Below are positions 1 through 43,995 of a DNA stretch of 43,995 bases, one piece after another. This DNA is from a virus: positions 1 to 43,995 of the IMG/VR virus record IMGVR_UViG_3300025071_000016; one strand, given 5' to 3'. Within the stretch, counting starts at the first letter, position 1, and each line of letters opens with the position of its first letter. The notes under the pieces are model-generated. The model was not told the origin of the DNA. It ran no database searches and saw only the letters and a program-made list of their open reading frames with translations. The position numbers were made by a program, and so were the translations under genes.

Positions 1-2
1 AC

Positions 3-2381
3 ATGGCAGTTACGTCTGACTCAGCTCGTATACTACGTGTGCCGGGGACTAACAACTTTAAACTTGGGGTGGATAAACCTAGACCAGTAAAAATTCTTAA
101 AGCTAGTAATGATCGGTTTAACTTTGAGGAGTTAGAGCAGTGGGTGTCTAGTAAGGTGGTTACTAAATGGCAGGCTCCACAACAAAAAGTTAACGGCACA
201 TCTTCTGAAAGAGTTAAAGAGTTAATTGAAACTACGGAAATAGTTTTTAAAACAATCATTGATAAGTCAATGAAAGATAGTGGCTGTGGACAATTAAGAT
301 ACTTTATTGAGAACGCCCATGAACAAAACATGGAGCCGTTATGGAGAGCTATGTTGTCATTAGCTCAACCATGTGTTGATGCAGATGAGCAGACTATGTG
401 GTTGACTAAGCTACATCCATATGAGCCAGAGAGAATGCACGAGAAGTTAGCGCAGATTAAAGGCCCATACTCCTGTGTAAAGATTGATAGTGCGAACCCC
501 GGTGTCTGTGATAAGTGTAAACATGTATCAAAGATTACTAATCCTTTAATTCTAGGCAGACGTGCTAAGACATCTACGAAACAAATAGAAGTAGTTGTAG
601 AAAAAAATCCTAATGCCCCTGTTAAACGCCCTGTACCTCCACGTCCTTTCTCATACGGTGCAAAGGGTGGAGTTTATATGGATAAAGAATTAGTAGACTC
701 TGATGGCACTAAGACAACTCAACAGATAATGATCTTGTCATATGACTTATTCGTAGTAGATATTCTTCAACATGAATCAGAACACATAGTTCATATGGTT
801 GCAGCTAGACCAGAGAGAAGTGTGGCAGTTACGCTACCGCAACGTGCGGTTGTTTCTAAAGATGAAACAGTAAAAGTGTTGGCACAACAAAACATCATTG
901 CATCCTACGGACAGGGTAATGATAAAAACTTATTTGCTTATGTTCGTGCATGTGTAGAAGAAGCATCAGTGCAACGAGGTGCAGTAAAAGTGCCGTCTAG
1001 TTATGGGTGGCAGGATAATAACTCGTTTGTTTTTAATGAGCAGATATATACAGCTAGTCGGCCAGACCCTAGACATGTACCCATGCGAGGGCTACATAAC
1101 TTAAACTCAGCTTGTTCTCCTGCAGGTAGCCTAGACAAGTGGGTATCTATAGTGAACATGATAAAAGCAAAAGAATTATATGGGGTGTTATGTATGTCAC
1201 TCATAGGCTTTGGCTCTCCTCTTATGAGATTCACAGGCTTTGATGGAATCACATGGCACTTAGGATCAAGTGCTTCTGGAACTGGTAAGACTTTAGCTCT
1301 TGAACTAGCATCTTCAGTATGGGGGCATCCTACTAGGTATAGGGTGGGTAAGAATACATCAGACGTAGCTATGCAACAGCGTCTAGGTTTACTAAATAGT
1401 TTGCCACTTATATCAGATGAGATAACAAGTAAGAATAGAAAAGACTTTGAGTGGTTTCCTGCGTTTGTATTTGATATGGCAGAGGGTCAAGGTAAACAAC
1501 GAATGGAGGCAGGGGCTAACAAAGAACGAGAGAACACAACCTTCTGGGAATCAATGGCGCTACTGTCTTCTAACACACACGTTACAGATTACTTATCAGG
1601 CGCTCGTAAGCACTCATCTCAAGGAGAAATACTGCGAGTCTTAGAGTGGAAACCTACAGAAAAAATATCATGGGCTGAGGGAGAAACAGATCAAATATCA
1701 GCACTTAAATCTAACTATGGTGTTGCAGGACATAAGTTTGCTGCATGGTTGGTTAATAATATAGATACGGCAAAGAGTATAGTAGCAAAAGTTAAGGACA
1801 AATTAAAAGTAGAGTTTGAGTTTTCAGATGATGAACGCTACTGGTTAGCAGGCTGTAGTGCATTAGTAGCAGGGGGCATACTAGCAGGCAGTAAACATGC
1901 AGGCATAATTGATTACCCGATACAAGGCATAGTTGAGATACTGAAAAGCATAATCACAGAATCTCGTAAAGCTGTTAAAGATAATGTACGAACTGCAGAT
2001 GATGTATTGAATACTTATATCAGAGAATACTACGGTAAGTTTGTCATTGTTAGAAAGAGTGAGAATAATCTTGTATCTTCATTCGGTAGTGAGGGGGTAA
2101 TAGATCAGACTATAACTCGTAGTGAGATCTTTGGTAGGGTAGAGCATGGCATGTCACCGGGGTATATAGATTTTTATTTAGAAGAGCAACTGCTAAAGAA
2201 GTATTGTTCTAGTATGAGCTTTGGATACTCTGACTTTAAGAATCAAATTGAAAAGAAGTATCGAGTGTCGTACAAGAAAAAAGATATGTTAGCAAAAACA
2301 AAGGGGCCAACCATGCGTGTGAACGCAATGCAGATATCCAGAAAGGAAGATGAAGATTCAATACCCGTGGAAGAAACTTAA
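3..2381 (+). CDS. DUF927-type primase-helicase (5' partial)
   Basis: Replicative primase-helicase that would unwind and prime phage DNA. The visible protein (792 aa) opens with a segment like the end of a primase-polymerase domain (RILRVPGTNNFK, then KPRPVKIL). A Cys-rich stretch follows at about residues 157-175 (SC..., C-x2-C). The C-terminal half is a DUF927-like P-loop ATPase: Walker A GSSASGTGKT at residues 421-430, a Walker B-like LISDE about 45 residues later, and a sensor-like LLSSNTHV. Because the first residues already resemble the middle of a domain, the Met at position 3 is probably internal and the gene starts left of the window. It overlaps the next small gene by 32 bp. The domain assignment is from motif recognition; the N-terminal catalytic residues are not visible. 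Confidence 0.85.
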   Translation: MAVTSDSARILRVPGTNNFKLGVDKPRPVKILKASNDRFNFEELEQWVSSKVVTKWQAPQQKVNGTSSERVKELIETTEIVFKTIIDKSMKDSGCGQLRYFIENAHEQNMEPLWRAMLSLAQPCVDADEQTMWLTKLHPYEPERMHEKLAQIKGPYSCVKIDSANPGVCDKCKHVSKITNPLILGRRAKTSTKQIEVVVEKNPNAPVKRPVPPRPFSYGAKGGVYMDKELVDSDGTKTTQQIMILSYDLFVVDILQHESEHIVHMVAARPERSVAVTLPQRAVVSKDETVKVLAQQNIIASYGQGNDKNLFAYVRACVEEASVQRGAVKVPSSYGWQDNNSFVFNEQIYTASRPDPRHVPMRGLHNLNSACSPAGSLDKWVSIVNMIKAKELYGVLCMSLIGFGSPLMRFTGFDGITWHLGSSASGTGKTLALELASSVWGHPTRYRVGKNTSDVAMQQRLGLLNSLPLISDEITSKNRKDFEWFPAFVFDMAEGQGKQRMEAGANKERENTTFWESMALLSSNTHVTDYLSGARKHSSQGEILRVLEWKPTEKISWAEGETDQISALKSNYGVAGHKFAAWLVNNIDTAKSIVAKVKDKLKVEFEFSDDERYWLAGCSALVAGGILAGSKHAGIIDYPIQGIVEILKSIITESRKAVKDNVRTADDVLNTYIREYYGKFVIVRKSENNLVSSFGSEGVIDQTITRSEIFGRVEHGMSPGYIDFYLEEQLLKKYCSSMSFGYSDFKNQIEKKYRVSYKKKDMLAKTKGPTMRVNAMQISRKEDEDSIPVEET

Positions 2382-2541
2382 AAAGGGGCAAGGATTTTTT
2401 GTCCCTTGTTTAGATACGCAAAAGGTTTATGAGGAAGGATTAAAAGCTGCGGTGTCTCAAAAAGTATTAAAAGCTAGGGCTAGTATAGGAATTAAAAATC
2501 AATTGCTAGGGGTTCTTTTTTACTTTGTTGATAATAATTAG
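2350..2541 (+). CDS. Conserved small phage protein, 63 aa
   Basis: A short protein starting inside the 3' end of the primase-helicase in another frame, so probably translationally coupled to it. The pattern W-K-K-L-K-K-G-Q-G-F-F-V-P-C-L-D near the N-terminus, then EEGLKAA, then GVLFYF at the C-terminus, resembles a small conserved family found beside phage replication genes. No catalytic motif is visible and the function is unknown. Its last 50 bp overlap tail-to-tail with the end of the giant minus-strand gene, so the two convergent modules meet without any spacer. Confidence 0.7.
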   Translation: MKIQYPWKKLKKGQGFFVPCLDTQKVYEEGLKAAVSQKVLKARASIGIKNQLLGVLFYFVDNN

Positions 2542-5500
2542 CGTAATCTTTTAATAATTTTTTTAGATCTTTTAAGTCGCGTTCTTTTTGTTCTTTAGGT
2601 AACTCAGGGTCTTCTCTAACTCGTCTAATTTCTTTTTGTATCTCCCCTGCGCTTTTTCTAAACACAGCCCCTGCTTTTCCTAGTAAATAATCTACTTCGT
2701 TATCTTTATAAAACTTAAATGCTTCTTTATCTCTACCTTCGTCTATTAATTTTTTATAGGTCTTAACAATTTTGTCAGTTTCTATTGCAGTTTGATATGC
2801 TCCGTTAACTATACCGCCAGCACTATCTGGTTGAAATAATCCTCCAATAAAAGGAGCATTAGCAATAGAGCCATCCGGTTTTATAATATCTTTTTCAAGC
2901 ACAGGGTTTAATAGTTTTAATAAACTTATTCCTAACCCCCCAGTAAATCCACGAAATAAAGTTTCAATTTGAATAGGAGAAACTCCCAACACCTCAGTTA
3001 ATTGTCCTGCTTGTTTAAGAGCTTCTGGGGTAGATGAAGAATATCTTTCAGACGGAATTAAAGTTTTCATACGAGGGCTTTCAATCGGCGCCTGCGTAAA
3101 GAAAGAATAATTTGTAGCAAGTTCTACAAAAGGTTTTACCCCTGTTGGCAAGTCTGGTACTGGAACTAATCCTGCGCCCGGGTTAACTAAAGGCATACTT
3201 CGTAAGAACATGTCATATAATTCTTTTAAAGTTTTGGACGCATCTCTATCAGAGAACGCCATGTTGTACACACCTTCAGGAAGAGCTTTACCAATGAATC
3301 CAACTTCAAATGGAATAGGTACTCGTAACGCAGTACCCCCTATAGGAATAAACCAATTACTAAGACGTTGTGCAGGAGTAGCATCTTTGTAAAGATCTTC
3401 ATCTTCCATCATCTGAGTGTATGAAAGAGTCATAGCAGCCATCATAATTAAACGTGAGTACAGTTTTCTTTTAACTTTTAGTCTTTGAGAAGCTGGCATG
3501 TCTCCTTTAAATGCTCTGTAGATAACGTCAATACCTTGAATGTTTGCATTAAAAAATGTAATTAAAGTATTAAGGTGCATCATAGTAGGAGATAGCCCAC
3601 GTCGGCTAAAGTTCATAGCTTCTAACGCACCAAACGTAGCTTCTCTTTCTGATAGTCCTTGTTGTAAAAACGAGTTGTACATTGACACTCGTGTAGCACC
3701 ATCACCTTTCATAGCTAAAGAATCTAACTTAGCAAGACTTGATGCCCAATTACTTTTGCCTGAAGTAATTTGCAAAAGAATTTTTTGCATGTCATCAGAG
3801 GCTCCAGATAAAACCTGACCTCCAATAACACCTCGTTTTTGTAAGCTGCCAAAAGCGCCATCTCTATTTGCACGAGTTAACTCTCTTAACGTATCAACAA
3901 CAGGCGTAAAGTTTGCACCTGTAGTCATAACAGCCGCCATAGAATCACGATAGATTTGTCTGACTGCGTAGTCTGGAGAACGAGTAACAAACTTTCTTAG
4001 CCAGTTAGCAGGCATACCTAGTAATCGAATAGCCGTTGGAATAGATGCTTGGATACCATGTAAACCTTCTACTACTAACTCTGTGGGTATGTCTCCAAAC
4101 AACATCTCTTTATTTTCAGTATTAACAACAGCCGAAAAATCTTCTCCATTTATTTTAAATCTAATAGTAGAGCGATCAGCTTTTCCAGTGCCTTTAGATA
4201 TTGTAGCAACACCTAAATCTTTAAATACAAAAGCAGTGTTTCGAGTAGCTAAATTTTTTAAAGCCATGTCAGTTAAAAGATTTGTATTTCGTAAAGCAGA
4301 ATCAAATACAGTAAATACTTTTTGCTGACCTCCTATTAATTCTTTAAGGTATGGTTGACTTGTAAGATCTCCTACTCTAAATGGTTTTTCTCCTTGTATA
4401 TTTAACATAACGCTATCGCCATCTGAACGATAGAAAGGCACATAATCATTTGTAAGTTTTAATTTCTCACCTATGTTCTTACCCATAGCGCCAGTAGAAA
4501 TTAAAAAGTCAATCAACCCTTTGTTGTATTCGTTGTAAATCTTTCTTGCATTTTGAAATGACTTATTAGAATCTCCAAACTGTTCAGCGGCTGCTAACTC
4601 AGCGTCTGTAATCCTGCCTTCTAAATCTAATACTTTTTTACCTACACGTTTTGCACGTTTTGCTAGTAGGTATAGAGTAAACTGAGCTTCTGTTGCTTTA
4701 TCATTTCCAATATTTGCACCACGCAATGCTTCAGCTACCTGTTTTAAACTAGCACCGGGAGTAGATTCAATAATGCGTTCTTCCTTATTGTCAGGACGTT
4801 TTACTTTTTTAAGAGACAGTGGCCCTGATGTAGCTACTTCTGCTATAAAACTATTTCGTTGATCTGACATTCTATTAAAGTACATTACGTCCATTGCTTT
4901 AACAGAATCTATAATATTTTTTTCTGCACCTTTTTTAATAAGGGCTTCAGTAGCACCAAACCTATCAAAATATTTTACTCGACCTGCTAGTCCTAAATTT
5001 TCTGCTTTTATTCTCTGTGCAGCAGGAGTACCCAAATCAATAATTCTTTCTGCTGCACCTTGTAACTCTGTAGGCACATCATTGTTATATTTAGCAGGAG
5101 TAATTCTAAAAGAAACATCACCTCGTGCATCTACTTTTGCCATAGGTTTGCCAGCATTAAAGTTTGCTTCGGCTTGTTTAAGTAAATAAAATATATCCGA
5201 CGTTGACATCTTGTTAGCGTCTAACAATCCAATCTTTTTAAACGCCGCCCTAATAGCGCCTACTAACTCTTGCAACCAACGCTTTGCAGTTTGTAAAAAT
5301 GACGCATCAACTTTTTTCTCTGCAGTAAATGCTATTATTTCTTTTAGCATTAACATTTTAGCGTTGTCAGTAGAGCCATTCTTACCCATTAGTGCGTAGG
5401 CTTCATGCTCTAACCCTTGCAAGTTTAATTTATCTGCTAGGGTATAAACATTTCCGTATTGATTCTCTACTTGTTTTAAAAGTTTCTTCATTCCGTTCTG

Positions 5501-8500
5501 GCCTAGAACAGACTCAACGCTGTAGTGTCCAATTAACTCATGCGCTAAAGTTTTTTCTAAATCAATCATACTAGAATGATTATCAACTACGATAAATACA
5601 GAGCCATCAGGTAGAACGCCACCTTTAATTTGATTTTTATACGACTCTAATCCTTTTGCTTGTATATCTTTTTTTACATTATCAGGCAAAGCATCGAATG
5701 TTTTATAGTAATTAAAATTTATATCCGCAGCAGTTGCTTTTTCTTTAGTAGTTTTTAAACGCTCAACAGCAGCATTAACATCGAGTTCTCCTGATGCAGC
5801 AGACTCACTAATTCTGTAATCAAAACCATCTCTATTAAAAGTTTTACCTTCTATAAAAGATCCAACAGTTCCTAATAAATCAAATGCTTGTTTGTCTGTA
5901 AAAGTTTTTTGTTGATTAATAGAAAAATCTGGATTACGAAATTCGTCTGGCTTAACGGTTCGTTTTCGTAGGTTTTTTACATTAGGCAGTTCTGGTTTAT
6001 CAAGAAGAATACCTCCTAAATTTGATAATTCATCTCGTTTTGCTTTTTGTAAATTGTTATTAAGAAATTTTATTCTATCTAAAGTGTTTAAATAAGTTTG
6101 TAAATCAAACGCTAAATCAATATTTTTTTTAGCGTAATTTTCAGATACGATTTTAAAATTTTTACCAACCGTTTTGTCTTTTGTAAACTTAGTAAGACGT
6201 ATAACCTCTTTTATTGTTTCTTCTATTTCAGGTCGTGTAATAGCCCCAAGGTTTAATTTGCTTCTTAAATTATTAGCTTGAGCATATCTATTTTTAAGTA
6301 TCTTTTTTAAAGAATTAAATTTTGGTTGAACATCTTTAGCTTCGCTTAGTATAGCTAAGTCTGTAAGATCGTTTTCTAACGATTCAATTTCTTCATTTAA
6401 GTCTAAACGCTTTTGTTTGTTTTTTTCTCCTTTGGTTTGTTTAAGTTCTGTTTTTTTACTTATTAATTTTTCTTCTACAGCTTGAATTTTTTTATCAACA
6501 TTTGCAGGATTAACAAAAAGTTTACTAATAGCAGTAGTGCTTAATGTTGTAGGAGTAACAGTTGATTGTTCAGGATTGCCAAACAAGTCAATTCCCTTTC
6601 CTACATCTTCACTTACAAATGCTAATGCTTTTTGTGTTTTTTTAATATCTGCTAACTCTTTTTTATACTGAGTCTTTAATTTATTTGTAAGTTTTTTGCC
6701 TGCAGTATCTACATTTGATTCTAATATTTTTTCTATTGCGTTAATTCTAGTATCTGCTTCTTGTTTTTCTTTTCTCAATTCAGGAGTTGCTTCAAGTAAA
6801 TCTGGCATTCCTGAAAGATTATCAACAGCTTTTATTTCTGCAATTGTAAATCTAGCAACAGGAGATTTTGTAAGTTCTTGAAAATTATTTTTTAGTATAC
6901 CTCTTTCAGTTTTTTTATTATCTAACTTATCTTCTAAATTAGCTTTTAATTTTTTTGTAATTTTTGGAGCTTCTAATTCTTTTTCTATATTTGTAATTTC
7001 TTCTTCTACTTTTGCAAGTTCAGGCTTAAGAGCTTTAATTTTTTCTGCTTTATCTTTGTCAGCTTGTTTTCTAAAGTCTGATTTTCCCTTTTTATCTCTT
7101 TGTAATGCAGCTCTATATGCTAAATCATCACTAAGTTGTACCACTTCTTGTTTTATTTTAGAGCTTCCACTAGGATCAAGTTCATCTGCAATATCAGTTC
7201 GTGCTTGTCTAGTTACAGGAGTAATTTTCCTGCCGGGTAAAGACTTACGAAGTTCTTCAGGTGCTGCTTTTACTTTTGCAGCTTCTGCTTTTTCTGCTGC
7301 AACTTTTTTAGCTTCTTTTCTTTCTGCTAAAAGTTTTTTTGTTTCAGCATTTTTTTTATTTTCTCTATCTTTTAATTGTTCTACAGCTAATTTTTTAGCT
7401 TCACGAACAGCGTCTTCTTTTTCTTCTTTTGTAACATCAGATAAGTTATTTATTTGATTTTCTATTGCAACTTCTCTTTTAATAATATTAAATTTTTTCT
7501 TATCTAATTTAGTAAGTTCTGCTTCAACAAAAGTTTTAATTTGTTTTGTATATTTTTCAATGTCTTTATTTAATTTGTTAATTCTTGCTTGAGGAATATC
7601 AGGTTTATTAACTTGTTCTTCTGCTGCTTTAAGTTTAGCTTGCACTCGTCCAATAGGAGAAGTTGGTATAAAAGGTTGGGTTTTTTTGTTTAATGCTTCT
7701 ACTAAAAATGTTTGGTCAAAGCCTTTATCAAGTTCAACAAATTCAGTTAATGGTTTTATTTCTAAAATTTGTCTAGCAACATCTGTTCTATCATCTACTA
7801 CTTTTTTTAATTCTTTTTGAAGTCTACCAAGTTTTACATTACGTGCTTCGGGTTGTTTAAAAGAAGCAAATTCTAATTGTCCTTCAGGCACATCACTAGA
7901 AGGACGTCTTTTTGTAACAGGTTTTACATCTTCTTTTTTTTGTAATTCTTGTAGAGCTTTTGGCGTTTGTCCTATAAGTCCAAATACTTGTCTAACATTT
8001 CTACTTGTTGCAGCTTCTTCTTTTAATTGATTTATTGATTCTGTTAAAACTTCTAAGGCTTGTTTAGGATTGCCAAACGGTCGTTGCTCAAGAGGTCTTA
8101 CATCTTTATAAACAGTTTTTGCTTCTGCTATTAATTTAGTTCCCCGTGTTTGTGCAGGTTGTAATGTAACAAGAACTTTTTCTTTAGATGCTAGTTGTCT
8201 ATTATAAATTTCATCTAAAATTTCATTAACTTTATTTCTAACTTCTGTAGTTTCGTTATTTGTTAATAGTTTAATGTTATCTCTTTTCCTACGCAAAGCA
8301 ACTTCATCTACTAAACTATTTAAAAAGTTTTCACGGTTTGTATTAATTTTTTTAATTAACCCTTCACGAGTAAAACTAGCTCCCACTCTTCTATTTTCAT
8401 TAGGGCTATCAAGATATGTCGTAGTTCTTAAATCATTAAGTAATTCATTAAACTGAGTGAAAGAAAGATCGCCAGCACTTCGTTCTCTTTCTATGCCTTG

Positions 8501-11083
8501 AGGTGTCACTGCCTTTGCGCCAACAATATCAACAGGAAAGTCGCCTCTAAGTTTTTTACCTAGTTCTGCATCTCGTGACACACTAGTTAAAGTTTTCTCT
8601 AATCCTGCATCAAGAGCTGGTTGATCTCTTTTAAGATTAGTAAGTTCTTCTTGGTATGATTTTTTTAATTCTTCTGTAAGTTTTTTGCCTGAAGGAGCAA
8701 TATTTGATTCAAGTATTTTTTCAACTTCTGTAATTCTTGCGGCATCTGAACGTACGGGTGCAGAAGTTTGAACTGTTGCTAACAACTCATTAAGTATTCT
8801 AAGTTGTACATTTTCTTTAATTGCTGTATTACCTTTTTCTTTAAAAAGTTTACCTGTTTTAAAGTTAATTAAAGATTCTGCTCCGGGGAGTTCTCTTCGT
8901 TGTTGATTAAATTTTAATGTTTTAATTCTTTGGCGAATAGCTTCTTTAACATTTTTATCATAAGCATCTATAAAGACAGATTGTCTAGGTGTTGTCTTTG
9001 CAGTTACTGGTTGTGTTTTCCCTCGTATTTTTTCAAGATCTTTAAGCCCAAGAGCTTTAGCTACTTCGTTAGAAAGTTGCCCTTTTTTAAGATCTCTATT
9101 AAAATTTTCAAATGCAGTTGTAGTAGAAGTTTCTGCAGTATCTGCAATAGCTTCCATAGCTTTACGTCTATTGCCTCTTAATACACTTATCTCATCTGAA
9201 AGTTTAAATATTGCTTCTTTATCTCTTCCTGTTTCTTGAAATAACTTACGTTGGTTTTCTCTTTTCTCAATTTCACGATTCATCGTGTTAATAGTTTTAT
9301 TCGCAGATGCTAATCTTTTTGTATAATCAAACGGTAATCGTTTTGGCTCTGCTTTAGGAAAAAGTATATCGTAATCAAACTCGCCACTAGTTTGCTCATC
9401 AAAGTAATTTTTTAAAACAGATTCAGTTTCTGCATCTTTTATTTTTTTATCTTTTATTTTTTGTGCGGTGCTAAAATCTTTTAAAAACTTTGTAGATAAT
9501 TTATTACGAAGATCACGAGTATCTTTAATTTGTTTTTCAGCTTCTACAGCTCTAAGTTTTTGAGTGCTATCTTTAAGCTCTTCTAATTTTTTTAATTGTT
9601 TATTGTAATCAGGACGCCCAAGATCGTCATATGTATCTCGTAGACTTGAATCAATAGCTTCAGTATTTATTCCTGCACTTTCTAAATCTTCTACAAAGAA
9701 AGCAACTTCTTTTCTTAAACCTTCTCTAGTAGCATCCTCTTCTACAACAGGCGCTGCAGGTTCTTCAGCCATACGCTCTGCTACAGTAGGTTCTTTAACT
9801 GTAGGTTCTTCAACCGTAGGTTCTTTAACTGTAGGTTCTTTAACCGTAGGTTCTTCAACAGGTTTTGTTTGTTGCTCAAGAACTTCTTCAAAGCTAGGCA
9901 AACCTCCCATAGCTCTAAGTGTTTCTGTATCACTATTAATTTGTTGTTCTAAAATATCAATTCGATTAGTTGCTTCAGATCGTATATCTTTATCTAAAGT
10001 TTTATCTTTTAATAACTGTTTTAATTTTTTAAGTTGTTCTTTGTTAGCATTTAGACTTTGTTTATATCTAGCTATTTCTGACGTTTCAGTGTCAGGTTGT
10101 GCTTCATCTGACCTTTGAACTAAGGCTTCGTCAACAACAGGAGTTTGTGAAGGAGTATCAACAGCAGGATCTCGTCCAGCTTCAAAGTAACGTCCTGCTC
10201 CACCAAGCGGTGTACCCACCAGTGCAGCTCCATACGCAGCACGTCCATACTCTTGAACAGCATCAGGAGTTGACAGCGGCAACCCTGCTTGATAACGCTC
10301 AATCATTTGTTGTGCAACTTCTGTTCCTGATTCAACAGCTAAACCTCTTGCTCCACCTTTTGCTAATGAAGATATAATTCCTTCATCAATAGCTTTACTT
10401 CCTCCCTCGGCCAATAACCGTTCAACCTTTGGCCCCAACAAACTTCCAATAACTCCCCTTCCCAAAACAGTAAACGTAGCTGCTAACTCTAAACCTGCAG
10501 CCGGTGCTGCTGCCAAGAGAGCTTTGCCTCTATCAACATCTACATCTCTTCCTGCTGCTACATCTTCTTCTGCTTGACGCTCAAGGAAAGACGAATAAAG
10601 TTGTGGAAGTGCAAAAGACAATCCTCCAGCTATAGCTCCGGGCGCTCCAAATGTTCTACCTCCTACAAAACTGGCTCCCACTGTACCTGCAATATTAGGA
10701 AACTGTTCTGCAATAGCTGTTGGCACTTGACTAACAACTTCTTTAGCTGCAGGTAAAAAACCCTCTTGTTTATATGCGTCAATAACAGCTTCTAAATTAG
10801 AACCGGGAGCAAATTGTTTGGCAATTTCTTCTTGTCTTTTTAATCCTGCTAAAGCTGCTGCATCTTTGTCATCTGTTGCAGATTCAAACGCTGTTTGAAA
10901 TCCTGATTTAAGAACTTCTAATCCACGTCTAGCAGCAGGGCCAACACCTTCTCGTGAATCTTCTTCAGATTGAAATGCTGCTTTAAATGCTGGGCTTGTA
11001 CGAATAGCTTCTTTTATTTCCTCATCCGTCATGGTGTCAGGAAATCTAACTCGCCCAACATTTGGTATTTGAACTACAGGCAT
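2492..11083 (-). CDS. Giant polyvalent internal virion protein (HExxH peptidase motif, LPD38-like)
   Basis: A 2863-aa protein, the last and largest gene of the late module, probably packaged and ejected with DNA. The N-terminus (MPVVQIPNVGRVRFPD, then MTDEEIKEAI) is typical of large phage polyvalent proteins. Residues about 90-310 are Gly/Ala-rich. Five PTVKE-type pentapeptides lie at about 408-433. Residues about 340-1740 are Lys/Glu-rich, likely coiled coil, and contain two similar copies of a roughly 40-residue segment (about 780 and 1445). TLAHELIGHYSVE places an HExxH zinc-peptidase motif at 1848-1852. About residues 2340-2610 (SPDYAVRQIYRD and following, LIMMAAMTLSY) resemble LPD38. No transglycosylase motif was recognised. 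Peptidase activity and virion location are inferred. ATG start, 1 bp after the upstream gene. Confidence 0.85.
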   Translation of the reverse strand: MPVVQIPNVGRVRFPDTMTDEEIKEAIRTSPAFKAAFQSEEDSREGVGPAARRGLEVLKSGFQTAFESATDDKDAAALAGLKRQEEIAKQFAPGSNLEAVIDAYKQEGFLPAAKEVVSQVPTAIAEQFPNIAGTVGASFVGGRTFGAPGAIAGGLSFALPQLYSSFLERQAEEDVAAGRDVDVDRGKALLAAAPAAGLELAATFTVLGRGVIGSLLGPKVERLLAEGGSKAIDEGIISSLAKGGARGLAVESGTEVAQQMIERYQAGLPLSTPDAVQEYGRAAYGAALVGTPLGGAGRYFEAGRDPAVDTPSQTPVVDEALVQRSDEAQPDTETSEIARYKQSLNANKEQLKKLKQLLKDKTLDKDIRSEATNRIDILEQQINSDTETLRAMGGLPSFEEVLEQQTKPVEEPTVKEPTVKEPTVEEPTVKEPTVAERMAEEPAAPVVEEDATREGLRKEVAFFVEDLESAGINTEAIDSSLRDTYDDLGRPDYNKQLKKLEELKDSTQKLRAVEAEKQIKDTRDLRNKLSTKFLKDFSTAQKIKDKKIKDAETESVLKNYFDEQTSGEFDYDILFPKAEPKRLPFDYTKRLASANKTINTMNREIEKRENQRKLFQETGRDKEAIFKLSDEISVLRGNRRKAMEAIADTAETSTTTAFENFNRDLKKGQLSNEVAKALGLKDLEKIRGKTQPVTAKTTPRQSVFIDAYDKNVKEAIRQRIKTLKFNQQRRELPGAESLINFKTGKLFKEKGNTAIKENVQLRILNELLATVQTSAPVRSDAARITEVEKILESNIAPSGKKLTEELKKSYQEELTNLKRDQPALDAGLEKTLTSVSRDAELGKKLRGDFPVDIVGAKAVTPQGIERERSAGDLSFTQFNELLNDLRTTTYLDSPNENRRVGASFTREGLIKKINTNRENFLNSLVDEVALRRKRDNIKLLTNNETTEVRNKVNEILDEIYNRQLASKEKVLVTLQPAQTRGTKLIAEAKTVYKDVRPLEQRPFGNPKQALEVLTESINQLKEEAATSRNVRQVFGLIGQTPKALQELQKKEDVKPVTKRRPSSDVPEGQLEFASFKQPEARNVKLGRLQKELKKVVDDRTDVARQILEIKPLTEFVELDKGFDQTFLVEALNKKTQPFIPTSPIGRVQAKLKAAEEQVNKPDIPQARINKLNKDIEKYTKQIKTFVEAELTKLDKKKFNIIKREVAIENQINNLSDVTKEEKEDAVREAKKLAVEQLKDRENKKNAETKKLLAERKEAKKVAAEKAEAAKVKAAPEELRKSLPGRKITPVTRQARTDIADELDPSGSSKIKQEVVQLSDDLAYRAALQRDKKGKSDFRKQADKDKAEKIKALKPELAKVEEEITNIEKELEAPKITKKLKANLEDKLDNKKTERGILKNNFQELTKSPVARFTIAEIKAVDNLSGMPDLLEATPELRKEKQEADTRINAIEKILESNVDTAGKKLTNKLKTQYKKELADIKKTQKALAFVSEDVGKGIDLFGNPEQSTVTPTTLSTTAISKLFVNPANVDKKIQAVEEKLISKKTELKQTKGEKNKQKRLDLNEEIESLENDLTDLAILSEAKDVQPKFNSLKKILKNRYAQANNLRSKLNLGAITRPEIEETIKEVIRLTKFTKDKTVGKNFKIVSENYAKKNIDLAFDLQTYLNTLDRIKFLNNNLQKAKRDELSNLGGILLDKPELPNVKNLRKRTVKPDEFRNPDFSINQQKTFTDKQAFDLLGTVGSFIEGKTFNRDGFDYRISESAASGELDVNAAVERLKTTKEKATAADINFNYYKTFDALPDNVKKDIQAKGLESYKNQIKGGVLPDGSVFIVVDNHSSMIDLEKTLAHELIGHYSVESVLGQNGMKKLLKQVENQYGNVYTLADKLNLQGLEHEAYALMGKNGSTDNAKMLMLKEIIAFTAEKKVDASFLQTAKRWLQELVGAIRAAFKKIGLLDANKMSTSDIFYLLKQAEANFNAGKPMAKVDARGDVSFRITPAKYNNDVPTELQGAAERIIDLGTPAAQRIKAENLGLAGRVKYFDRFGATEALIKKGAEKNIIDSVKAMDVMYFNRMSDQRNSFIAEVATSGPLSLKKVKRPDNKEERIIESTPGASLKQVAEALRGANIGNDKATEAQFTLYLLAKRAKRVGKKVLDLEGRITDAELAAAEQFGDSNKSFQNARKIYNEYNKGLIDFLISTGAMGKNIGEKLKLTNDYVPFYRSDGDSVMLNIQGEKPFRVGDLTSQPYLKELIGGQQKVFTVFDSALRNTNLLTDMALKNLATRNTAFVFKDLGVATISKGTGKADRSTIRFKINGEDFSAVVNTENKEMLFGDIPTELVVEGLHGIQASIPTAIRLLGMPANWLRKFVTRSPDYAVRQIYRDSMAAVMTTGANFTPVVDTLRELTRANRDGAFGSLQKRGVIGGQVLSGASDDMQKILLQITSGKSNWASSLAKLDSLAMKGDGATRVSMYNSFLQQGLSEREATFGALEAMNFSRRGLSPTMMHLNTLITFFNANIQGIDVIYRAFKGDMPASQRLKVKRKLYSRLIMMAAMTLSYTQMMEDEDLYKDATPAQRLSNWFIPIGGTALRVPIPFEVGFIGKALPEGVYNMAFSDRDASKTLKELYDMFLRSMPLVNPGAGLVPVPDLPTGVKPFVELATNYSFFTQAPIESPRMKTLIPSERYSSSTPEALKQAGQLTEVLGVSPIQIETLFRGFTGGLGISLLKLLNPVLEKDIIKPDGSIANAPFIGGLFQPDSAGGIVNGAYQTAIETDKIVKTYKKLIDEGRDKEAFKFYKDNEVDYLLGKAGAVFRKSAGEIQKEIRRVREDPELPKEQKERDLKDLKKLLKDYANYYQQSKKEPLAIDF
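9786..9860 (-). repeat. Five tandem 15-bp repeats coding PTVKE-like linker
   Basis: Five consecutive 15-bp units of the form gtaggttcttTaacT (plus strand) encode E-P-T-V-K/E pentapeptides within the giant virion protein. Units differ only at two or three positions. The proline/charge pattern suggests an extended hinge between the N-terminal Gly/Ala-rich part and the coiled-coil region; copy number may vary by slippage. Confidence 0.9.
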
Positions 11084-11084
11084 A

Positions 11085-13421
11085 TTAGTTCCTTAACAGA
11101 TTGTCAGTTTTTGGGTCATAACTAAAGTTTGCTCCTGATGAACCGCCACTACCGCTCATACCTAACGTACGTTGAATAAACTGCATAGCAATTTCTTCGT
11201 CTACCTGTTCAGGCTTTACCCCCATAATCCTAGCTACATGCATTTTTTGATCCGGTTTTATTAGAATATCTTTCACTTGTCTTTGTATATTTAGCCTGTT
11301 ACTCGCACTTAAACCGCTAAGACCACTACCAAGACCAAGACCAAGACCACCAAAAGTTGATCTTTCTTTTGCCGCCTTTACACTAAACTTGCCTGTTATG
11401 ATTGTTTTCTGTAATGCTAATTTAGCTAATTTTCTTTCTTGTTGAGCTTTGTCAAAACGATCTTGTGCTTTTTCTTTCATGTTTATTGCAGCTATGCCCG
11501 TTTGTCTATTGGATGTTTGGAAGGCTTTCTCAAGACTCAGTGCTTCTTTGTTATAATCTCTGTCCATCTTTTGATAATACTTAATATCTTCAGCAAGTCC
11601 TTTAACTGCAGGGGCTGCGCCCTTACCAATATTAACGAAAGCATTAGGCGATTCTCCAGCCATTATACCTAACCCCATTTCAAACAAACGTAAAGCACGT
11701 CCTTCTTTTCCTTCGGCTTTAGTTTGCGCCTGCATTTCTTTTAATTTTGTTTTTGCCTCTGCGAAATAATTTTTATCATACCCAGCCTTTTCCATAGCAA
11801 GATTAACAGTATCTACATAATCACCTACCTCTTTTGGTTTCAGATCTTCAAAATCATTCTTAAACCCTAGTTCAGCTAGTTGATTGTTTAAACTGTCTAA
11901 TGAAGGCATAGATAAATCAGATTGTGGAGGGGCATCTGCAACAAGCCCACGGCCATTTGCAGGAGGGCCACCTACAGGAGATTGATTTACAGAAAGAATT
12001 TCTTCTTTTATAGAAGAAGGATATACAGGAGTTGCTTGTGGTTTTATTTCAGATATAGCTGATTGTAGAGCTTCTAATCCTCCAAAATTCCCAGTCTCAT
12101 CACGTAATAAAGAATTTATTTGATCTGGTTTCATACCGTACGATCTAGCTTCTTGTATTGCGTTATACACAGGTTGTGGAAGTTTAGAAAGAGTTTCAAA
12201 ATTTCTTAAGTTGCCAGCAGGTGTAACTTTTGGAGCAAGTCCTTTATCCATTATATTTCCAACTTGCGAAAAAACTTCTTTAGCCGCTGGCATAAACCCT
12301 TGCTCTTCGTATATATCTGGAACAGCCCCAAAACTAAAAGTAGGAGTTGTTATTTCAGGAATAGTAACTGGAGTTGTTGCAGAAATTCCCCCTTGAGGGT
12401 TTAATACATTTTGTTGACGATATAAGTCTGGAAAATTTTTCATAGCTTGCATACGTTTTACAATTTCATCTTCTCCTGCTCCTGCATCCCCTGCAGCAAG
12501 TAATGCGGCTGCTCCTTTAGGAACTTTTCCGTAGGTACTAAGAGGGTTTACAAGCCCAAGACTTTTTCCAATAACACCTTTTGGAAGAAACCTTTTTCCA
12601 GACTCAAAATATGCTTTGTTAGCTGCTTTGTTAGCTGCTTTTGCTTTGAGTTTGTCTGCTTTGATTTTTGCTTGTTGCTCCGCTTTATTTAACACAAGTC
12701 TATCTACTCTTCGATCACGAACTACTTGACGATCTACTTCTCCTCCCTGTCCTACACTTTTTGGCTGAAATTTAGTTGGGTCACCTTTTACAGTTGGCCC
12801 CGGCATTTTTAGATTTCTATCAAAAGGACTTGCTCCTATACCGCCTATGCGTTGATTCGTAGCAGCTTGCACAATTTTTTGAAAGGCTTGAGTTTGTGGA
12901 AGAGGGCGCCCAGCTTTTTTAAATTTTTCTAAAACTTCAATGTAATTAAATTTAGTATCTCCTCGTGCTGCGGCTGCACGAGCTTGTTCAAGTATTCTTT
13001 TTAAATTGTCTTCTGGTAAATTTACATATCCTGTATTTTGAAACGCAACTATACCTCCTCTGTTACCTGCAGGAGGTTTGCCCCCAATAGTAGCCATTTG
13101 ATTTTGTGCTGCTAAGTTTCTAACAGCAGGCTGTGACATATCTAAACCTAACCCATCTTGAGGAGCAGGCGCAGTTAAAGACTGCATTACACTAGGAGGC
13201 TTAGGGCCAGCGCCTTTCATTTTCTCTGCCGTGCTTTTTCTAGCTTGCAACTCTCCTGCTAACAGTAAATACTTTTTACTTCCTACATCTTGTGGACGCT
13301 TAAGAGTTATTTCTCGTAACATATTTTTTAAAAACGGTATTCCTTTTGGCCCTTTTGGTACAGCTTTTTTAATTAACGAGTCGAGCTTTGCGATGTTAGG
13401 ATCAGATATTGTGAGTGCCAT
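11085..13421 (-). CDS. Large internal virion protein candidate, 778 aa
   Basis: Unrecognised by family. It lies between the 421-aa structural protein and the giant polyvalent protein, where podoviruses usually encode internal (ejected) virion proteins. Visible features are a basic N-terminus, a GGKPPAGNRGGIVAFQ motif near residue 115-130 of a type common in marine phage virion proteins, a Lys/Ala-rich stretch around 230-275, an EEQGFMPAAKEVFSQV motif near residue 375-390 that also occurs in the giant protein, and an acidic/basic helical C-terminal third. No enzymatic motif, membrane segment or signal peptide was seen. Spacing to the next gene is 1 bp, so co-translation is likely. Virion role is inferred from position and style. 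Confidence 0.7.
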   Translation of the reverse strand: MALTISDPNIAKLDSLIKKAVPKGPKGIPFLKNMLREITLKRPQDVGSKKYLLLAGELQARKSTAEKMKGAGPKPPSVMQSLTAPAPQDGLGLDMSQPAVRNLAAQNQMATIGGKPPAGNRGGIVAFQNTGYVNLPEDNLKRILEQARAAAARGDTKFNYIEVLEKFKKAGRPLPQTQAFQKIVQAATNQRIGGIGASPFDRNLKMPGPTVKGDPTKFQPKSVGQGGEVDRQVVRDRRVDRLVLNKAEQQAKIKADKLKAKAANKAANKAYFESGKRFLPKGVIGKSLGLVNPLSTYGKVPKGAAALLAAGDAGAGEDEIVKRMQAMKNFPDLYRQQNVLNPQGGISATTPVTIPEITTPTFSFGAVPDIYEEQGFMPAAKEVFSQVGNIMDKGLAPKVTPAGNLRNFETLSKLPQPVYNAIQEARSYGMKPDQINSLLRDETGNFGGLEALQSAISEIKPQATPVYPSSIKEEILSVNQSPVGGPPANGRGLVADAPPQSDLSMPSLDSLNNQLAELGFKNDFEDLKPKEVGDYVDTVNLAMEKAGYDKNYFAEAKTKLKEMQAQTKAEGKEGRALRLFEMGLGIMAGESPNAFVNIGKGAAPAVKGLAEDIKYYQKMDRDYNKEALSLEKAFQTSNRQTGIAAINMKEKAQDRFDKAQQERKLAKLALQKTIITGKFSVKAAKERSTFGGLGLGLGSGLSGLSASNRLNIQRQVKDILIKPDQKMHVARIMGVKPEQVDEEIAMQFIQRTLGMSGSGGSSGANFSYDPKTDNLLRN

Positions 13422-13423
13422 AA

Positions 13424-14689
13424 TTACATTCCTGACATTAGTTTTTGAAGAGCTAAACCTGATAGCCCCAATCCACCAATTTGCGAAATAGCAGACGGCG
13501 GCTGTTGATAAATAGCTCGTCCCCCGGATTGTGCAAGATTAGATGATCCACGAAGAAGATCAGACATAAATCCTAGACGTGTATAAGGATCAGCTTGTTG
13601 TGTTTGGAAATCTCCATACGCCATATCTAACCTAGCTTGTCGCTCTGCTTGAGCTTGTGCGGCCATTTGATTTTGAAACTGTATGTTTGCTAATTGTGTT
13701 TGACCTTGACGACCAGCTAAATCTCCTAATACTGCGGCTGATTGTGTAGCTGCTTGTGTTCCTTTTAATCCTATCTCAGACCCAAACTGTTCATTAGCTT
13801 GATTAGCTAAAGCTGCTTGAAGAGCTTGATTTGCTCCTAACCCTTGCGTTTGTAAGGATGCTGCAAGATTTTGTACTCTAGCTTGTTGCTCATTATCTAA
13901 ATTTGCAAGTGATGTTTTTAAACCTATGTCAGCACCGAGAGCCTGTACTCCTAATTTAGCAGCACGATCTCTTTCAAACTGTGCTTGTGCTGATTCATAA
14001 GCAGATTGTAGTCCTTGTGCTTGAATGTCTCCAAGCTGACCACCTAATGCAGCTTCTCGTTCTCCTTGAAGTAAAGCCTGCCTTGCTCCTCCATAAGTTC
14101 CTTGTCTGGCAGCGGCTAGGTTTGTAGAAAGTTGAGTTCGTTTAGCATCATCTATTGCAGCTAACTTTTGACGTTCTACAACTTCTTGCATAAACGGAGA
14201 ACCGTACTTAACTACTTCTTCACTACTAAATTCCGGCGCTGCAAGAGTAGGATTGTAAACAGTCTGTGCGCCTTGCATACCGTATTGTGTAAGTTGTGGC
14301 CCACTAACCGCAGTTGAAGTTGGATCATATTGCGAACTTGTCAACGCCTGTAGTCCAGCAGTTTGAGCAAGACTTGCTCCCGCATCAAAGCCTCCGGGCA
14401 TTTGTAAATTTTGTGCATTTAAACGAGCTTCTTGTTGTGCAACATTAGGCCCAGCAATTCGTTCTCCTCCATATACTTGATACGGAGATTTTTCTACATC
14501 AGAAAGTGCTGCTGCTTTTCCTAGTATATCGGCCATGTACGGTTCAGCGTACTCCGGTATAGTAGTTTGACTCATACTAGTAGGCTGCCCTCCACTAGGC
14601 CCACCCTCTAAAGTCATAGGCCGATTGCCCGGCCCTGCTCGTTTTACAAATGCCCTTTCAGGTAACATTTCATCCCATGCGTTTCTCAT
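13424..14689 (-). CDS. Ala/Gln-rich virion protein, 421 aa
   Basis: Conserved-looking phage structural protein of unknown function. The N-terminal part has TIPEYAEPYMADILGKAAAL, followed by PYQVYGGERIAGPN. The middle has SPFMQEVVERQKLAAIDDA and GTYGGARQALLQGEREAALGG. The C-terminal half is a long Ala/Gln-rich, probably alpha-helical region with repeated QALGADIG/LANLDNEQ-like blocks. Such helical Gln-rich proteins typically build internal core or ejection structures. The start codon overlaps the stop of the upstream GNAT-fold gene (ATGA-type, 4 bp), supporting co-translation. No enzyme motif is apparent. Confidence 0.7.
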   Translation of the reverse strand: MRNAWDEMLPERAFVKRAGPGNRPMTLEGGPSGGQPTSMSQTTIPEYAEPYMADILGKAAALSDVEKSPYQVYGGERIAGPNVAQQEARLNAQNLQMPGGFDAGASLAQTAGLQALTSSQYDPTSTAVSGPQLTQYGMQGAQTVYNPTLAAPEFSSEEVVKYGSPFMQEVVERQKLAAIDDAKRTQLSTNLAAARQGTYGGARQALLQGEREAALGGQLGDIQAQGLQSAYESAQAQFERDRAAKLGVQALGADIGLKTSLANLDNEQQARVQNLAASLQTQGLGANQALQAALANQANEQFGSEIGLKGTQAATQSAAVLGDLAGRQGQTQLANIQFQNQMAAQAQAERQARLDMAYGDFQTQQADPYTRLGFMSDLLRGSSNLAQSGGRAIYQQPPSAISQIGGLGLSGLALQKLMSGM

Positions 14690-15096
14690 ATTTTTACCTC
14701 AACAATTTTATAACGCTCTATAAAATCAAACCGCCTCCAAAATCTTGCAATAGATTCTCGTGCTGCACCTTGAATTTTAGTAGCCCCAAAACTTTTTAAC
14801 AATGTTTTTAATTTTGCAAAAGACTCTCGACTAACTATACCTTTACCGCCTATCGTAGTTATATACGCCACCCTATCATTAGGTAGATTATAAATTTGTA
14901 CTGCTGCTGCACCTTTTATTAATTTGTTTTCACTAACAGCAACTACTAACATCCATTCCCCTTTTGTAATATACACCTTAGCTTGCTCAACAGTATAATC
15001 ACCTTCACAAAACGATAGTCCATCTTTTAAAAACTTTTCTACATCAGGCCACACAGTATGAATTAAAGAAAGTGGAACAACCTCAACAGAATCCAT
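14686..15096 (-). CDS. GNAT-fold virion-associated protein
   Basis: A 136-aa protein with the layout of a GNAT acyltransferase fold: an N-terminal strand-helix pair, a beta strand WMLVVAVSENKLIKGAAAVQ, VAYITTIGGKG where GNATs place the cofactor-binding strand, an amphipathic helix SFAKLKTLLKSFG, and a C-terminal strand IERYKIVEVKI. T7 internal core protein gp13 has a comparable size, fold and place just before the large internal proteins, so a structural or maturation role in the internal core is more likely than acetylation. The canonical acetyl-CoA loop (Q/RxxGxG/A) is not clear. It overlaps the upstream gene by 1 bp and the downstream gene by 4 bp. Confidence 0.65.
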   Translation of the reverse strand: MDSVEVVPLSLIHTVWPDVEKFLKDGLSFCEGDYTVEQAKVYITKGEWMLVVAVSENKLIKGAAAVQIYNLPNDRVAYITTIGGKGIVSRESFAKLKTLLKSFGATKIQGAARESIARFWRRFDFIERYKIVEVKI

Positions 15097-16358
15097 TAAG
15101 CTGGCATAACCTTATTCACATTAACGGCAGGTGCTTGTTTTTCTTTACCTGTTCTTTCTTTACGAATATTATCCATCATAGCGTACAATCGCTTTGCTCC
15201 TGCATTACTAGAGCCATTCCCTAAATGCGAAACAACATCTGCAGGTATAACAAACTCTCCGTCTGACAGAGCAGCCTCTTGTACGTTATTTATATTTGCA
15301 GGAATAGTATCACTCATACCATCTCCCATTCCTTTTAAATACTCACCTCTATTATTTAAATTAGCTAATCCACCCATTGCAAAAAACCGTGGTCTAAAAT
15401 AACGAAGCTCATCAGTGTCTTCACCTCTTGCACCTGTTCTATAGGATACGTCCTGAGTGCCGGGATCATAATCGTAATTTTTTATTTTTCCTGTTTTTTT
15501 CTTATATTCATACGGATCTTGTGCTAGTAAAGGGGAAGCCCCTGCAAAACTATACTTAAACACATCTCCTACTGTTCCCTTACCGCCGGGAGCAAGTCCT
15601 TTAACAAAAGCCTCACGCCCTGCTTCACTTCCTAAATTAGTAAAACCTTTTCCAGCTAAGCTAAAATTCTCACCCATAGTTAAAGTTTTAGGGTCAATAG
15701 GCGCTTGCATTATCCCTTGACCTGCCGAGTTTATACCTGCTAAATTTCTTGGAGTTTGCGATCCAATTGCCGGATTCATGTTCCCCGGGGTGGGGATTGG
15801 AGTCGTTTGTGCTACTTGCGCTATCCCCGGTTGCATTATCCCTTGACCCCCCGGACCTATACTTGCTATATTTGTTGGAGTTGCTGCCGAAATTGTATCC
15901 ATACCGACACTTCCCACAACGTCTGCACCGGTTGCAGCGGTGGTTGTAGCATCTGCACCACTTGCAACTACATTTGTAGGAGCTGTGGCAGCACCTGCTG
16001 CAGTTAATCCTTGCCCAAGCCCTCCTCCACCGTACGCTCCAAGACCCGCCATTAAACCTTTTTCTACATCCCCAGTGACTAGTGCAGTTCCTCCTCCAAC
16101 TAGACCAGCAGCTACAAGCGGAGTTAATGTACCCCCAGAACCTGCAACCAAAGCAGCACCAGCTAACGTAGGAAGAATGTCTTCAAGAAACCCAGCTTCA
16201 GGAAGTCCTGTTGAAGGGTTAATACTTAAACTTCTATTATATTTTTGAGCTAAAGTTTGCAATCCCCCTACTTCAGAAGGAGTCATATGAACAAGCATTG
16301 AGTCATTGCCACGTCCTTGAGATTGTATTGCTTTAGCTAACGGTTGCATGTTATTCAT
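15096..16358 (-). CDS. Conserved marine-phage structural protein (SDGEFVIPA type)
   Basis: A 420-aa protein with three blocks. The N-terminus contains DSMLVHMTPSEVGGLQ then INPSTGLPEAGFLEDILPT. Residues about 65-200 form a Gly/Ala-rich low-complexity region able to form hydrophobic helices. The C-terminus contains AMGGLANLNNRGEYLKGMGDGMSDTIPA and LSDGEFVIPADVVSHLGNGS, then YAMMDNIRKERTGK. The GDGMSD-x-IPA and SDGEFVIPADVVSHLG blocks recur in structural genes of many phages. The exact role is unknown; position between nozzle-like and internal core genes suggests tail or core. ATG start 3 bp downstream of the previous gene. Confidence 0.7.
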   Translation of the reverse strand: MNNMQPLAKAIQSQGRGNDSMLVHMTPSEVGGLQTLAQKYNRSLSINPSTGLPEAGFLEDILPTLAGAALVAGSGGTLTPLVAAGLVGGGTALVTGDVEKGLMAGLGAYGGGGLGQGLTAAGAATAPTNVVASGADATTTAATGADVVGSVGMDTISAATPTNIASIGPGGQGIMQPGIAQVAQTTPIPTPGNMNPAIGSQTPRNLAGINSAGQGIMQAPIDPKTLTMGENFSLAGKGFTNLGSEAGREAFVKGLAPGGKGTVGDVFKYSFAGASPLLAQDPYEYKKKTGKIKNYDYDPGTQDVSYRTGARGEDTDELRYFRPRFFAMGGLANLNNRGEYLKGMGDGMSDTIPANINNVQEAALSDGEFVIPADVVSHLGNGSSNAGAKRLYAMMDNIRKERTGKEKQAPAVNVNKVMPA

Positions 16359-16361
16359 ATC

Positions 16362-16661
16362 TTATCCAATAGTAACTGTTACACTGCCTAAAGATACTGT
16401 TGCACTAAGACCCTCTACGCCTGTATCTTGTGGTAGTAATATTTTAACGCTTCTTCCATCTCTATACAAACTAAAAGGTGGTAATCCTACAGGTGCTTCT
16501 GTTAAATTTGTTAATGTCAACCCTTCTAAGTGCAAAGCATTTTGTGAATCCAAATGCGTAAAGTATATATTTAATACTCTAACTAATTGATCTAAATAAC
16601 TTTTGTCATATTCTTGTGGCGCTAAAGGAAGTGGAGGCGCACGAAATGACCTCATTGTCAT
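16362..16661 (-). CDS. Conserved small virion protein, 99 aa
   Basis: A short protein beginning MRSFRAPPLPLAPQEYDKSY, then a helix with LVRVLNIYFTHLDSQ, and a beta-rich C-terminus ending SATVSLGSVTVTIG. This APPLP-x-P-x-EYD start followed by an IYFxxLD helix is a recurring small phage protein next to nozzle-like genes. It overlaps the upstream gene by 1 bp and is 3 bp from the downstream gene, so it belongs to the tail operon. Function unknown; a tail-tip or connector role is inferred from position. Confidence 0.65.
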   Translation of the reverse strand: MTMRSFRAPPLPLAPQEYDKSYLDQLVRVLNIYFTHLDSQNALHLEGLTLTNLTEAPVGLPPFSLYRDGRSVKILLPQDTGVEGLSATVSLGSVTVTIG

Positions 16662-18532
16662 TATCTTCTCCCATCAGGACGACCATCTAATCTAGGAGAA
16701 CCTAACTTCCATGTCGTACCAAGAGTGTCAGAAGATATTTTAAACCCCATCTGTCTTGCTCTAGCTCTTAAAAATACTTGTTCAGTGTAAACATTTATAT
16801 CAGTCTCAATTACATTTTTATCTTGCTCTACACTATACGTGCTACCCGGAAAGTTTCTAGGTTTAACTGTCATCTTAACTGTAGGCTCACTAGCATTAGA
16901 ACCTGTAAAACTTACATCAGGGATAATTCTATTAACTAAGGTAAACTTATCTCCATCCCCAATATCAAAGTCAGATGAAGTTATAAATGCTGACATCGCT
17001 GAACCATCTGCATCATTACCCACTTCATGGTTGTAAACAAAATTATCGCCGACCGCTTGTGGAAACTGTCTTAAATTAGAGTCTAACCAAGCTGACCTAT
17101 TCAAACTACCATAAAACCATACACCTTCTTTGTAGTTATATACTATATAAGAATCATTTGTTAAGCTGTTTTTTGACGGGTAAAACCACCACACTTCACT
17201 TTGAGCTTCTACAGTGCCTGCATATACATATGCTAGAGCATCAAAGTTAATATTATTAAATACAAAGTCTCTAAGTGTGCAAGGAAGAGTATCAACTTTT
17301 CCGTTATACATATAAAATTTATCTGCCCCCATCCAAAATAATATGTTACTTGCCCCAGCAACACATCGTGGACTTGCAATAGATATATTAGCTTCTAGTT
17401 CCTGAAGGCCAAAAACATCTGTTGTTCCAAGAAACTGTAAAGAATGCACTGACATATCTGTAAATATTAAGATTTCTTGTCTTGTTCTAAATGCCGTTAC
17501 TATTCTTGACCCACTACTGACTTTAATAAACCCTGCACTGTTAAGAGTAGACGGGGTAAAGTTTTCAGGTTCATCTTGATTTGAAAATCTTATTAACAAA
17601 GGATCGAAAGTGCCTCCGCCAAAAGGCGTTGCTCCAAACGCAAGTAAATGTCTGTCTACTTGAGAAACCATGATCTGACCCACTTCAGCAGGAACATCTG
17701 AAGCGTTTGAACGGCTTGATAATAGAACTGCTCTAGTTGATATTACATTTGTAGGGTCTACGACTGATCCTCTTGCCCAATAATAAATAGCCCCCTTGCC
17801 GTCTGTATTGACGTTCATTATTAAATCATTATCAAAATTGTCAAAAAACCAAACAGTTAAAGGAAGTATAACAGGTTGTAAAGAACCAGAACCCCAAGTT
17901 AGCCTTCCCCAAGTGCTAGTTCCCCAACCATAACCATATTCAACAGTTCCATTACCTGCTGTTATTTCAAAAGTTTGCACAGTTGAAGTGCCACCATTTC
18001 CACTGTCACTGCTATTAGCAGTAACTGTATTGTTATCTGTATCTCTTGCGGATATAGAATAAGAATTACTGTCTATTTTAGTTATCTCATAATTTTGATT
18101 TAATGCCGCAGCGGTTATATTCCCACCTAAACTAACAGCGCCAGAAAAAGTTACAAAGTCTCCAGTTACTGCTCCATGACTTGATGAGGTTACAACAATA
18201 GTAGAAGAGCCATCAGTAGCTGCAAATATATTGTTTGCTTCTGAGGTAGCTCTTATAGGAGTTATGTCATTTAAATTTTCTCCAACATCAATATATACTT
18301 TACTGTTTGTACCTATAGCTAAAAAGTTATCAGTAAAAGAAGTAACCCAACCGAATAAAGCACGACAAGTTCCATCTAGTGTATAAGTGCCATTTTGTTC
18401 CCAACCTTTTATCTTTTCTGGGTAACCATTTAAGAACCTAACCTTATCGCATTCAAACCAACCGCCCTCATTAGAGTAATTAGTGACATCTTGATTTATG
18501 CCTGCTTTAAATTGAAGTTTTTGTAGTGCCAT
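16661..18532 (-). CDS. Tail nozzle / structural protein candidate, 623 aa
   Basis: Large beta-rich protein starting MALQKLQFKAGINQDVTNYS, with GGWFECDKVRFLNGYPEKIKGWE, TWGRLTWGSG and many beta-strand/Trp-Tyr segments. This 'KLQFKAGINxxxTxYxxEGGWxxCDKVRFxxGxPEKIxGW' opening is a recurrent podovirus-like structural protein and fits a tail nozzle or tube B-like protein. A longer reading frame to 18580 uses TTG and would overlap the M15 peptidase by 47 bp; the ATG at 18532, 1 bp past that gene's stop, gives the conserved MALQ start and is preferred. Function is inferred from size, position and composition. Confidence 0.7.
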   Translation of the reverse strand: MALQKLQFKAGINQDVTNYSNEGGWFECDKVRFLNGYPEKIKGWEQNGTYTLDGTCRALFGWVTSFTDNFLAIGTNSKVYIDVGENLNDITPIRATSEANNIFAATDGSSTIVVTSSSHGAVTGDFVTFSGAVSLGGNITAAALNQNYEITKIDSNSYSISARDTDNNTVTANSSDSGNGGTSTVQTFEITAGNGTVEYGYGWGTSTWGRLTWGSGSLQPVILPLTVWFFDNFDNDLIMNVNTDGKGAIYYWARGSVVDPTNVISTRAVLLSSRSNASDVPAEVGQIMVSQVDRHLLAFGATPFGGGTFDPLLIRFSNQDEPENFTPSTLNSAGFIKVSSGSRIVTAFRTRQEILIFTDMSVHSLQFLGTTDVFGLQELEANISIASPRCVAGASNILFWMGADKFYMYNGKVDTLPCTLRDFVFNNINFDALAYVYAGTVEAQSEVWWFYPSKNSLTNDSYIVYNYKEGVWFYGSLNRSAWLDSNLRQFPQAVGDNFVYNHEVGNDADGSAMSAFITSSDFDIGDGDKFTLVNRIIPDVSFTGSNASEPTVKMTVKPRNFPGSTYSVEQDKNVIETDINVYTEQVFLRARARQMGFKISSDTLGTTWKLGSPRLDGRPDGRR

Positions 18533-18533
18533 A

Positions 18534-18920
18534 TTAATAAGACCAAATGGTTGGACGCGGTCTTGCAGGAGAACTTTCAATAGTGTCTAGGTGCAAAAAC
18601 CTCGCCCCGCCTTTCTGACTCACTCCTATTCCTGTAAAACCTACTAAAAAAGCTAGGGACAAAAGTTTAAACGCATCTGCTCGTTCAATAAGAATATCAC
18701 AAGCCTGCCCTGTGGAATGTGCGCCTGCGGATTTTTTCATAGCTTCAACAGGGTGTGTTGGGTCACGATACCCACTGGAAATAGTTAATGGTTTGCCAAA
18801 GTTATCCCTAAGTTGATTTAGTTTAAAAATAAATTCTTCATCCATTTCTGACTTGCCCGTGTGAGAACAAACAAACTCAGTAGCTTTAAAATATTTAGAT
18901 TTACCCCAATCAACACTCAT
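18534..18920 (-). CDS. Peptidase M15 endolysin (D-Ala-D-Ala carboxypeptidase-like)
   Basis: A 128-aa zinc peptidase of the M15_3 type, which cleaves peptidoglycan cross-links at lysis. The zinc/catalytic signature is clear: SAGAHSTGQACDI gives H68 and D75, and FLHLD gives H110. ISSGYRDPTHP at about residues 48-57 is the usual preceding block (SGYR). No signal peptide, so release needs a holin; a 3TM holin-like gene lies just upstream in the same transcript. The start ATG overlaps the stop of the 42-aa gene (TAATG). Confidence 0.88.
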   Translation of the reverse strand: MSVDWGKSKYFKATEFVCSHTGKSEMDEEFIFKLNQLRDNFGKPLTISSGYRDPTHPVEAMKKSAGAHSTGQACDILIERADAFKLLSLAFLVGFTGIGVSQKGGARFLHLDTIESSPARPRPTIWSY

Positions 18921-19048
18921 TAGTTTTTCTTTGTTTTAGATTTAGCTAAATTTTTTCTAAGAAGATTTGCTTGACCTTTGTGTAAAGCAGATGCCTTGTC
19001 CAGCTCTCTAATTAGTTTACGTTTTTGTGCTGTTGTTAAGTCACTCAT
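18920..19048 (-). CDS. Small basic protein between holin and endolysin, 42 aa
   Basis: Reads MSDLTTAQKRKLIRELDKAS then ALHKGQANLLRKNLAKSKTKKN. The start codon overlaps the holin stop in an ATGA arrangement and the stop overlaps the endolysin start in a TAATG arrangement, so both edges look selected for coupled translation. It is highly basic and probably one long helix, with no membrane segment. Function unknown; the location suggests a lysis accessory role, for example a regulator of holin timing. Confidence 0.7.
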   Translation of the reverse strand: MSDLTTAQKRKLIRELDKASALHKGQANLLRKNLAKSKTKKN

Positions 19049-19500
19049 AGTTTAGGTTCCTTTTTACTAAACATATCTTGAAGTTCTTTGCTCTTCTCCT
19101 TAGAGCCAGTACTGGAGCCAAAGTAGTAGTTAATACACGACATTAATGCTCCTGAGAGTAAGCCCAAGATGTATAAACTTATCTCATAATTTTTACCAGA
19201 CTCAATATCCATAAACAAGATTGCTGACATCATGCCAAATGTGAGAAAAACAATTAAAATTGCAAGGCAAGGTACGATAATTTTATTTATAAATGGGGCT
19301 ACGTTACTCGTAACGACAGCGACTTCTCTTTCTCTAGCACTAGCAGTGTTAGTGTGTTCAGCCTCTATCTTACGCAATTCACCACTCTGTTCCAGCTTCT
19401 GTAGTTCTAAGATAGCCTTGGCTTTAGCTTCAGGGTCAGGAAGAATTTTATCTAAAACCTTCTCCGCTACTGGCAATAATCCTGTAATTAAATTTAACAT
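19045..19500 (-). CDS. Holin, GTA/3TM-like family
   Basis: A 151-aa membrane protein. Residues 1-70 hold an amphipathic helix with PDPEAKAKAILELQKLEQSGEL, then a run of hydrophobic segments: NVAPFINKIIVPCLAILIVFLTFGMM and, after a short polar turn, ISLYILGLLSGALMSCINYYFG. The tail reads GSSTGSKEKSKELQDMF. The 'YYFGSSxGSKxK' end after the last membrane segment is characteristic of the 3TM phage holin family. It would form the membrane lesion that lets the M15 peptidase reach peptidoglycan. TAATG coupling to the upstream gene. Confidence 0.82.
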   Translation of the reverse strand: MLNLITGLLPVAEKVLDKILPDPEAKAKAILELQKLEQSGELRKIEAEHTNTASAREREVAVVTSNVAPFINKIIVPCLAILIVFLTFGMMSAILFMDIESGKNYEISLYILGLLSGALMSCINYYFGSSTGSKEKSKELQDMFSKKEPKL

Positions 19501-20000
19501 TAGCTACTCACTTCCTTAATCATATCAATTAAATACCAAACCATACTTATTAAAATTGTCCCTATTATAGTTATAGCGCTTCCCATCATAGTATTATAGA
19601 AGAAGGCTTTACGCCTACGAATTTGCTCATAAACTTCTTTCTCTCTTTTTTTCTTTATCGCTCTACGTTGATGAATAAACTCCTTATAACCTTTAATACC
19701 TAGATGATTCAATGCTCCAATATAAAACATACTTTTTATTTCTTTTTCTTGCTCTTCGATTTTTCTTTTGGCTACTAATGTATCAAATGCTTCTGCTGTT
19801 GCTGATTTATTGTAGGCAATCTTTTTAAAAATAGAAGGTTTGGCTTCCTCCTGAGACATCCATTCTTGCAAATCACTAATATGTCCTGCCCACTTAGATA
19901 AAGATTGATAAACTGCATCAGCCTCATCTGCTGCTTTAGCAACTTTCTTTACTACAGTAAAAGCAGTATTTGCCGCTGCTAGTATAGTAAGCGGGTCCAC
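19500..20000 (-). CDS. Membrane-anchored coiled-coil protein in lysis cassette
   Basis: A 166-aa protein with GTG start preceded by a good AAGGA site. The N-terminus (PLTILAAANTAFTVVKKVAKAADEADAVYQSLSKWAG) is hydrophobic then helical. The middle is a charged helical region (IEEQEKEIKSMF, RRAIKKKREKEVYEQIRRRKAFF). A single C-terminal membrane helix follows (MGSAITIIGTILISMVWYLIDMI). A small soluble C-terminus is absent. Position directly upstream of the holin suggests an antiholin, spanin-like or other lysis helper, but no spanin lipobox is present. Family not certain. Confidence 0.7.
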   Translation of the reverse strand: MDPLTILAAANTAFTVVKKVAKAADEADAVYQSLSKWAGHISDLQEWMSQEEAKPSIFKKIAYNKSATAEAFDTLVAKRKIEEQEKEIKSMFYIGALNHLGIKGYKEFIHQRRAIKKKREKEVYEQIRRRKAFFYNTMMGSAITIIGTILISMVWYLIDMIKEVSS

Positions 20001-20053
20001 TTTATTTCCTTAAAAAGCCTTTGTTATTTTGTTGGAAGTTTGTGTATTCATAT

Positions 20054-20524
20054 TTACATATAATTTGTATTTAGTATAAATCTTGCCTTTTCGTCAGTAC
20101 AATTTGTGCTTGAGTGAGGTATTGAAGAATCAAACTTAACTACTGTATTTTCTTCTGATTTTATAAACTTATCTCCAATATATAGTCCACCATTACAGGT
20201 GTTTAAAAAAAATACTGCACCTTTATGTTTTTCTTTGTAATCAACATGGGTTTTATGTCTTATTAGTTTTTCTGTTCGTGGGTAACACATAACTCTCATT
20301 CGTTTCAAAGCAAACACATTTAACTTTTTAATTAATGTTTCTGTGTATTTGTATAACTCTGAGTTTGGATTATAATTATCAAATAAAGTATGAGTAAACA
20401 TATAATCTTTATCTCCATAATCAGCCACACAAGTTTGAAAATAATATGAACAATGGGCTGACATAAAAATACCTTGTAACTTTATAAATTCTTCCTCGTC
20501 TAAAAAATTTTTAATAACCTTCAT
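20054..20524 (-). CDS. 2OG-Fe(II) oxygenase
   Basis: A 156-aa 2-oxoglutarate/Fe(II)-dependent dioxygenase of the small phage prolyl-hydroxylase-like type. Visible iron ligands are H93-x-D95 in KTHVDYKEKHKG and H137 in SSIPHSSTNC; R148 in KARFILNTNY would bind 2-oxoglutarate. The longer frame to 20560 would add 12 residues overlapping the upstream gene; ATG at 20524 sits in a TAATG overlap with that gene and begins with MKVIKNFLDEEEF, the usual first strand-helix. The substrate cannot be told; small phage 2OG oxygenases may modify protein residues or nucleic acids. It is followed by 53 bp without a gene. Confidence 0.85.
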   Translation of the reverse strand: MKVIKNFLDEEEFIKLQGIFMSAHCSYYFQTCVADYGDKDYMFTHTLFDNYNPNSELYKYTETLIKKLNVFALKRMRVMCYPRTEKLIRHKTHVDYKEKHKGAVFFLNTCNGGLYIGDKFIKSEENTVVKFDSSIPHSSTNCTDEKARFILNTNYM

Positions 20525-20862
20525 TAACTGTGATGCTCTTCGTATGTTCCAAGCACCCAACCCTTGGTATTATCTGATTGGTACAAAGATTCATCCCAGA
20601 CATAATATTTTCCAGCAGCTTTTTCAACATCTGTGGGAGTAGGTTCTACTATTGGAGGTTGCCATTTTTCATCAGCATCTAAAGTCCAACTAGGATAAGG
20701 TTGTGGGTCTATAAATTTCCCATTAACATAAGTGCCACCTATTCTTGCATAATTATTAGTAGTGGTTTCATACCAATTACTACCTGTCCAATCATCTTCA
20801 GTAACAATTATTTGAAGCACTTTATTATTTGATGTATCAATTAATGCCATTCGTTTTGTCAT
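20524..20862 (-). CDS. Conserved Trp-rich phage protein, 112 aa
   Basis: A 112-aa protein with GGTYVNGKFIDPQPYPSWTLDADEKWQPP in the middle. The 'GG.Y....F.P.QPYPSW.LD....W.PP' pattern recurs in small proteins next to tail-fibre genes of cyanophages and other marine phages. It has many Trp/Tyr and a C-terminal GWVLGTYEEHH. Function unknown; the location after the glycine-rich fibre suggests tail tip or fibre association. The start overlaps the fibre gene's stop region by 4 bp (ATGA) and the stop is coupled to the oxygenase gene. Confidence 0.65.
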   Translation of the reverse strand: MTKRMALIDTSNNKVLQIIVTEDDWTGSNWYETTTNNYARIGGTYVNGKFIDPQPYPSWTLDADEKWQPPIVEPTPTDVEKAAGKYYVWDESLYQSDNTKGWVLGTYEEHHS

Positions 20863-21791
20863 GCCGCATACCTTATAATTACTAACCCATCTGCTCCAGA
20901 ACCATTTCCAGAATTAAATCCTGCACCTCCGCCCCCAGAGCCAAATGATGTAGCACCTGTTGCATTTCTATTAGTAGTAGCACCATTGGCTTTTCCTCCT
21001 ATGCCACCGCCTGTGCCACCTTGAGCACAAGAGGCTTCAGAAGTATTAGTATAACCACCATGCCTGTTCGATCCTGCTCCACCGCCAGAGGCTACAATTC
21101 CTGAGTTTGCTTCTGTAAAAGAAGAAAAATCTGCAAAAGCTAAATTTGTGTCAATTGCTGTTAGTGCAATACCCTCTCCACCTGCACCACCTATTTGTTG
21201 ACTACCTGCGGAATGAGTTGCTCCATTAGCAAACGCTTTTCCAGCTTGCGTGGCTCCTCCTCCCCCGCCTCCTCCAAAAGGGCTTGTGTTCGGACCACCT
21301 GTACCGCCATCATTTGTGTTATCCCCAGAAGCTGATCCTCCTGCTCTTACAGATGCTCCTCCGCCTCCGCCAGAGCCACCATCTGCTCCAACCGCATTGA
21401 AATTTCCTCCCTCTCCACCCCCCAGAGAAATTACTAAATTTGTGCCTCCCGCAGAAATAGTCGTGTTTGAACCACTTGCTAAATTACCTGCACCAATTAA
21501 AATTTTATATGTTGTTGAATTATTAAATTCTAAAAGTTCTTGAAAATCATCAATCTCACCTGCTGCTCCACCGCCAGAAGCATCTTGACCTCCACCACCG
21601 CCACCTCCAATTGCTACAACTCTAGCCTTACCTCCACCTGTTACAGTAAAATCACCTGATGCAGTAAAGACATGATATTTATACACACCAATAGTTTTTG
21701 TTTCATTACCACCAGAAGCATTTAACTCACCCTCTCCAGTAGAAACGCCACCTGCAAAGTTGGTAAAAAGAAGTTGATGGATTCCTGTCAT
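20859..21791 (-). CDS. Glycine-rich tail fibre / tip protein
   Basis: A 310-aa protein with a short N-terminal segment (MTGIHQLLFTNFAGG), a beta block (YKYHVFTASGDFTVTGGGKARVVAIGG) and long Gly-rich tracts (GGGGGGGQDASGGGAAG, GGSGGGGGASVRAGGSASG, GGAGGEG). It ends in a beta strand, GADGLVIIRYAA. The 'FTVTGG...VVAIGGGGGGG' start and 'GLVIIRY' end are typical of glycine-rich phage fibres and adhesins, with the Gly tracts probably forming polyglycine helices. The longer frame to 21821 overlaps the upstream gene by 28 bp; ATG 21791, 2 bp past that stop, is preferred. Likely host-recognition protein. Confidence 0.78.
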   Translation of the reverse strand: MTGIHQLLFTNFAGGVSTGEGELNASGGNETKTIGVYKYHVFTASGDFTVTGGGKARVVAIGGGGGGGQDASGGGAAGEIDDFQELLEFNNSTTYKILIGAGNLASGSNTTISAGGTNLVISLGGGEGGNFNAVGADGGSGGGGGASVRAGGSASGDNTNDGGTGGPNTSPFGGGGGGGATQAGKAFANGATHSAGSQQIGGAGGEGIALTAIDTNLAFADFSSFTEANSGIVASGGGAGSNRHGGYTNTSEASCAQGGTGGGIGGKANGATTNRNATGATSFGSGGGGAGFNSGNGSGADGLVIIRYAA

Positions 21792-21793
21792 AT

Positions 21794-22708
21794 TTAACTC
21801 ACATTTCCTGTAATAAAACATCCTCTTGGTGTTACATAGAGGACAGTTGCAACTCCATTAGTTGCTAAAGTAATATTTGCTGTTGCTGCTTCTCCTCCTG
21901 CTATAAATGCAGTCGCTGCTGCTGATATAGTTGTAACTGCCGCAGCAGTTTTTCCTCCATATGGGGTGTTTACTAAAGTAAATACAGTTCCAATATCTGC
22001 GCTTATAGGTAAAGTAAAAACTTGTGTTGAAGAAGCTGTCCCCGCAAACAAAATAAAATTACCATTATCTAAAGCTGAAGCAGTTGCTGCCGCCCCAGTA
22101 AAGAGCCTAGAACTTGGTATTGATCTTAAAGAACCATCTACATCAGAAAACCCACCTCCTGCTGAAGCTGCGCCTATAGTTGATAAACTAGAATCTAATG
22201 TAACTGCTCCTGTTACTTTAAAAGTTCCTCCAACAGAAGCATCACCTCCAATAGATAAGGCGTTTAACACTTCCATAGCACTTGCACTACTAACAGCAGA
22301 AGTTACAGCCGATCCATCGGTGTAAACCATCGCTGCACCTCCAGCGGGTACTGTTTGAGTATTAAATAAATTTGTTCCTGCTGCTGTACCGTTTCTTACT
22401 GAAACATCTACAGTGAGCGTATTATTTATAAGATAACTTTTTTCAACAGTAGGTAGAAGTAAGACATGACCTGCTGTTCCTGTTCCAACTAAGTTTAAAC
22501 GAAAGTTTCTTCCAGCCTGCAAAGCATTTGAATCAGTTAATGTTACAGATGCAGTTGGTGCGTCATTGGCAAAAGTAACATCAGTTGTTCTTGCGATAGC
22601 TTCTTCAATAGCAGAAAGATTATTATTAGTTATAGTTCCCCATGCTCCAGAGTTTTCCCCTGTTCCCATGAGTTGAATTTTTAAATCTGGTGACGCTGAC
22701 GAAGCCAT
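21794..22708 (-). CDS. Tail fibre-like protein, 304 aa
   Basis: Begins MASSASPDLKIQLMGTGENS then GAWGTITNNNLSAIEEAIAR. The 'LxLMxTGExSGTWGxxTNxNL' N-terminus is a recurrent virion-attachment segment of phage fibres. The rest is Ala/Ser/Thr-rich beta sequence with repeated GGDASVGGTFKVTG-like blocks, and ends VLYVTPRGCFITGNVS. A strong AGGAGA site precedes the ATG. Paired with the glycine-rich protein downstream, it probably forms part of the receptor-binding apparatus. Confidence 0.75.
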   Translation of the reverse strand: MASSASPDLKIQLMGTGENSGAWGTITNNNLSAIEEAIARTTDVTFANDAPTASVTLTDSNALQAGRNFRLNLVGTGTAGHVLLLPTVEKSYLINNTLTVDVSVRNGTAAGTNLFNTQTVPAGGAAMVYTDGSAVTSAVSSASAMEVLNALSIGGDASVGGTFKVTGAVTLDSSLSTIGAASAGGGFSDVDGSLRSIPSSRLFTGAAATASALDNGNFILFAGTASSTQVFTLPISADIGTVFTLVNTPYGGKTAAAVTTISAAATAFIAGGEAATANITLATNGVATVLYVTPRGCFITGNVS

Positions 22709-22717
22709 AATGTTCTC

Positions 22718-23104
22718 CTATGCTGCTTCTATTATATCCCAATTGGGGGTTTGGTCTGTATCTACTTCCCCCCACACTAATGTTGTACCTGATGTTCCAA
22801 ACCCTGAAACTCCTAATGTAATCTCTACCCTTGCATCTGCGTTAACAAGAAAGTCTCCTAATTCAAATGTTCCAGATAAACCTGTTATTAAAGCACTAGC
22901 ATTTCCACTAACTGAAGGTGCTCCTAAAAATCCTGTTGCTGATACTCCGGTTACATCAACAAATTTACCAATAACCGTAGATACATTGCTTAAAGAAGCA
23001 GCGGCACTGGCTCCATCTACAGACACTTCTATTACTGGCGATCCATAGCCGTTTCTATTCCAAGTGCCAGAACCCCAGCCGATAAAGGATTCGCTAGAAG
23101 GCAT
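22718..23104 (-). CDS. Virion structural protein, 128 aa
   Basis: Begins MPSSESFIGWGSGTWNRNGY, has VTGVSATGFLGAPSV in the middle and ends LVWGEVDTDQTPNWDIIEAA. The GWG-x-G-x-W opening and the 'VWG.VDT.QTPNW..I' end are recurrent in marine phage virion genes, often as tandem or single beta-rich modules. Function unknown; it lies between the fibre and another small beta-rich protein, so a fibre-base or tail-tip role is inferred. One bp separates it from the upstream gene. Confidence 0.65.
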   Translation of the reverse strand: MPSSESFIGWGSGTWNRNGYGSPVIEVSVDGASAAASLSNVSTVIGKFVDVTGVSATGFLGAPSVSGNASALITGLSGTFELGDFLVNADARVEITLGVSGFGTSGTTLVWGEVDTDQTPNWDIIEAA

Positions 23105-23105
23105 T

Positions 23106-23573
23106 TTAAGCTATTCTAATAATTGCAGCTGCACTTGTTGCCGCAGGAAATACTATTGTAAAGTCACCTGCCGTTGACGTTTTAGCTCCGCCAAAATCAA
23201 GCACAGCAACAGCAGCATTAGTTAAAGTAGTTCCAGCATTATTAGATGTAAACGGAGTGTTGTTGTATATTAATGCTCCGTCTGAAGTTAGAGTAACATT
23301 TAAAAAAGTTAAATCGCCAAAATCTACAAAGCCTGATGTAGATCCTGACGTTACTCCAACCACTGTCAACGCAGAACCTGTAGCTACATAGTTAGTTCCT
23401 ACACATTCGCCTGCCGTAACAAACCCAGTTGTAGAAGCATTTAATGTTGCTCCAGATGAATACAGAGCAAGTTTAAACGTACTAGCTGCACTTGTACCTG
23501 TTGGATGAAAATTGTGCATACTTAACATTACTTCTTGTTTAAATGAAGTACACATTGCTTGTGTAATTGCCAT
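23106..23573 (-). CDS. Virion structural protein, 155 aa
   Basis: A beta-rich protein: MAITQAMCTSFKQEVMLSMH, then STFKLALYSSGATLNASTTGF, VDFGDLTFLNVTLTSDGALIYN, and VAVLDFGGAKTSTAGDFTIVFP ending IIRIA. The 'FKxALYxxxA...T', 'GALIYN' and 'VxxLDFGG......GxFTxxFP' blocks recur in marine phage structural genes. No enzyme motif. Likely tail or head-tail component; function not established. It follows the preceding gene by 10 bp. Confidence 0.65.
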   Translation of the reverse strand: MAITQAMCTSFKQEVMLSMHNFHPTGTSAASTFKLALYSSGATLNASTTGFVTAGECVGTNYVATGSALTVVGVTSGSTSGFVDFGDLTFLNVTLTSDGALIYNNTPFTSNNAGTTLTNAAVAVLDFGGAKTSTAGDFTIVFPAATSAAAIIRIA

Positions 23574-23583
23574 ATCTAACTCC

Positions 23584-23874
23584 CTATTCGTCTAAAATTT
23601 TTATTAACTCAGGATGCCCTGCTTGCCTAAACTTGTGTGCTAATGTTGTGTTGTTACTGCTTATAGCTTCTTTCATGTAGTGAACTATAACTTTTCTAAT
23701 ATTTTCTTTAAACGCTTCAGCTTGTTCTCTGATAACAGGATGTGTTTGACTGCCAACAGATATAATTTTATCCACAGCTCTTTCAGATATTTCTTCTGGG
23801 GTAAAGCCTCTATTAGAAGTTGTGTAAACTTTTACGTTTCCACCTAATAACGCTGATGTGCTATTTCCTATCAT
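23584..23874 (-). CDS. Conserved phage protein, 96 aa
   Basis: A helical protein with TTSNRGFTPEEISERAVDKI, SVGSQTHPVIREQAEAFKEN and VIVHYMKEAISSNNTTLAHKF. The 'RGxTPE...A...I..VG...HPxIRxQAxAF' pattern is a recurring small phage protein in head-tail joining clusters. Function unknown. The ATG overlaps the stop of the adaptor-like gene by 4 bp, implying co-translation with it. Confidence 0.65.
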   Translation of the reverse strand: MIGNSTSALLGGNVKVYTTSNRGFTPEEISERAVDKIISVGSQTHPVIREQAEAFKENIRKVIVHYMKEAISSNNTTLAHKFRQAGHPELIKILDE

Positions 23875-24551
23875 TTGACTTCATACCTCGCTTGTTCTGT
23901 TCTATACATATCTTGTCTATTTTTACCTTCACTTAATTGTTTAAGTAACGATAAGCTCTCATTATACCGGGCTGTATAGTTTGCTAAAACATCAGGTTCT
24001 GCTTTCATAAAAGTAGCAGCTTCTAGTAAAGCCCCGTATAATAACAACGAATCAAAATTATCCCCAAGCCATGATGTGCCTGCGGCTACAATAGACTCTG
24101 GATAATAAAAGTAGTGCAACTCTGTTGAGTAGTTTTGATCTGGTGTTGGGCCTACTATATATGTATCATCATCAAACAAAGCATAATGTGTAGGAGTTGC
24201 TGTGTCTGTTGGAATTGGAAATGCTTCTCGAATAAAACTAACATCTTTATTTAAAAGATAACTATAAGCTCCTGTAGTAGGATCAATTACAGCTAAAGAA
24301 AAATTAGCCAACCAATCTGAAGGAGTTTTTAAATATTGATTGCTTGCTGTTAAAGACCCTAGTACATTCTTTCTAAGATTTAAAAGTTGAACAGAGTTAA
24401 ACACACGTTGCTCAGTTTGTTCGATAAATGTATTAACTTGTTCAGTGCTGGTTAAAGAAATAGAATTACCAGCACTATCTGTAAAAGAAGTGTCAGGGAA
24501 ATCGTTTTCACAATACCCTTTTATAGTTTCATAAAGAGTAGCGTAATTCAT
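23871..24551 (-). CDS. Head-tail adaptor-like protein
   Basis: A 226-aa protein beginning MNYATLYETIKGYCENDFPD, then VNTFIEQTEQRVFNSVQLLNLRKN, PSDWLANFSLAV, and a helical C-terminus (LLYGALLEAATFMKAEPDVLANYTARYNESL). This layout (N-terminal helix pair, beta sandwich, LLxxAxLEAxxFxK, YxxxxxxL) fits the SU10-type adaptor / gp6-like family that joins portal and tail. Assignment by recognition of layout, not by a catalytic signature. TAATG overlap with the preceding 51-aa gene. Confidence 0.7.
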   Translation of the reverse strand: MNYATLYETIKGYCENDFPDTSFTDSAGNSISLTSTEQVNTFIEQTEQRVFNSVQLLNLRKNVLGSLTASNQYLKTPSDWLANFSLAVIDPTTGAYSYLLNKDVSFIREAFPIPTDTATPTHYALFDDDTYIVGPTPDQNYSTELHYFYYPESIVAAGTSWLGDNFDSLLLYGALLEAATFMKAEPDVLANYTARYNESLSLLKQLSEGKNRQDMYRTEQARYEVK

Positions 24552-24706
24552 TATGCAAGCCTAGTTGAAGACTTATTACCTTTTGTAGCAGCCCCAGATC
24601 CCCGCGTTACAACTGTTTGCGTATTTGGTACGTTATTCGGATACCCGTCAACTTTAGGCACAGGAACTTGCTCTGGTTGTTTATAAGTATTAGTATCATT
24701 TTTCAT
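24551..24706 (-). CDS. Short conserved phage protein, 51 aa
   Basis: Reads MKNDTNTYKQPEQVPVPKVD, then GYPNNVPNTQTVVTRG and SGAATKGNKSSTRLA. It has a good AGGAGA site right at the stop of the upstream zinc-ribbon gene, and its TAA overlaps the ATG of the adaptor-like gene. The 'RGxGAATKG' C-terminus recurs in very short phage proteins in this genomic position. Disordered and basic at the C-terminus; function unknown, possibly a connector or maturation peptide. Confidence 0.7.
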   Translation of the reverse strand: MKNDTNTYKQPEQVPVPKVDGYPNNVPNTQTVVTRGSGAATKGNKSSTRLA

Positions 24707-24715
24707 ATATTTCTC

Positions 24716-25075
24716 CTAAGAAATTTCTATTACTACGTTGCCTACACCTGTACTAGCAACTAAACTATTTGGTAATCCTAATTCTAAAGGATCTGCAAAC
24801 CCTACGGGGTTAAATCCATACTGAAAGTTCCTAGACTTTGATGAAGGAAATCTAGTTAAATCAGGCCGCGGATTACGAACTGCTTGCGGATCTTCTACTG
24901 GATACAACCCTAATGATAACTGAGGTTGATCTTTTTCCCAACATATAGGACACACAAAAATATTTACTACATTATTTTTAATTGTTAAAGGTTTTAATTC
25001 TTTTAACTTATATCTAAATCCACATCTATCACATTCTGCAATAGTATGTCTACCGGAACTAAATCTGTTACTCAT
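24716..25075 (-). CDS. Zinc-ribbon virion-module protein
   Basis: A 119-aa protein with two CxxC knuckles: AECDRCGFRYKL near residue 14 and FVCPICWEKDQPQL near residue 40, then DPQAVRNPRPD. The knuckle spacing of roughly 23 residues makes a small zinc ribbon. The combination 'CDRCGFxYKLxEL...VCPxCWExDxPQL...DPQAxRNPRPD' is a recurrent phage head-tail-cluster protein. DNA or protein binding at the connector is possible but not shown. It is 3 bp from the upstream gene. Confidence 0.7.
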   Translation of the reverse strand: MSNRFSSGRHTIAECDRCGFRYKLKELKPLTIKNNVVNIFVCPICWEKDQPQLSLGLYPVEDPQAVRNPRPDLTRFPSSKSRNFQYGFNPVGFADPLELGLPNSLVASTGVGNVVIEIS

Positions 25076-25077
25076 AA

Positions 25078-25794
25078 TTAGGTAATAAACATTTGTCGTG
25101 GAACAAGTCTATCCGATGCTTTTTCACGATCTTCTCCTGCAGCAAGCTCCCATGTTTCATCATACATACTCTTTAATAAAGTTAAACGCTCCATACCATT
25201 AGGAACTTTTAATGCTAAGTAATAAGCAAGTCCTGCTGTTAAACATGGTAAAAATCTAAAAGGTACATCAAAACTTACAGCCCCGGTAGATGCGTCTTGG
25301 ATTCTTCTCATTCTCCAATACACAAAAGTATAAAAACTACTTCGATCAGGTACAGGCCATACATTTATATTTGGAGCCTGTGTTCCTGTAGGACTAGTAG
25401 TTCCAGATTGTCTATCAATATAAACTTGAATTGGTCTACCTTGATTTAATTTTGATGGAATGCTTGCGTAAGTAGAAACACTTATTCTGGAAATTGTTAA
25501 ATCTGACTGATTAGAAACACTACCATCATTTGTTCTAATAACATGTTCTAATAAATCAACAGTATCTACAGGCAAATCATATTGTCCTGTACCCGCTGTC
25601 AAAGATATAGACCCTTGTTCAACAGTCCATAAATTAATTCCTCTATTAGCCCAATCTGCAAATAATAAGTTTAAAGAACGCCTTGCGGTTTTTAAATCAT
25701 ATCCGGTGCGTAACTCAGAACCTGCACGTTCAAATGCTTCTTCAACAATTTCTGTTAAATTAAGATCAAAACTAGAAGTACCTGAAGTTGTCAT
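25078..25794 (-). CDS. Tail tubular / adaptor-like protein, 238 aa
   Basis: Begins with FDLNLTEIVEEAFERAGSEL, then YDLKTARRSLNLLFADWANRG, LWTVEQGSISLTAGTGQYDLP, DTVDLLEHVIRT, WPVPD and FYTFVYWRMRRIQD, ending helical. This 'IxEEAxERAGxELRTGYDLxTARRSLNLLFxDWANRGxNLW' start is characteristic of a podovirus-like tail tube A or connector protein in marine phages. It probably forms the ring between portal and nozzle. Starts 1 bp into the preceding gene's stop region (overlap 1 bp). Confidence 0.72.
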   Translation of the reverse strand: MTTSGTSSFDLNLTEIVEEAFERAGSELRTGYDLKTARRSLNLLFADWANRGINLWTVEQGSISLTAGTGQYDLPVDTVDLLEHVIRTNDGSVSNQSDLTISRISVSTYASIPSKLNQGRPIQVYIDRQSGTTSPTGTQAPNINVWPVPDRSSFYTFVYWRMRRIQDASTGAVSFDVPFRFLPCLTAGLAYYLALKVPNGMERLTLLKSMYDETWELAAGEDREKASDRLVPRQMFIT

Positions 25795-26051
25795 TAAGAT
25801 TTCCTATATGCTTTTGTTTTCTTTGCTATTTTTTTCGGTTGAGCCACATATTGTTTACCTTGTTTCTTACCTTTTCGCTTAGCTCTACTAGTTGCTCTAT
25901 ACTCTGCATCAGATAATGAGGCAATTGCTTTAGCTGGTAAGTACCTTTCGCCTGTAGCTTTTTTACCTTGTGTGCTAGGTTTTCCACTTTTTGTTTTCCA
26001 TTTTTGTTTTGTCCAATTCTTTAAAGATTTTTGTGATTTAGCTAAAGCCAT
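25794..26051 (-). CDS. Small basic conserved phage protein, 85 aa
   Basis: Very basic, with LKNWTKQKWKTKSGKPS, GERYLPAKAIASLSDAEYRATSRAKRKG and GKQYVAQPKKIAKKTK. The 'WTxQKWxTKSGKPS...ERYLPxKAIxxLSxxEYxATxxAKRxG...GKQyVxQP' pattern resembles small phage proteins sometimes annotated DUF5872 (recalled, uncertain). Likely a DNA-binding or packaged internal protein given its charge. Function not established. Confidence 0.65.
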   Translation of the reverse strand: MALAKSQKSLKNWTKQKWKTKSGKPSTQGKKATGERYLPAKAIASLSDAEYRATSRAKRKGKKQGKQYVAQPKKIAKKTKAYRKS

Positions 26052-26063
26052 GTATTGTCCTAT

Positions 26064-27353
26064 CTAATATCTTAGTTTCGCCAACCCTCCATTTACAAAA
26101 GGAGAAGCCATTGATGCAACGCTAGAAGGAGCAGAAGCAGTAGAAGGTGTATTATTAAATGTGGATTGTATAGGGGCAGGAGCAAGACTAATAGGAGTTT
26201 GATAAAACTGTTGCCCTGCAATAACAGGGGTAGGCCCTGCAATAACAGGGGTAGGAGCTAAGTTTATTGTAGCTGCTAACGGATCATTTAAAGGCATTCC
26301 GGTAGGTTGCATTCTAGGCTGTGGTGTAAAACCACTTAATGGTTGAATAGTTGAAGTCGCAGGACGATTTGCTATATTAATACCCGCTAATCCAGTTGTA
26401 AACGAATCTTGATTTAAGTTAATGTTTGAATTTAAAATGTTATTAAGTTCTGCTTCAGACGGAGCATACCCCATCTCTTGCTCAAACATTTCAGCAGCAC
26501 GGTTTCCAAACTCTCCACCTGTAATAGCTGTTTGTCTAAACGTAGTCGCATCTTGAATAGCATCAGGATTTTCATCTCTGTAATACTTATACGCTTGTAA
26601 ACTAGGATCTCGACCTAATACATTTTGAAATTGTTTTACAGTGTTATCACTTCCTAGTTCTGGAATAACTGATTCAAAATATTTTTGAGCTTCGCCTTCA
26701 TCTAAAGTTGCACCAACAGCTTTTCGGGCTTTCATAAAATCCCCATACTCAGTTGGAGCTGCGCCAAAAACATCTTGATACGCTTGAAATGCCCCTGACT
26801 GTGCAGCATTAGGGTCTTGCATCATTCCTGTAAATAATTGTTGTCTTTCGTTTGCATCTATAGAATCTCCAAACTCTGCTTTATAGTACGCTATATCATC
26901 AGCGGTTGCGTCACGCCCTAATACATTTTGATAAATCTCTGTTAAGTTAGAGCCAAAATCAAAAGCATCAGGCACACTTCCATCGGACGCTCTTGTACCA
27001 GACATAGCTTGCTCTTCTGTTATCATGTTTCCTGTATCCGCATCACGGTAAACAGTTTCTGTTACCCCCATACCTAAAGGTTTTTCTTCTGTAGTGTATG
27101 TATTAGCAGGAGCAGAACTTTCAACAGGAGTAGTAGCAGGAGCAGAACTTTCAACAGGTGCTGCAACAGGTGCTGCAACAGGTGCTACAGGAGCAGTATA
27201 TCCGGGTACAGAAACCATTTCATTAGTTAACGAAGCAGCTTCTCGAGCGTCTAACTCCGAACCAAATCTATTAGCGTGATAATCTAATTCTCCTTGAGAT
27301 GCAGGTCTACCATAGTTGTCAATATATAATTGATTAATTGCTTCGAGACTCAT
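26064..27353 (-). CDS. Virion protein with degenerate DUF4214-like repeats
   Basis: A 429-aa protein built from about five degenerate repeats of the DUF4214 pattern. They are INQLYIDNYGRPASQGELDY, IYQNVLGRDATADDIAYYKA, AYQDVFGAAPTEYGDFMKAR, QFQNVLGRDPSLQAYKYYRD and MFEQEMGYAPSEAELNNILN. Units 1 and 2 are separated by a Pro/Ala-rich linker (APVAAPVAAPVESS) made of short repeats. A second Pro-rich region precedes the C-terminus FVNGGLAKLRY, which resembles the GGLANL motif of the 420-aa structural protein. DUF4214 occurs in secreted and surface proteins; here a virion or adhesion role is inferred. Confidence 0.68.
   Translation of the reverse strand: MSLEAINQLYIDNYGRPASQGELDYHANRFGSELDAREAASLTNEMVSVPGYTAPVAPVAAPVAAPVESSAPATTPVESSAPANTYTTEEKPLGMGVTETVYRDADTGNMITEEQAMSGTRASDGSVPDAFDFGSNLTEIYQNVLGRDATADDIAYYKAEFGDSIDANERQQLFTGMMQDPNAAQSGAFQAYQDVFGAAPTEYGDFMKARKAVGATLDEGEAQKYFESVIPELGSDNTVKQFQNVLGRDPSLQAYKYYRDENPDAIQDATTFRQTAITGGEFGNRAAEMFEQEMGYAPSEAELNNILNSNINLNQDSFTTGLAGINIANRPATSTIQPLSGFTPQPRMQPTGMPLNDPLAATINLAPTPVIAGPTPVIAGQQFYQTPISLAPAPIQSTFNNTPSTASAPSSVASMASPFVNGGLAKLRY
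26214..26255 (-). repeat. Two tandem 21-bp repeats in Pro-rich region
   Basis: Two identical adjacent 21-bp units (ccctgcaataacaggggtag plus g) encode TPVIAGP twice in the repeat protein. Perfect identity implies a recent slippage duplication in a proline-rich linker. Confidence 0.9.
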
Positions 27354-27607
27354 TAACTTTTATACCCCCCGCCAGATTTTTTGTAGGACGAGGCGAGTAA
27401 CTGCGCTTTACGGGCTGACCACTGACCGGGGCGACCTCCCTTTCCACCAGCTTTTATCTGGTTGAATAAGCGTTTACGAAGGGTGGGCTTCGTGTAATTA
27501 CCCGCCTCATTGACCTTTGATTTAGCTTTCTTTTTGACAGAGCCGCCGTTCTTAAGTTTCTTTAATTTAGATTCTTCAACGGCCCCCATCCCACGACTTG
27601 GCATCAT
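27353..27607 (-). CDS. Small basic conserved phage protein, 84 aa
   Basis: Basic protein with VNEAGNYTKPTLRKRLFNQI followed by KAGGKGGRPGQWSARKAQLL and YKKSGGGYKS. The block 'AGNYTKPxLRxRLFxxIKAGxKGGxPGQWSARKAQLLAxxYKxxGGGYK' is strongly conserved in many marine phages and probably marks a DNA- or virion-associated peptide; function unknown. It overlaps the upstream Met/Gly-rich gene by 4 bp and the repeat protein by 1 bp. Confidence 0.72.
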   Translation of the reverse strand: MMPSRGMGAVEESKLKKLKNGGSVKKKAKSKVNEAGNYTKPTLRKRLFNQIKAGGKGGRPGQWSARKAQLLASSYKKSGGGYKS

Positions 27608-27936
27608 GCTATCTGTTTCCCTTTAGTTTTTCCTTGTCTAGCTATACCATCTATACTCTTTTTCTTAGTGACTTTTTTCTTACCGCCAGCCATAGCCATT
27701 TTAGCTTTAGGTTTATTAACTCCACCACCTATAGCCATCTTAGCTTTAACAGGGCCACCGCCTACAGCCATTTTAGCTTTAACTTTACCGCCGCCCATCA
27801 TTTTGCCTTTACCATCACCAACAAAAGTAGGTTTACCAGTAGCTGTATTCATAGGCATGCCGCCAGCTTTATATCCTTTTTTCATCATACCTCCGCCTGT
27901 CATTCCCATTTTCTTTTTCATTCCCATACCTTTCAT
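27604..27936 (-). CDS. Met/Gly/Lys-rich low-complexity protein, 110 aa
   Basis: Extremely biased: MKGMGMKKKMGMTGGGMMKK, then GYKAGGMPM, three near-repeats of the form VKAKMA(V/I)GGG, and KKKSIDGIARQGKTKGKQIA. The C-terminal 'DGIAxxGKTxGK' recurs at the end of short phage proteins of this kind. The composition suggests a disordered, highly basic packaged peptide. Overlap of 4 bp with the downstream gene. It opens an apparent His/Phe- and Pro/Ile-rich frame on the opposite strand, which is an artefact. Confidence 0.7.
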   Translation of the reverse strand: MKGMGMKKKMGMTGGGMMKKGYKAGGMPMNTATGKPTFVGDGKGKMMGGGKVKAKMAVGGGPVKAKMAIGGGVNKPKAKMAMAGGKKKVTKKKSIDGIARQGKTKGKQIA

Positions 27937-27940
27937 AACA

Positions 27941-28606
27941 TTACTCCTTGTATAAATTATTAAAAGTTACTTCTGGATCTGTATAACTATCATCTTGTTC
28001 TGCACAGTGTGTCCATTGACTTGGTTTAAAATCTGGGGCGCCCTCTCCTGTAATCCAATACGCAGGGCTTGTTACTCTTACTCTATTGTTAGGTAAGGCT
28101 ACTACATTGCCTTTCCATTGTCCATCAGTCAGCACCATAACATGACTCTGTTTGTGTTGGGCTGGGTCATCTGCGACTTCGCTTTCGGTGTAGTCCACAG
28201 TGAAGAGATATCTCGATTGATGAAACTCTCCTGCGATTTTACATAGCCACGGGCTTGGTTTGCATCTGTTAAGTTCCACAATTGAGTGGTTGTGTGACGG
28301 GCAATCCCACGGTTGAGCGAGGTGTGTTTCCATTCTTTCCGGCCATTCTTCCACCGCAATGTCTCCAACCAACCCAGTGATGGGCATCCTTGCCCACATT
28401 GCTCCCCCGTGTACATTCTCTTGACTTCCGTCGTCTGCTTCACATCCTGTGAAGATGATTTGGAAACTGAGGCAGCGATCTGGCATGGTTGTAACAGCCA
28501 CTGCCAATCCGTGAACAAACTCCCCGTGGTAATTTTGATGCCCATTTGTAAACTCTTTCCTAACCCAACATTTAAAATACGGTATATTACTTATTAAGTG
28601 CGCCAC
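27941..28606 (-). CDS. Conserved phage protein of unknown function, 221 aa
   Basis: Starts MAHLISNIPYFKCWVRKEFT. It contains HGEFVHGLAVAVTTMPDRCL, GGAMWARMPITGLV, LAQPWDCPSHNHSIVELNRC, LFTVDYTESEVADDPAQHKQ and VALPNNRVRVTSPAYWITGE. The DDPAQHK and ALPNNRVRVTxPAxWxTGE blocks are recurrent in marine phages. Several conserved His, Cys and Trp residues might bind metal, but no known catalytic pattern is matched. It sits with the small basic virion proteins. Function unknown. Confidence 0.68.
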   Translation of the reverse strand: MAHLISNIPYFKCWVRKEFTNGHQNYHGEFVHGLAVAVTTMPDRCLSFQIIFTGCEADDGSQENVHGGAMWARMPITGLVGDIAVEEWPERMETHLAQPWDCPSHNHSIVELNRCKPSPWLCKIAGEFHQSRYLFTVDYTESEVADDPAQHKQSHVMVLTDGQWKGNVVALPNNRVRVTSPAYWITGEGAPDFKPSQWTHCAEQDDSYTDPEVTFNNLYKE

Positions 28607-28622
28607 CTTACACTCCTCTTTT

Positions 28623-28859
28623 TTATTTACCCCAAAAAAATTGTTGTACTGTAATTACAAAAGCGGCAACAGCCCCTCCTGCACCCGCTGCCCATATTAA
28701 AGTTCTCCAACCGCCTTTAGCTTCCGATAGCAGTTTGTCTATATTATCTACAGACTTTTTAATCTGTTCAATATCGGCTTTCATCTCATCCATATCATCT
28801 TGAATATGTTTGATCTCATTAGCCTGAACAGCTACTTCACTTTTAATATCTGTATCCAT
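28623..28859 (-). CDS. Coiled-coil plus C-terminal membrane helix (XhlA/holin-like)
   Basis: A 78-aa protein: a long coiled coil (VAVQANEIKHIQDDMDEMKADIEQIKKSVDNIDKLL), a basic/Gly turn (SEAKGGWRTL), then a single membrane helix IWAAGAGGAVAAFVITVQQFFWGK. This layout resembles haemolysin XhlA-type and other phage coiled-coil/TM proteins. It may be a second holin, an antiholin or an anchor. The start at 28859 overlaps the upstream TAA (TAATG); a frame to 28871 is less likely. Confidence 0.65.
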   Translation of the reverse strand: MDTDIKSEVAVQANEIKHIQDDMDEMKADIEQIKKSVDNIDKLLSEAKGGWRTLIWAAGAGGAVAAFVITVQQFFWGK

Positions 28860-29149
28860 TAACACTTCCACCTTTTTCTAGCTTGTCGTAAACGACTGTT
28901 AGGGTCTTTAGCTGCTTTAGGAAATTGTTTCATTTGTCCAGCAGAACGAGCGCAGAAAGACTTACGTCTTTTAGCATCCTTAGAACCTTTTTTAACGCTA
29001 CCCGTAACAGCAGTCTTTAACTTAGAACCGGGGTTAGCTTTGCGATAAGCAGCTACTCCCTTCTTAGTCATACCAGCCCCCTGTTTAGTCTTGCGAAAAT
29101 TGCCAGACTTTACAGAGGTTTTGATACCCATTCCTTTAGACTTAGCCAC
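28859..29149 (-). CDS. Small basic phage protein (RRKSFCAR type), 96 aa
   Basis: Lys/Arg-rich: MAKSKGMGIKTSVKSGNF, then GMTKKGVAAYRKANPGSKLKTAVTG and KDAKRRKSFCARSAGQMKQF, ending SRLRQARKRWKC. The 'GVxAYRxxNPGSxLKTAVTG....RRKSFCAR..GQ' pattern is a common marine phage family, possibly DUF6321 (recalled, uncertain). In some relatives it lies next to or fused with the 'QWSARKAQLL' family found 1.3 kb downstream here. Probably packaged or DNA-binding; function unknown. It overlaps the upstream gene by 8 bp. Confidence 0.7.
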   Translation of the reverse strand: MAKSKGMGIKTSVKSGNFRKTKQGAGMTKKGVAAYRKANPGSKLKTAVTGSVKKGSKDAKRRKSFCARSAGQMKQFPKAAKDPNSRLRQARKRWKC

Positions 29150-29741
29150 AATATAACGTCAAGCTAGTAATATTACTTAATGTAACAATTGCAAAATTGT
29201 TAGTATTACTGCCTGTAGTTAACACTCCGTTTTCTGGAATAGTCAGATGACTAGACTCAACAATACCTGCAGGAGAATTTATCTCAAGAATAGGTAATGT
29301 ACTGTTATCATCTCTAGTAACTGTAATAGAACCTGCGGCTGTAGGTGCTGCATAGTTAAATGCTTTAATCCTAGTTCTAGGAAGAGCTATAGTATTGTCA
29401 CCACCAAAACCAACTTGTATAGTTCCTACAGACGTTCCAGCAGCAACAGCAAAGTTAGTTACCTCTGCAAAATAGTTAGTAGTAAATACAGTTACTGCAC
29501 TTTCTCCACCTGCAAGGGTTTCAGTTACTGTTGACGCTCCTAAGTCACCAACTACAAATCCTGAGATATTATAGTTAGTACCAGAATCATCACCCACACT
29601 ATTTTGAACAGCTACTTTATACCCAGCACCGTTTCTACTAGGAATACTTTTTAGTAGCGATATAGTACCTGTGGCCGTTGCTGATGCAAAATAAAAATTA
29701 TTATCAGAGGAAGGTGTAATAGCAAATACATCTGATTGCAT
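29142..29741 (-). CDS. Beta-rich head/virion protein, 199 aa
   Basis: A Thr/Ser/Gly/Val-rich protein with no charged low-complexity runs, starting MQSDVFAITPSSDNNFYFAS and ending LTLYCG. Blocks include GTISLLKSIPSRNGAGYKVA, GGESAVTVFTTNYFA and AAPTAAGSITVTRDDN. Composition and position directly after the capsid block suggest a head decoration or fibre protein. It has a clear GAGGAG site upstream. Family not recognised. Confidence 0.6.
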   Translation of the reverse strand: MQSDVFAITPSSDNNFYFASATATGTISLLKSIPSRNGAGYKVAVQNSVGDDSGTNYNISGFVVGDLGASTVTETLAGGESAVTVFTTNYFAEVTNFAVAAGTSVGTIQVGFGGDNTIALPRTRIKAFNYAAPTAAGSITVTRDDNSTLPILEINSPAGIVESSHLTIPENGVLTTGSNTNNFAIVTLSNITSLTLYCG

Positions 29742-29754
29742 AATTTACTCCTCA

Positions 29755-30267
29755 TTAAATAGTATAAAATCCACCAGCGGAAGCAGGTTGTCTGTATTCA
29801 ACTGTAGCCACTGCATCCCCCAAAGTTCCTAAATTTGCCGCAGAAGCAGGGAAAAAAGTTCCTACAACTTGTAAATCTGTTAAACCTACATTAATTGACG
29901 CAGATGCCATCGCAGAGCTTCTTACATTTGCCACAGATGTAATGTCAGTGCTTCCTAAAAAGGACGCATCTGCTGTACCTGTTCCGATAACAAAAGTCGC
30001 TGCTGCACACGCACTCACAGCCTCAAAAACATTTAAATATACATTGGTAATTTGTGATCCAGCAGGTAAGGTAGCTATGACTGTTGAAGCGGTAGCCCCA
30101 ACTACATCAACTCTTGCTGATTGAGACAACAAGACAGCACCCATATTATTTACATCTGTACCTACGGTAGTTCCTGTAGTGGTTTCAATAGTTCCACTTT
30201 GTACCTGTCCTAAAGAGGTAACGCCAGCATTTGATTTTACTGGTCCTGAAAAGGTAGTAGTACCCAT
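29755..30267 (-). CDS. Head decoration-like protein, 170 aa
   Basis: Starts MGTTTFSGPVKSNAGVTSLG, contains ATASTVIATLPAGSQITNVY and FVIGTGTADASFLGSTD, and ends VEYRQPASAGGFYTI. The 'GTTTFSGPVxxNAG' opening recurs in proteins encoded just after marine phage capsid genes. All-beta and Ala/Thr-rich, it could be a capsid decoration or fibre protein. It is the first gene after the terminator and promoter that follow the capsid gene. Confidence 0.65.
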   Translation of the reverse strand: MGTTTFSGPVKSNAGVTSLGQVQSGTIETTTGTTVGTDVNNMGAVLLSQSARVDVVGATASTVIATLPAGSQITNVYLNVFEAVSACAAATFVIGTGTADASFLGSTDITSVANVRSSAMASASINVGLTDLQVVGTFFPASAANLGTLGDAVATVEYRQPASAGGFYTI

Positions 30268-30295
30268 TTAATTCTCCTTGTGTATTAGCACATTA

Positions 30296-30304
30296 ATTAT
30301 ATCA
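30296..30304 (-). promoter_or_regulatory. Extended -10 promoter (TGATATAAT)
   Basis: On the minus strand the sequence TGATATAAT matches the extended -10 consensus TGnTATAAT exactly. It lies about 29-37 bp upstream of the 170-aa decoration-like gene and downstream of the capsid terminator. No good -35 is seen. It could restart transcription of the tail and fibre genes after termination. Confidence 0.5.
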
Positions 30305-30347
30305 TCTCTAATAAGTCTGCTAGGTCAGTTGATATAATTTTAACCCT

Positions 30348-30375
30348 AGAAAACAACAGGGGGCCAAAGCCCCCT
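30348..30375 (-). terminator. Rho-independent terminator after major capsid gene
   Basis: Inverted repeat AGGGGGC-CAAA-GCCCCCT at 30358-30375, 5 bp after the capsid stop. On the minus strand the GC-rich 7-bp stem is followed by GTTGTTTTCT, a moderately T-rich tail. A partial terminator just after the capsid gene is common in phages, where it boosts capsid mRNA over downstream genes. Confidence 0.72.
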
Positions 30376-30379
30376 ATCA

Positions 30380-31291
30380 TTATGCTGCTCCCGGTGATCC
30401 AAACATTCCAAGCGGATCGGAAAATCCAAAGGAATATCTTTCACGAGCTTTATAGCGCACATTACCCGTATCAAAGTCTCCATCCATAGATGTATTCATT
30501 GGGGAACGAACAAAGTGCTTCAAGCCATTCGGTATATCGGTTGTTAAGAACCAAGCATCTGTATCTGTTAAATAATGATTAACAGCGTATCCTTCTGGAA
30601 TAGCTCCATTAGTTTTAATCGCGTTTAGATCATTATCAGCAGTAGACACACGTAAGTCAGTTTCTAACAAACGAGTTGCAACAAACATCAATGCTGGTGG
30701 AATAATTAACTTGCGAGGTTTAGCCGCAATTAATAACCCACGCTCATCTGTCCAAGCAGCTATTTGAATAACAGCAGCTTCGAGAGAAGTTTCATTTAAG
30801 TCAGCCGCAGTTGCAGGTTCATTAGAATTAGTTCCTCCGTTTACCAATGGGTGTGCTGTAGAGAATAATTCTACTCCGTCACCGCCAGTAAACGCAGAAT
30901 CAAATCCATTATTAAGAACGGATGCTGCTTTAACTTGCTTAGTATATGCCATACCACGAGCAAGAGCTTTTGTATAACGCGCAGAAAGCGAATCGTACAA
31001 ATTATCTTCAACTGCTTCTTCGGTTATTGAAAACCCTAAAGCAATTGTTTCGTGTGTATAACGAGCTGTGAACGCTTCTTGTGCATTGTCATAAGAAATA
31101 GCTGCGCCTTCAGACTTTACAGGTGCTTGACCAAAGCCAGAAAGTTTTGTCTCTTCTTCAAATGAACGCTCCGAAGTTTCTGTTTCATAAATCTCCTTAT
31201 GCTCTTCACCGTATTTGGTATATTCAAGACCAAACAAAGCATTTAAGCCCGGAAGGAGTTCCTTTAGTAGTTGCGAACGTGATATTGCCAT
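30380..31291 (-). CDS. Major capsid protein (HK97-fold)
   Basis: A 303-aa protein starting MAISRSQLLKELLPGLNALF. It has SERSFEEETKLSGFGQAPVK, SEGAAISYDNAQEAFTARYT, HETIALGFSITEEAVEDNLY and a C-terminus KARERYSFGFSDPLGMFGS. The 'fG...EG..i.YD......YT......LGFxITEExxEDNLY' block is the typical P-domain/E-loop core of a Mu gpT-like HK97 capsid protein. No protease or delta domain is fused; a separate scaffold gene lies upstream. A GGAG site precedes the ATG and a hairpin terminator follows the stop. Confidence 0.85.
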   Translation of the reverse strand: MAISRSQLLKELLPGLNALFGLEYTKYGEEHKEIYETETSERSFEEETKLSGFGQAPVKSEGAAISYDNAQEAFTARYTHETIALGFSITEEAVEDNLYDSLSARYTKALARGMAYTKQVKAASVLNNGFDSAFTGGDGVELFSTAHPLVNGGTNSNEPATAADLNETSLEAAVIQIAAWTDERGLLIAAKPRKLIIPPALMFVATRLLETDLRVSTADNDLNAIKTNGAIPEGYAVNHYLTDTDAWFLTTDIPNGLKHFVRSPMNTSMDGDFDTGNVRYKARERYSFGFSDPLGMFGSPGAA

Positions 31292-31303
31292 TTAAAAATC
31301 TCC

Positions 31304-31966
31304 TTAAATACCTAGATTGTTCTCGGATGAAAGAACACTGAAGTTAAACTTAACAATGAACTCAGGGAAAGCATCACCCTCTGTACCAGCAACAACCTCA
31401 ACAATTCTCATTGCTAAAGTTTCTGTTACAGCGAGTGAACCACCATTACCACCGACAACAAGGTTTATACCTGAAAGTCCAGTAGAGGTGCTTTGAGCTT
31501 CAAAGTTACCTAATGCTGCGTTTTTACCAACAGCACCAGCAAAGCCAGAACCTGCTGTGCCACTATTAAATGATCCTAATGCAGCGCTACCTTGAATTTG
31601 ATATAGCTGTCTTGGATCATCATTGACTCTAACAAATATATCTGTAAAGCCAGCAGTAGTAGCATTAGCTGGTAAATGCTGTGCAAACTGTTGGATGCCG
31701 TTAGCATCAACATATCTACATCCAACACACACTCCCATAATACCGGCAGTAGCGTTGGTAGATGTTCCTGTAAATTCAACCGCTACAGGTGTAGCTGTAC
31801 GAGCCACAGGCAATCCAGCAGTTGTTAAAGCGATAACATCACCAAAAAACATTCCAGCCGTATTATTAGCTTTGACTGGGTATTCTCTGATAGCGCCACC
31901 ATGATTAGGCGTTCCACCAAGCATGTTGGTAGATCTTAGCCCGAAAGGGGAAGCAGTAGCTGCCAT
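31304..31966 (-). CDS. Capsid-associated (decoration-type) protein, 220 aa
   Basis: Beta-rich protein starting MAATASPFGLRSTNMLGGTP, with GMFFGDVIALTT, GIMGVCVGCRYVDANGIQQF and FVRVNDDPRQLYQIQGSAAL. The 'SPFGxRxxxxxGG...GDxVxL...G.xxGCxYxDxxGxxxF...VxDDPxxxYxIQ' pattern recurs directly upstream of capsid genes in marine podo-like phages. Probably a head decoration or stabilising protein; inferred from position. AGGAGA site upstream. Confidence 0.65.
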   Translation of the reverse strand: MAATASPFGLRSTNMLGGTPNHGGAIREYPVKANNTAGMFFGDVIALTTAGLPVARTATPVAVEFTGTSTNATAGIMGVCVGCRYVDANGIQQFAQHLPANATTAGFTDIFVRVNDDPRQLYQIQGSAALGSFNSGTAGSGFAGAVGKNAALGNFEAQSTSTGLSGINLVVGGNGGSLAVTETLAMRIVEVVAGTEGDAFPEFIVKFNFSVLSSENNLGI

Positions 31967-31983
31967 TTAATTTCTCCTAAAAG

Positions 31984-32439
31984 TTATTTAGTTCCTGATC
32001 CAAATCCTGCCCCTTTTGTAGTAGATGATTTTTTATCACTAAACAAAGGCATTCTTGGATCACTATTACGCATAAAGTTGTTATCAACAGAATCTATTTG
32101 AGCTTGGCTTTTATCTTTAAAATACTCTGTTCTAGCTTCAACCATATCTTCAGGTATACTGCAGAGCATTAAACCACCAAGTTCAACATTACCGTTAACA
32201 TCACCAGTTAATCTTAACTCTGGATAGTCGTCTGCTTTTACAGGCTCCCATCCTTCTCTATTTTTCTTAGACACATTACTCTGTACAGATTCTCCAAGCA
32301 CATGCGTAGCAATCCAACGATGCTTTATGCCGGGACGTTTATTAGGTACGGGTAATGAACTAGAAGGCGTGTATACAGCACGAGTTTTAGTTTCACGAGT
32401 ATTTGAACTTCTTGATTCACGACTATTTTTTGATGACAT
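31984..32439 (-). CDS. Head-module protein, 151 aa
   Basis: Polar, Ser/Arg-rich N-terminus, then YTPSSSLPVPNKRPGIKHRW, EGWEPVKADDYPELR, GDVNGNVELGGLMLCSIPED and RNSDPRMPLFSDKKSS. The 'LPxPxxRPGxxxRWI', 'GWExVxxxxxPEL' and 'GxVELGGLxL' blocks recur in phage head clusters between scaffold and capsid genes. Function unknown. It sits 1 bp after the scaffold stop, so co-translated. Confidence 0.65.
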   Translation of the reverse strand: MSSKNSRESRSSNTRETKTRAVYTPSSSLPVPNKRPGIKHRWIATHVLGESVQSNVSKKNREGWEPVKADDYPELRLTGDVNGNVELGGLMLCSIPEDMVEARTEYFKDKSQAQIDSVDNNFMRNSDPRMPLFSDKKSSTTKGAGFGSGTK

Positions 32440-32440
32440 A

Positions 32441-33367
32441 TTAAGACTCCGAATTTAATTTAAGGACTTCTCTAGCGTACTGTTCGTTTGATAACCCCAA
32501 CCGCTTTGCTATTGCTGTTTGAGATTTTGTCAAAGTAATTTTCTTTTTACCCGTTGTACGAGAGGGTGCGGCTACCACAGTAGCTGGTTTTGCTTTCGGT
32601 TCTTTCCGTGCATCTCCAAAATAATCTGGAAATTCATTTCGCATACGAGAATCAACATCCTCGTAGTAATTTTTCGTACCAACTGCAACACCTGAGTTGA
32701 CTAACGAATGATGCACCTGCATTGCATAATCAGTCATGTGTTGATTTGAGTTAAACCACGGATTCCGTGTTTGCCATTTAATATCATCATCACTTAACTT
32801 AACCGCATTTTCAGGCGTTTGTCTATTATATACCTGATTATTAGGTTCTTGTAAAGCCTGTGGCTTAAAATATTTTGCTTGCTCTTCTTTAAACTTTGCT
32901 GAAGCTAAATTTTCTTGGGCTTTAATAATCTCATCAGTATCATAATTTTCCTGTGCTGCACGAAGTTTTTGCCTTGCCATTTCTAATTCCATGCCTGCAT
33001 TAGAATTTAATACTTCGCCGTACTGCTTAGCTCCAGAGTTATATTGATTACGAAGTTTTTTATTTTCTTCGTATAATTGTGCAGTTAATGTTGCAGCCTC
33101 ATCTTTTTCTCGTTGAGCTGCTTCTTTAGCTCGACGCTCATCATGCCTAGCTCGTGTCAGTTCTTTCATCCGTCGTTGAACTTTGTCGCTGTACTCGGCA
33201 ATCTCATTGTCTGATGGATCTTCTACAGAAACAGGTCTTCTATTTTGATCTTCTTCAGGAGTGTCATCAACAATCTCTAAGTCAATATCACTTTCTTCAA
33301 CAAGTTCAACTTCTTCTGTTTCTTCTACGTTTTCTATTTCTTCATTATCTTTAACAGCTTCATTCAT
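32441..33367 (-). CDS. Scaffolding protein
   Basis: A 308-aa acidic, helical protein. Residues 1-60 are Glu/Asp-rich and disordered. Residues 60-160 form a coiled coil (RRMKELTRARHDERRAKEAA, LTAQLYEENKKLRNQ). Then WQTRNPWFNSNQHMTDYAMQVH and YYEDVDSRMRNEFPDYFGD, and a basic C-terminus KKKITLTKSQTAIAKRLGLS with NEQYAREVLKL. This is the typical podovirus-like scaffold layout, with the basic C-terminus contacting the capsid. It lies just upstream of the head and capsid genes. Confidence 0.8.
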   Translation of the reverse strand: MNEAVKDNEEIENVEETEEVELVEESDIDLEIVDDTPEEDQNRRPVSVEDPSDNEIAEYSDKVQRRMKELTRARHDERRAKEAAQREKDEAATLTAQLYEENKKLRNQYNSGAKQYGEVLNSNAGMELEMARQKLRAAQENYDTDEIIKAQENLASAKFKEEQAKYFKPQALQEPNNQVYNRQTPENAVKLSDDDIKWQTRNPWFNSNQHMTDYAMQVHHSLVNSGVAVGTKNYYEDVDSRMRNEFPDYFGDARKEPKAKPATVVAAPSRTTGKKKITLTKSQTAIAKRLGLSNEQYAREVLKLNSES

Positions 33368-33379
33368 GTCCTACTCCTT

Positions 33380-33739
33380 TTAAGCACGAGAGTAACCTCG
33401 TGGATCTTCTACAACTGCTTCAACCTGATCGTCGTTAAGTATTCTAAATTCATTACCATGAACTTTAAATCTTGTACCTGAGTACAACCTAACTAGGATG
33501 AAGTCACCTTTTTTACACCACGGCCCGCTTGGAAACTTTTCTTTATCCTTATACGCTAAATCGCCAACCTCTACAACAAACAAAACAGTTGTACCAAACT
33601 CTTCTTGTTTCATTACAGCATCTGGTTTATAAATACCGGATTCACCAAAAGTATCTTCTATTTCTGGTAAAGCACAAAGAATACGCCAGCCTTGTGGTTT
33701 AGGTAATTGTTTTGCTTGAGTGTCGTCATTATCAGCCAT
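33380..33739 (-). CDS. GroES-like co-chaperonin (gp31-type)
   Basis: A 119-aa protein with a GroES beta-barrel layout: GWRILCALPEIEDTFGESGI (a mobile-loop-like stretch around EDTFGESGIYKP), TTVLFVVEVGDLAYKDKEKF, GPWCKKGDFILVRLYSGTRF and FRILNDDQVEAVVEDP. The GDFIL and ILNDDQVEAVVE pieces match the second half of GroES. Phage co-chaperonins such as T4 gp31 replace the host lid on GroEL to fold capsid protein. Its place between portal and scaffold supports a capsid-folding role. It overlaps the upstream small gene by 8 bp. Confidence 0.8.
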   Translation of the reverse strand: MADNDDTQAKQLPKPQGWRILCALPEIEDTFGESGIYKPDAVMKQEEFGTTVLFVVEVGDLAYKDKEKFPSGPWCKKGDFILVRLYSGTRFKVHGNEFRILNDDQVEAVVEDPRGYSRA

Positions 33740-33926
33740 CTGATTCCTCTACTTGTTTAGCAAGGCTAAGTAAGTGATCCTCTGCAGTGCGTAAGCCTTG
33801 AATCAGCCCACAGAGTTTTTGATATTCATCAAAACTTTTGCAACTACCTGATGTGACTGCATCAGAGTAGTGATTTATATCTTCTTGAATCTTAGCTTTC
33901 ATAACCCTAGTAAAAGCATCTATCAT
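33732..33926 (-). CDS. Small conserved head-module protein, 64 aa
   Basis: Helical protein MIDAFTRVMKAKIQEDINHY, then SGSCKSFDEYQKLCGLIQGL and TAEDHLLSLAKQVEESDG. The 'SGxxxSFxEYQxLCGxIQGLxxAxxxL' pattern recurs as a very small gene after phage portal genes. Function unknown. It overlaps the portal stop by 4 bp (ATGA) and the co-chaperonin start by 8 bp, so all three are translationally linked. Confidence 0.7.
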   Translation of the reverse strand: MIDAFTRVMKAKIQEDINHYSDAVTSGSCKSFDEYQKLCGLIQGLRTAEDHLLSLAKQVEESDG

Positions 33927-36397
33927 TTAGGAGTCCTTTGACGTAAGTTATCTTTTGCTTTACCTATGTCTACTCCAACTCTTACTCCTTCAATTTCTCC
34001 TTTTAATCGAAGCTCATCTGCTTTAGCTGCGGCCTCAGCTAATATTTCTTTTTCTTTTAACTTTAATTCATCTGCTTTAGCGGCAGTGTCAGCAAGAAAC
34101 TCTTTCTCTTTAAGTTTTAATTGTTCTGCAGTAGTGGCTGCATCAGCCATCATCTTTTGTTTCTTTAACTCAAACTCTGCTTTTTTCAAAGCAAGCTCTT
34201 GTTGCTGCATTTGAACAATAGGATCTTGAGCCTGTTGCTGAGCTTGTTGTTGTGCTGCTTCCTGTTGATTGACTGTTAGTAATCGTTTACCTGCTTCTGC
34301 TGCAAGACGAGAGACTTGTAGTTCAAGTTCTTCAGGCATATCCTCATCAGGCTTAGGAAGTGGAGCGCCTAACTGTTCTTCAATTTTATTTCTATATGCA
34401 AACGCTACGTGTTCTGCTATATGCGCCTGTAGTGCTGACATCATTTGATTTGCTTTAGGGTTTTGTCCCATAAGTTGTCGTATCTTTGGATCTTGCATAG
34501 CTGTCATGTGAACAGTTAAGTGTGCTTCGTGATCTTGATATATAAACGCTTTTACAGGTTTATCATTAATAATGTCCATATTCTCAGACACCGGATCACG
34601 AGGTTTATAATCATCTTCAACAGGAACTAACTTCGCTGCATTCTTAATACCTAACACCTCTAACATTTGTCTATGTAGTGCAGGTAAATCATAAATCTGT
34701 GGAGCGCCTTGTGCTAGTTGTATAACTGCTTGATACTGTACAACACGCTGTGACATAGTTGCAGCATTAGGATCACTTACAGGAATAATCTCTACTTCAT
34801 CATAGTCTTCTTTTTTAGCTTGACGAGGTGCGCCTTTAGGATCGTATTCATATTCATCATCTGAATAGTCCTTAATAATATTTGCTAATAGTTGAAGTTC
34901 TTGTTTAAAAGAATAATGCACACGGGCTTGCACCGCAGACATTACCTTTAACATTCTTTCTAATAAAGCAAGGGTTGTTCCTACAGGAGCTTGTGCGCTC
35001 ATGTCTGATATTTTCATATCCGCTGTAGACGCAAATCTTCTACCTTCTTCAACAATAGTTCCTAGTAACTGATACAGCGTTCCACTAGGTTCTTTATACG
35101 GAAGCGGAAGAATGTTATCTCGAATAGCCCCGGAACCTACATCTACATCACGAAACTCACCCGGAGCAATCGGAGTGTCATCTCCTTTTATACGTAACCC
35201 TCTAGCTTTTAAACCACCGGGAAGATTAGCTAAAGTTCCCGCATCAACAAGTTGACGCATAATACTAGTAGCAGATTTAGCAAAGCCTCCGATTAAATGG
35301 AATAATCCAAAGCCATACACACCGTATCCCGGTATATACATGTAGTGAACAAAGTGATTTCGTTTTGCTTTTGTATCATCATCCTCATAGAAGTTTCTAC
35401 GAATAGCCAATACTTCTCCTGTACCTTCTACTAAAGTAACTACATATGGAATGGCTATGCCTGTAGGTTTGCCATCATCCTCATCTTCATACCCAACAAT
35501 ATCTAAATTAACATGGCTCTCATATAAAACATACCTATCATCGTTAGCACTAGAGAATCCTGTTTCCTGATCTTTCTTTTCTTGTAACTCATCTTTTATC
35601 TTAGGAGGATCGCCTAACTCTATATCTCTATAAAATCCTGCAACCTGCAGCTTTCTAATCTCGTTACTAGTTTTATACATACGGTGCGTAACACGTTCTG
35701 CTGTTTCAATACTTGACGCTCCATAAGAAATAATAATATCTTCTGCAGGAATAAATAAAGATGTCTGTCTTTGTAGTGAAGGATCAAAGTAAACTTTTTT
35801 AAAAGCTGATCCTGTAGCAGGCAGATTCCAAAGCATCCGTTCATGCTCTGTTCTAAACTCAGGCATACGTTCTGTTAACTCATAGTTTAAATCTTCTTTA
35901 ACCCGTTTAGCTGCAGCATCTTTTTCTGCAGAGTCTTTACCAATAATTTTTGTTTTGACTGGCCCTTGTGCGGGGAAAGTCTCCATAATAGTTTCACTTT
36001 GAAAACGTACTACAGCTTCTGTAATCATTGGGTGAAATACTCCAGAAGCTCCACTCCACGGCTCTGTTCTTTCTTCGTACTTTAAGCCTAATAAAGTAAT
36101 GCCTTCTTTGTAAGTTTGTTCCCAATCTTTTCGTGAACCTATATCACCTTTTATTTCTTCTAATAAGTCAGTACCAAGAAACTCTAGTTCATCCCCAGTT
36201 AAATCTTCAGCAAGGTTTTTATAAAAGTCTTCTTCTGCTTCAGCATCTGGATCAATAACTAATTCCATATCACCTGCACGTACAGTAACTTTCTCCGGGT
36301 CTTCAATCTCTATTTCTAAATCTGGTTCCCCTAGTTGATCTTTTATTTCTTCTTCTACTCCAGTCGGAGCTTGATATAAAGATTTTTCCACTGCCAT
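33923..36397 (-). CDS. Portal protein
   Basis: An 824-aa portal, longer than typical tailed-phage portals, forming the dodecameric DNA gate. Conserved blocks: DLLEEIKGDIGSRKDWEQTY, WSGASGVFHPMITEAVVRFQ, PAQGPVKTKIIGKDSAEKD, YVPGYG-like MYIPGYGVYGFGLFHLIGGF and a central LPGGLKARGLRIKGDD. The last 110 residues are a Gln/Ala/Lys-rich coiled coil (EAAQQQAQQQAQDP) with repeats of the type LKLKEKEFLADTAAKADE (twice, plus a third partial), a likely extended helical barrel. P22-like portal family is the best fit. AAGGAT site upstream of the ATG. Confidence 0.85.
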   Translation of the reverse strand: MAVEKSLYQAPTGVEEEIKDQLGEPDLEIEIEDPEKVTVRAGDMELVIDPDAEAEEDFYKNLAEDLTGDELEFLGTDLLEEIKGDIGSRKDWEQTYKEGITLLGLKYEERTEPWSGASGVFHPMITEAVVRFQSETIMETFPAQGPVKTKIIGKDSAEKDAAAKRVKEDLNYELTERMPEFRTEHERMLWNLPATGSAFKKVYFDPSLQRQTSLFIPAEDIIISYGASSIETAERVTHRMYKTSNEIRKLQVAGFYRDIELGDPPKIKDELQEKKDQETGFSSANDDRYVLYESHVNLDIVGYEDEDDGKPTGIAIPYVVTLVEGTGEVLAIRRNFYEDDDTKAKRNHFVHYMYIPGYGVYGFGLFHLIGGFAKSATSIMRQLVDAGTLANLPGGLKARGLRIKGDDTPIAPGEFRDVDVGSGAIRDNILPLPYKEPSGTLYQLLGTIVEEGRRFASTADMKISDMSAQAPVGTTLALLERMLKVMSAVQARVHYSFKQELQLLANIIKDYSDDEYEYDPKGAPRQAKKEDYDEVEIIPVSDPNAATMSQRVVQYQAVIQLAQGAPQIYDLPALHRQMLEVLGIKNAAKLVPVEDDYKPRDPVSENMDIINDKPVKAFIYQDHEAHLTVHMTAMQDPKIRQLMGQNPKANQMMSALQAHIAEHVAFAYRNKIEEQLGAPLPKPDEDMPEELELQVSRLAAEAGKRLLTVNQQEAAQQQAQQQAQDPIVQMQQQELALKKAEFELKKQKMMADAATTAEQLKLKEKEFLADTAAKADELKLKEKEILAEAAAKADELRLKGEIEGVRVGVDIGKAKDNLRQRTPK

Positions 36398-36406
36398 AAT
36401 ATATCC

Positions 36407-37915
36407 TTAATAGTATGCGGCTCTTCTACTTGATTTAAAAAACTGAGGAGAGTCTGGCTCATCTGAAGGTAAAGTTATAAACCCCCCGTTTCTAAATCTA
36501 AGTAACGCTTGTGACATTGTATCTACATAGTCGTCATGTTCTCCAACTGGAAAACTAACAACCTCTTCAATTACATCTCTTGCCCATCTAGTATCCGGCG
36601 CCCATACAATACCAGAAGCAAACAAATCAGAAACTGCATTTACCCTAGATATCTTATCGTTACCACGACTTGGACTAAACTCATCTACTGGTATCCCCAT
36701 TCTTCTAAACTCTTGTATTAGCGGTGCGCCTGCTGCTTTTTTCTCTACGAGAAACGAATCCGGTCGCCACTCTTTGTAATGCTTTAATGCAATTTCTTTT
36801 AATTCAGGAAACTCCATTCTATCTTTAAATGCGTCTAGTAATATAATACTAGGACGGTTGTGTTCTTCCTCATCATACCAAACTCCCCATGTAGTACAAG
36901 CAGAATAGTCGGCTGTTGTTTTTGCTTCGTGTGCTGTGTCCCAACTCTGGATTACAAAATCACAGGAAGGTGGATCATCCTTCTCCCAAATCTGCCAGCT
37001 CGTTCTTTTAATAAACGCAGAAGAGTCTGCTGTTGGCTGCTGCATATATTGTGCATTCCAAAATCTTGGATCAATAGCAGCTTTCTTTTGTTCTAATTGT
37101 TTAACAGGCCATTGCTCAGGCCAAAGACTTTTACCTGATGGCAGTATCGCAGGTAACTCAACTACTTCCCACGGATCAGCTTCTGGGTTACGCAGTTGAA
37201 AGTTCATTAACTTACCTGTCAAATCTATTAGACTCCACCTAGTCATAATAACTAGAATGGCTCCCCCCGGCATCAATCGTTGTAGCGGGCCTGTTTGAAA
37301 CCATGACCACGCATTCTCAAATGTAGATCGACTGTTTGTTTGTATGTCTTGCTCTGAGTGCGGATCATCAATAACAAATAAATCCGCACCACGACCAGCT
37401 AACGCGCCGCCCACACCTACTGCGTAATACTGTCCTCCACTAGACGTTGACCATTTGCCTGCAGCTTTTTGATCTTCTGCTATCTGCGTATCAGGAAACA
37501 CTTCTTTATATTCATCAGACACAATTAAGTTTCTTACCCGTCTACCAAAGTCTTCTGATAGTCCTGCAGTGTGGGTCGCCATAATTACTTTCTTAGTAGG
37601 ATACTTTCCAAGAAACCATGCGGGAAACAAATAAGACGAGAACTCTGACTTACCCATACGTGGGGCAATATTAATAATGACTCTTTTCTTTTTACCGTCT
37701 GCTACATCTTTAAATATCTTTGCTAGTGTTCTATGATGCCCCCCTTCTTTGAATCCGGGGTACGCATAGTCAGCAAAACCTAGCATAGATTTTTTTGCTT
37801 TTTGTAGCTTATATCTTCTTTCCTGTTCTTCAAGTTCTTCTAAAAACTCTAGCTTTTGAGAAGAAGATAATGTAGCTAATAATTTATTTACGTCGTTTTC
37901 GCTTAGGTTTAGCAT
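36407..37915 (-). CDS. terL: Terminase large subunit
   Basis: A 502-aa packaging motor. The ATPase domain has Walker A in NIAPRMGKSE (K89), MATHTAGLSEDFGRRVRN, and Walker B LFVIDDPHSE at residues 179-188. IMTRWSLIDLTGKL follows. The nuclease domain starts at about residue 318, with VIQSWDTAHEAKTTADYSAC supplying the first acidic residue (D326), and contains the terminal DDYVDTMSQALLRF motif. The family is close to the Terminase_6/Terminase_6C type. It overlaps the small subunit gene by 32 bp. Confidence 0.9.
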   Translation of the reverse strand: MLNLSENDVNKLLATLSSSQKLEFLEELEEQERRYKLQKAKKSMLGFADYAYPGFKEGGHHRTLAKIFKDVADGKKKRVIINIAPRMGKSEFSSYLFPAWFLGKYPTKKVIMATHTAGLSEDFGRRVRNLIVSDEYKEVFPDTQIAEDQKAAGKWSTSSGGQYYAVGVGGALAGRGADLFVIDDPHSEQDIQTNSRSTFENAWSWFQTGPLQRLMPGGAILVIMTRWSLIDLTGKLMNFQLRNPEADPWEVVELPAILPSGKSLWPEQWPVKQLEQKKAAIDPRFWNAQYMQQPTADSSAFIKRTSWQIWEKDDPPSCDFVIQSWDTAHEAKTTADYSACTTWGVWYDEEEHNRPSIILLDAFKDRMEFPELKEIALKHYKEWRPDSFLVEKKAAGAPLIQEFRRMGIPVDEFSPSRGNDKISRVNAVSDLFASGIVWAPDTRWARDVIEEVVSFPVGEHDDYVDTMSQALLRFRNGGFITLPSDEPDSPQFFKSSRRAAYY

Positions 37916-38492
37916 TTGGTTTTACGTCGGTCACATCTTTGATTACAGGTTTAGGCATTACTGCTTCTAGTGTATTTAACTTTTCTTTTATCTTTTTGTC
38001 TAACTCTGTATCGCTTATCTCAGCTTTTTTAATTTCTACTCTGTCTGTAAATAGTCCAACCTCTGTGACACGGCCTAGTAACTCTAAAGCCTTTAGCCGG
38101 ATTCGAGCATCCGGGTGGTCTGTCTCTTCAAGGATCTTTGCAACTGTCATTCCTCTTAGTTCTTTTGCCTGCTCAACAAATGACCAGTCGTATGCAGTTA
38201 ACATGCCTACTAATTTTTGTACGGCAGGAGGTGTCGTGAGTTTTGTTAGTGAAACTTTTGCTGTCTCTACATTTGTGGAAAGAGAATGGAATGCCTCTCG
38301 TGCCTGAGTTTCTTGTGCCTGTTCTGTCACAGCTACATCAGTTGCTGCACCTACAGAGTTTAGCCAATCGGCTGTATTGCTCTGCCCTTCAACTATTTGT
38401 TCTGGAGTAGCCTTACGTGTTGTAACGAAGTTACCTTTTGGATCATCAATAACTTTAGGTTCAGTAGTGTCATCTATTAAATGTTCAAACAA
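37884..38492 (-). CDS. Terminase small subunit (candidate, TTG start)
   Basis: A 202-aa protein upstream of terL and overlapping it by 32 bp. After an N-terminal disordered part it has FVEQAKELRGMTVAKILEET, DARIRLKALELLGRVTEVGL and a charged C-terminus ending KPKRKRRK. The 'IRLxALELLGxVxEVGLF' helix is typical of small terminases of marine phages. No ATG opens the frame; TTG at 38492 follows a GAGGGG site by 7 nt. The frame stays open upstream to a TAG at 38562-38564 with protein-like sequence, so the real start might be different (see findings). Confidence 0.72.
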   Translation of the reverse strand: MFEHLIDDTTEPKVIDDPKGNFVTTRKATPEQIVEGQSNTADWLNSVGAATDVAVTEQAQETQAREAFHSLSTNVETAKVSLTKLTTPPAVQKLVGMLTAYDWSFVEQAKELRGMTVAKILEETDHPDARIRLKALELLGRVTEVGLFTDRVEIKKAEISDTELDKKIKEKLNTLEAVMPKPVIKDVTDVKPNAKPKRKRRK

Positions 38493-38521
38493 GCGAGTTC
38501 CCCTCGGGCGTAAATTAATTC

Positions 38522-38550
38522 TTGCATTACGATTTATGTAAGTGTATTCT
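38522..38550 (+). promoter_or_regulatory. Weak sigma70-like promoter for a small RNA
   Basis: TTGCAT at 38522-38527 and TATTCT at 38545-38550 are separated by 17 bp on the plus strand. Both hexamers match only partly (about 3 and 4 of 6). It is the only promoter-like pair upstream of the plus-strand terminator at 38626-38656. Confidence 0.3.
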
Positions 38551-38574
38551 ATCTTTATGTGCTACGCAAGCACT

Positions 38575-38597
38575 GAGAATTTCATATGTTTATTCTC
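38575..38597. promoter_or_regulatory. Operator-like inverted repeat
   Basis: GAGAAT and ATTCTC arms flank an 11-nt spacer that itself contains CATATG. It sits between the small-terminase frame and the terminator. An operator for divergent control or part of the small-RNA fold are both possible. Confidence 0.3.
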
Positions 38598-38625
38598 GTA
38601 GTCTCCTTTCTTATGGTTGTACATT

Positions 38626-38656
38626 AAGCCTCGTCTAGTCAACGAGGCTTTTTTTT
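38626..38656 (+). terminator. Rho-independent terminator, plus strand
   Basis: Perfect 9-bp stem AAGCCTCGT / ACGAGGCTT with loop CTAGTCA at 38626-38650, followed by further T's to 38656. A textbook intrinsic terminator for plus-strand transcription; on the minus strand it lacks a U-tract. Confidence 0.8.
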
Positions 38657-38676
38657 GGCCGGGGGCTGTCTAATGT

Positions 38677-38705
38677 TTGACATGGCTTTACATTTTTTCT
38701 GAAAT
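38677..38705 (+). promoter_or_regulatory. Promoter of the early plus-strand module (TTGACA)
   Basis: A perfect -35 TTGACA at 38677-38682, a 17-bp spacer, and TGAAAT at 38700-38705 as -10. It points to the first early gene at 38923 and leaves a leader of about 210 nt. Confidence 0.5.
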
Positions 38706-38718
38706 TTGTGCGGATTAC

Positions 38719-38727
38719 TGTTATATA
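38719..38727 (+). promoter_or_regulatory. Second early promoter, extended -10 (TGTTATATA)
   Basis: TGT-TATATA fits the extended -10 pattern TGnTATAAT with one change. It lies directly upstream of an 8-bp inverted repeat and the G-quadruplex motif; no good -35 at the expected distance. Confidence 0.35.
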
Positions 38728-38729
38728 CA

Positions 38730-38751
38730 TATACACACAGCCCTGTGTATA
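38730..38751. repeat. Inverted repeat TATACACA / TGTGTATA
   Basis: Perfect 8-bp arms around a 6-nt loop (CAGCCC), directly between a promoter-like -10 and the G-quadruplex motif. It could be an operator overlapping the transcription start or a transcript hairpin. Confidence 0.55.
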
Positions 38752-38752
38752 C

Positions 38753-38775
38753 GGGGTGGTGGGGGTGGGGTGGGG
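38753..38775 (+). promoter_or_regulatory. G-quadruplex motif
   Basis: Four G-tracts of 4, 5, 4 and 4 separated by loops TGGT, T and T on the plus strand. This satisfies the canonical G4 pattern with very short loops, usually a stable fold. It is an exceptional G-run in this AT-rich sequence and lies in the divergent control region between two promoter candidates. An 8-bp inverted repeat (CGGGGGCT at 38660-38667 and AGCCCCCG at 38791-38798) encloses it. Confidence 0.7.
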
Positions 38776-38825
38776 TATTGATATTGATGAAGCCCCCGTA
38801 GAACAGACGACCGCTATACCCCTTA

Positions 38826-38834
38826 TGGTATACT
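38826..38834 (+). promoter_or_regulatory. Extended -10 promoter nearest the first early gene
   Basis: TGG-TATACT matches extended -10 with one mismatch in the hexamer. It overlaps an inverted repeat TATACC-CCTTAT-GGTATA (38815-38832), a possible operator. Transcription would begin near 38841, placing the leader hairpin at 38871 in the 5' UTR. Confidence 0.45.
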
Positions 38835-38870
38835 GTAAGGGTGATTAAGAATTAATTCGATCACAGCCGT

Positions 38871-38895
38871 GCCGTGTAACAACTTGTTACACGGC
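38871..38895 (+). promoter_or_regulatory. Leader hairpin, 12-bp perfect stem
   Basis: Arms GCCGTGTAACAA and TTGTTACACGGC are perfectly complementary around a single C, giving in RNA a stem with core TAAC-AACTT-GTTA. No U-tract follows, so it is not a terminator. It ends 13 nt before the AAGGAG of the first early gene, suggesting RNA stabilisation, processing or translational control. Confidence 0.7.
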
Positions 38896-38922
38896 TCAAT
38901 CAATTTACAAGGAGCAACAAAC

Positions 38923-39477
38923 ATGAAAAAGAAAGCAATTGCAGTATTCGTAGCAACACCAGTAGTTAAACAAAATCATGCTTTGACTACAGCTTGCATG
39001 AACGTAGAGATACACAGCGACAAAGTCGATGAAAATAGACAGATTCTCAAGGTTGCAGTCGAGAAGAGAACGTCTTATGCGAGTCAACTTGATCTTATTG
39101 CTACACATATTGCACCAGTATTATGTGAGAGAGCAACCAAGAAGAACCCAAAGAAAAAGTATTACGCCTATGTAACCAAGGAGGGCGGTATTGGATTTAC
39201 AAACAAGTTGGACGCTGATGGAAACGTAGTAGCCAATAGAGAAACCAGTAGCGAGTGCAAGTTTATAGTGATGTGGTTAAAGAGAGATTACTTGAATTAC
39301 TTTGGTTTATACGTCAACCCGAAAGTACAAAACAAAGGCACTCGCAACAAGACAGAGCGAAACCTTAACAACGTGCCATTCGGTAAGATGACACCTGCTG
39401 AGAAGATTAGATTCATAGCAGAGAAATCACAAGAGGACTTCATCAAGAAACACTTCAAGATCACTAAGATCAAGTAA
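38923..39477 (+). CDS. First early gene, unknown function, 184 aa
   Basis: A Lys/Asn-rich protein starting MKKKAIAVFVATPVVKQNHA. It contains LDLIATHIAPVLCERATKKN, KFIVMWLKRDYLNYFGLYVN and a basic C-terminus ending DFIKKHFKITKIK. No family was recognised; it could bind nucleic acid, as expected of a first-expressed early gene, but no motif proves it. The upstream in-frame ATG at 38869 lies inside the leader hairpin; ATG 38923 with AAGGAG 8 nt before is preferred. The gene has its own promoter, leader hairpin and terminator, so it is an independent transcription unit. Confidence 0.75.
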   Translation: MKKKAIAVFVATPVVKQNHALTTACMNVEIHSDKVDENRQILKVAVEKRTSYASQLDLIATHIAPVLCERATKKNPKKKYYAYVTKEGGIGFTNKLDADGNVVANRETSSECKFIVMWLKRDYLNYFGLYVNPKVQNKGTRNKTERNLNNVPFGKMTPAEKIRFIAEKSQEDFIKKHFKITKIK

Positions 39478-39503
39478 CACTTGTTGTATGTTGTGTGTTG
39501 TGT

Positions 39504-39536
39504 GTCGTAGAACGAATTGTTCTACGACTTTTTTTT
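39504..39536 (+). terminator. Rho-independent terminator after first early gene
   Basis: Perfect 10-bp stem GTCGTAGAAC / GTTCTACGAC with loop GAATT at 39504-39528, followed by eight T's. It shares the GAAC-N5-GTTC core with the hairpins downstream. The next gene's AAGGAG site starts 10 nt after the T-tract, so read-through or a second promoter must feed it. Confidence 0.9.
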
Positions 39537-39557
39537 ATCTTTTATAAGGAGTATGTT

Positions 39558-39971
39558 ATGCCAGTATTAGCAATTAAAACAAAATCAAAAAGATTTGATA
39601 GACGCACGTTGACTGGAACAACTGCCAATGTGTATGCGAATAAACCATGGGAGGATTTAGATTACTCCATGGAATGTGCGAGAGAACTTGCGGAAACTTA
39701 TTTTGATTCAGGTTGTACTAGAGAAGAGATCCCCGTTGAAGTGACAGCCATGTTTGATGAGCTAGAAGACAGGATCGAACGCCATGATGCTGTACTACAA
39801 CGTAAGGACTACGACATCTGGATCAGTAAGTTTCGTAAGCTAAAGCAGGCATGTGGTCGTCTGTTTAGTAAGCTAAAGCAATTCATGTGGGACGACATGG
39901 ATCGCATTGATCGAGGGTTTGTTTATGTGATGTTGATATATGCAGTCGTATGTTTTGTAATCTTTTATTAA
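39558..39971 (+). CDS. Early protein with C-terminal membrane helix, 137 aa
   Basis: Starts MPVLAIKTKSKRFDRRTLTG. A helical, charged middle (ECARELAETYFDSGCTREEI, LEDRIERHDAVLQRKDYDIW) leads to a basic/helix segment KLKQACGRLFSKLKQFMWDD and one membrane segment FVYVMLIYAVVCFVIFY at the very end. This tail-anchored layout could put the protein on the inner membrane. AAGGAG precedes the ATG by 6 nt; the longer frame from 39495 runs through the terminator and is unlikely. Function unknown. Confidence 0.7.
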   Translation: MPVLAIKTKSKRFDRRTLTGTTANVYANKPWEDLDYSMECARELAETYFDSGCTREEIPVEVTAMFDELEDRIERHDAVLQRKDYDIWISKFRKLKQACGRLFSKLKQFMWDDMDRIDRGFVYVMLIYAVVCFVIFY

Positions 39972-39982
39972 GGAGGAAAGTA

Positions 39983-40162
39983 ATGGCATCAAATACCAGA
40001 AGTTCTAACACAGCCGTACTCTTACGGCTCAAGCAGTACAAGATGGAAAACCCCGTAGAACAATCTTGTTCTACGGAACAGAAACCAATCCTAGAAACAA
40101 GCTGGGAAGATGTAAAGAACAGTTGTACCAGAAGAGAACCATCAACCAAAAGGAGTAAGTAA
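39983..40162 (+). CDS. Small early protein with KQYKME motif, 59 aa
   Basis: Reads MASNTRSSNTAVLLRLKQYK, then MENPVEQSCSTEQKPIL and ETSWEDVKNSCTRREPSTKR. A strong AAGGAGG precedes the ATG. Two stem-loops lie inside the coding sequence: AGCCGTA-CTCT-TACGGCT and a CCGTAGAACAA/TTGTTCTACGG stem directly after the KQYKME codons. The following gene has the same KQYKME motif followed by a hairpin. Function unknown. The stop overlaps the next start (TAATG). Confidence 0.65.
   Translation: MASNTRSSNTAVLLRLKQYKMENPVEQSCSTEQKPILETSWEDVKNSCTRREPSTKRSK
40012..40029 (+). repeat. Stem-loop AGCCGTA-CTCT-TACGGCT
   Basis: A perfect 7-bp stem with a 4-nt loop, near the start of the 59-aa gene. Possibly part of the hairpin family of this region, though its core differs. 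Confidence 0.6.
40053..40076 (+). repeat. Stem-loop CCGTAGAACAA / TTGTTCTACGG
   Basis: Perfect 11-nt complementary arms around TC; in RNA most likely a 9-bp stem with a 6-nt loop (core GAAC-AATCTT-GTTC). It lies within the 59-aa gene and has almost the same stem as the terminator at 39504 and the hairpin at 40671. Confidence 0.75.
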
Positions 40163-40293
40163 TGAAAGCAATAACCAAGCGTGACAGCAAACGTCGTGAA
40201 GTTAAGAACCCTCGCATTCGTGAGCAGAACAAAGCACGATTCTTATTCAAACAAAAGCAATACAAGATGGAAGAGGAACTATACTGTTCCTGA
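40162..40293 (+). CDS. Small basic early protein with KQYKME motif, 43 aa
   Basis: Reads MKAITKRDSKRREVKNPRIR, then EQNKARFLFKQKQYKMEEEL and ends YCS. It is strongly basic at the N-terminus, with an AAGGAG site inside the preceding gene. It shares K-Q-Y-K-M-E and a following hairpin with the 59-aa gene just upstream, implying a diverged duplication. Function unknown; the size and charge are compatible with nucleic-acid binding. The stop TGA lies directly after the hairpin AGGAAC-TATACT-GTTCCT. Confidence 0.6.
   Translation: MKAITKRDSKRREVKNPRIREQNKARFLFKQKQYKMEEELYCS
40274..40291 (+). repeat. Stem-loop AGGAAC-TATACT-GTTCCT
   Basis: A 6-bp stem with the GAAC-N6-GTTC core, at the end of the 43-aa gene in the same relative position as the hairpin in the 59-aa gene. 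A second short stem CGTAC/GTACG follows at 40295-40310. Confidence 0.6.
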
Positions 40294-40342
40294 GCGTACG
40301 CTGTGGTACGTCCTGTATCACTAAAGTGTACTTTTGTCCTGC

Positions 40343-40362
40343 GTTTAGACAACTTGTCAAAC
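40343..40362 (+). repeat. 20-bp repeat, copy 1 (GTTTAGACAACTTGTCAAAC)
   Basis: An exact inverted copy occurs at 40598-40617. The unit is itself an imperfect palindrome with core GACAA-C-TTGTC, similar to the ACAA-C-TTGT centre of the leader hairpin at 38871. The two copies bracket the iteron and AT-rich block. Confidence 0.85.
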
Positions 40363-40466
40363 AAAGTGGGCTACCTGAGATCAAGCACCAGTAATGTCTA
40401 GTCCAGAAAATGTCCACTATAATATAAGAAAATATAAATTATATATATATATATAGAGGGGTAGAC

Positions 40467-40494
40467 AAGTGGACACTTTTTTTTCTGTCCACTT
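40467..40494 (+). repeat. Hairpin AAGTGGACA / TGTCCACTT
   Basis: Two oppositely oriented iterons (40469 and 40486) form a perfect 9-bp stem with a T-rich 10-nt loop. No T-tract follows, so it is not a terminator. It borders the AT-rich block. Confidence 0.75.
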
Positions 40495-40597
40495 ACCCAA
40501 AGTTTCCCTACCCCCTTTGTTTTTTTATTTTCCCATGTTTTGGTGGACACTTTTGCCCTTAGCCCTTACTGACAGTACATCTTAACTTACCCACTTC

Positions 40598-40617
40598 GTT
40601 TGACAAGTTGTCTAAAC
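40598..40617 (-). repeat. 20-bp repeat, copy 2 (inverted)
   Basis: GTTTGACAAGTTGTCTAAAC, the exact reverse complement of the copy at 40343-40362, 255 bp away, immediately before an iteron at 40619. Confidence 0.85.
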
Positions 40618-40670
40618 CGTGGACATTTTTGGAAAAAAGTGGACACTTGCCCACTTACCCTATGATTTTC

Positions 40671-40693
40671 CCGTCGAACATCCTGTTCTACGG
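40671..40693 (+). repeat. Stem-loop CCGTCGAACA / TGTTCTACGG
   Basis: 10-bp stem with one mismatch and loop TCC, core GAAC-ATCCT-GTTC. Almost the same arms as the hairpins at 40053 and 39504. Confidence 0.7.
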
Positions 40694-40700
40694 ATTAACC

Positions 40701-40718
40701 TGCGTTACCTGTAACGCA
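40701..40718 (+). promoter_or_regulatory. Leader hairpin TGCGTTAC / GTAACGCA
   Basis: A perfect 8-bp stem around CT, ending 8 nt before the AAGGAG of the 120-aa gene, in the same position relative to the ribosome site as the leader hairpin at 38871. Confidence 0.6.
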
Positions 40719-40739
40719 ACTTTACTAAGGAGTACAAGT

Positions 40740-41102
40740 ATGAAAACAAAGCGTTTAATATCTAACAAACAACAATGGCTAGTGGATCGAGAGTTTGTTG
40801 AACTCGTTCATGAAATAGCTTTTGGAGATAGTGCTATCGACAAAGATTATTCTAACGAGGAGGTACTAGTACGACTCAATGAGTTTGCCCATGAATCAAA
40901 TAAGCTAGAAGCAATACAAGAGTGTTGCAGGTTTGAAACTGACGATCCTGATGCTGAACTTATGCGAACAGATACTAAAGGATTTGCTGACAAAATGGCA
41001 GGGCAAGGTATGTCTGACATAGAGATTGGTATTCACCTAGGTTTACTAGAGAAAGCAGACAGGATCATGGCAATAATTAAAAGAGAAGGAGAAGTAACAT
41101 GA
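40740..41102 (+). CDS. Early protein, 120 aa, unknown
   Basis: Starts MKTKRLISNKQQWLVDREFV and is acidic and helical: ELVHEIAFGDSAIDKDYSNE, VLVRLNEFAHESNKLEAIQE, then GFADKMAGQGMSDIEIGIHL and a helix GLLEKADRIMAIIKRE. The 'GMSDIEIGIHLGLLEKADRI' region looks like a helix-turn-helix-like pair, so a regulator or replication accessory protein is possible but unproven. The ORF extends 44 codons upstream into the iteron region, but AAGGAG at 40727 supports ATG 40740. ATGA overlap with the next gene. Confidence 0.7.
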   Translation: MKTKRLISNKQQWLVDREFVELVHEIAFGDSAIDKDYSNEEVLVRLNEFAHESNKLEAIQECCRFETDDPDAELMRTDTKGFADKMAGQGMSDIEIGIHLGLLEKADRIMAIIKREGEVT

Positions 41103-41269
41103 AAACAAAGCGTTTAAATACGGCTAAAGACTTAGCTACATGGATACAAAAAGAAATAGATAAAACCGCTGTAACAAACCCTGATGGTTCTGATGGTATG
41201 TCTGACGGAGAACTATTAGATTACATTTATGATACTTGTAAAAAAATAACTAAAGGAGGACAACAATGA
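41099..41269 (+). CDS. Small early protein, 56 aa
   Basis: Reads MKTKRLNTAKDLATWIQKEI, then DKTAVTNPDGSDGMSDGELL and DYIYDTCKKITKGGQQ. Its first 19 bases are identical to those of the preceding gene (both begin MKTKRL). It is linked by an ATGA overlap to that gene and to the next. Function unknown; GMSDGELL resembles the GMSDIEIG of its neighbour, so a partial duplication is possible. Confidence 0.6.
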   Translation: MKTKRLNTAKDLATWIQKEIDKTAVTNPDGSDGMSDGELLDYIYDTCKKITKGGQQ

Positions 41270-41406
41270 AACACCTTGAACGTGCATTACCCATCATACT
41301 ATTACTATTAACTTTATTAGTTACTGTAATGTTTATGTATGATATACTTAATTCTACGTTACATAACGTAGCTTGTAGAACAGACTGTTACACGAAAGGA
41401 GAATAA
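41266..41406 (+). CDS. Single-pass membrane peptide, 46 aa
   Basis: Reads MKHLERALPIILLLLTLLVT, then VMFMYDILNSTLHNVACRTD and CYTKGE. The N-terminal hydrophobic helix (about residues 8-25) makes it a small membrane protein with a short Cys-containing tail. AAAGGAGGA precedes the ATG. Inside its coding sequence are a perfect stem CTACGTTA-CA-TAACGTAG (41354-41371) and an imperfect GTAGAACA / TGTTACAC pair. Function unknown. Confidence 0.6.
   Translation: MKHLERALPIILLLLTLLVTVMFMYDILNSTLHNVACRTDCYTKGE
41354..41371 (+). repeat. Stem-loop CTACGTTA-CA-TAACGTAG
   Basis: A perfect 8-bp stem within the membrane-peptide gene, directly followed by the imperfect pair GTAGAACA-GAC-TGTTACAC (41375-41393), which combines the arm sequences of the 40053 and 38871 hairpins. 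Confidence 0.6.
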
Positions 41407-41408
41407 AG

Positions 41409-41588
41409 ATGCCTAGAGATTTTGAAATTCATAACTTATCTAATTTAACTGAAGAAGAACTGTGGGAATCTGTAGATAAATTAAAAAGTATGGTTAAAGG
41501 TGAAATAGAATGGCGAGAAGAATGTGCTGAAAAAGAAGCTGAAGAAAAACGGCAACCTTCAGAATGTTTTTTCGATTCTCTAGATTAA
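41409..41588 (+). CDS. Small acidic early protein, 59 aa
   Basis: Reads MPRDFEIHNLSNLTEEELWE, SVDKLKSMVKGEIEWREECA and EKEAEEKRQPSECFFDSLD. Predominantly helical and acidic, with a coiled-coil-like centre. A GGAG site lies 8-10 nt upstream inside the preceding gene. Not recognised; could be an inhibitor of a host protein, as many tiny acidic early proteins are, but nothing in the sequence specifies it. Confidence 0.6.
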   Translation: MPRDFEIHNLSNLTEEELWESVDKLKSMVKGEIEWREECAEKEAEEKRQPSECFFDSLD

Positions 41589-41614
41589 TTTACTTTAAAA
41601 GAAAGGACTTAAAG

Positions 41615-41857
41615 ATGCCTAAAAAAAGAGAAATACCTTTGTGGATGGATACTATGGATGACAGTGACTTTATGACTTTCCAAGATGATTTTTATAATTT
41701 GCTTGAAAAGTATGGAGTGGCAGATAATCAAGCCATAAATTGTGAACATAAAAAATGGAACAAAATATGTTCACTTAGAAATAAAGTTTGTGAGTTTATC
41801 GAAAAAGAAAACTGGAAAAATAAACAGAAAGAAAGGGAAATAAAAAATGATAAGTAA
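41615..41857 (+). CDS. Small charged early protein, 80 aa
   Basis: Reads MPKKREIPLWMDTMDDSDFM, then TFQDDFYNLLEKYGVADNQA and ends with a Lys/Glu-rich helix (KENWKNKQKEREIKNDK). AAAGGA lies 9 nt before the ATG. The upstream 17 codons of the frame overlap the previous gene and are not needed. It overlaps the next gene by 11 bp. Function unknown. Confidence 0.6.
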   Translation: MPKKREIPLWMDTMDDSDFMTFQDDFYNLLEKYGVADNQAINCEHKKWNKICSLRNKVCEFIEKENWKNKQKEREIKNDK

Positions 41858-42149
41858 ATTTAAATACTGGCGTGACATGGTATGTGTGGGTGTAGGTACG
41901 TTTCTGGTACATCAGCAATACGTGTATTGGGAGCAACCATTGGACTACTACTTACCCGAAGGTGTAGACCCTGCGGTCTATCTCGACTACGAAGGTAAGT
42001 TAGTAGTCATGTGCATCGGAGCGTTTGTTTTGTACACATTAATTAATGTGCTAAAAGCTACATTCGGTAACGTAGCTATAAAGGTGAAAGAAAGACTATC
42101 TTTCGCAGCCAATAAATCTGTACGTAGAAGAAAAGGAGAACAACTATGA
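41847..42149 (+). CDS. Membrane protein, 100 aa
   Basis: Starts MISKFKYWRDMVCVGVGTFL. A first short hydrophobic part (MVCVGVGTFLVHQQYVYW) is followed by a polar stretch (PLDYYLPEGVDPAVYLDYEG), a second membrane helix (KLVVMCIGAFVLYTLINVLK) and a basic tail SVRRRKGEQL. The strongly basic C-terminus suggests an inside orientation. An exact 16-bp palindrome CACATTAATTAATGTG lies in the second helix at 42035-42050. ATGA overlap with the next gene. Function unknown. Confidence 0.62.
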   Translation: MISKFKYWRDMVCVGVGTFLVHQQYVYWEQPLDYYLPEGVDPAVYLDYEGKLVVMCIGAFVLYTLINVLKATFGNVAIKVKERLSFAANKSVRRRKGEQL

Positions 42150-42454
42150 GGAGATCATATCCTATCTGGATTAACGTAGAGGATCACGGCACCTACAAAA
42201 CTAGTAAAAGTTTTGGTGGTGGAAATAAACTAACACTTGAAGTATGTGTGGGTACATCAGGTACAAACTCGCATGAATTTTGTACGATAAAGATTGAGCG
42301 TGAGTCACACTCTATAGGAGCAACATTTAGGTTGTCCGTAGATGGACACGAGTACAAGGCATCCGTAGTAACAGATAAAAAAGAGTACGTTCCTGAGCGT
42401 GAAGTAGTAACCACGTTGAGTAGCGATGGAAAATTAACCAGACTAGATAAGTAA
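42146..42454 (+). CDS. Unknown beta-rich protein, 102 aa
   Basis: Reads MRRSYPIWINVEDHGTYKTS, then KSFGGGNKLTLEVCVGTSGT, CTIKIERESHSIGATFRLSV and YVPEREVVTTLSSDGKLTRL. Composition suggests a small all-beta domain. It is the second member of a coupled pair with the membrane protein (ATGA overlap). No family recognised. Confidence 0.58.
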   Translation: MRRSYPIWINVEDHGTYKTSKSFGGGNKLTLEVCVGTSGTNSHEFCTIKIERESHSIGATFRLSVDGHEYKASVVTDKKEYVPEREVVTTLSSDGKLTRLDK

Positions 42455-42466
42455 AGGAGAACAACT

Positions 42467-42670
42467 ATGAGTAACACAGTTTACATCATTGATGACAAGG
42501 GAAATGTAGAATCATTTACTGATGTCATTGCATTAATGAAGTATCTCGATTCAGAATTTACCCTCGGCTGTTTGCCTGATGACCACACATGGACAACATC
42601 AGATAAATGGAGGAGGCGGTGGAGGAAGCAAGCAAAAGAAGTTGCACAACAAAAAGGAGAACAGAAATGA
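42467..42670 (+). CDS. Small protein, 67 aa, upstream of ATPase
   Basis: Reads MSNTVYIIDDKGNVESFTDV, IALMKYLDSEFTLGCLPDD and a Trp/Arg-rich helix TSDKWRRRWRKQAKEVAQQK. AAAGGAG precedes the ATG. Its stop overlaps the start of the ATPase gene (ATGA), so they are co-translated. Function unknown; co-translation suggests a partner or adaptor of the ATPase. Confidence 0.6.
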   Translation: MSNTVYIIDDKGNVESFTDVIALMKYLDSEFTLGCLPDDHTWTTSDKWRRRWRKQAKEVAQQKGEQK

Positions 42671-43878
42671 TAAAAAAGAAAACCATGAATTACAATCAAG
42701 CTAGGGACTATGCGTACGCAAGTATTCAAACCCCTAGACTTGGGCATCAAGAGTATTCCCCAGTAGCTTTTATTTTTGTTGGGCTTATGGGTACTGCCAA
42801 GAGTGCTATGCTTAAAGAGGTAGCTGACATACTTGTAGCAAAGCACGGATACCTTAAATCTTCGTTTGATCTCTCTGTTAGTAACTCAGCTAGTGTAGCT
42901 GGCCCAACTGTTGACAAAGAATCAGGGCAGTGGGTAGAAGTACCCAACAAGCAAACCAAAGTGTCAAACACTAATTGCTATGGTGTAGAGGGATCGAAAC
43001 CTGTTATTGTTTGTCGTGAAGAGGTAGGTAAAGCTGACCTGCCTTTCATACGAGCGTTTGCCAGAGAATCATACGACAAGATGGCAGGCTCAACGCAATA
43101 CCCAGAGAACAGTGCTTTTCTGGGTACATCAAACCTAGCATCAGAAGAGTTGGGAGATGCCATACCTAAGAATCTCAGGAATCGTGTTTGTATTATTGAG
43201 GTATCGGCTGATGCTGATGTATCGCTACAGTATGCTATCTCTATGAAGTGGGAGTCTGAGTTGATTGCAACTATGAGCTTTGTCAAAGATGAATTGTTTG
43301 CATCGCCTAGCGACTACGAGCTTGGCGGTAAGTTCTCACACCTAGACATTGAGAAGAACCCTTACAAATCTACTCAAGCTCAAGCAGAACAGGAAGCTAC
43401 CATGCGATCTCTTGAGCAAGCTAACCACGAGCTAAGAACATACAAGGCACAGACACTGATTGATGATGTACCCAACCCTGTGTATCAGGACTTGCATCTG
43501 TTGGAGGTTGCACTCTATGGTTCAGTCGGTAGTCATTTTACTGAGCAGTTGGTTCAGACCATACGGCATGGTAAAGACATGGTATCTCTTGATGACATAC
43601 GTAAAGACCCAGAGACAGCGAAAGTATCTACTGGCAATTTGATTACACATCACATTATCATCATGCAGATGCTCAACAATACTCAGACACCTGATGATGC
43701 GTATGCTTTCCTGCGTTACTCTAAGCGTTTGCATGATAGTGCAACAGCTTTGTTTGTGTCATACATCAATGACAGACATGGAACATCTACTGCTTCGGCA
43801 TGGTACACAGGTGGTCCATGTGCCACATTGTGGCGTGAGTTAGTAGAGAAGTTCATTACCTGTATCCCAACTAAGTAA
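42667..43878 (+). CDS. MoxR-like AAA+ ATPase
   Basis: A 403-aa AAA+ ATPase. Walker A G39-L-M-G-T-A-K-S46 has the G-x-x-G-x-A-K-S form of the MoxR/RavA type. SNSASVAGPTVDKE follows. KPVIVCREE at 111-119 sits where Walker B should be, but has Arg-Glu-Glu instead of Asp-Glu. The sensor 1 region is SAFLGTSN (149-156) and the arginine-finger-like segment is NLRNRV (169-174). MoxR ATPases usually act with a VWA-domain partner encoded next door. The frame from 42607 would overlap the previous gene; ATG 42667 with GGAG is preferred. Confidence 0.78.
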   Translation: MIKKKTMNYNQARDYAYASIQTPRLGHQEYSPVAFIFVGLMGTAKSAMLKEVADILVAKHGYLKSSFDLSVSNSASVAGPTVDKESGQWVEVPNKQTKVSNTNCYGVEGSKPVIVCREEVGKADLPFIRAFARESYDKMAGSTQYPENSAFLGTSNLASEELGDAIPKNLRNRVCIIEVSADADVSLQYAISMKWESELIATMSFVKDELFASPSDYELGGKFSHLDIEKNPYKSTQAQAEQEATMRSLEQANHELRTYKAQTLIDDVPNPVYQDLHLLEVALYGSVGSHFTEQLVQTIRHGKDMVSLDDIRKDPETAKVSTGNLITHHIIIMQMLNNTQTPDDAYAFLRYSKRLHDSATALFVSYINDRHGTSTASAWYTGGPCATLWRELVEKFITCIPTK

Positions 43879-43888
43879 AGGAGACAAC

Positions 43889-43995
43889 ATGAGTATAGTA
43901 ACTATCCAAGAAGATATATCAAATGCAGTAAACATGAATCAGATTGAGATTCAAAAGCACCCTGTATATTCTTCTGTCTTATACGTTCAATGCCC
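43889..43995 (+). CDS. 3'-truncated gene after the AAA+ ATPase
   Basis: Starts at ATG 43889 after AAAGGAGA and reads MSIVTIQEDISNAVNMNQIE, then IQKHPVYSSVLYVQC to the window edge. It is 10 bp past the ATPase stop, so same operon. MoxR-type ATPases are often followed by a VWA or CobT-like partner, and that is the leading guess, but the visible 35 residues contain no MIDAS motif and prove nothing. Confidence 0.6.
   Translation, partial: MSIVTIQEDISNAVNMNQIEIQKHPVYSSVLYVQC

Follow-up and report, generated by a model that had tools for sequence, protein, structure and literature searches.

What are the stem-loops scattered through the early region of this viral DNA, the whole analysed stretch of which (43,995 nucleotides) we call the window? 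An initial annotation listed seven of them, united by a shared GAAC/GTTC core. The stem-loops are real and beyond chance: three perfect hairpins with stems of at least 10 bp occur in 38500–42200, where 200 dinucleotide shuffles average 0.025 and window positions 1–38400 have none, and hairpins with stems of at least 8 bp number five in the same region versus 0.4 in dinucleotide shuffles. The core alone fared less well against shuffling. GAAC-N4-7-GTTC is present seven times in the window (1.9 expected), a number that one of 100 shuffles also reaches, with three of the seven matches falling beyond the early region, and we dropped it as the defining core because it is too loose. A fuller consensus, GT(A/G/C)(G/T)AACA-N3/4-TGTTNNAC, describes the family better, as an inverted repeat with half-sites GTAGAACA/GTGTAACA and a spacer of 3–4 nt. 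Across the whole window, five sites fit these half-sites with 0–1 mismatch, all within 38874–41393 and none elsewhere, so that five of the seven listed sites form one family.

The first of the five members (spacers of 3, 3, 4, 3 and 3 nt; all features given here are on the + strand) is the leader dyad of gene 1 (G1), GTGTAACA-ACT-TGTTACAC, within an 11-bp perfect stem at 38871–38895. Upstream of it a possible extended −10 promoter, TGGTATACT (38826–38834), was picked out by eye and not by a promoter scan, and TGGTAAACT occupies the equivalent place in relatives. G1 itself (38923–39477; 184 aa), the first early gene and, from the matched dyads on either side, a candidate site-specific regulator, is followed by the second member, GTAGAACG-AAT-TGTTCTAC (39504–39528), and then T8. 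The third, GTAGAACA-ATCT-TGTTCTAC (40053–40076), lies in a 59-codon ORF; the fourth, GTCGAACA-TCC-TGTTCTAC (40671–40693), has one mismatch; and the fifth, GTAGAACA-GAC-TGTTACAC (41375–41393), is heterotypic, its stem being imperfect because it combines one half-site of each type. A second dyad type, with arms CTACGTTA / TGCGTTA, has window copies TGCGTTA-CCTG-TAACGCA (40701–40718; identical in L008 and L011) and CTACGTT-ACAT-AACGTAG (41354–41371; identical in L011 and L012), and its arms surround the first early gene in the close relatives L006, L008 and L011. Both copies had been overlooked, as had a hairpin of another sequence type, AGCCGTA-CTCT-TACGGCT (40012–40029), in the same 59-codon ORF as the third member, which is kept in relatives as GCCGTACTCTTACGGC.

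Two of the sites first listed do not belong to the family. GAAC-TATACT-GTTC (40276–40289; listed as 40274) forms the tail end of a small ORF, with its stem disrupted in L008 and L011, and the 40343 hairpin is part of an origin-like 104-nt inverted repeat (left arm 40335–40438, right arm 40522–40625) that is kept in relatives. The 40343 core, GACA-ACT-TGTC, is similar to the site cores of distant relatives. As to equivalent places in relatives, where a lack of hairpins would by the initial annotation refute its family, other dyads stand at the place of the leader dyad in L006, L008, L010 and L011, and L008 has CTGCGTTA-CCTG-TAACGCAG as the counterpart of the 40053 dyad; the 40671 dyad is missing from L008 and L011.

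In a comparison set of 111 non-redundant related phage contigs, perfect palindromes (stem of at least 9) are ~8-fold more abundant in the early regions than in the late ones, and in the early regions they are also enriched over shuffles. Each genome repeats a stem signature of its own, among them TTTGGGACA, TTTGCGACA, TTGTTGACA and AAAGAGGAC, while the spacers are free. Stems are shared in 149 of 570 pairs within genomes, compared with 713 of 19695 between genomes and 0 of 37 in late regions; genome pairs are not independent of one another. Spacers have the genome's modal length in 245 of 262 copies, although 5- and 6-nt spacers are mixed in a few families, and N5 spacers are strand-biased, being C-rich on the transcribed sense. 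By gene calls made within this analysis, 73% of copies fall in gene gaps versus 25% at random, at a median of 9 nt past the stop codon. Cyanophage MinM2, with WEV89279 as its G1 protein, carries 35 dyads (0.16 expected) with a 7-3-7 layout, some of them intragenic and on both transcribed sides; its sites read CGGTTCA-N3-TGAACCG. No repeated dyad occurs in the first 50 kb of Pelagiphage HTVC027P and phage 023Pt_psg01 (TerL ~54%) or in the stretch of DSL-LC04 upstream of the terminase; bacterial genomes gave only three metagenome bins and no isolate prophage. Matches to TTTGNGACA-N3 also turned up in L098 and L135, which are unrelated contigs, but in another, repeat-like context, and we treated them as a separate element. 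N4-type hairpin promoters were likewise dropped; the sole Pfam match of the 2863-aa virion protein is LPD38.

Could these be intrinsic terminators of the ordinary kind, or else bind a host factor, as a LexA-like box would? The T8 behind its stem makes 39504 terminator-like, in agreement with the first description of it, and T-tracts also follow the corresponding sites of L006, L008 and L011, while GAAC..GTTC recalls LexA boxes. Nevertheless, a T-tract lies behind only 25 of the 262 copies in relatives and, among window sites, behind 39504 alone, which upholds the view that termination by itself is insufficient. Moreover, arms like TTTGGGACA..TGTCCCAAA place U 5' and A 3', the reverse of a terminator, and signatures vary among close relatives, unlike sites for a host protein. 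This explanation is very improbable.

As RNA hairpins in the early mRNA, the sites might serve an RNA-binding regulator or be processing or stability elements at cistron ends; RNA processing and an RNA-binding repressor were among the roles first put forward. Nearly all sites do lie in transcribed gaps right behind stop codons or in the leader, many have perfect stems of 8–12 bp, and the variable loop size within some genomes, with its mixed 5-/6-nt spacers, and the strand bias of N5 loops would suit RNA and count against DNA. However, it is the stems that are fixed and the loops that are free, half-sites mix and thereby break stems (41375 and the leader of L007 hold such heterotypic sites), MinM2 has sites within genes and on both transcribed sides, and no Rfam covariance model matched in the window at gathering score. 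Selection for RNA pairing should also make G.U better tolerated than A.C, but it was not: inner-position mismatches in family copies, on which this wobble test was based since all single-mismatch hairpins gave too little power, comprised 12 G.T and 12 A.C, and mismatches in the signature scan 18 G.T versus 37 A.C. Independent variation of the half-sites, the lack of a preference for G.U over A.C and the near-fixed spacer make duplex DNA half-sites a better fit than RNA, and RNA hairpins appear unlikely. The sequence comparisons point to double-stranded DNA operators of a putative dimeric phage regulator instead, and we regard DNA, rather than RNA, as fairly probable.

A sequence-specific phage factor behind the sites is likely, and the earlier idea of a phage-coded binding factor is to that extent plausible. 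Which protein might it be? A matched dyad pair brackets G1 in 68 of 99 genomes (null, 26 of 546), and remote copies per genome number 2.02 for a genome's own site against 0.065 for a foreign one (31-fold); against this, some genomes (L247 and L239) have remote sites unlike those around their own G1. At fixed terminase identity, G1 similarity predicts shared remote sites. The G1 family evolves fast and has no Pfam, PHROG or fold match; counting against it are the lack of a recognisable DNA-binding fold and, for the window's own G1, a profile link to L007 only. From the matched pair around its gene, G1 may be the factor, a proposal to which we give slightly less than an even chance.

The dyads of one genome have their sequence in common; it varies from relative to relative and moves with the first early gene. 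In L247, G1 travels together with its dyads, and the exchange of gene 1 in the window stops one base past the 39504 dyad. A cassette of gene 1 and flanking dyads appears to be exchanged between phages, and part of the mobile-element idea of the initial annotation survives in this form. These observations, together with the differing combinations in which N- and C-terminal parts of G1 occur, would also be expected if the dyads were chiefly joints for exchanging small early-gene cassettes, as mobile hairpins or recombination sites. Copying by recombination does not, however, give fixed stems with free spacers, and positions are kept between genomes despite quite different stems. No recombinase was identified, and tyrosine integrase (PF00589) gave nothing above cut-off in 13 relatives. 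A role chiefly as joints is accordingly quite improbable. Palindromic duplex DNA sites for a putative phage-coded dimeric regulator of the early operon remain the best explanation overall, with about an even chance of being correct.

As first noted, no named family fits these sites. The closest precedent is the 17-bp dyad of Corndog and other Cluster O mycobacteriophages, with 7-bp fixed arms, a free 3-nt spacer and many copies, many of them in gene gaps, proposed as sites of dimeric regulators with function unknown (PMC4351075). Fixed arms, a free spacer and several copies per genome recur in the window and in MinM2, but a search for TGTTCGG-NNN-CCGAACA that allowed up to 2 mismatches found nothing in the window. 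Corndog sites are also genome-wide with one sequence per cluster, whereas most sets here are early-only and of few copies, with a sequence that changes per genome with the first early gene. Cluster A stoperators share the many sites and a genome-specific motif, which varies with the repressor (PMC6550527, PMC9283540), but are asymmetric 13-bp sites in one orientation for a temperate-phage repressor, not inverted repeats. In 13 relatives, two families, PF00589 (tyrosine integrase) and PF01381 (HTH_3 repressor), gave nothing above cut-off. Resembling the sites here, the ESAS of Cluster K are inverted repeats upstream of gene starts, of unknown function, whose half-site consensus varies by subcluster (PMC3203893); their arms are 17-bp and imperfect, with 4–13 bp spacers, and tied to a 13-bp SAS at the start codon (GGGATAGGAGCCC; no window match with up to 2 mismatches), whereas the arms here measure 7–10 bp, with many of the sites placed after stop codons. 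When our sites are compared with the general description of T4-type PeSL (promoter-early-stem-loop) cassettes, the early promoter, stem-loop and small early-gene exchange are alike, but most sites here have no T-tract. PeSL cassettes carry promoters and terminators.

In the model that we propose, a G1 dimer would bind the palindromes through two half-sites separated by a short free spacer. At the leader and post-gene sites it would limit its own synthesis, and at the other copies it would damp or shut off the early operon. Since the sites occupy gaps and come after the promoter, bound G1 may act by blocking elongating polymerase, a mode of action to which we give rather low odds. Turnover of G1 specificity would then drive replacement of the sites. 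Many related viruses have a set with a sequence of their own, linked to their first early gene, and this suggests that the control changes fast. Tentatively, and at clearly less than even chances, such control of the early operon may be phage-wide: a first early protein that diversifies fast and represents a new fold family would read genome-specific palindromes at gene boundaries, and cassette exchange would give each lineage a private code.

Until now, repeated dyads between phage genes have been described cluster by cluster, with no function assigned. Here a large uncultured phage family and one cyanophage isolate provide many signatures at comparable positions and a candidate protein that co-varies with them, which makes function and specificity testable. 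They also prompt one to ask why phages that so far show no sign of lysogeny would change a regulatory code so fast. If true, a private early-operon code would be the non-lysogenic counterpart of immunity specificity.

In this 44-kb contig of a tailed phage, late genes run leftward (including the terminase at 36407–37915) and early genes rightward from 38923; 2492–11083 encodes a 2863-aa virion-side protein that matches a single Pfam family, LPD38 (a large polyvalent protein domain). The stem-loop excess of the initial annotation stands against dinucleotide shuffles, with hairpin counts in 38500–42200 well above them: three perfect hairpins with stems of at least 10 (0.025 in shuffles) and five hairpins with stems of at least 8 (0.4 in shuffles). 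Five of the seven stem-loops that had been joined into one family by a GAAC/GTTC core are copies of one dyad, at 38871 (GTGTAACA-ACT-TGTTACAC), 39504 (GTAGAACG-AAT-TGTTCTAC), 40053 (GTAGAACA-ATCT-TGTTCTAC), 40671 (GTCGAACA-TCC-TGTTCTAC) and 41375 (GTAGAACA-GAC-TGTTACAC), in homotypic and heterotypic half-site pairs, and no sixth site within one mismatch of the half-site dyad occurs anywhere else in the window. The other two do not belong: 40274 fails in relatives, and 40343 is part of a 104-nt inverted repeat (arms 40335–40438 and 40522–40625, 71% complementary). This repeat, whose arms enclose an AT-rich stretch with repeated GTGGACAC, is kept in close relatives and partly in contigs L040 and L044, and looks like a replication origin. 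A long hairpin at 1893–1930 of contig L072 (early sense, upstream of the terminase), where CTCCTTAA pairs with the ribosome-site-like TTAAGGAG, lies close to the putative origin; relatives there carry TTCTCCACAA/TTGTGGAGAA. The start context AAAGGAGAACAACTATG, near-identical in many small early genes (41247–41411, 42132–42671), is a second repeated early-region element.

Because the relatives in the phage collection are all distant (best terminase match, Pelagibacter phage HTVC027P, 54%), we based the comparison on environmental contigs. Five of these (L006, L008, L010, L011 and L012) have late genes 91–95% identical to the window, different early regions and a different gene 1 (38923–39477 in the window). 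They have a dyad in the leader of gene 1 and, wherever the contig extends that far, one after it, and L008 and L011 also have one at the place of 40053; these dyads hold equivalent places and differ in sequence (AGCTACGTTA-TCGA-TAACGTAGCT, AAAGCTACGTTA-TCTA-TAACGTAGCTTT, CTGCGTTA-CCTG-TAACGCAG). Homology to L006, L011 and L012 ends at 38774 and restarts at 39529, the first base past the dyad that follows gene 1. Since two dyads of the close relatives' type are retained at 40701 and 41354, the window appears to be a genome in transition.

Among 111 non-redundant relatives (terminase identity 67–100%), perfect palindromes with stems of at least 9 occur at 0.41/kb in early regions, 0.05/kb in late regions and 0.014/kb in shuffled early sequence. 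A stem 6-mer is common to 149 of 570 copy pairs within genomes, to 713 of 19695 between genomes and to 0 of 37 late-region pairs; signatures include TTTGGGACA in L033 (six copies), TTTGCGACA in L047 (six, including one TTTGCTACA variant), TTGTTGACA in L170 (eight) and AAAGAGGAC in L251 (six). The repeated set is not universal, as at least two perfect hairpins (stem at least 8) with a common stem are present in 38 of the 111, many of which are short contigs. Exact copies in L044, a 56-kb record, all lie inside 2.1 kb. By gene calls from our simple script, 73% of remote copies (those away from gene 1) fall in gene gaps, versus 25% at random, at a median of 9 nt past a stop codon and 27 nt ahead of the next start. 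In L098 and L135, TTTGGGACA-AAA/TTT-TGTCCCAAA then GCTGGGG lies in apparent bacterial mobile regions; it is a separate repeat with arms identical to those of some phages here. The unrelated 43.6-kb phage contig L100 has six identical TTTGTGACATCATGTCACAAA dyads at 7710–13528, and several of these lie closely upstream of apparent opposite-strand ribosome sites.

Three results favour double-stranded DNA sites rather than RNA. Half-sites mix, the L007 leader joining one half of each type with two stem pairs broken; mismatches show no G·U preference (12 G·T and 12 A·C at inner positions; 18 versus 37 at all positions in the signature scan); and the spacer is near-constant, with 245 of 262 copies having the modal spacer length of their genome over a search range of one base either way. 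The dyads may instead act as RNA, a role that would suit two observations, the C-rich N5 loops in the transcribed sense and the mixing of spacers of 5 and 6 within a few families, and against which all three results count.

Gene 1, the first early gene, encodes a protein, G1, of a fast-evolving family (members mostly 122–170 aa), nearly all joined by iterative profiles; the window's own G1 is joined to that of L007 only, so its placement is based on position and shared motifs. Matched dyads flank gene 1 in 68 of 99 genomes, versus 26 of 546 when leaders and trailers of unrelated genomes are mixed, and remote copies average 2.02 per genome for its own site and 0.065 for a foreign one. When terminase identity is kept fixed, genomes with similar G1 N-termini tend to have remote sites in common (weakly so at identities of at least 90%), the genome pairs being non-independent; there are exceptions, L247 and L239 having remote sites of another type. 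Searches with G1 gave no Pfam match above cut-off and insignificant PHROG hits. No PDB or BFVD fold significantly matched the structure model of L047 G1 (pLDDT 84, pTM 0.60), and the model of the window's own G1 was poor (pLDDT 66).

The closest known kind is the 17-bp Corndog dyad, with an N3 spacer and no function assigned (PMC4351075), followed by stoperators and ESAS; the sequence tests for Corndog repeats and for the SAS of Cluster K both fail in the window. As no integrase or HTH_3 repressor scored above cut-off in 13 records, the data lend no support to immunity of the conventional kind, and absence of these two families is no proof of lytic life. The dyad set is a real, widespread and under-described phage-specific feature. 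That the dyads occur, where they lie and that copies in one genome have stems in common was observed directly; the best reading takes them as operators for a regulator made by the phage, for which G1 is the leading candidate, and we infer the binding, the factor and its mode of action. In cyanophage MinM2 (OQ594354.1; an annotated 65-kb isolate, terminase 48%), CGGTTCA-N3-TGAACCG has 35 sites over the whole record with at most two mismatches (0.16 expected), several within the coding sequence of the 8.4-kb gene and others on the late side, which is transcribed in the opposite direction, and its first early gene ends, judged by eye, in the motif of G1 (KKADKVAALVKAFKELSPAEQARF); MinM2 could serve as an experimental system.
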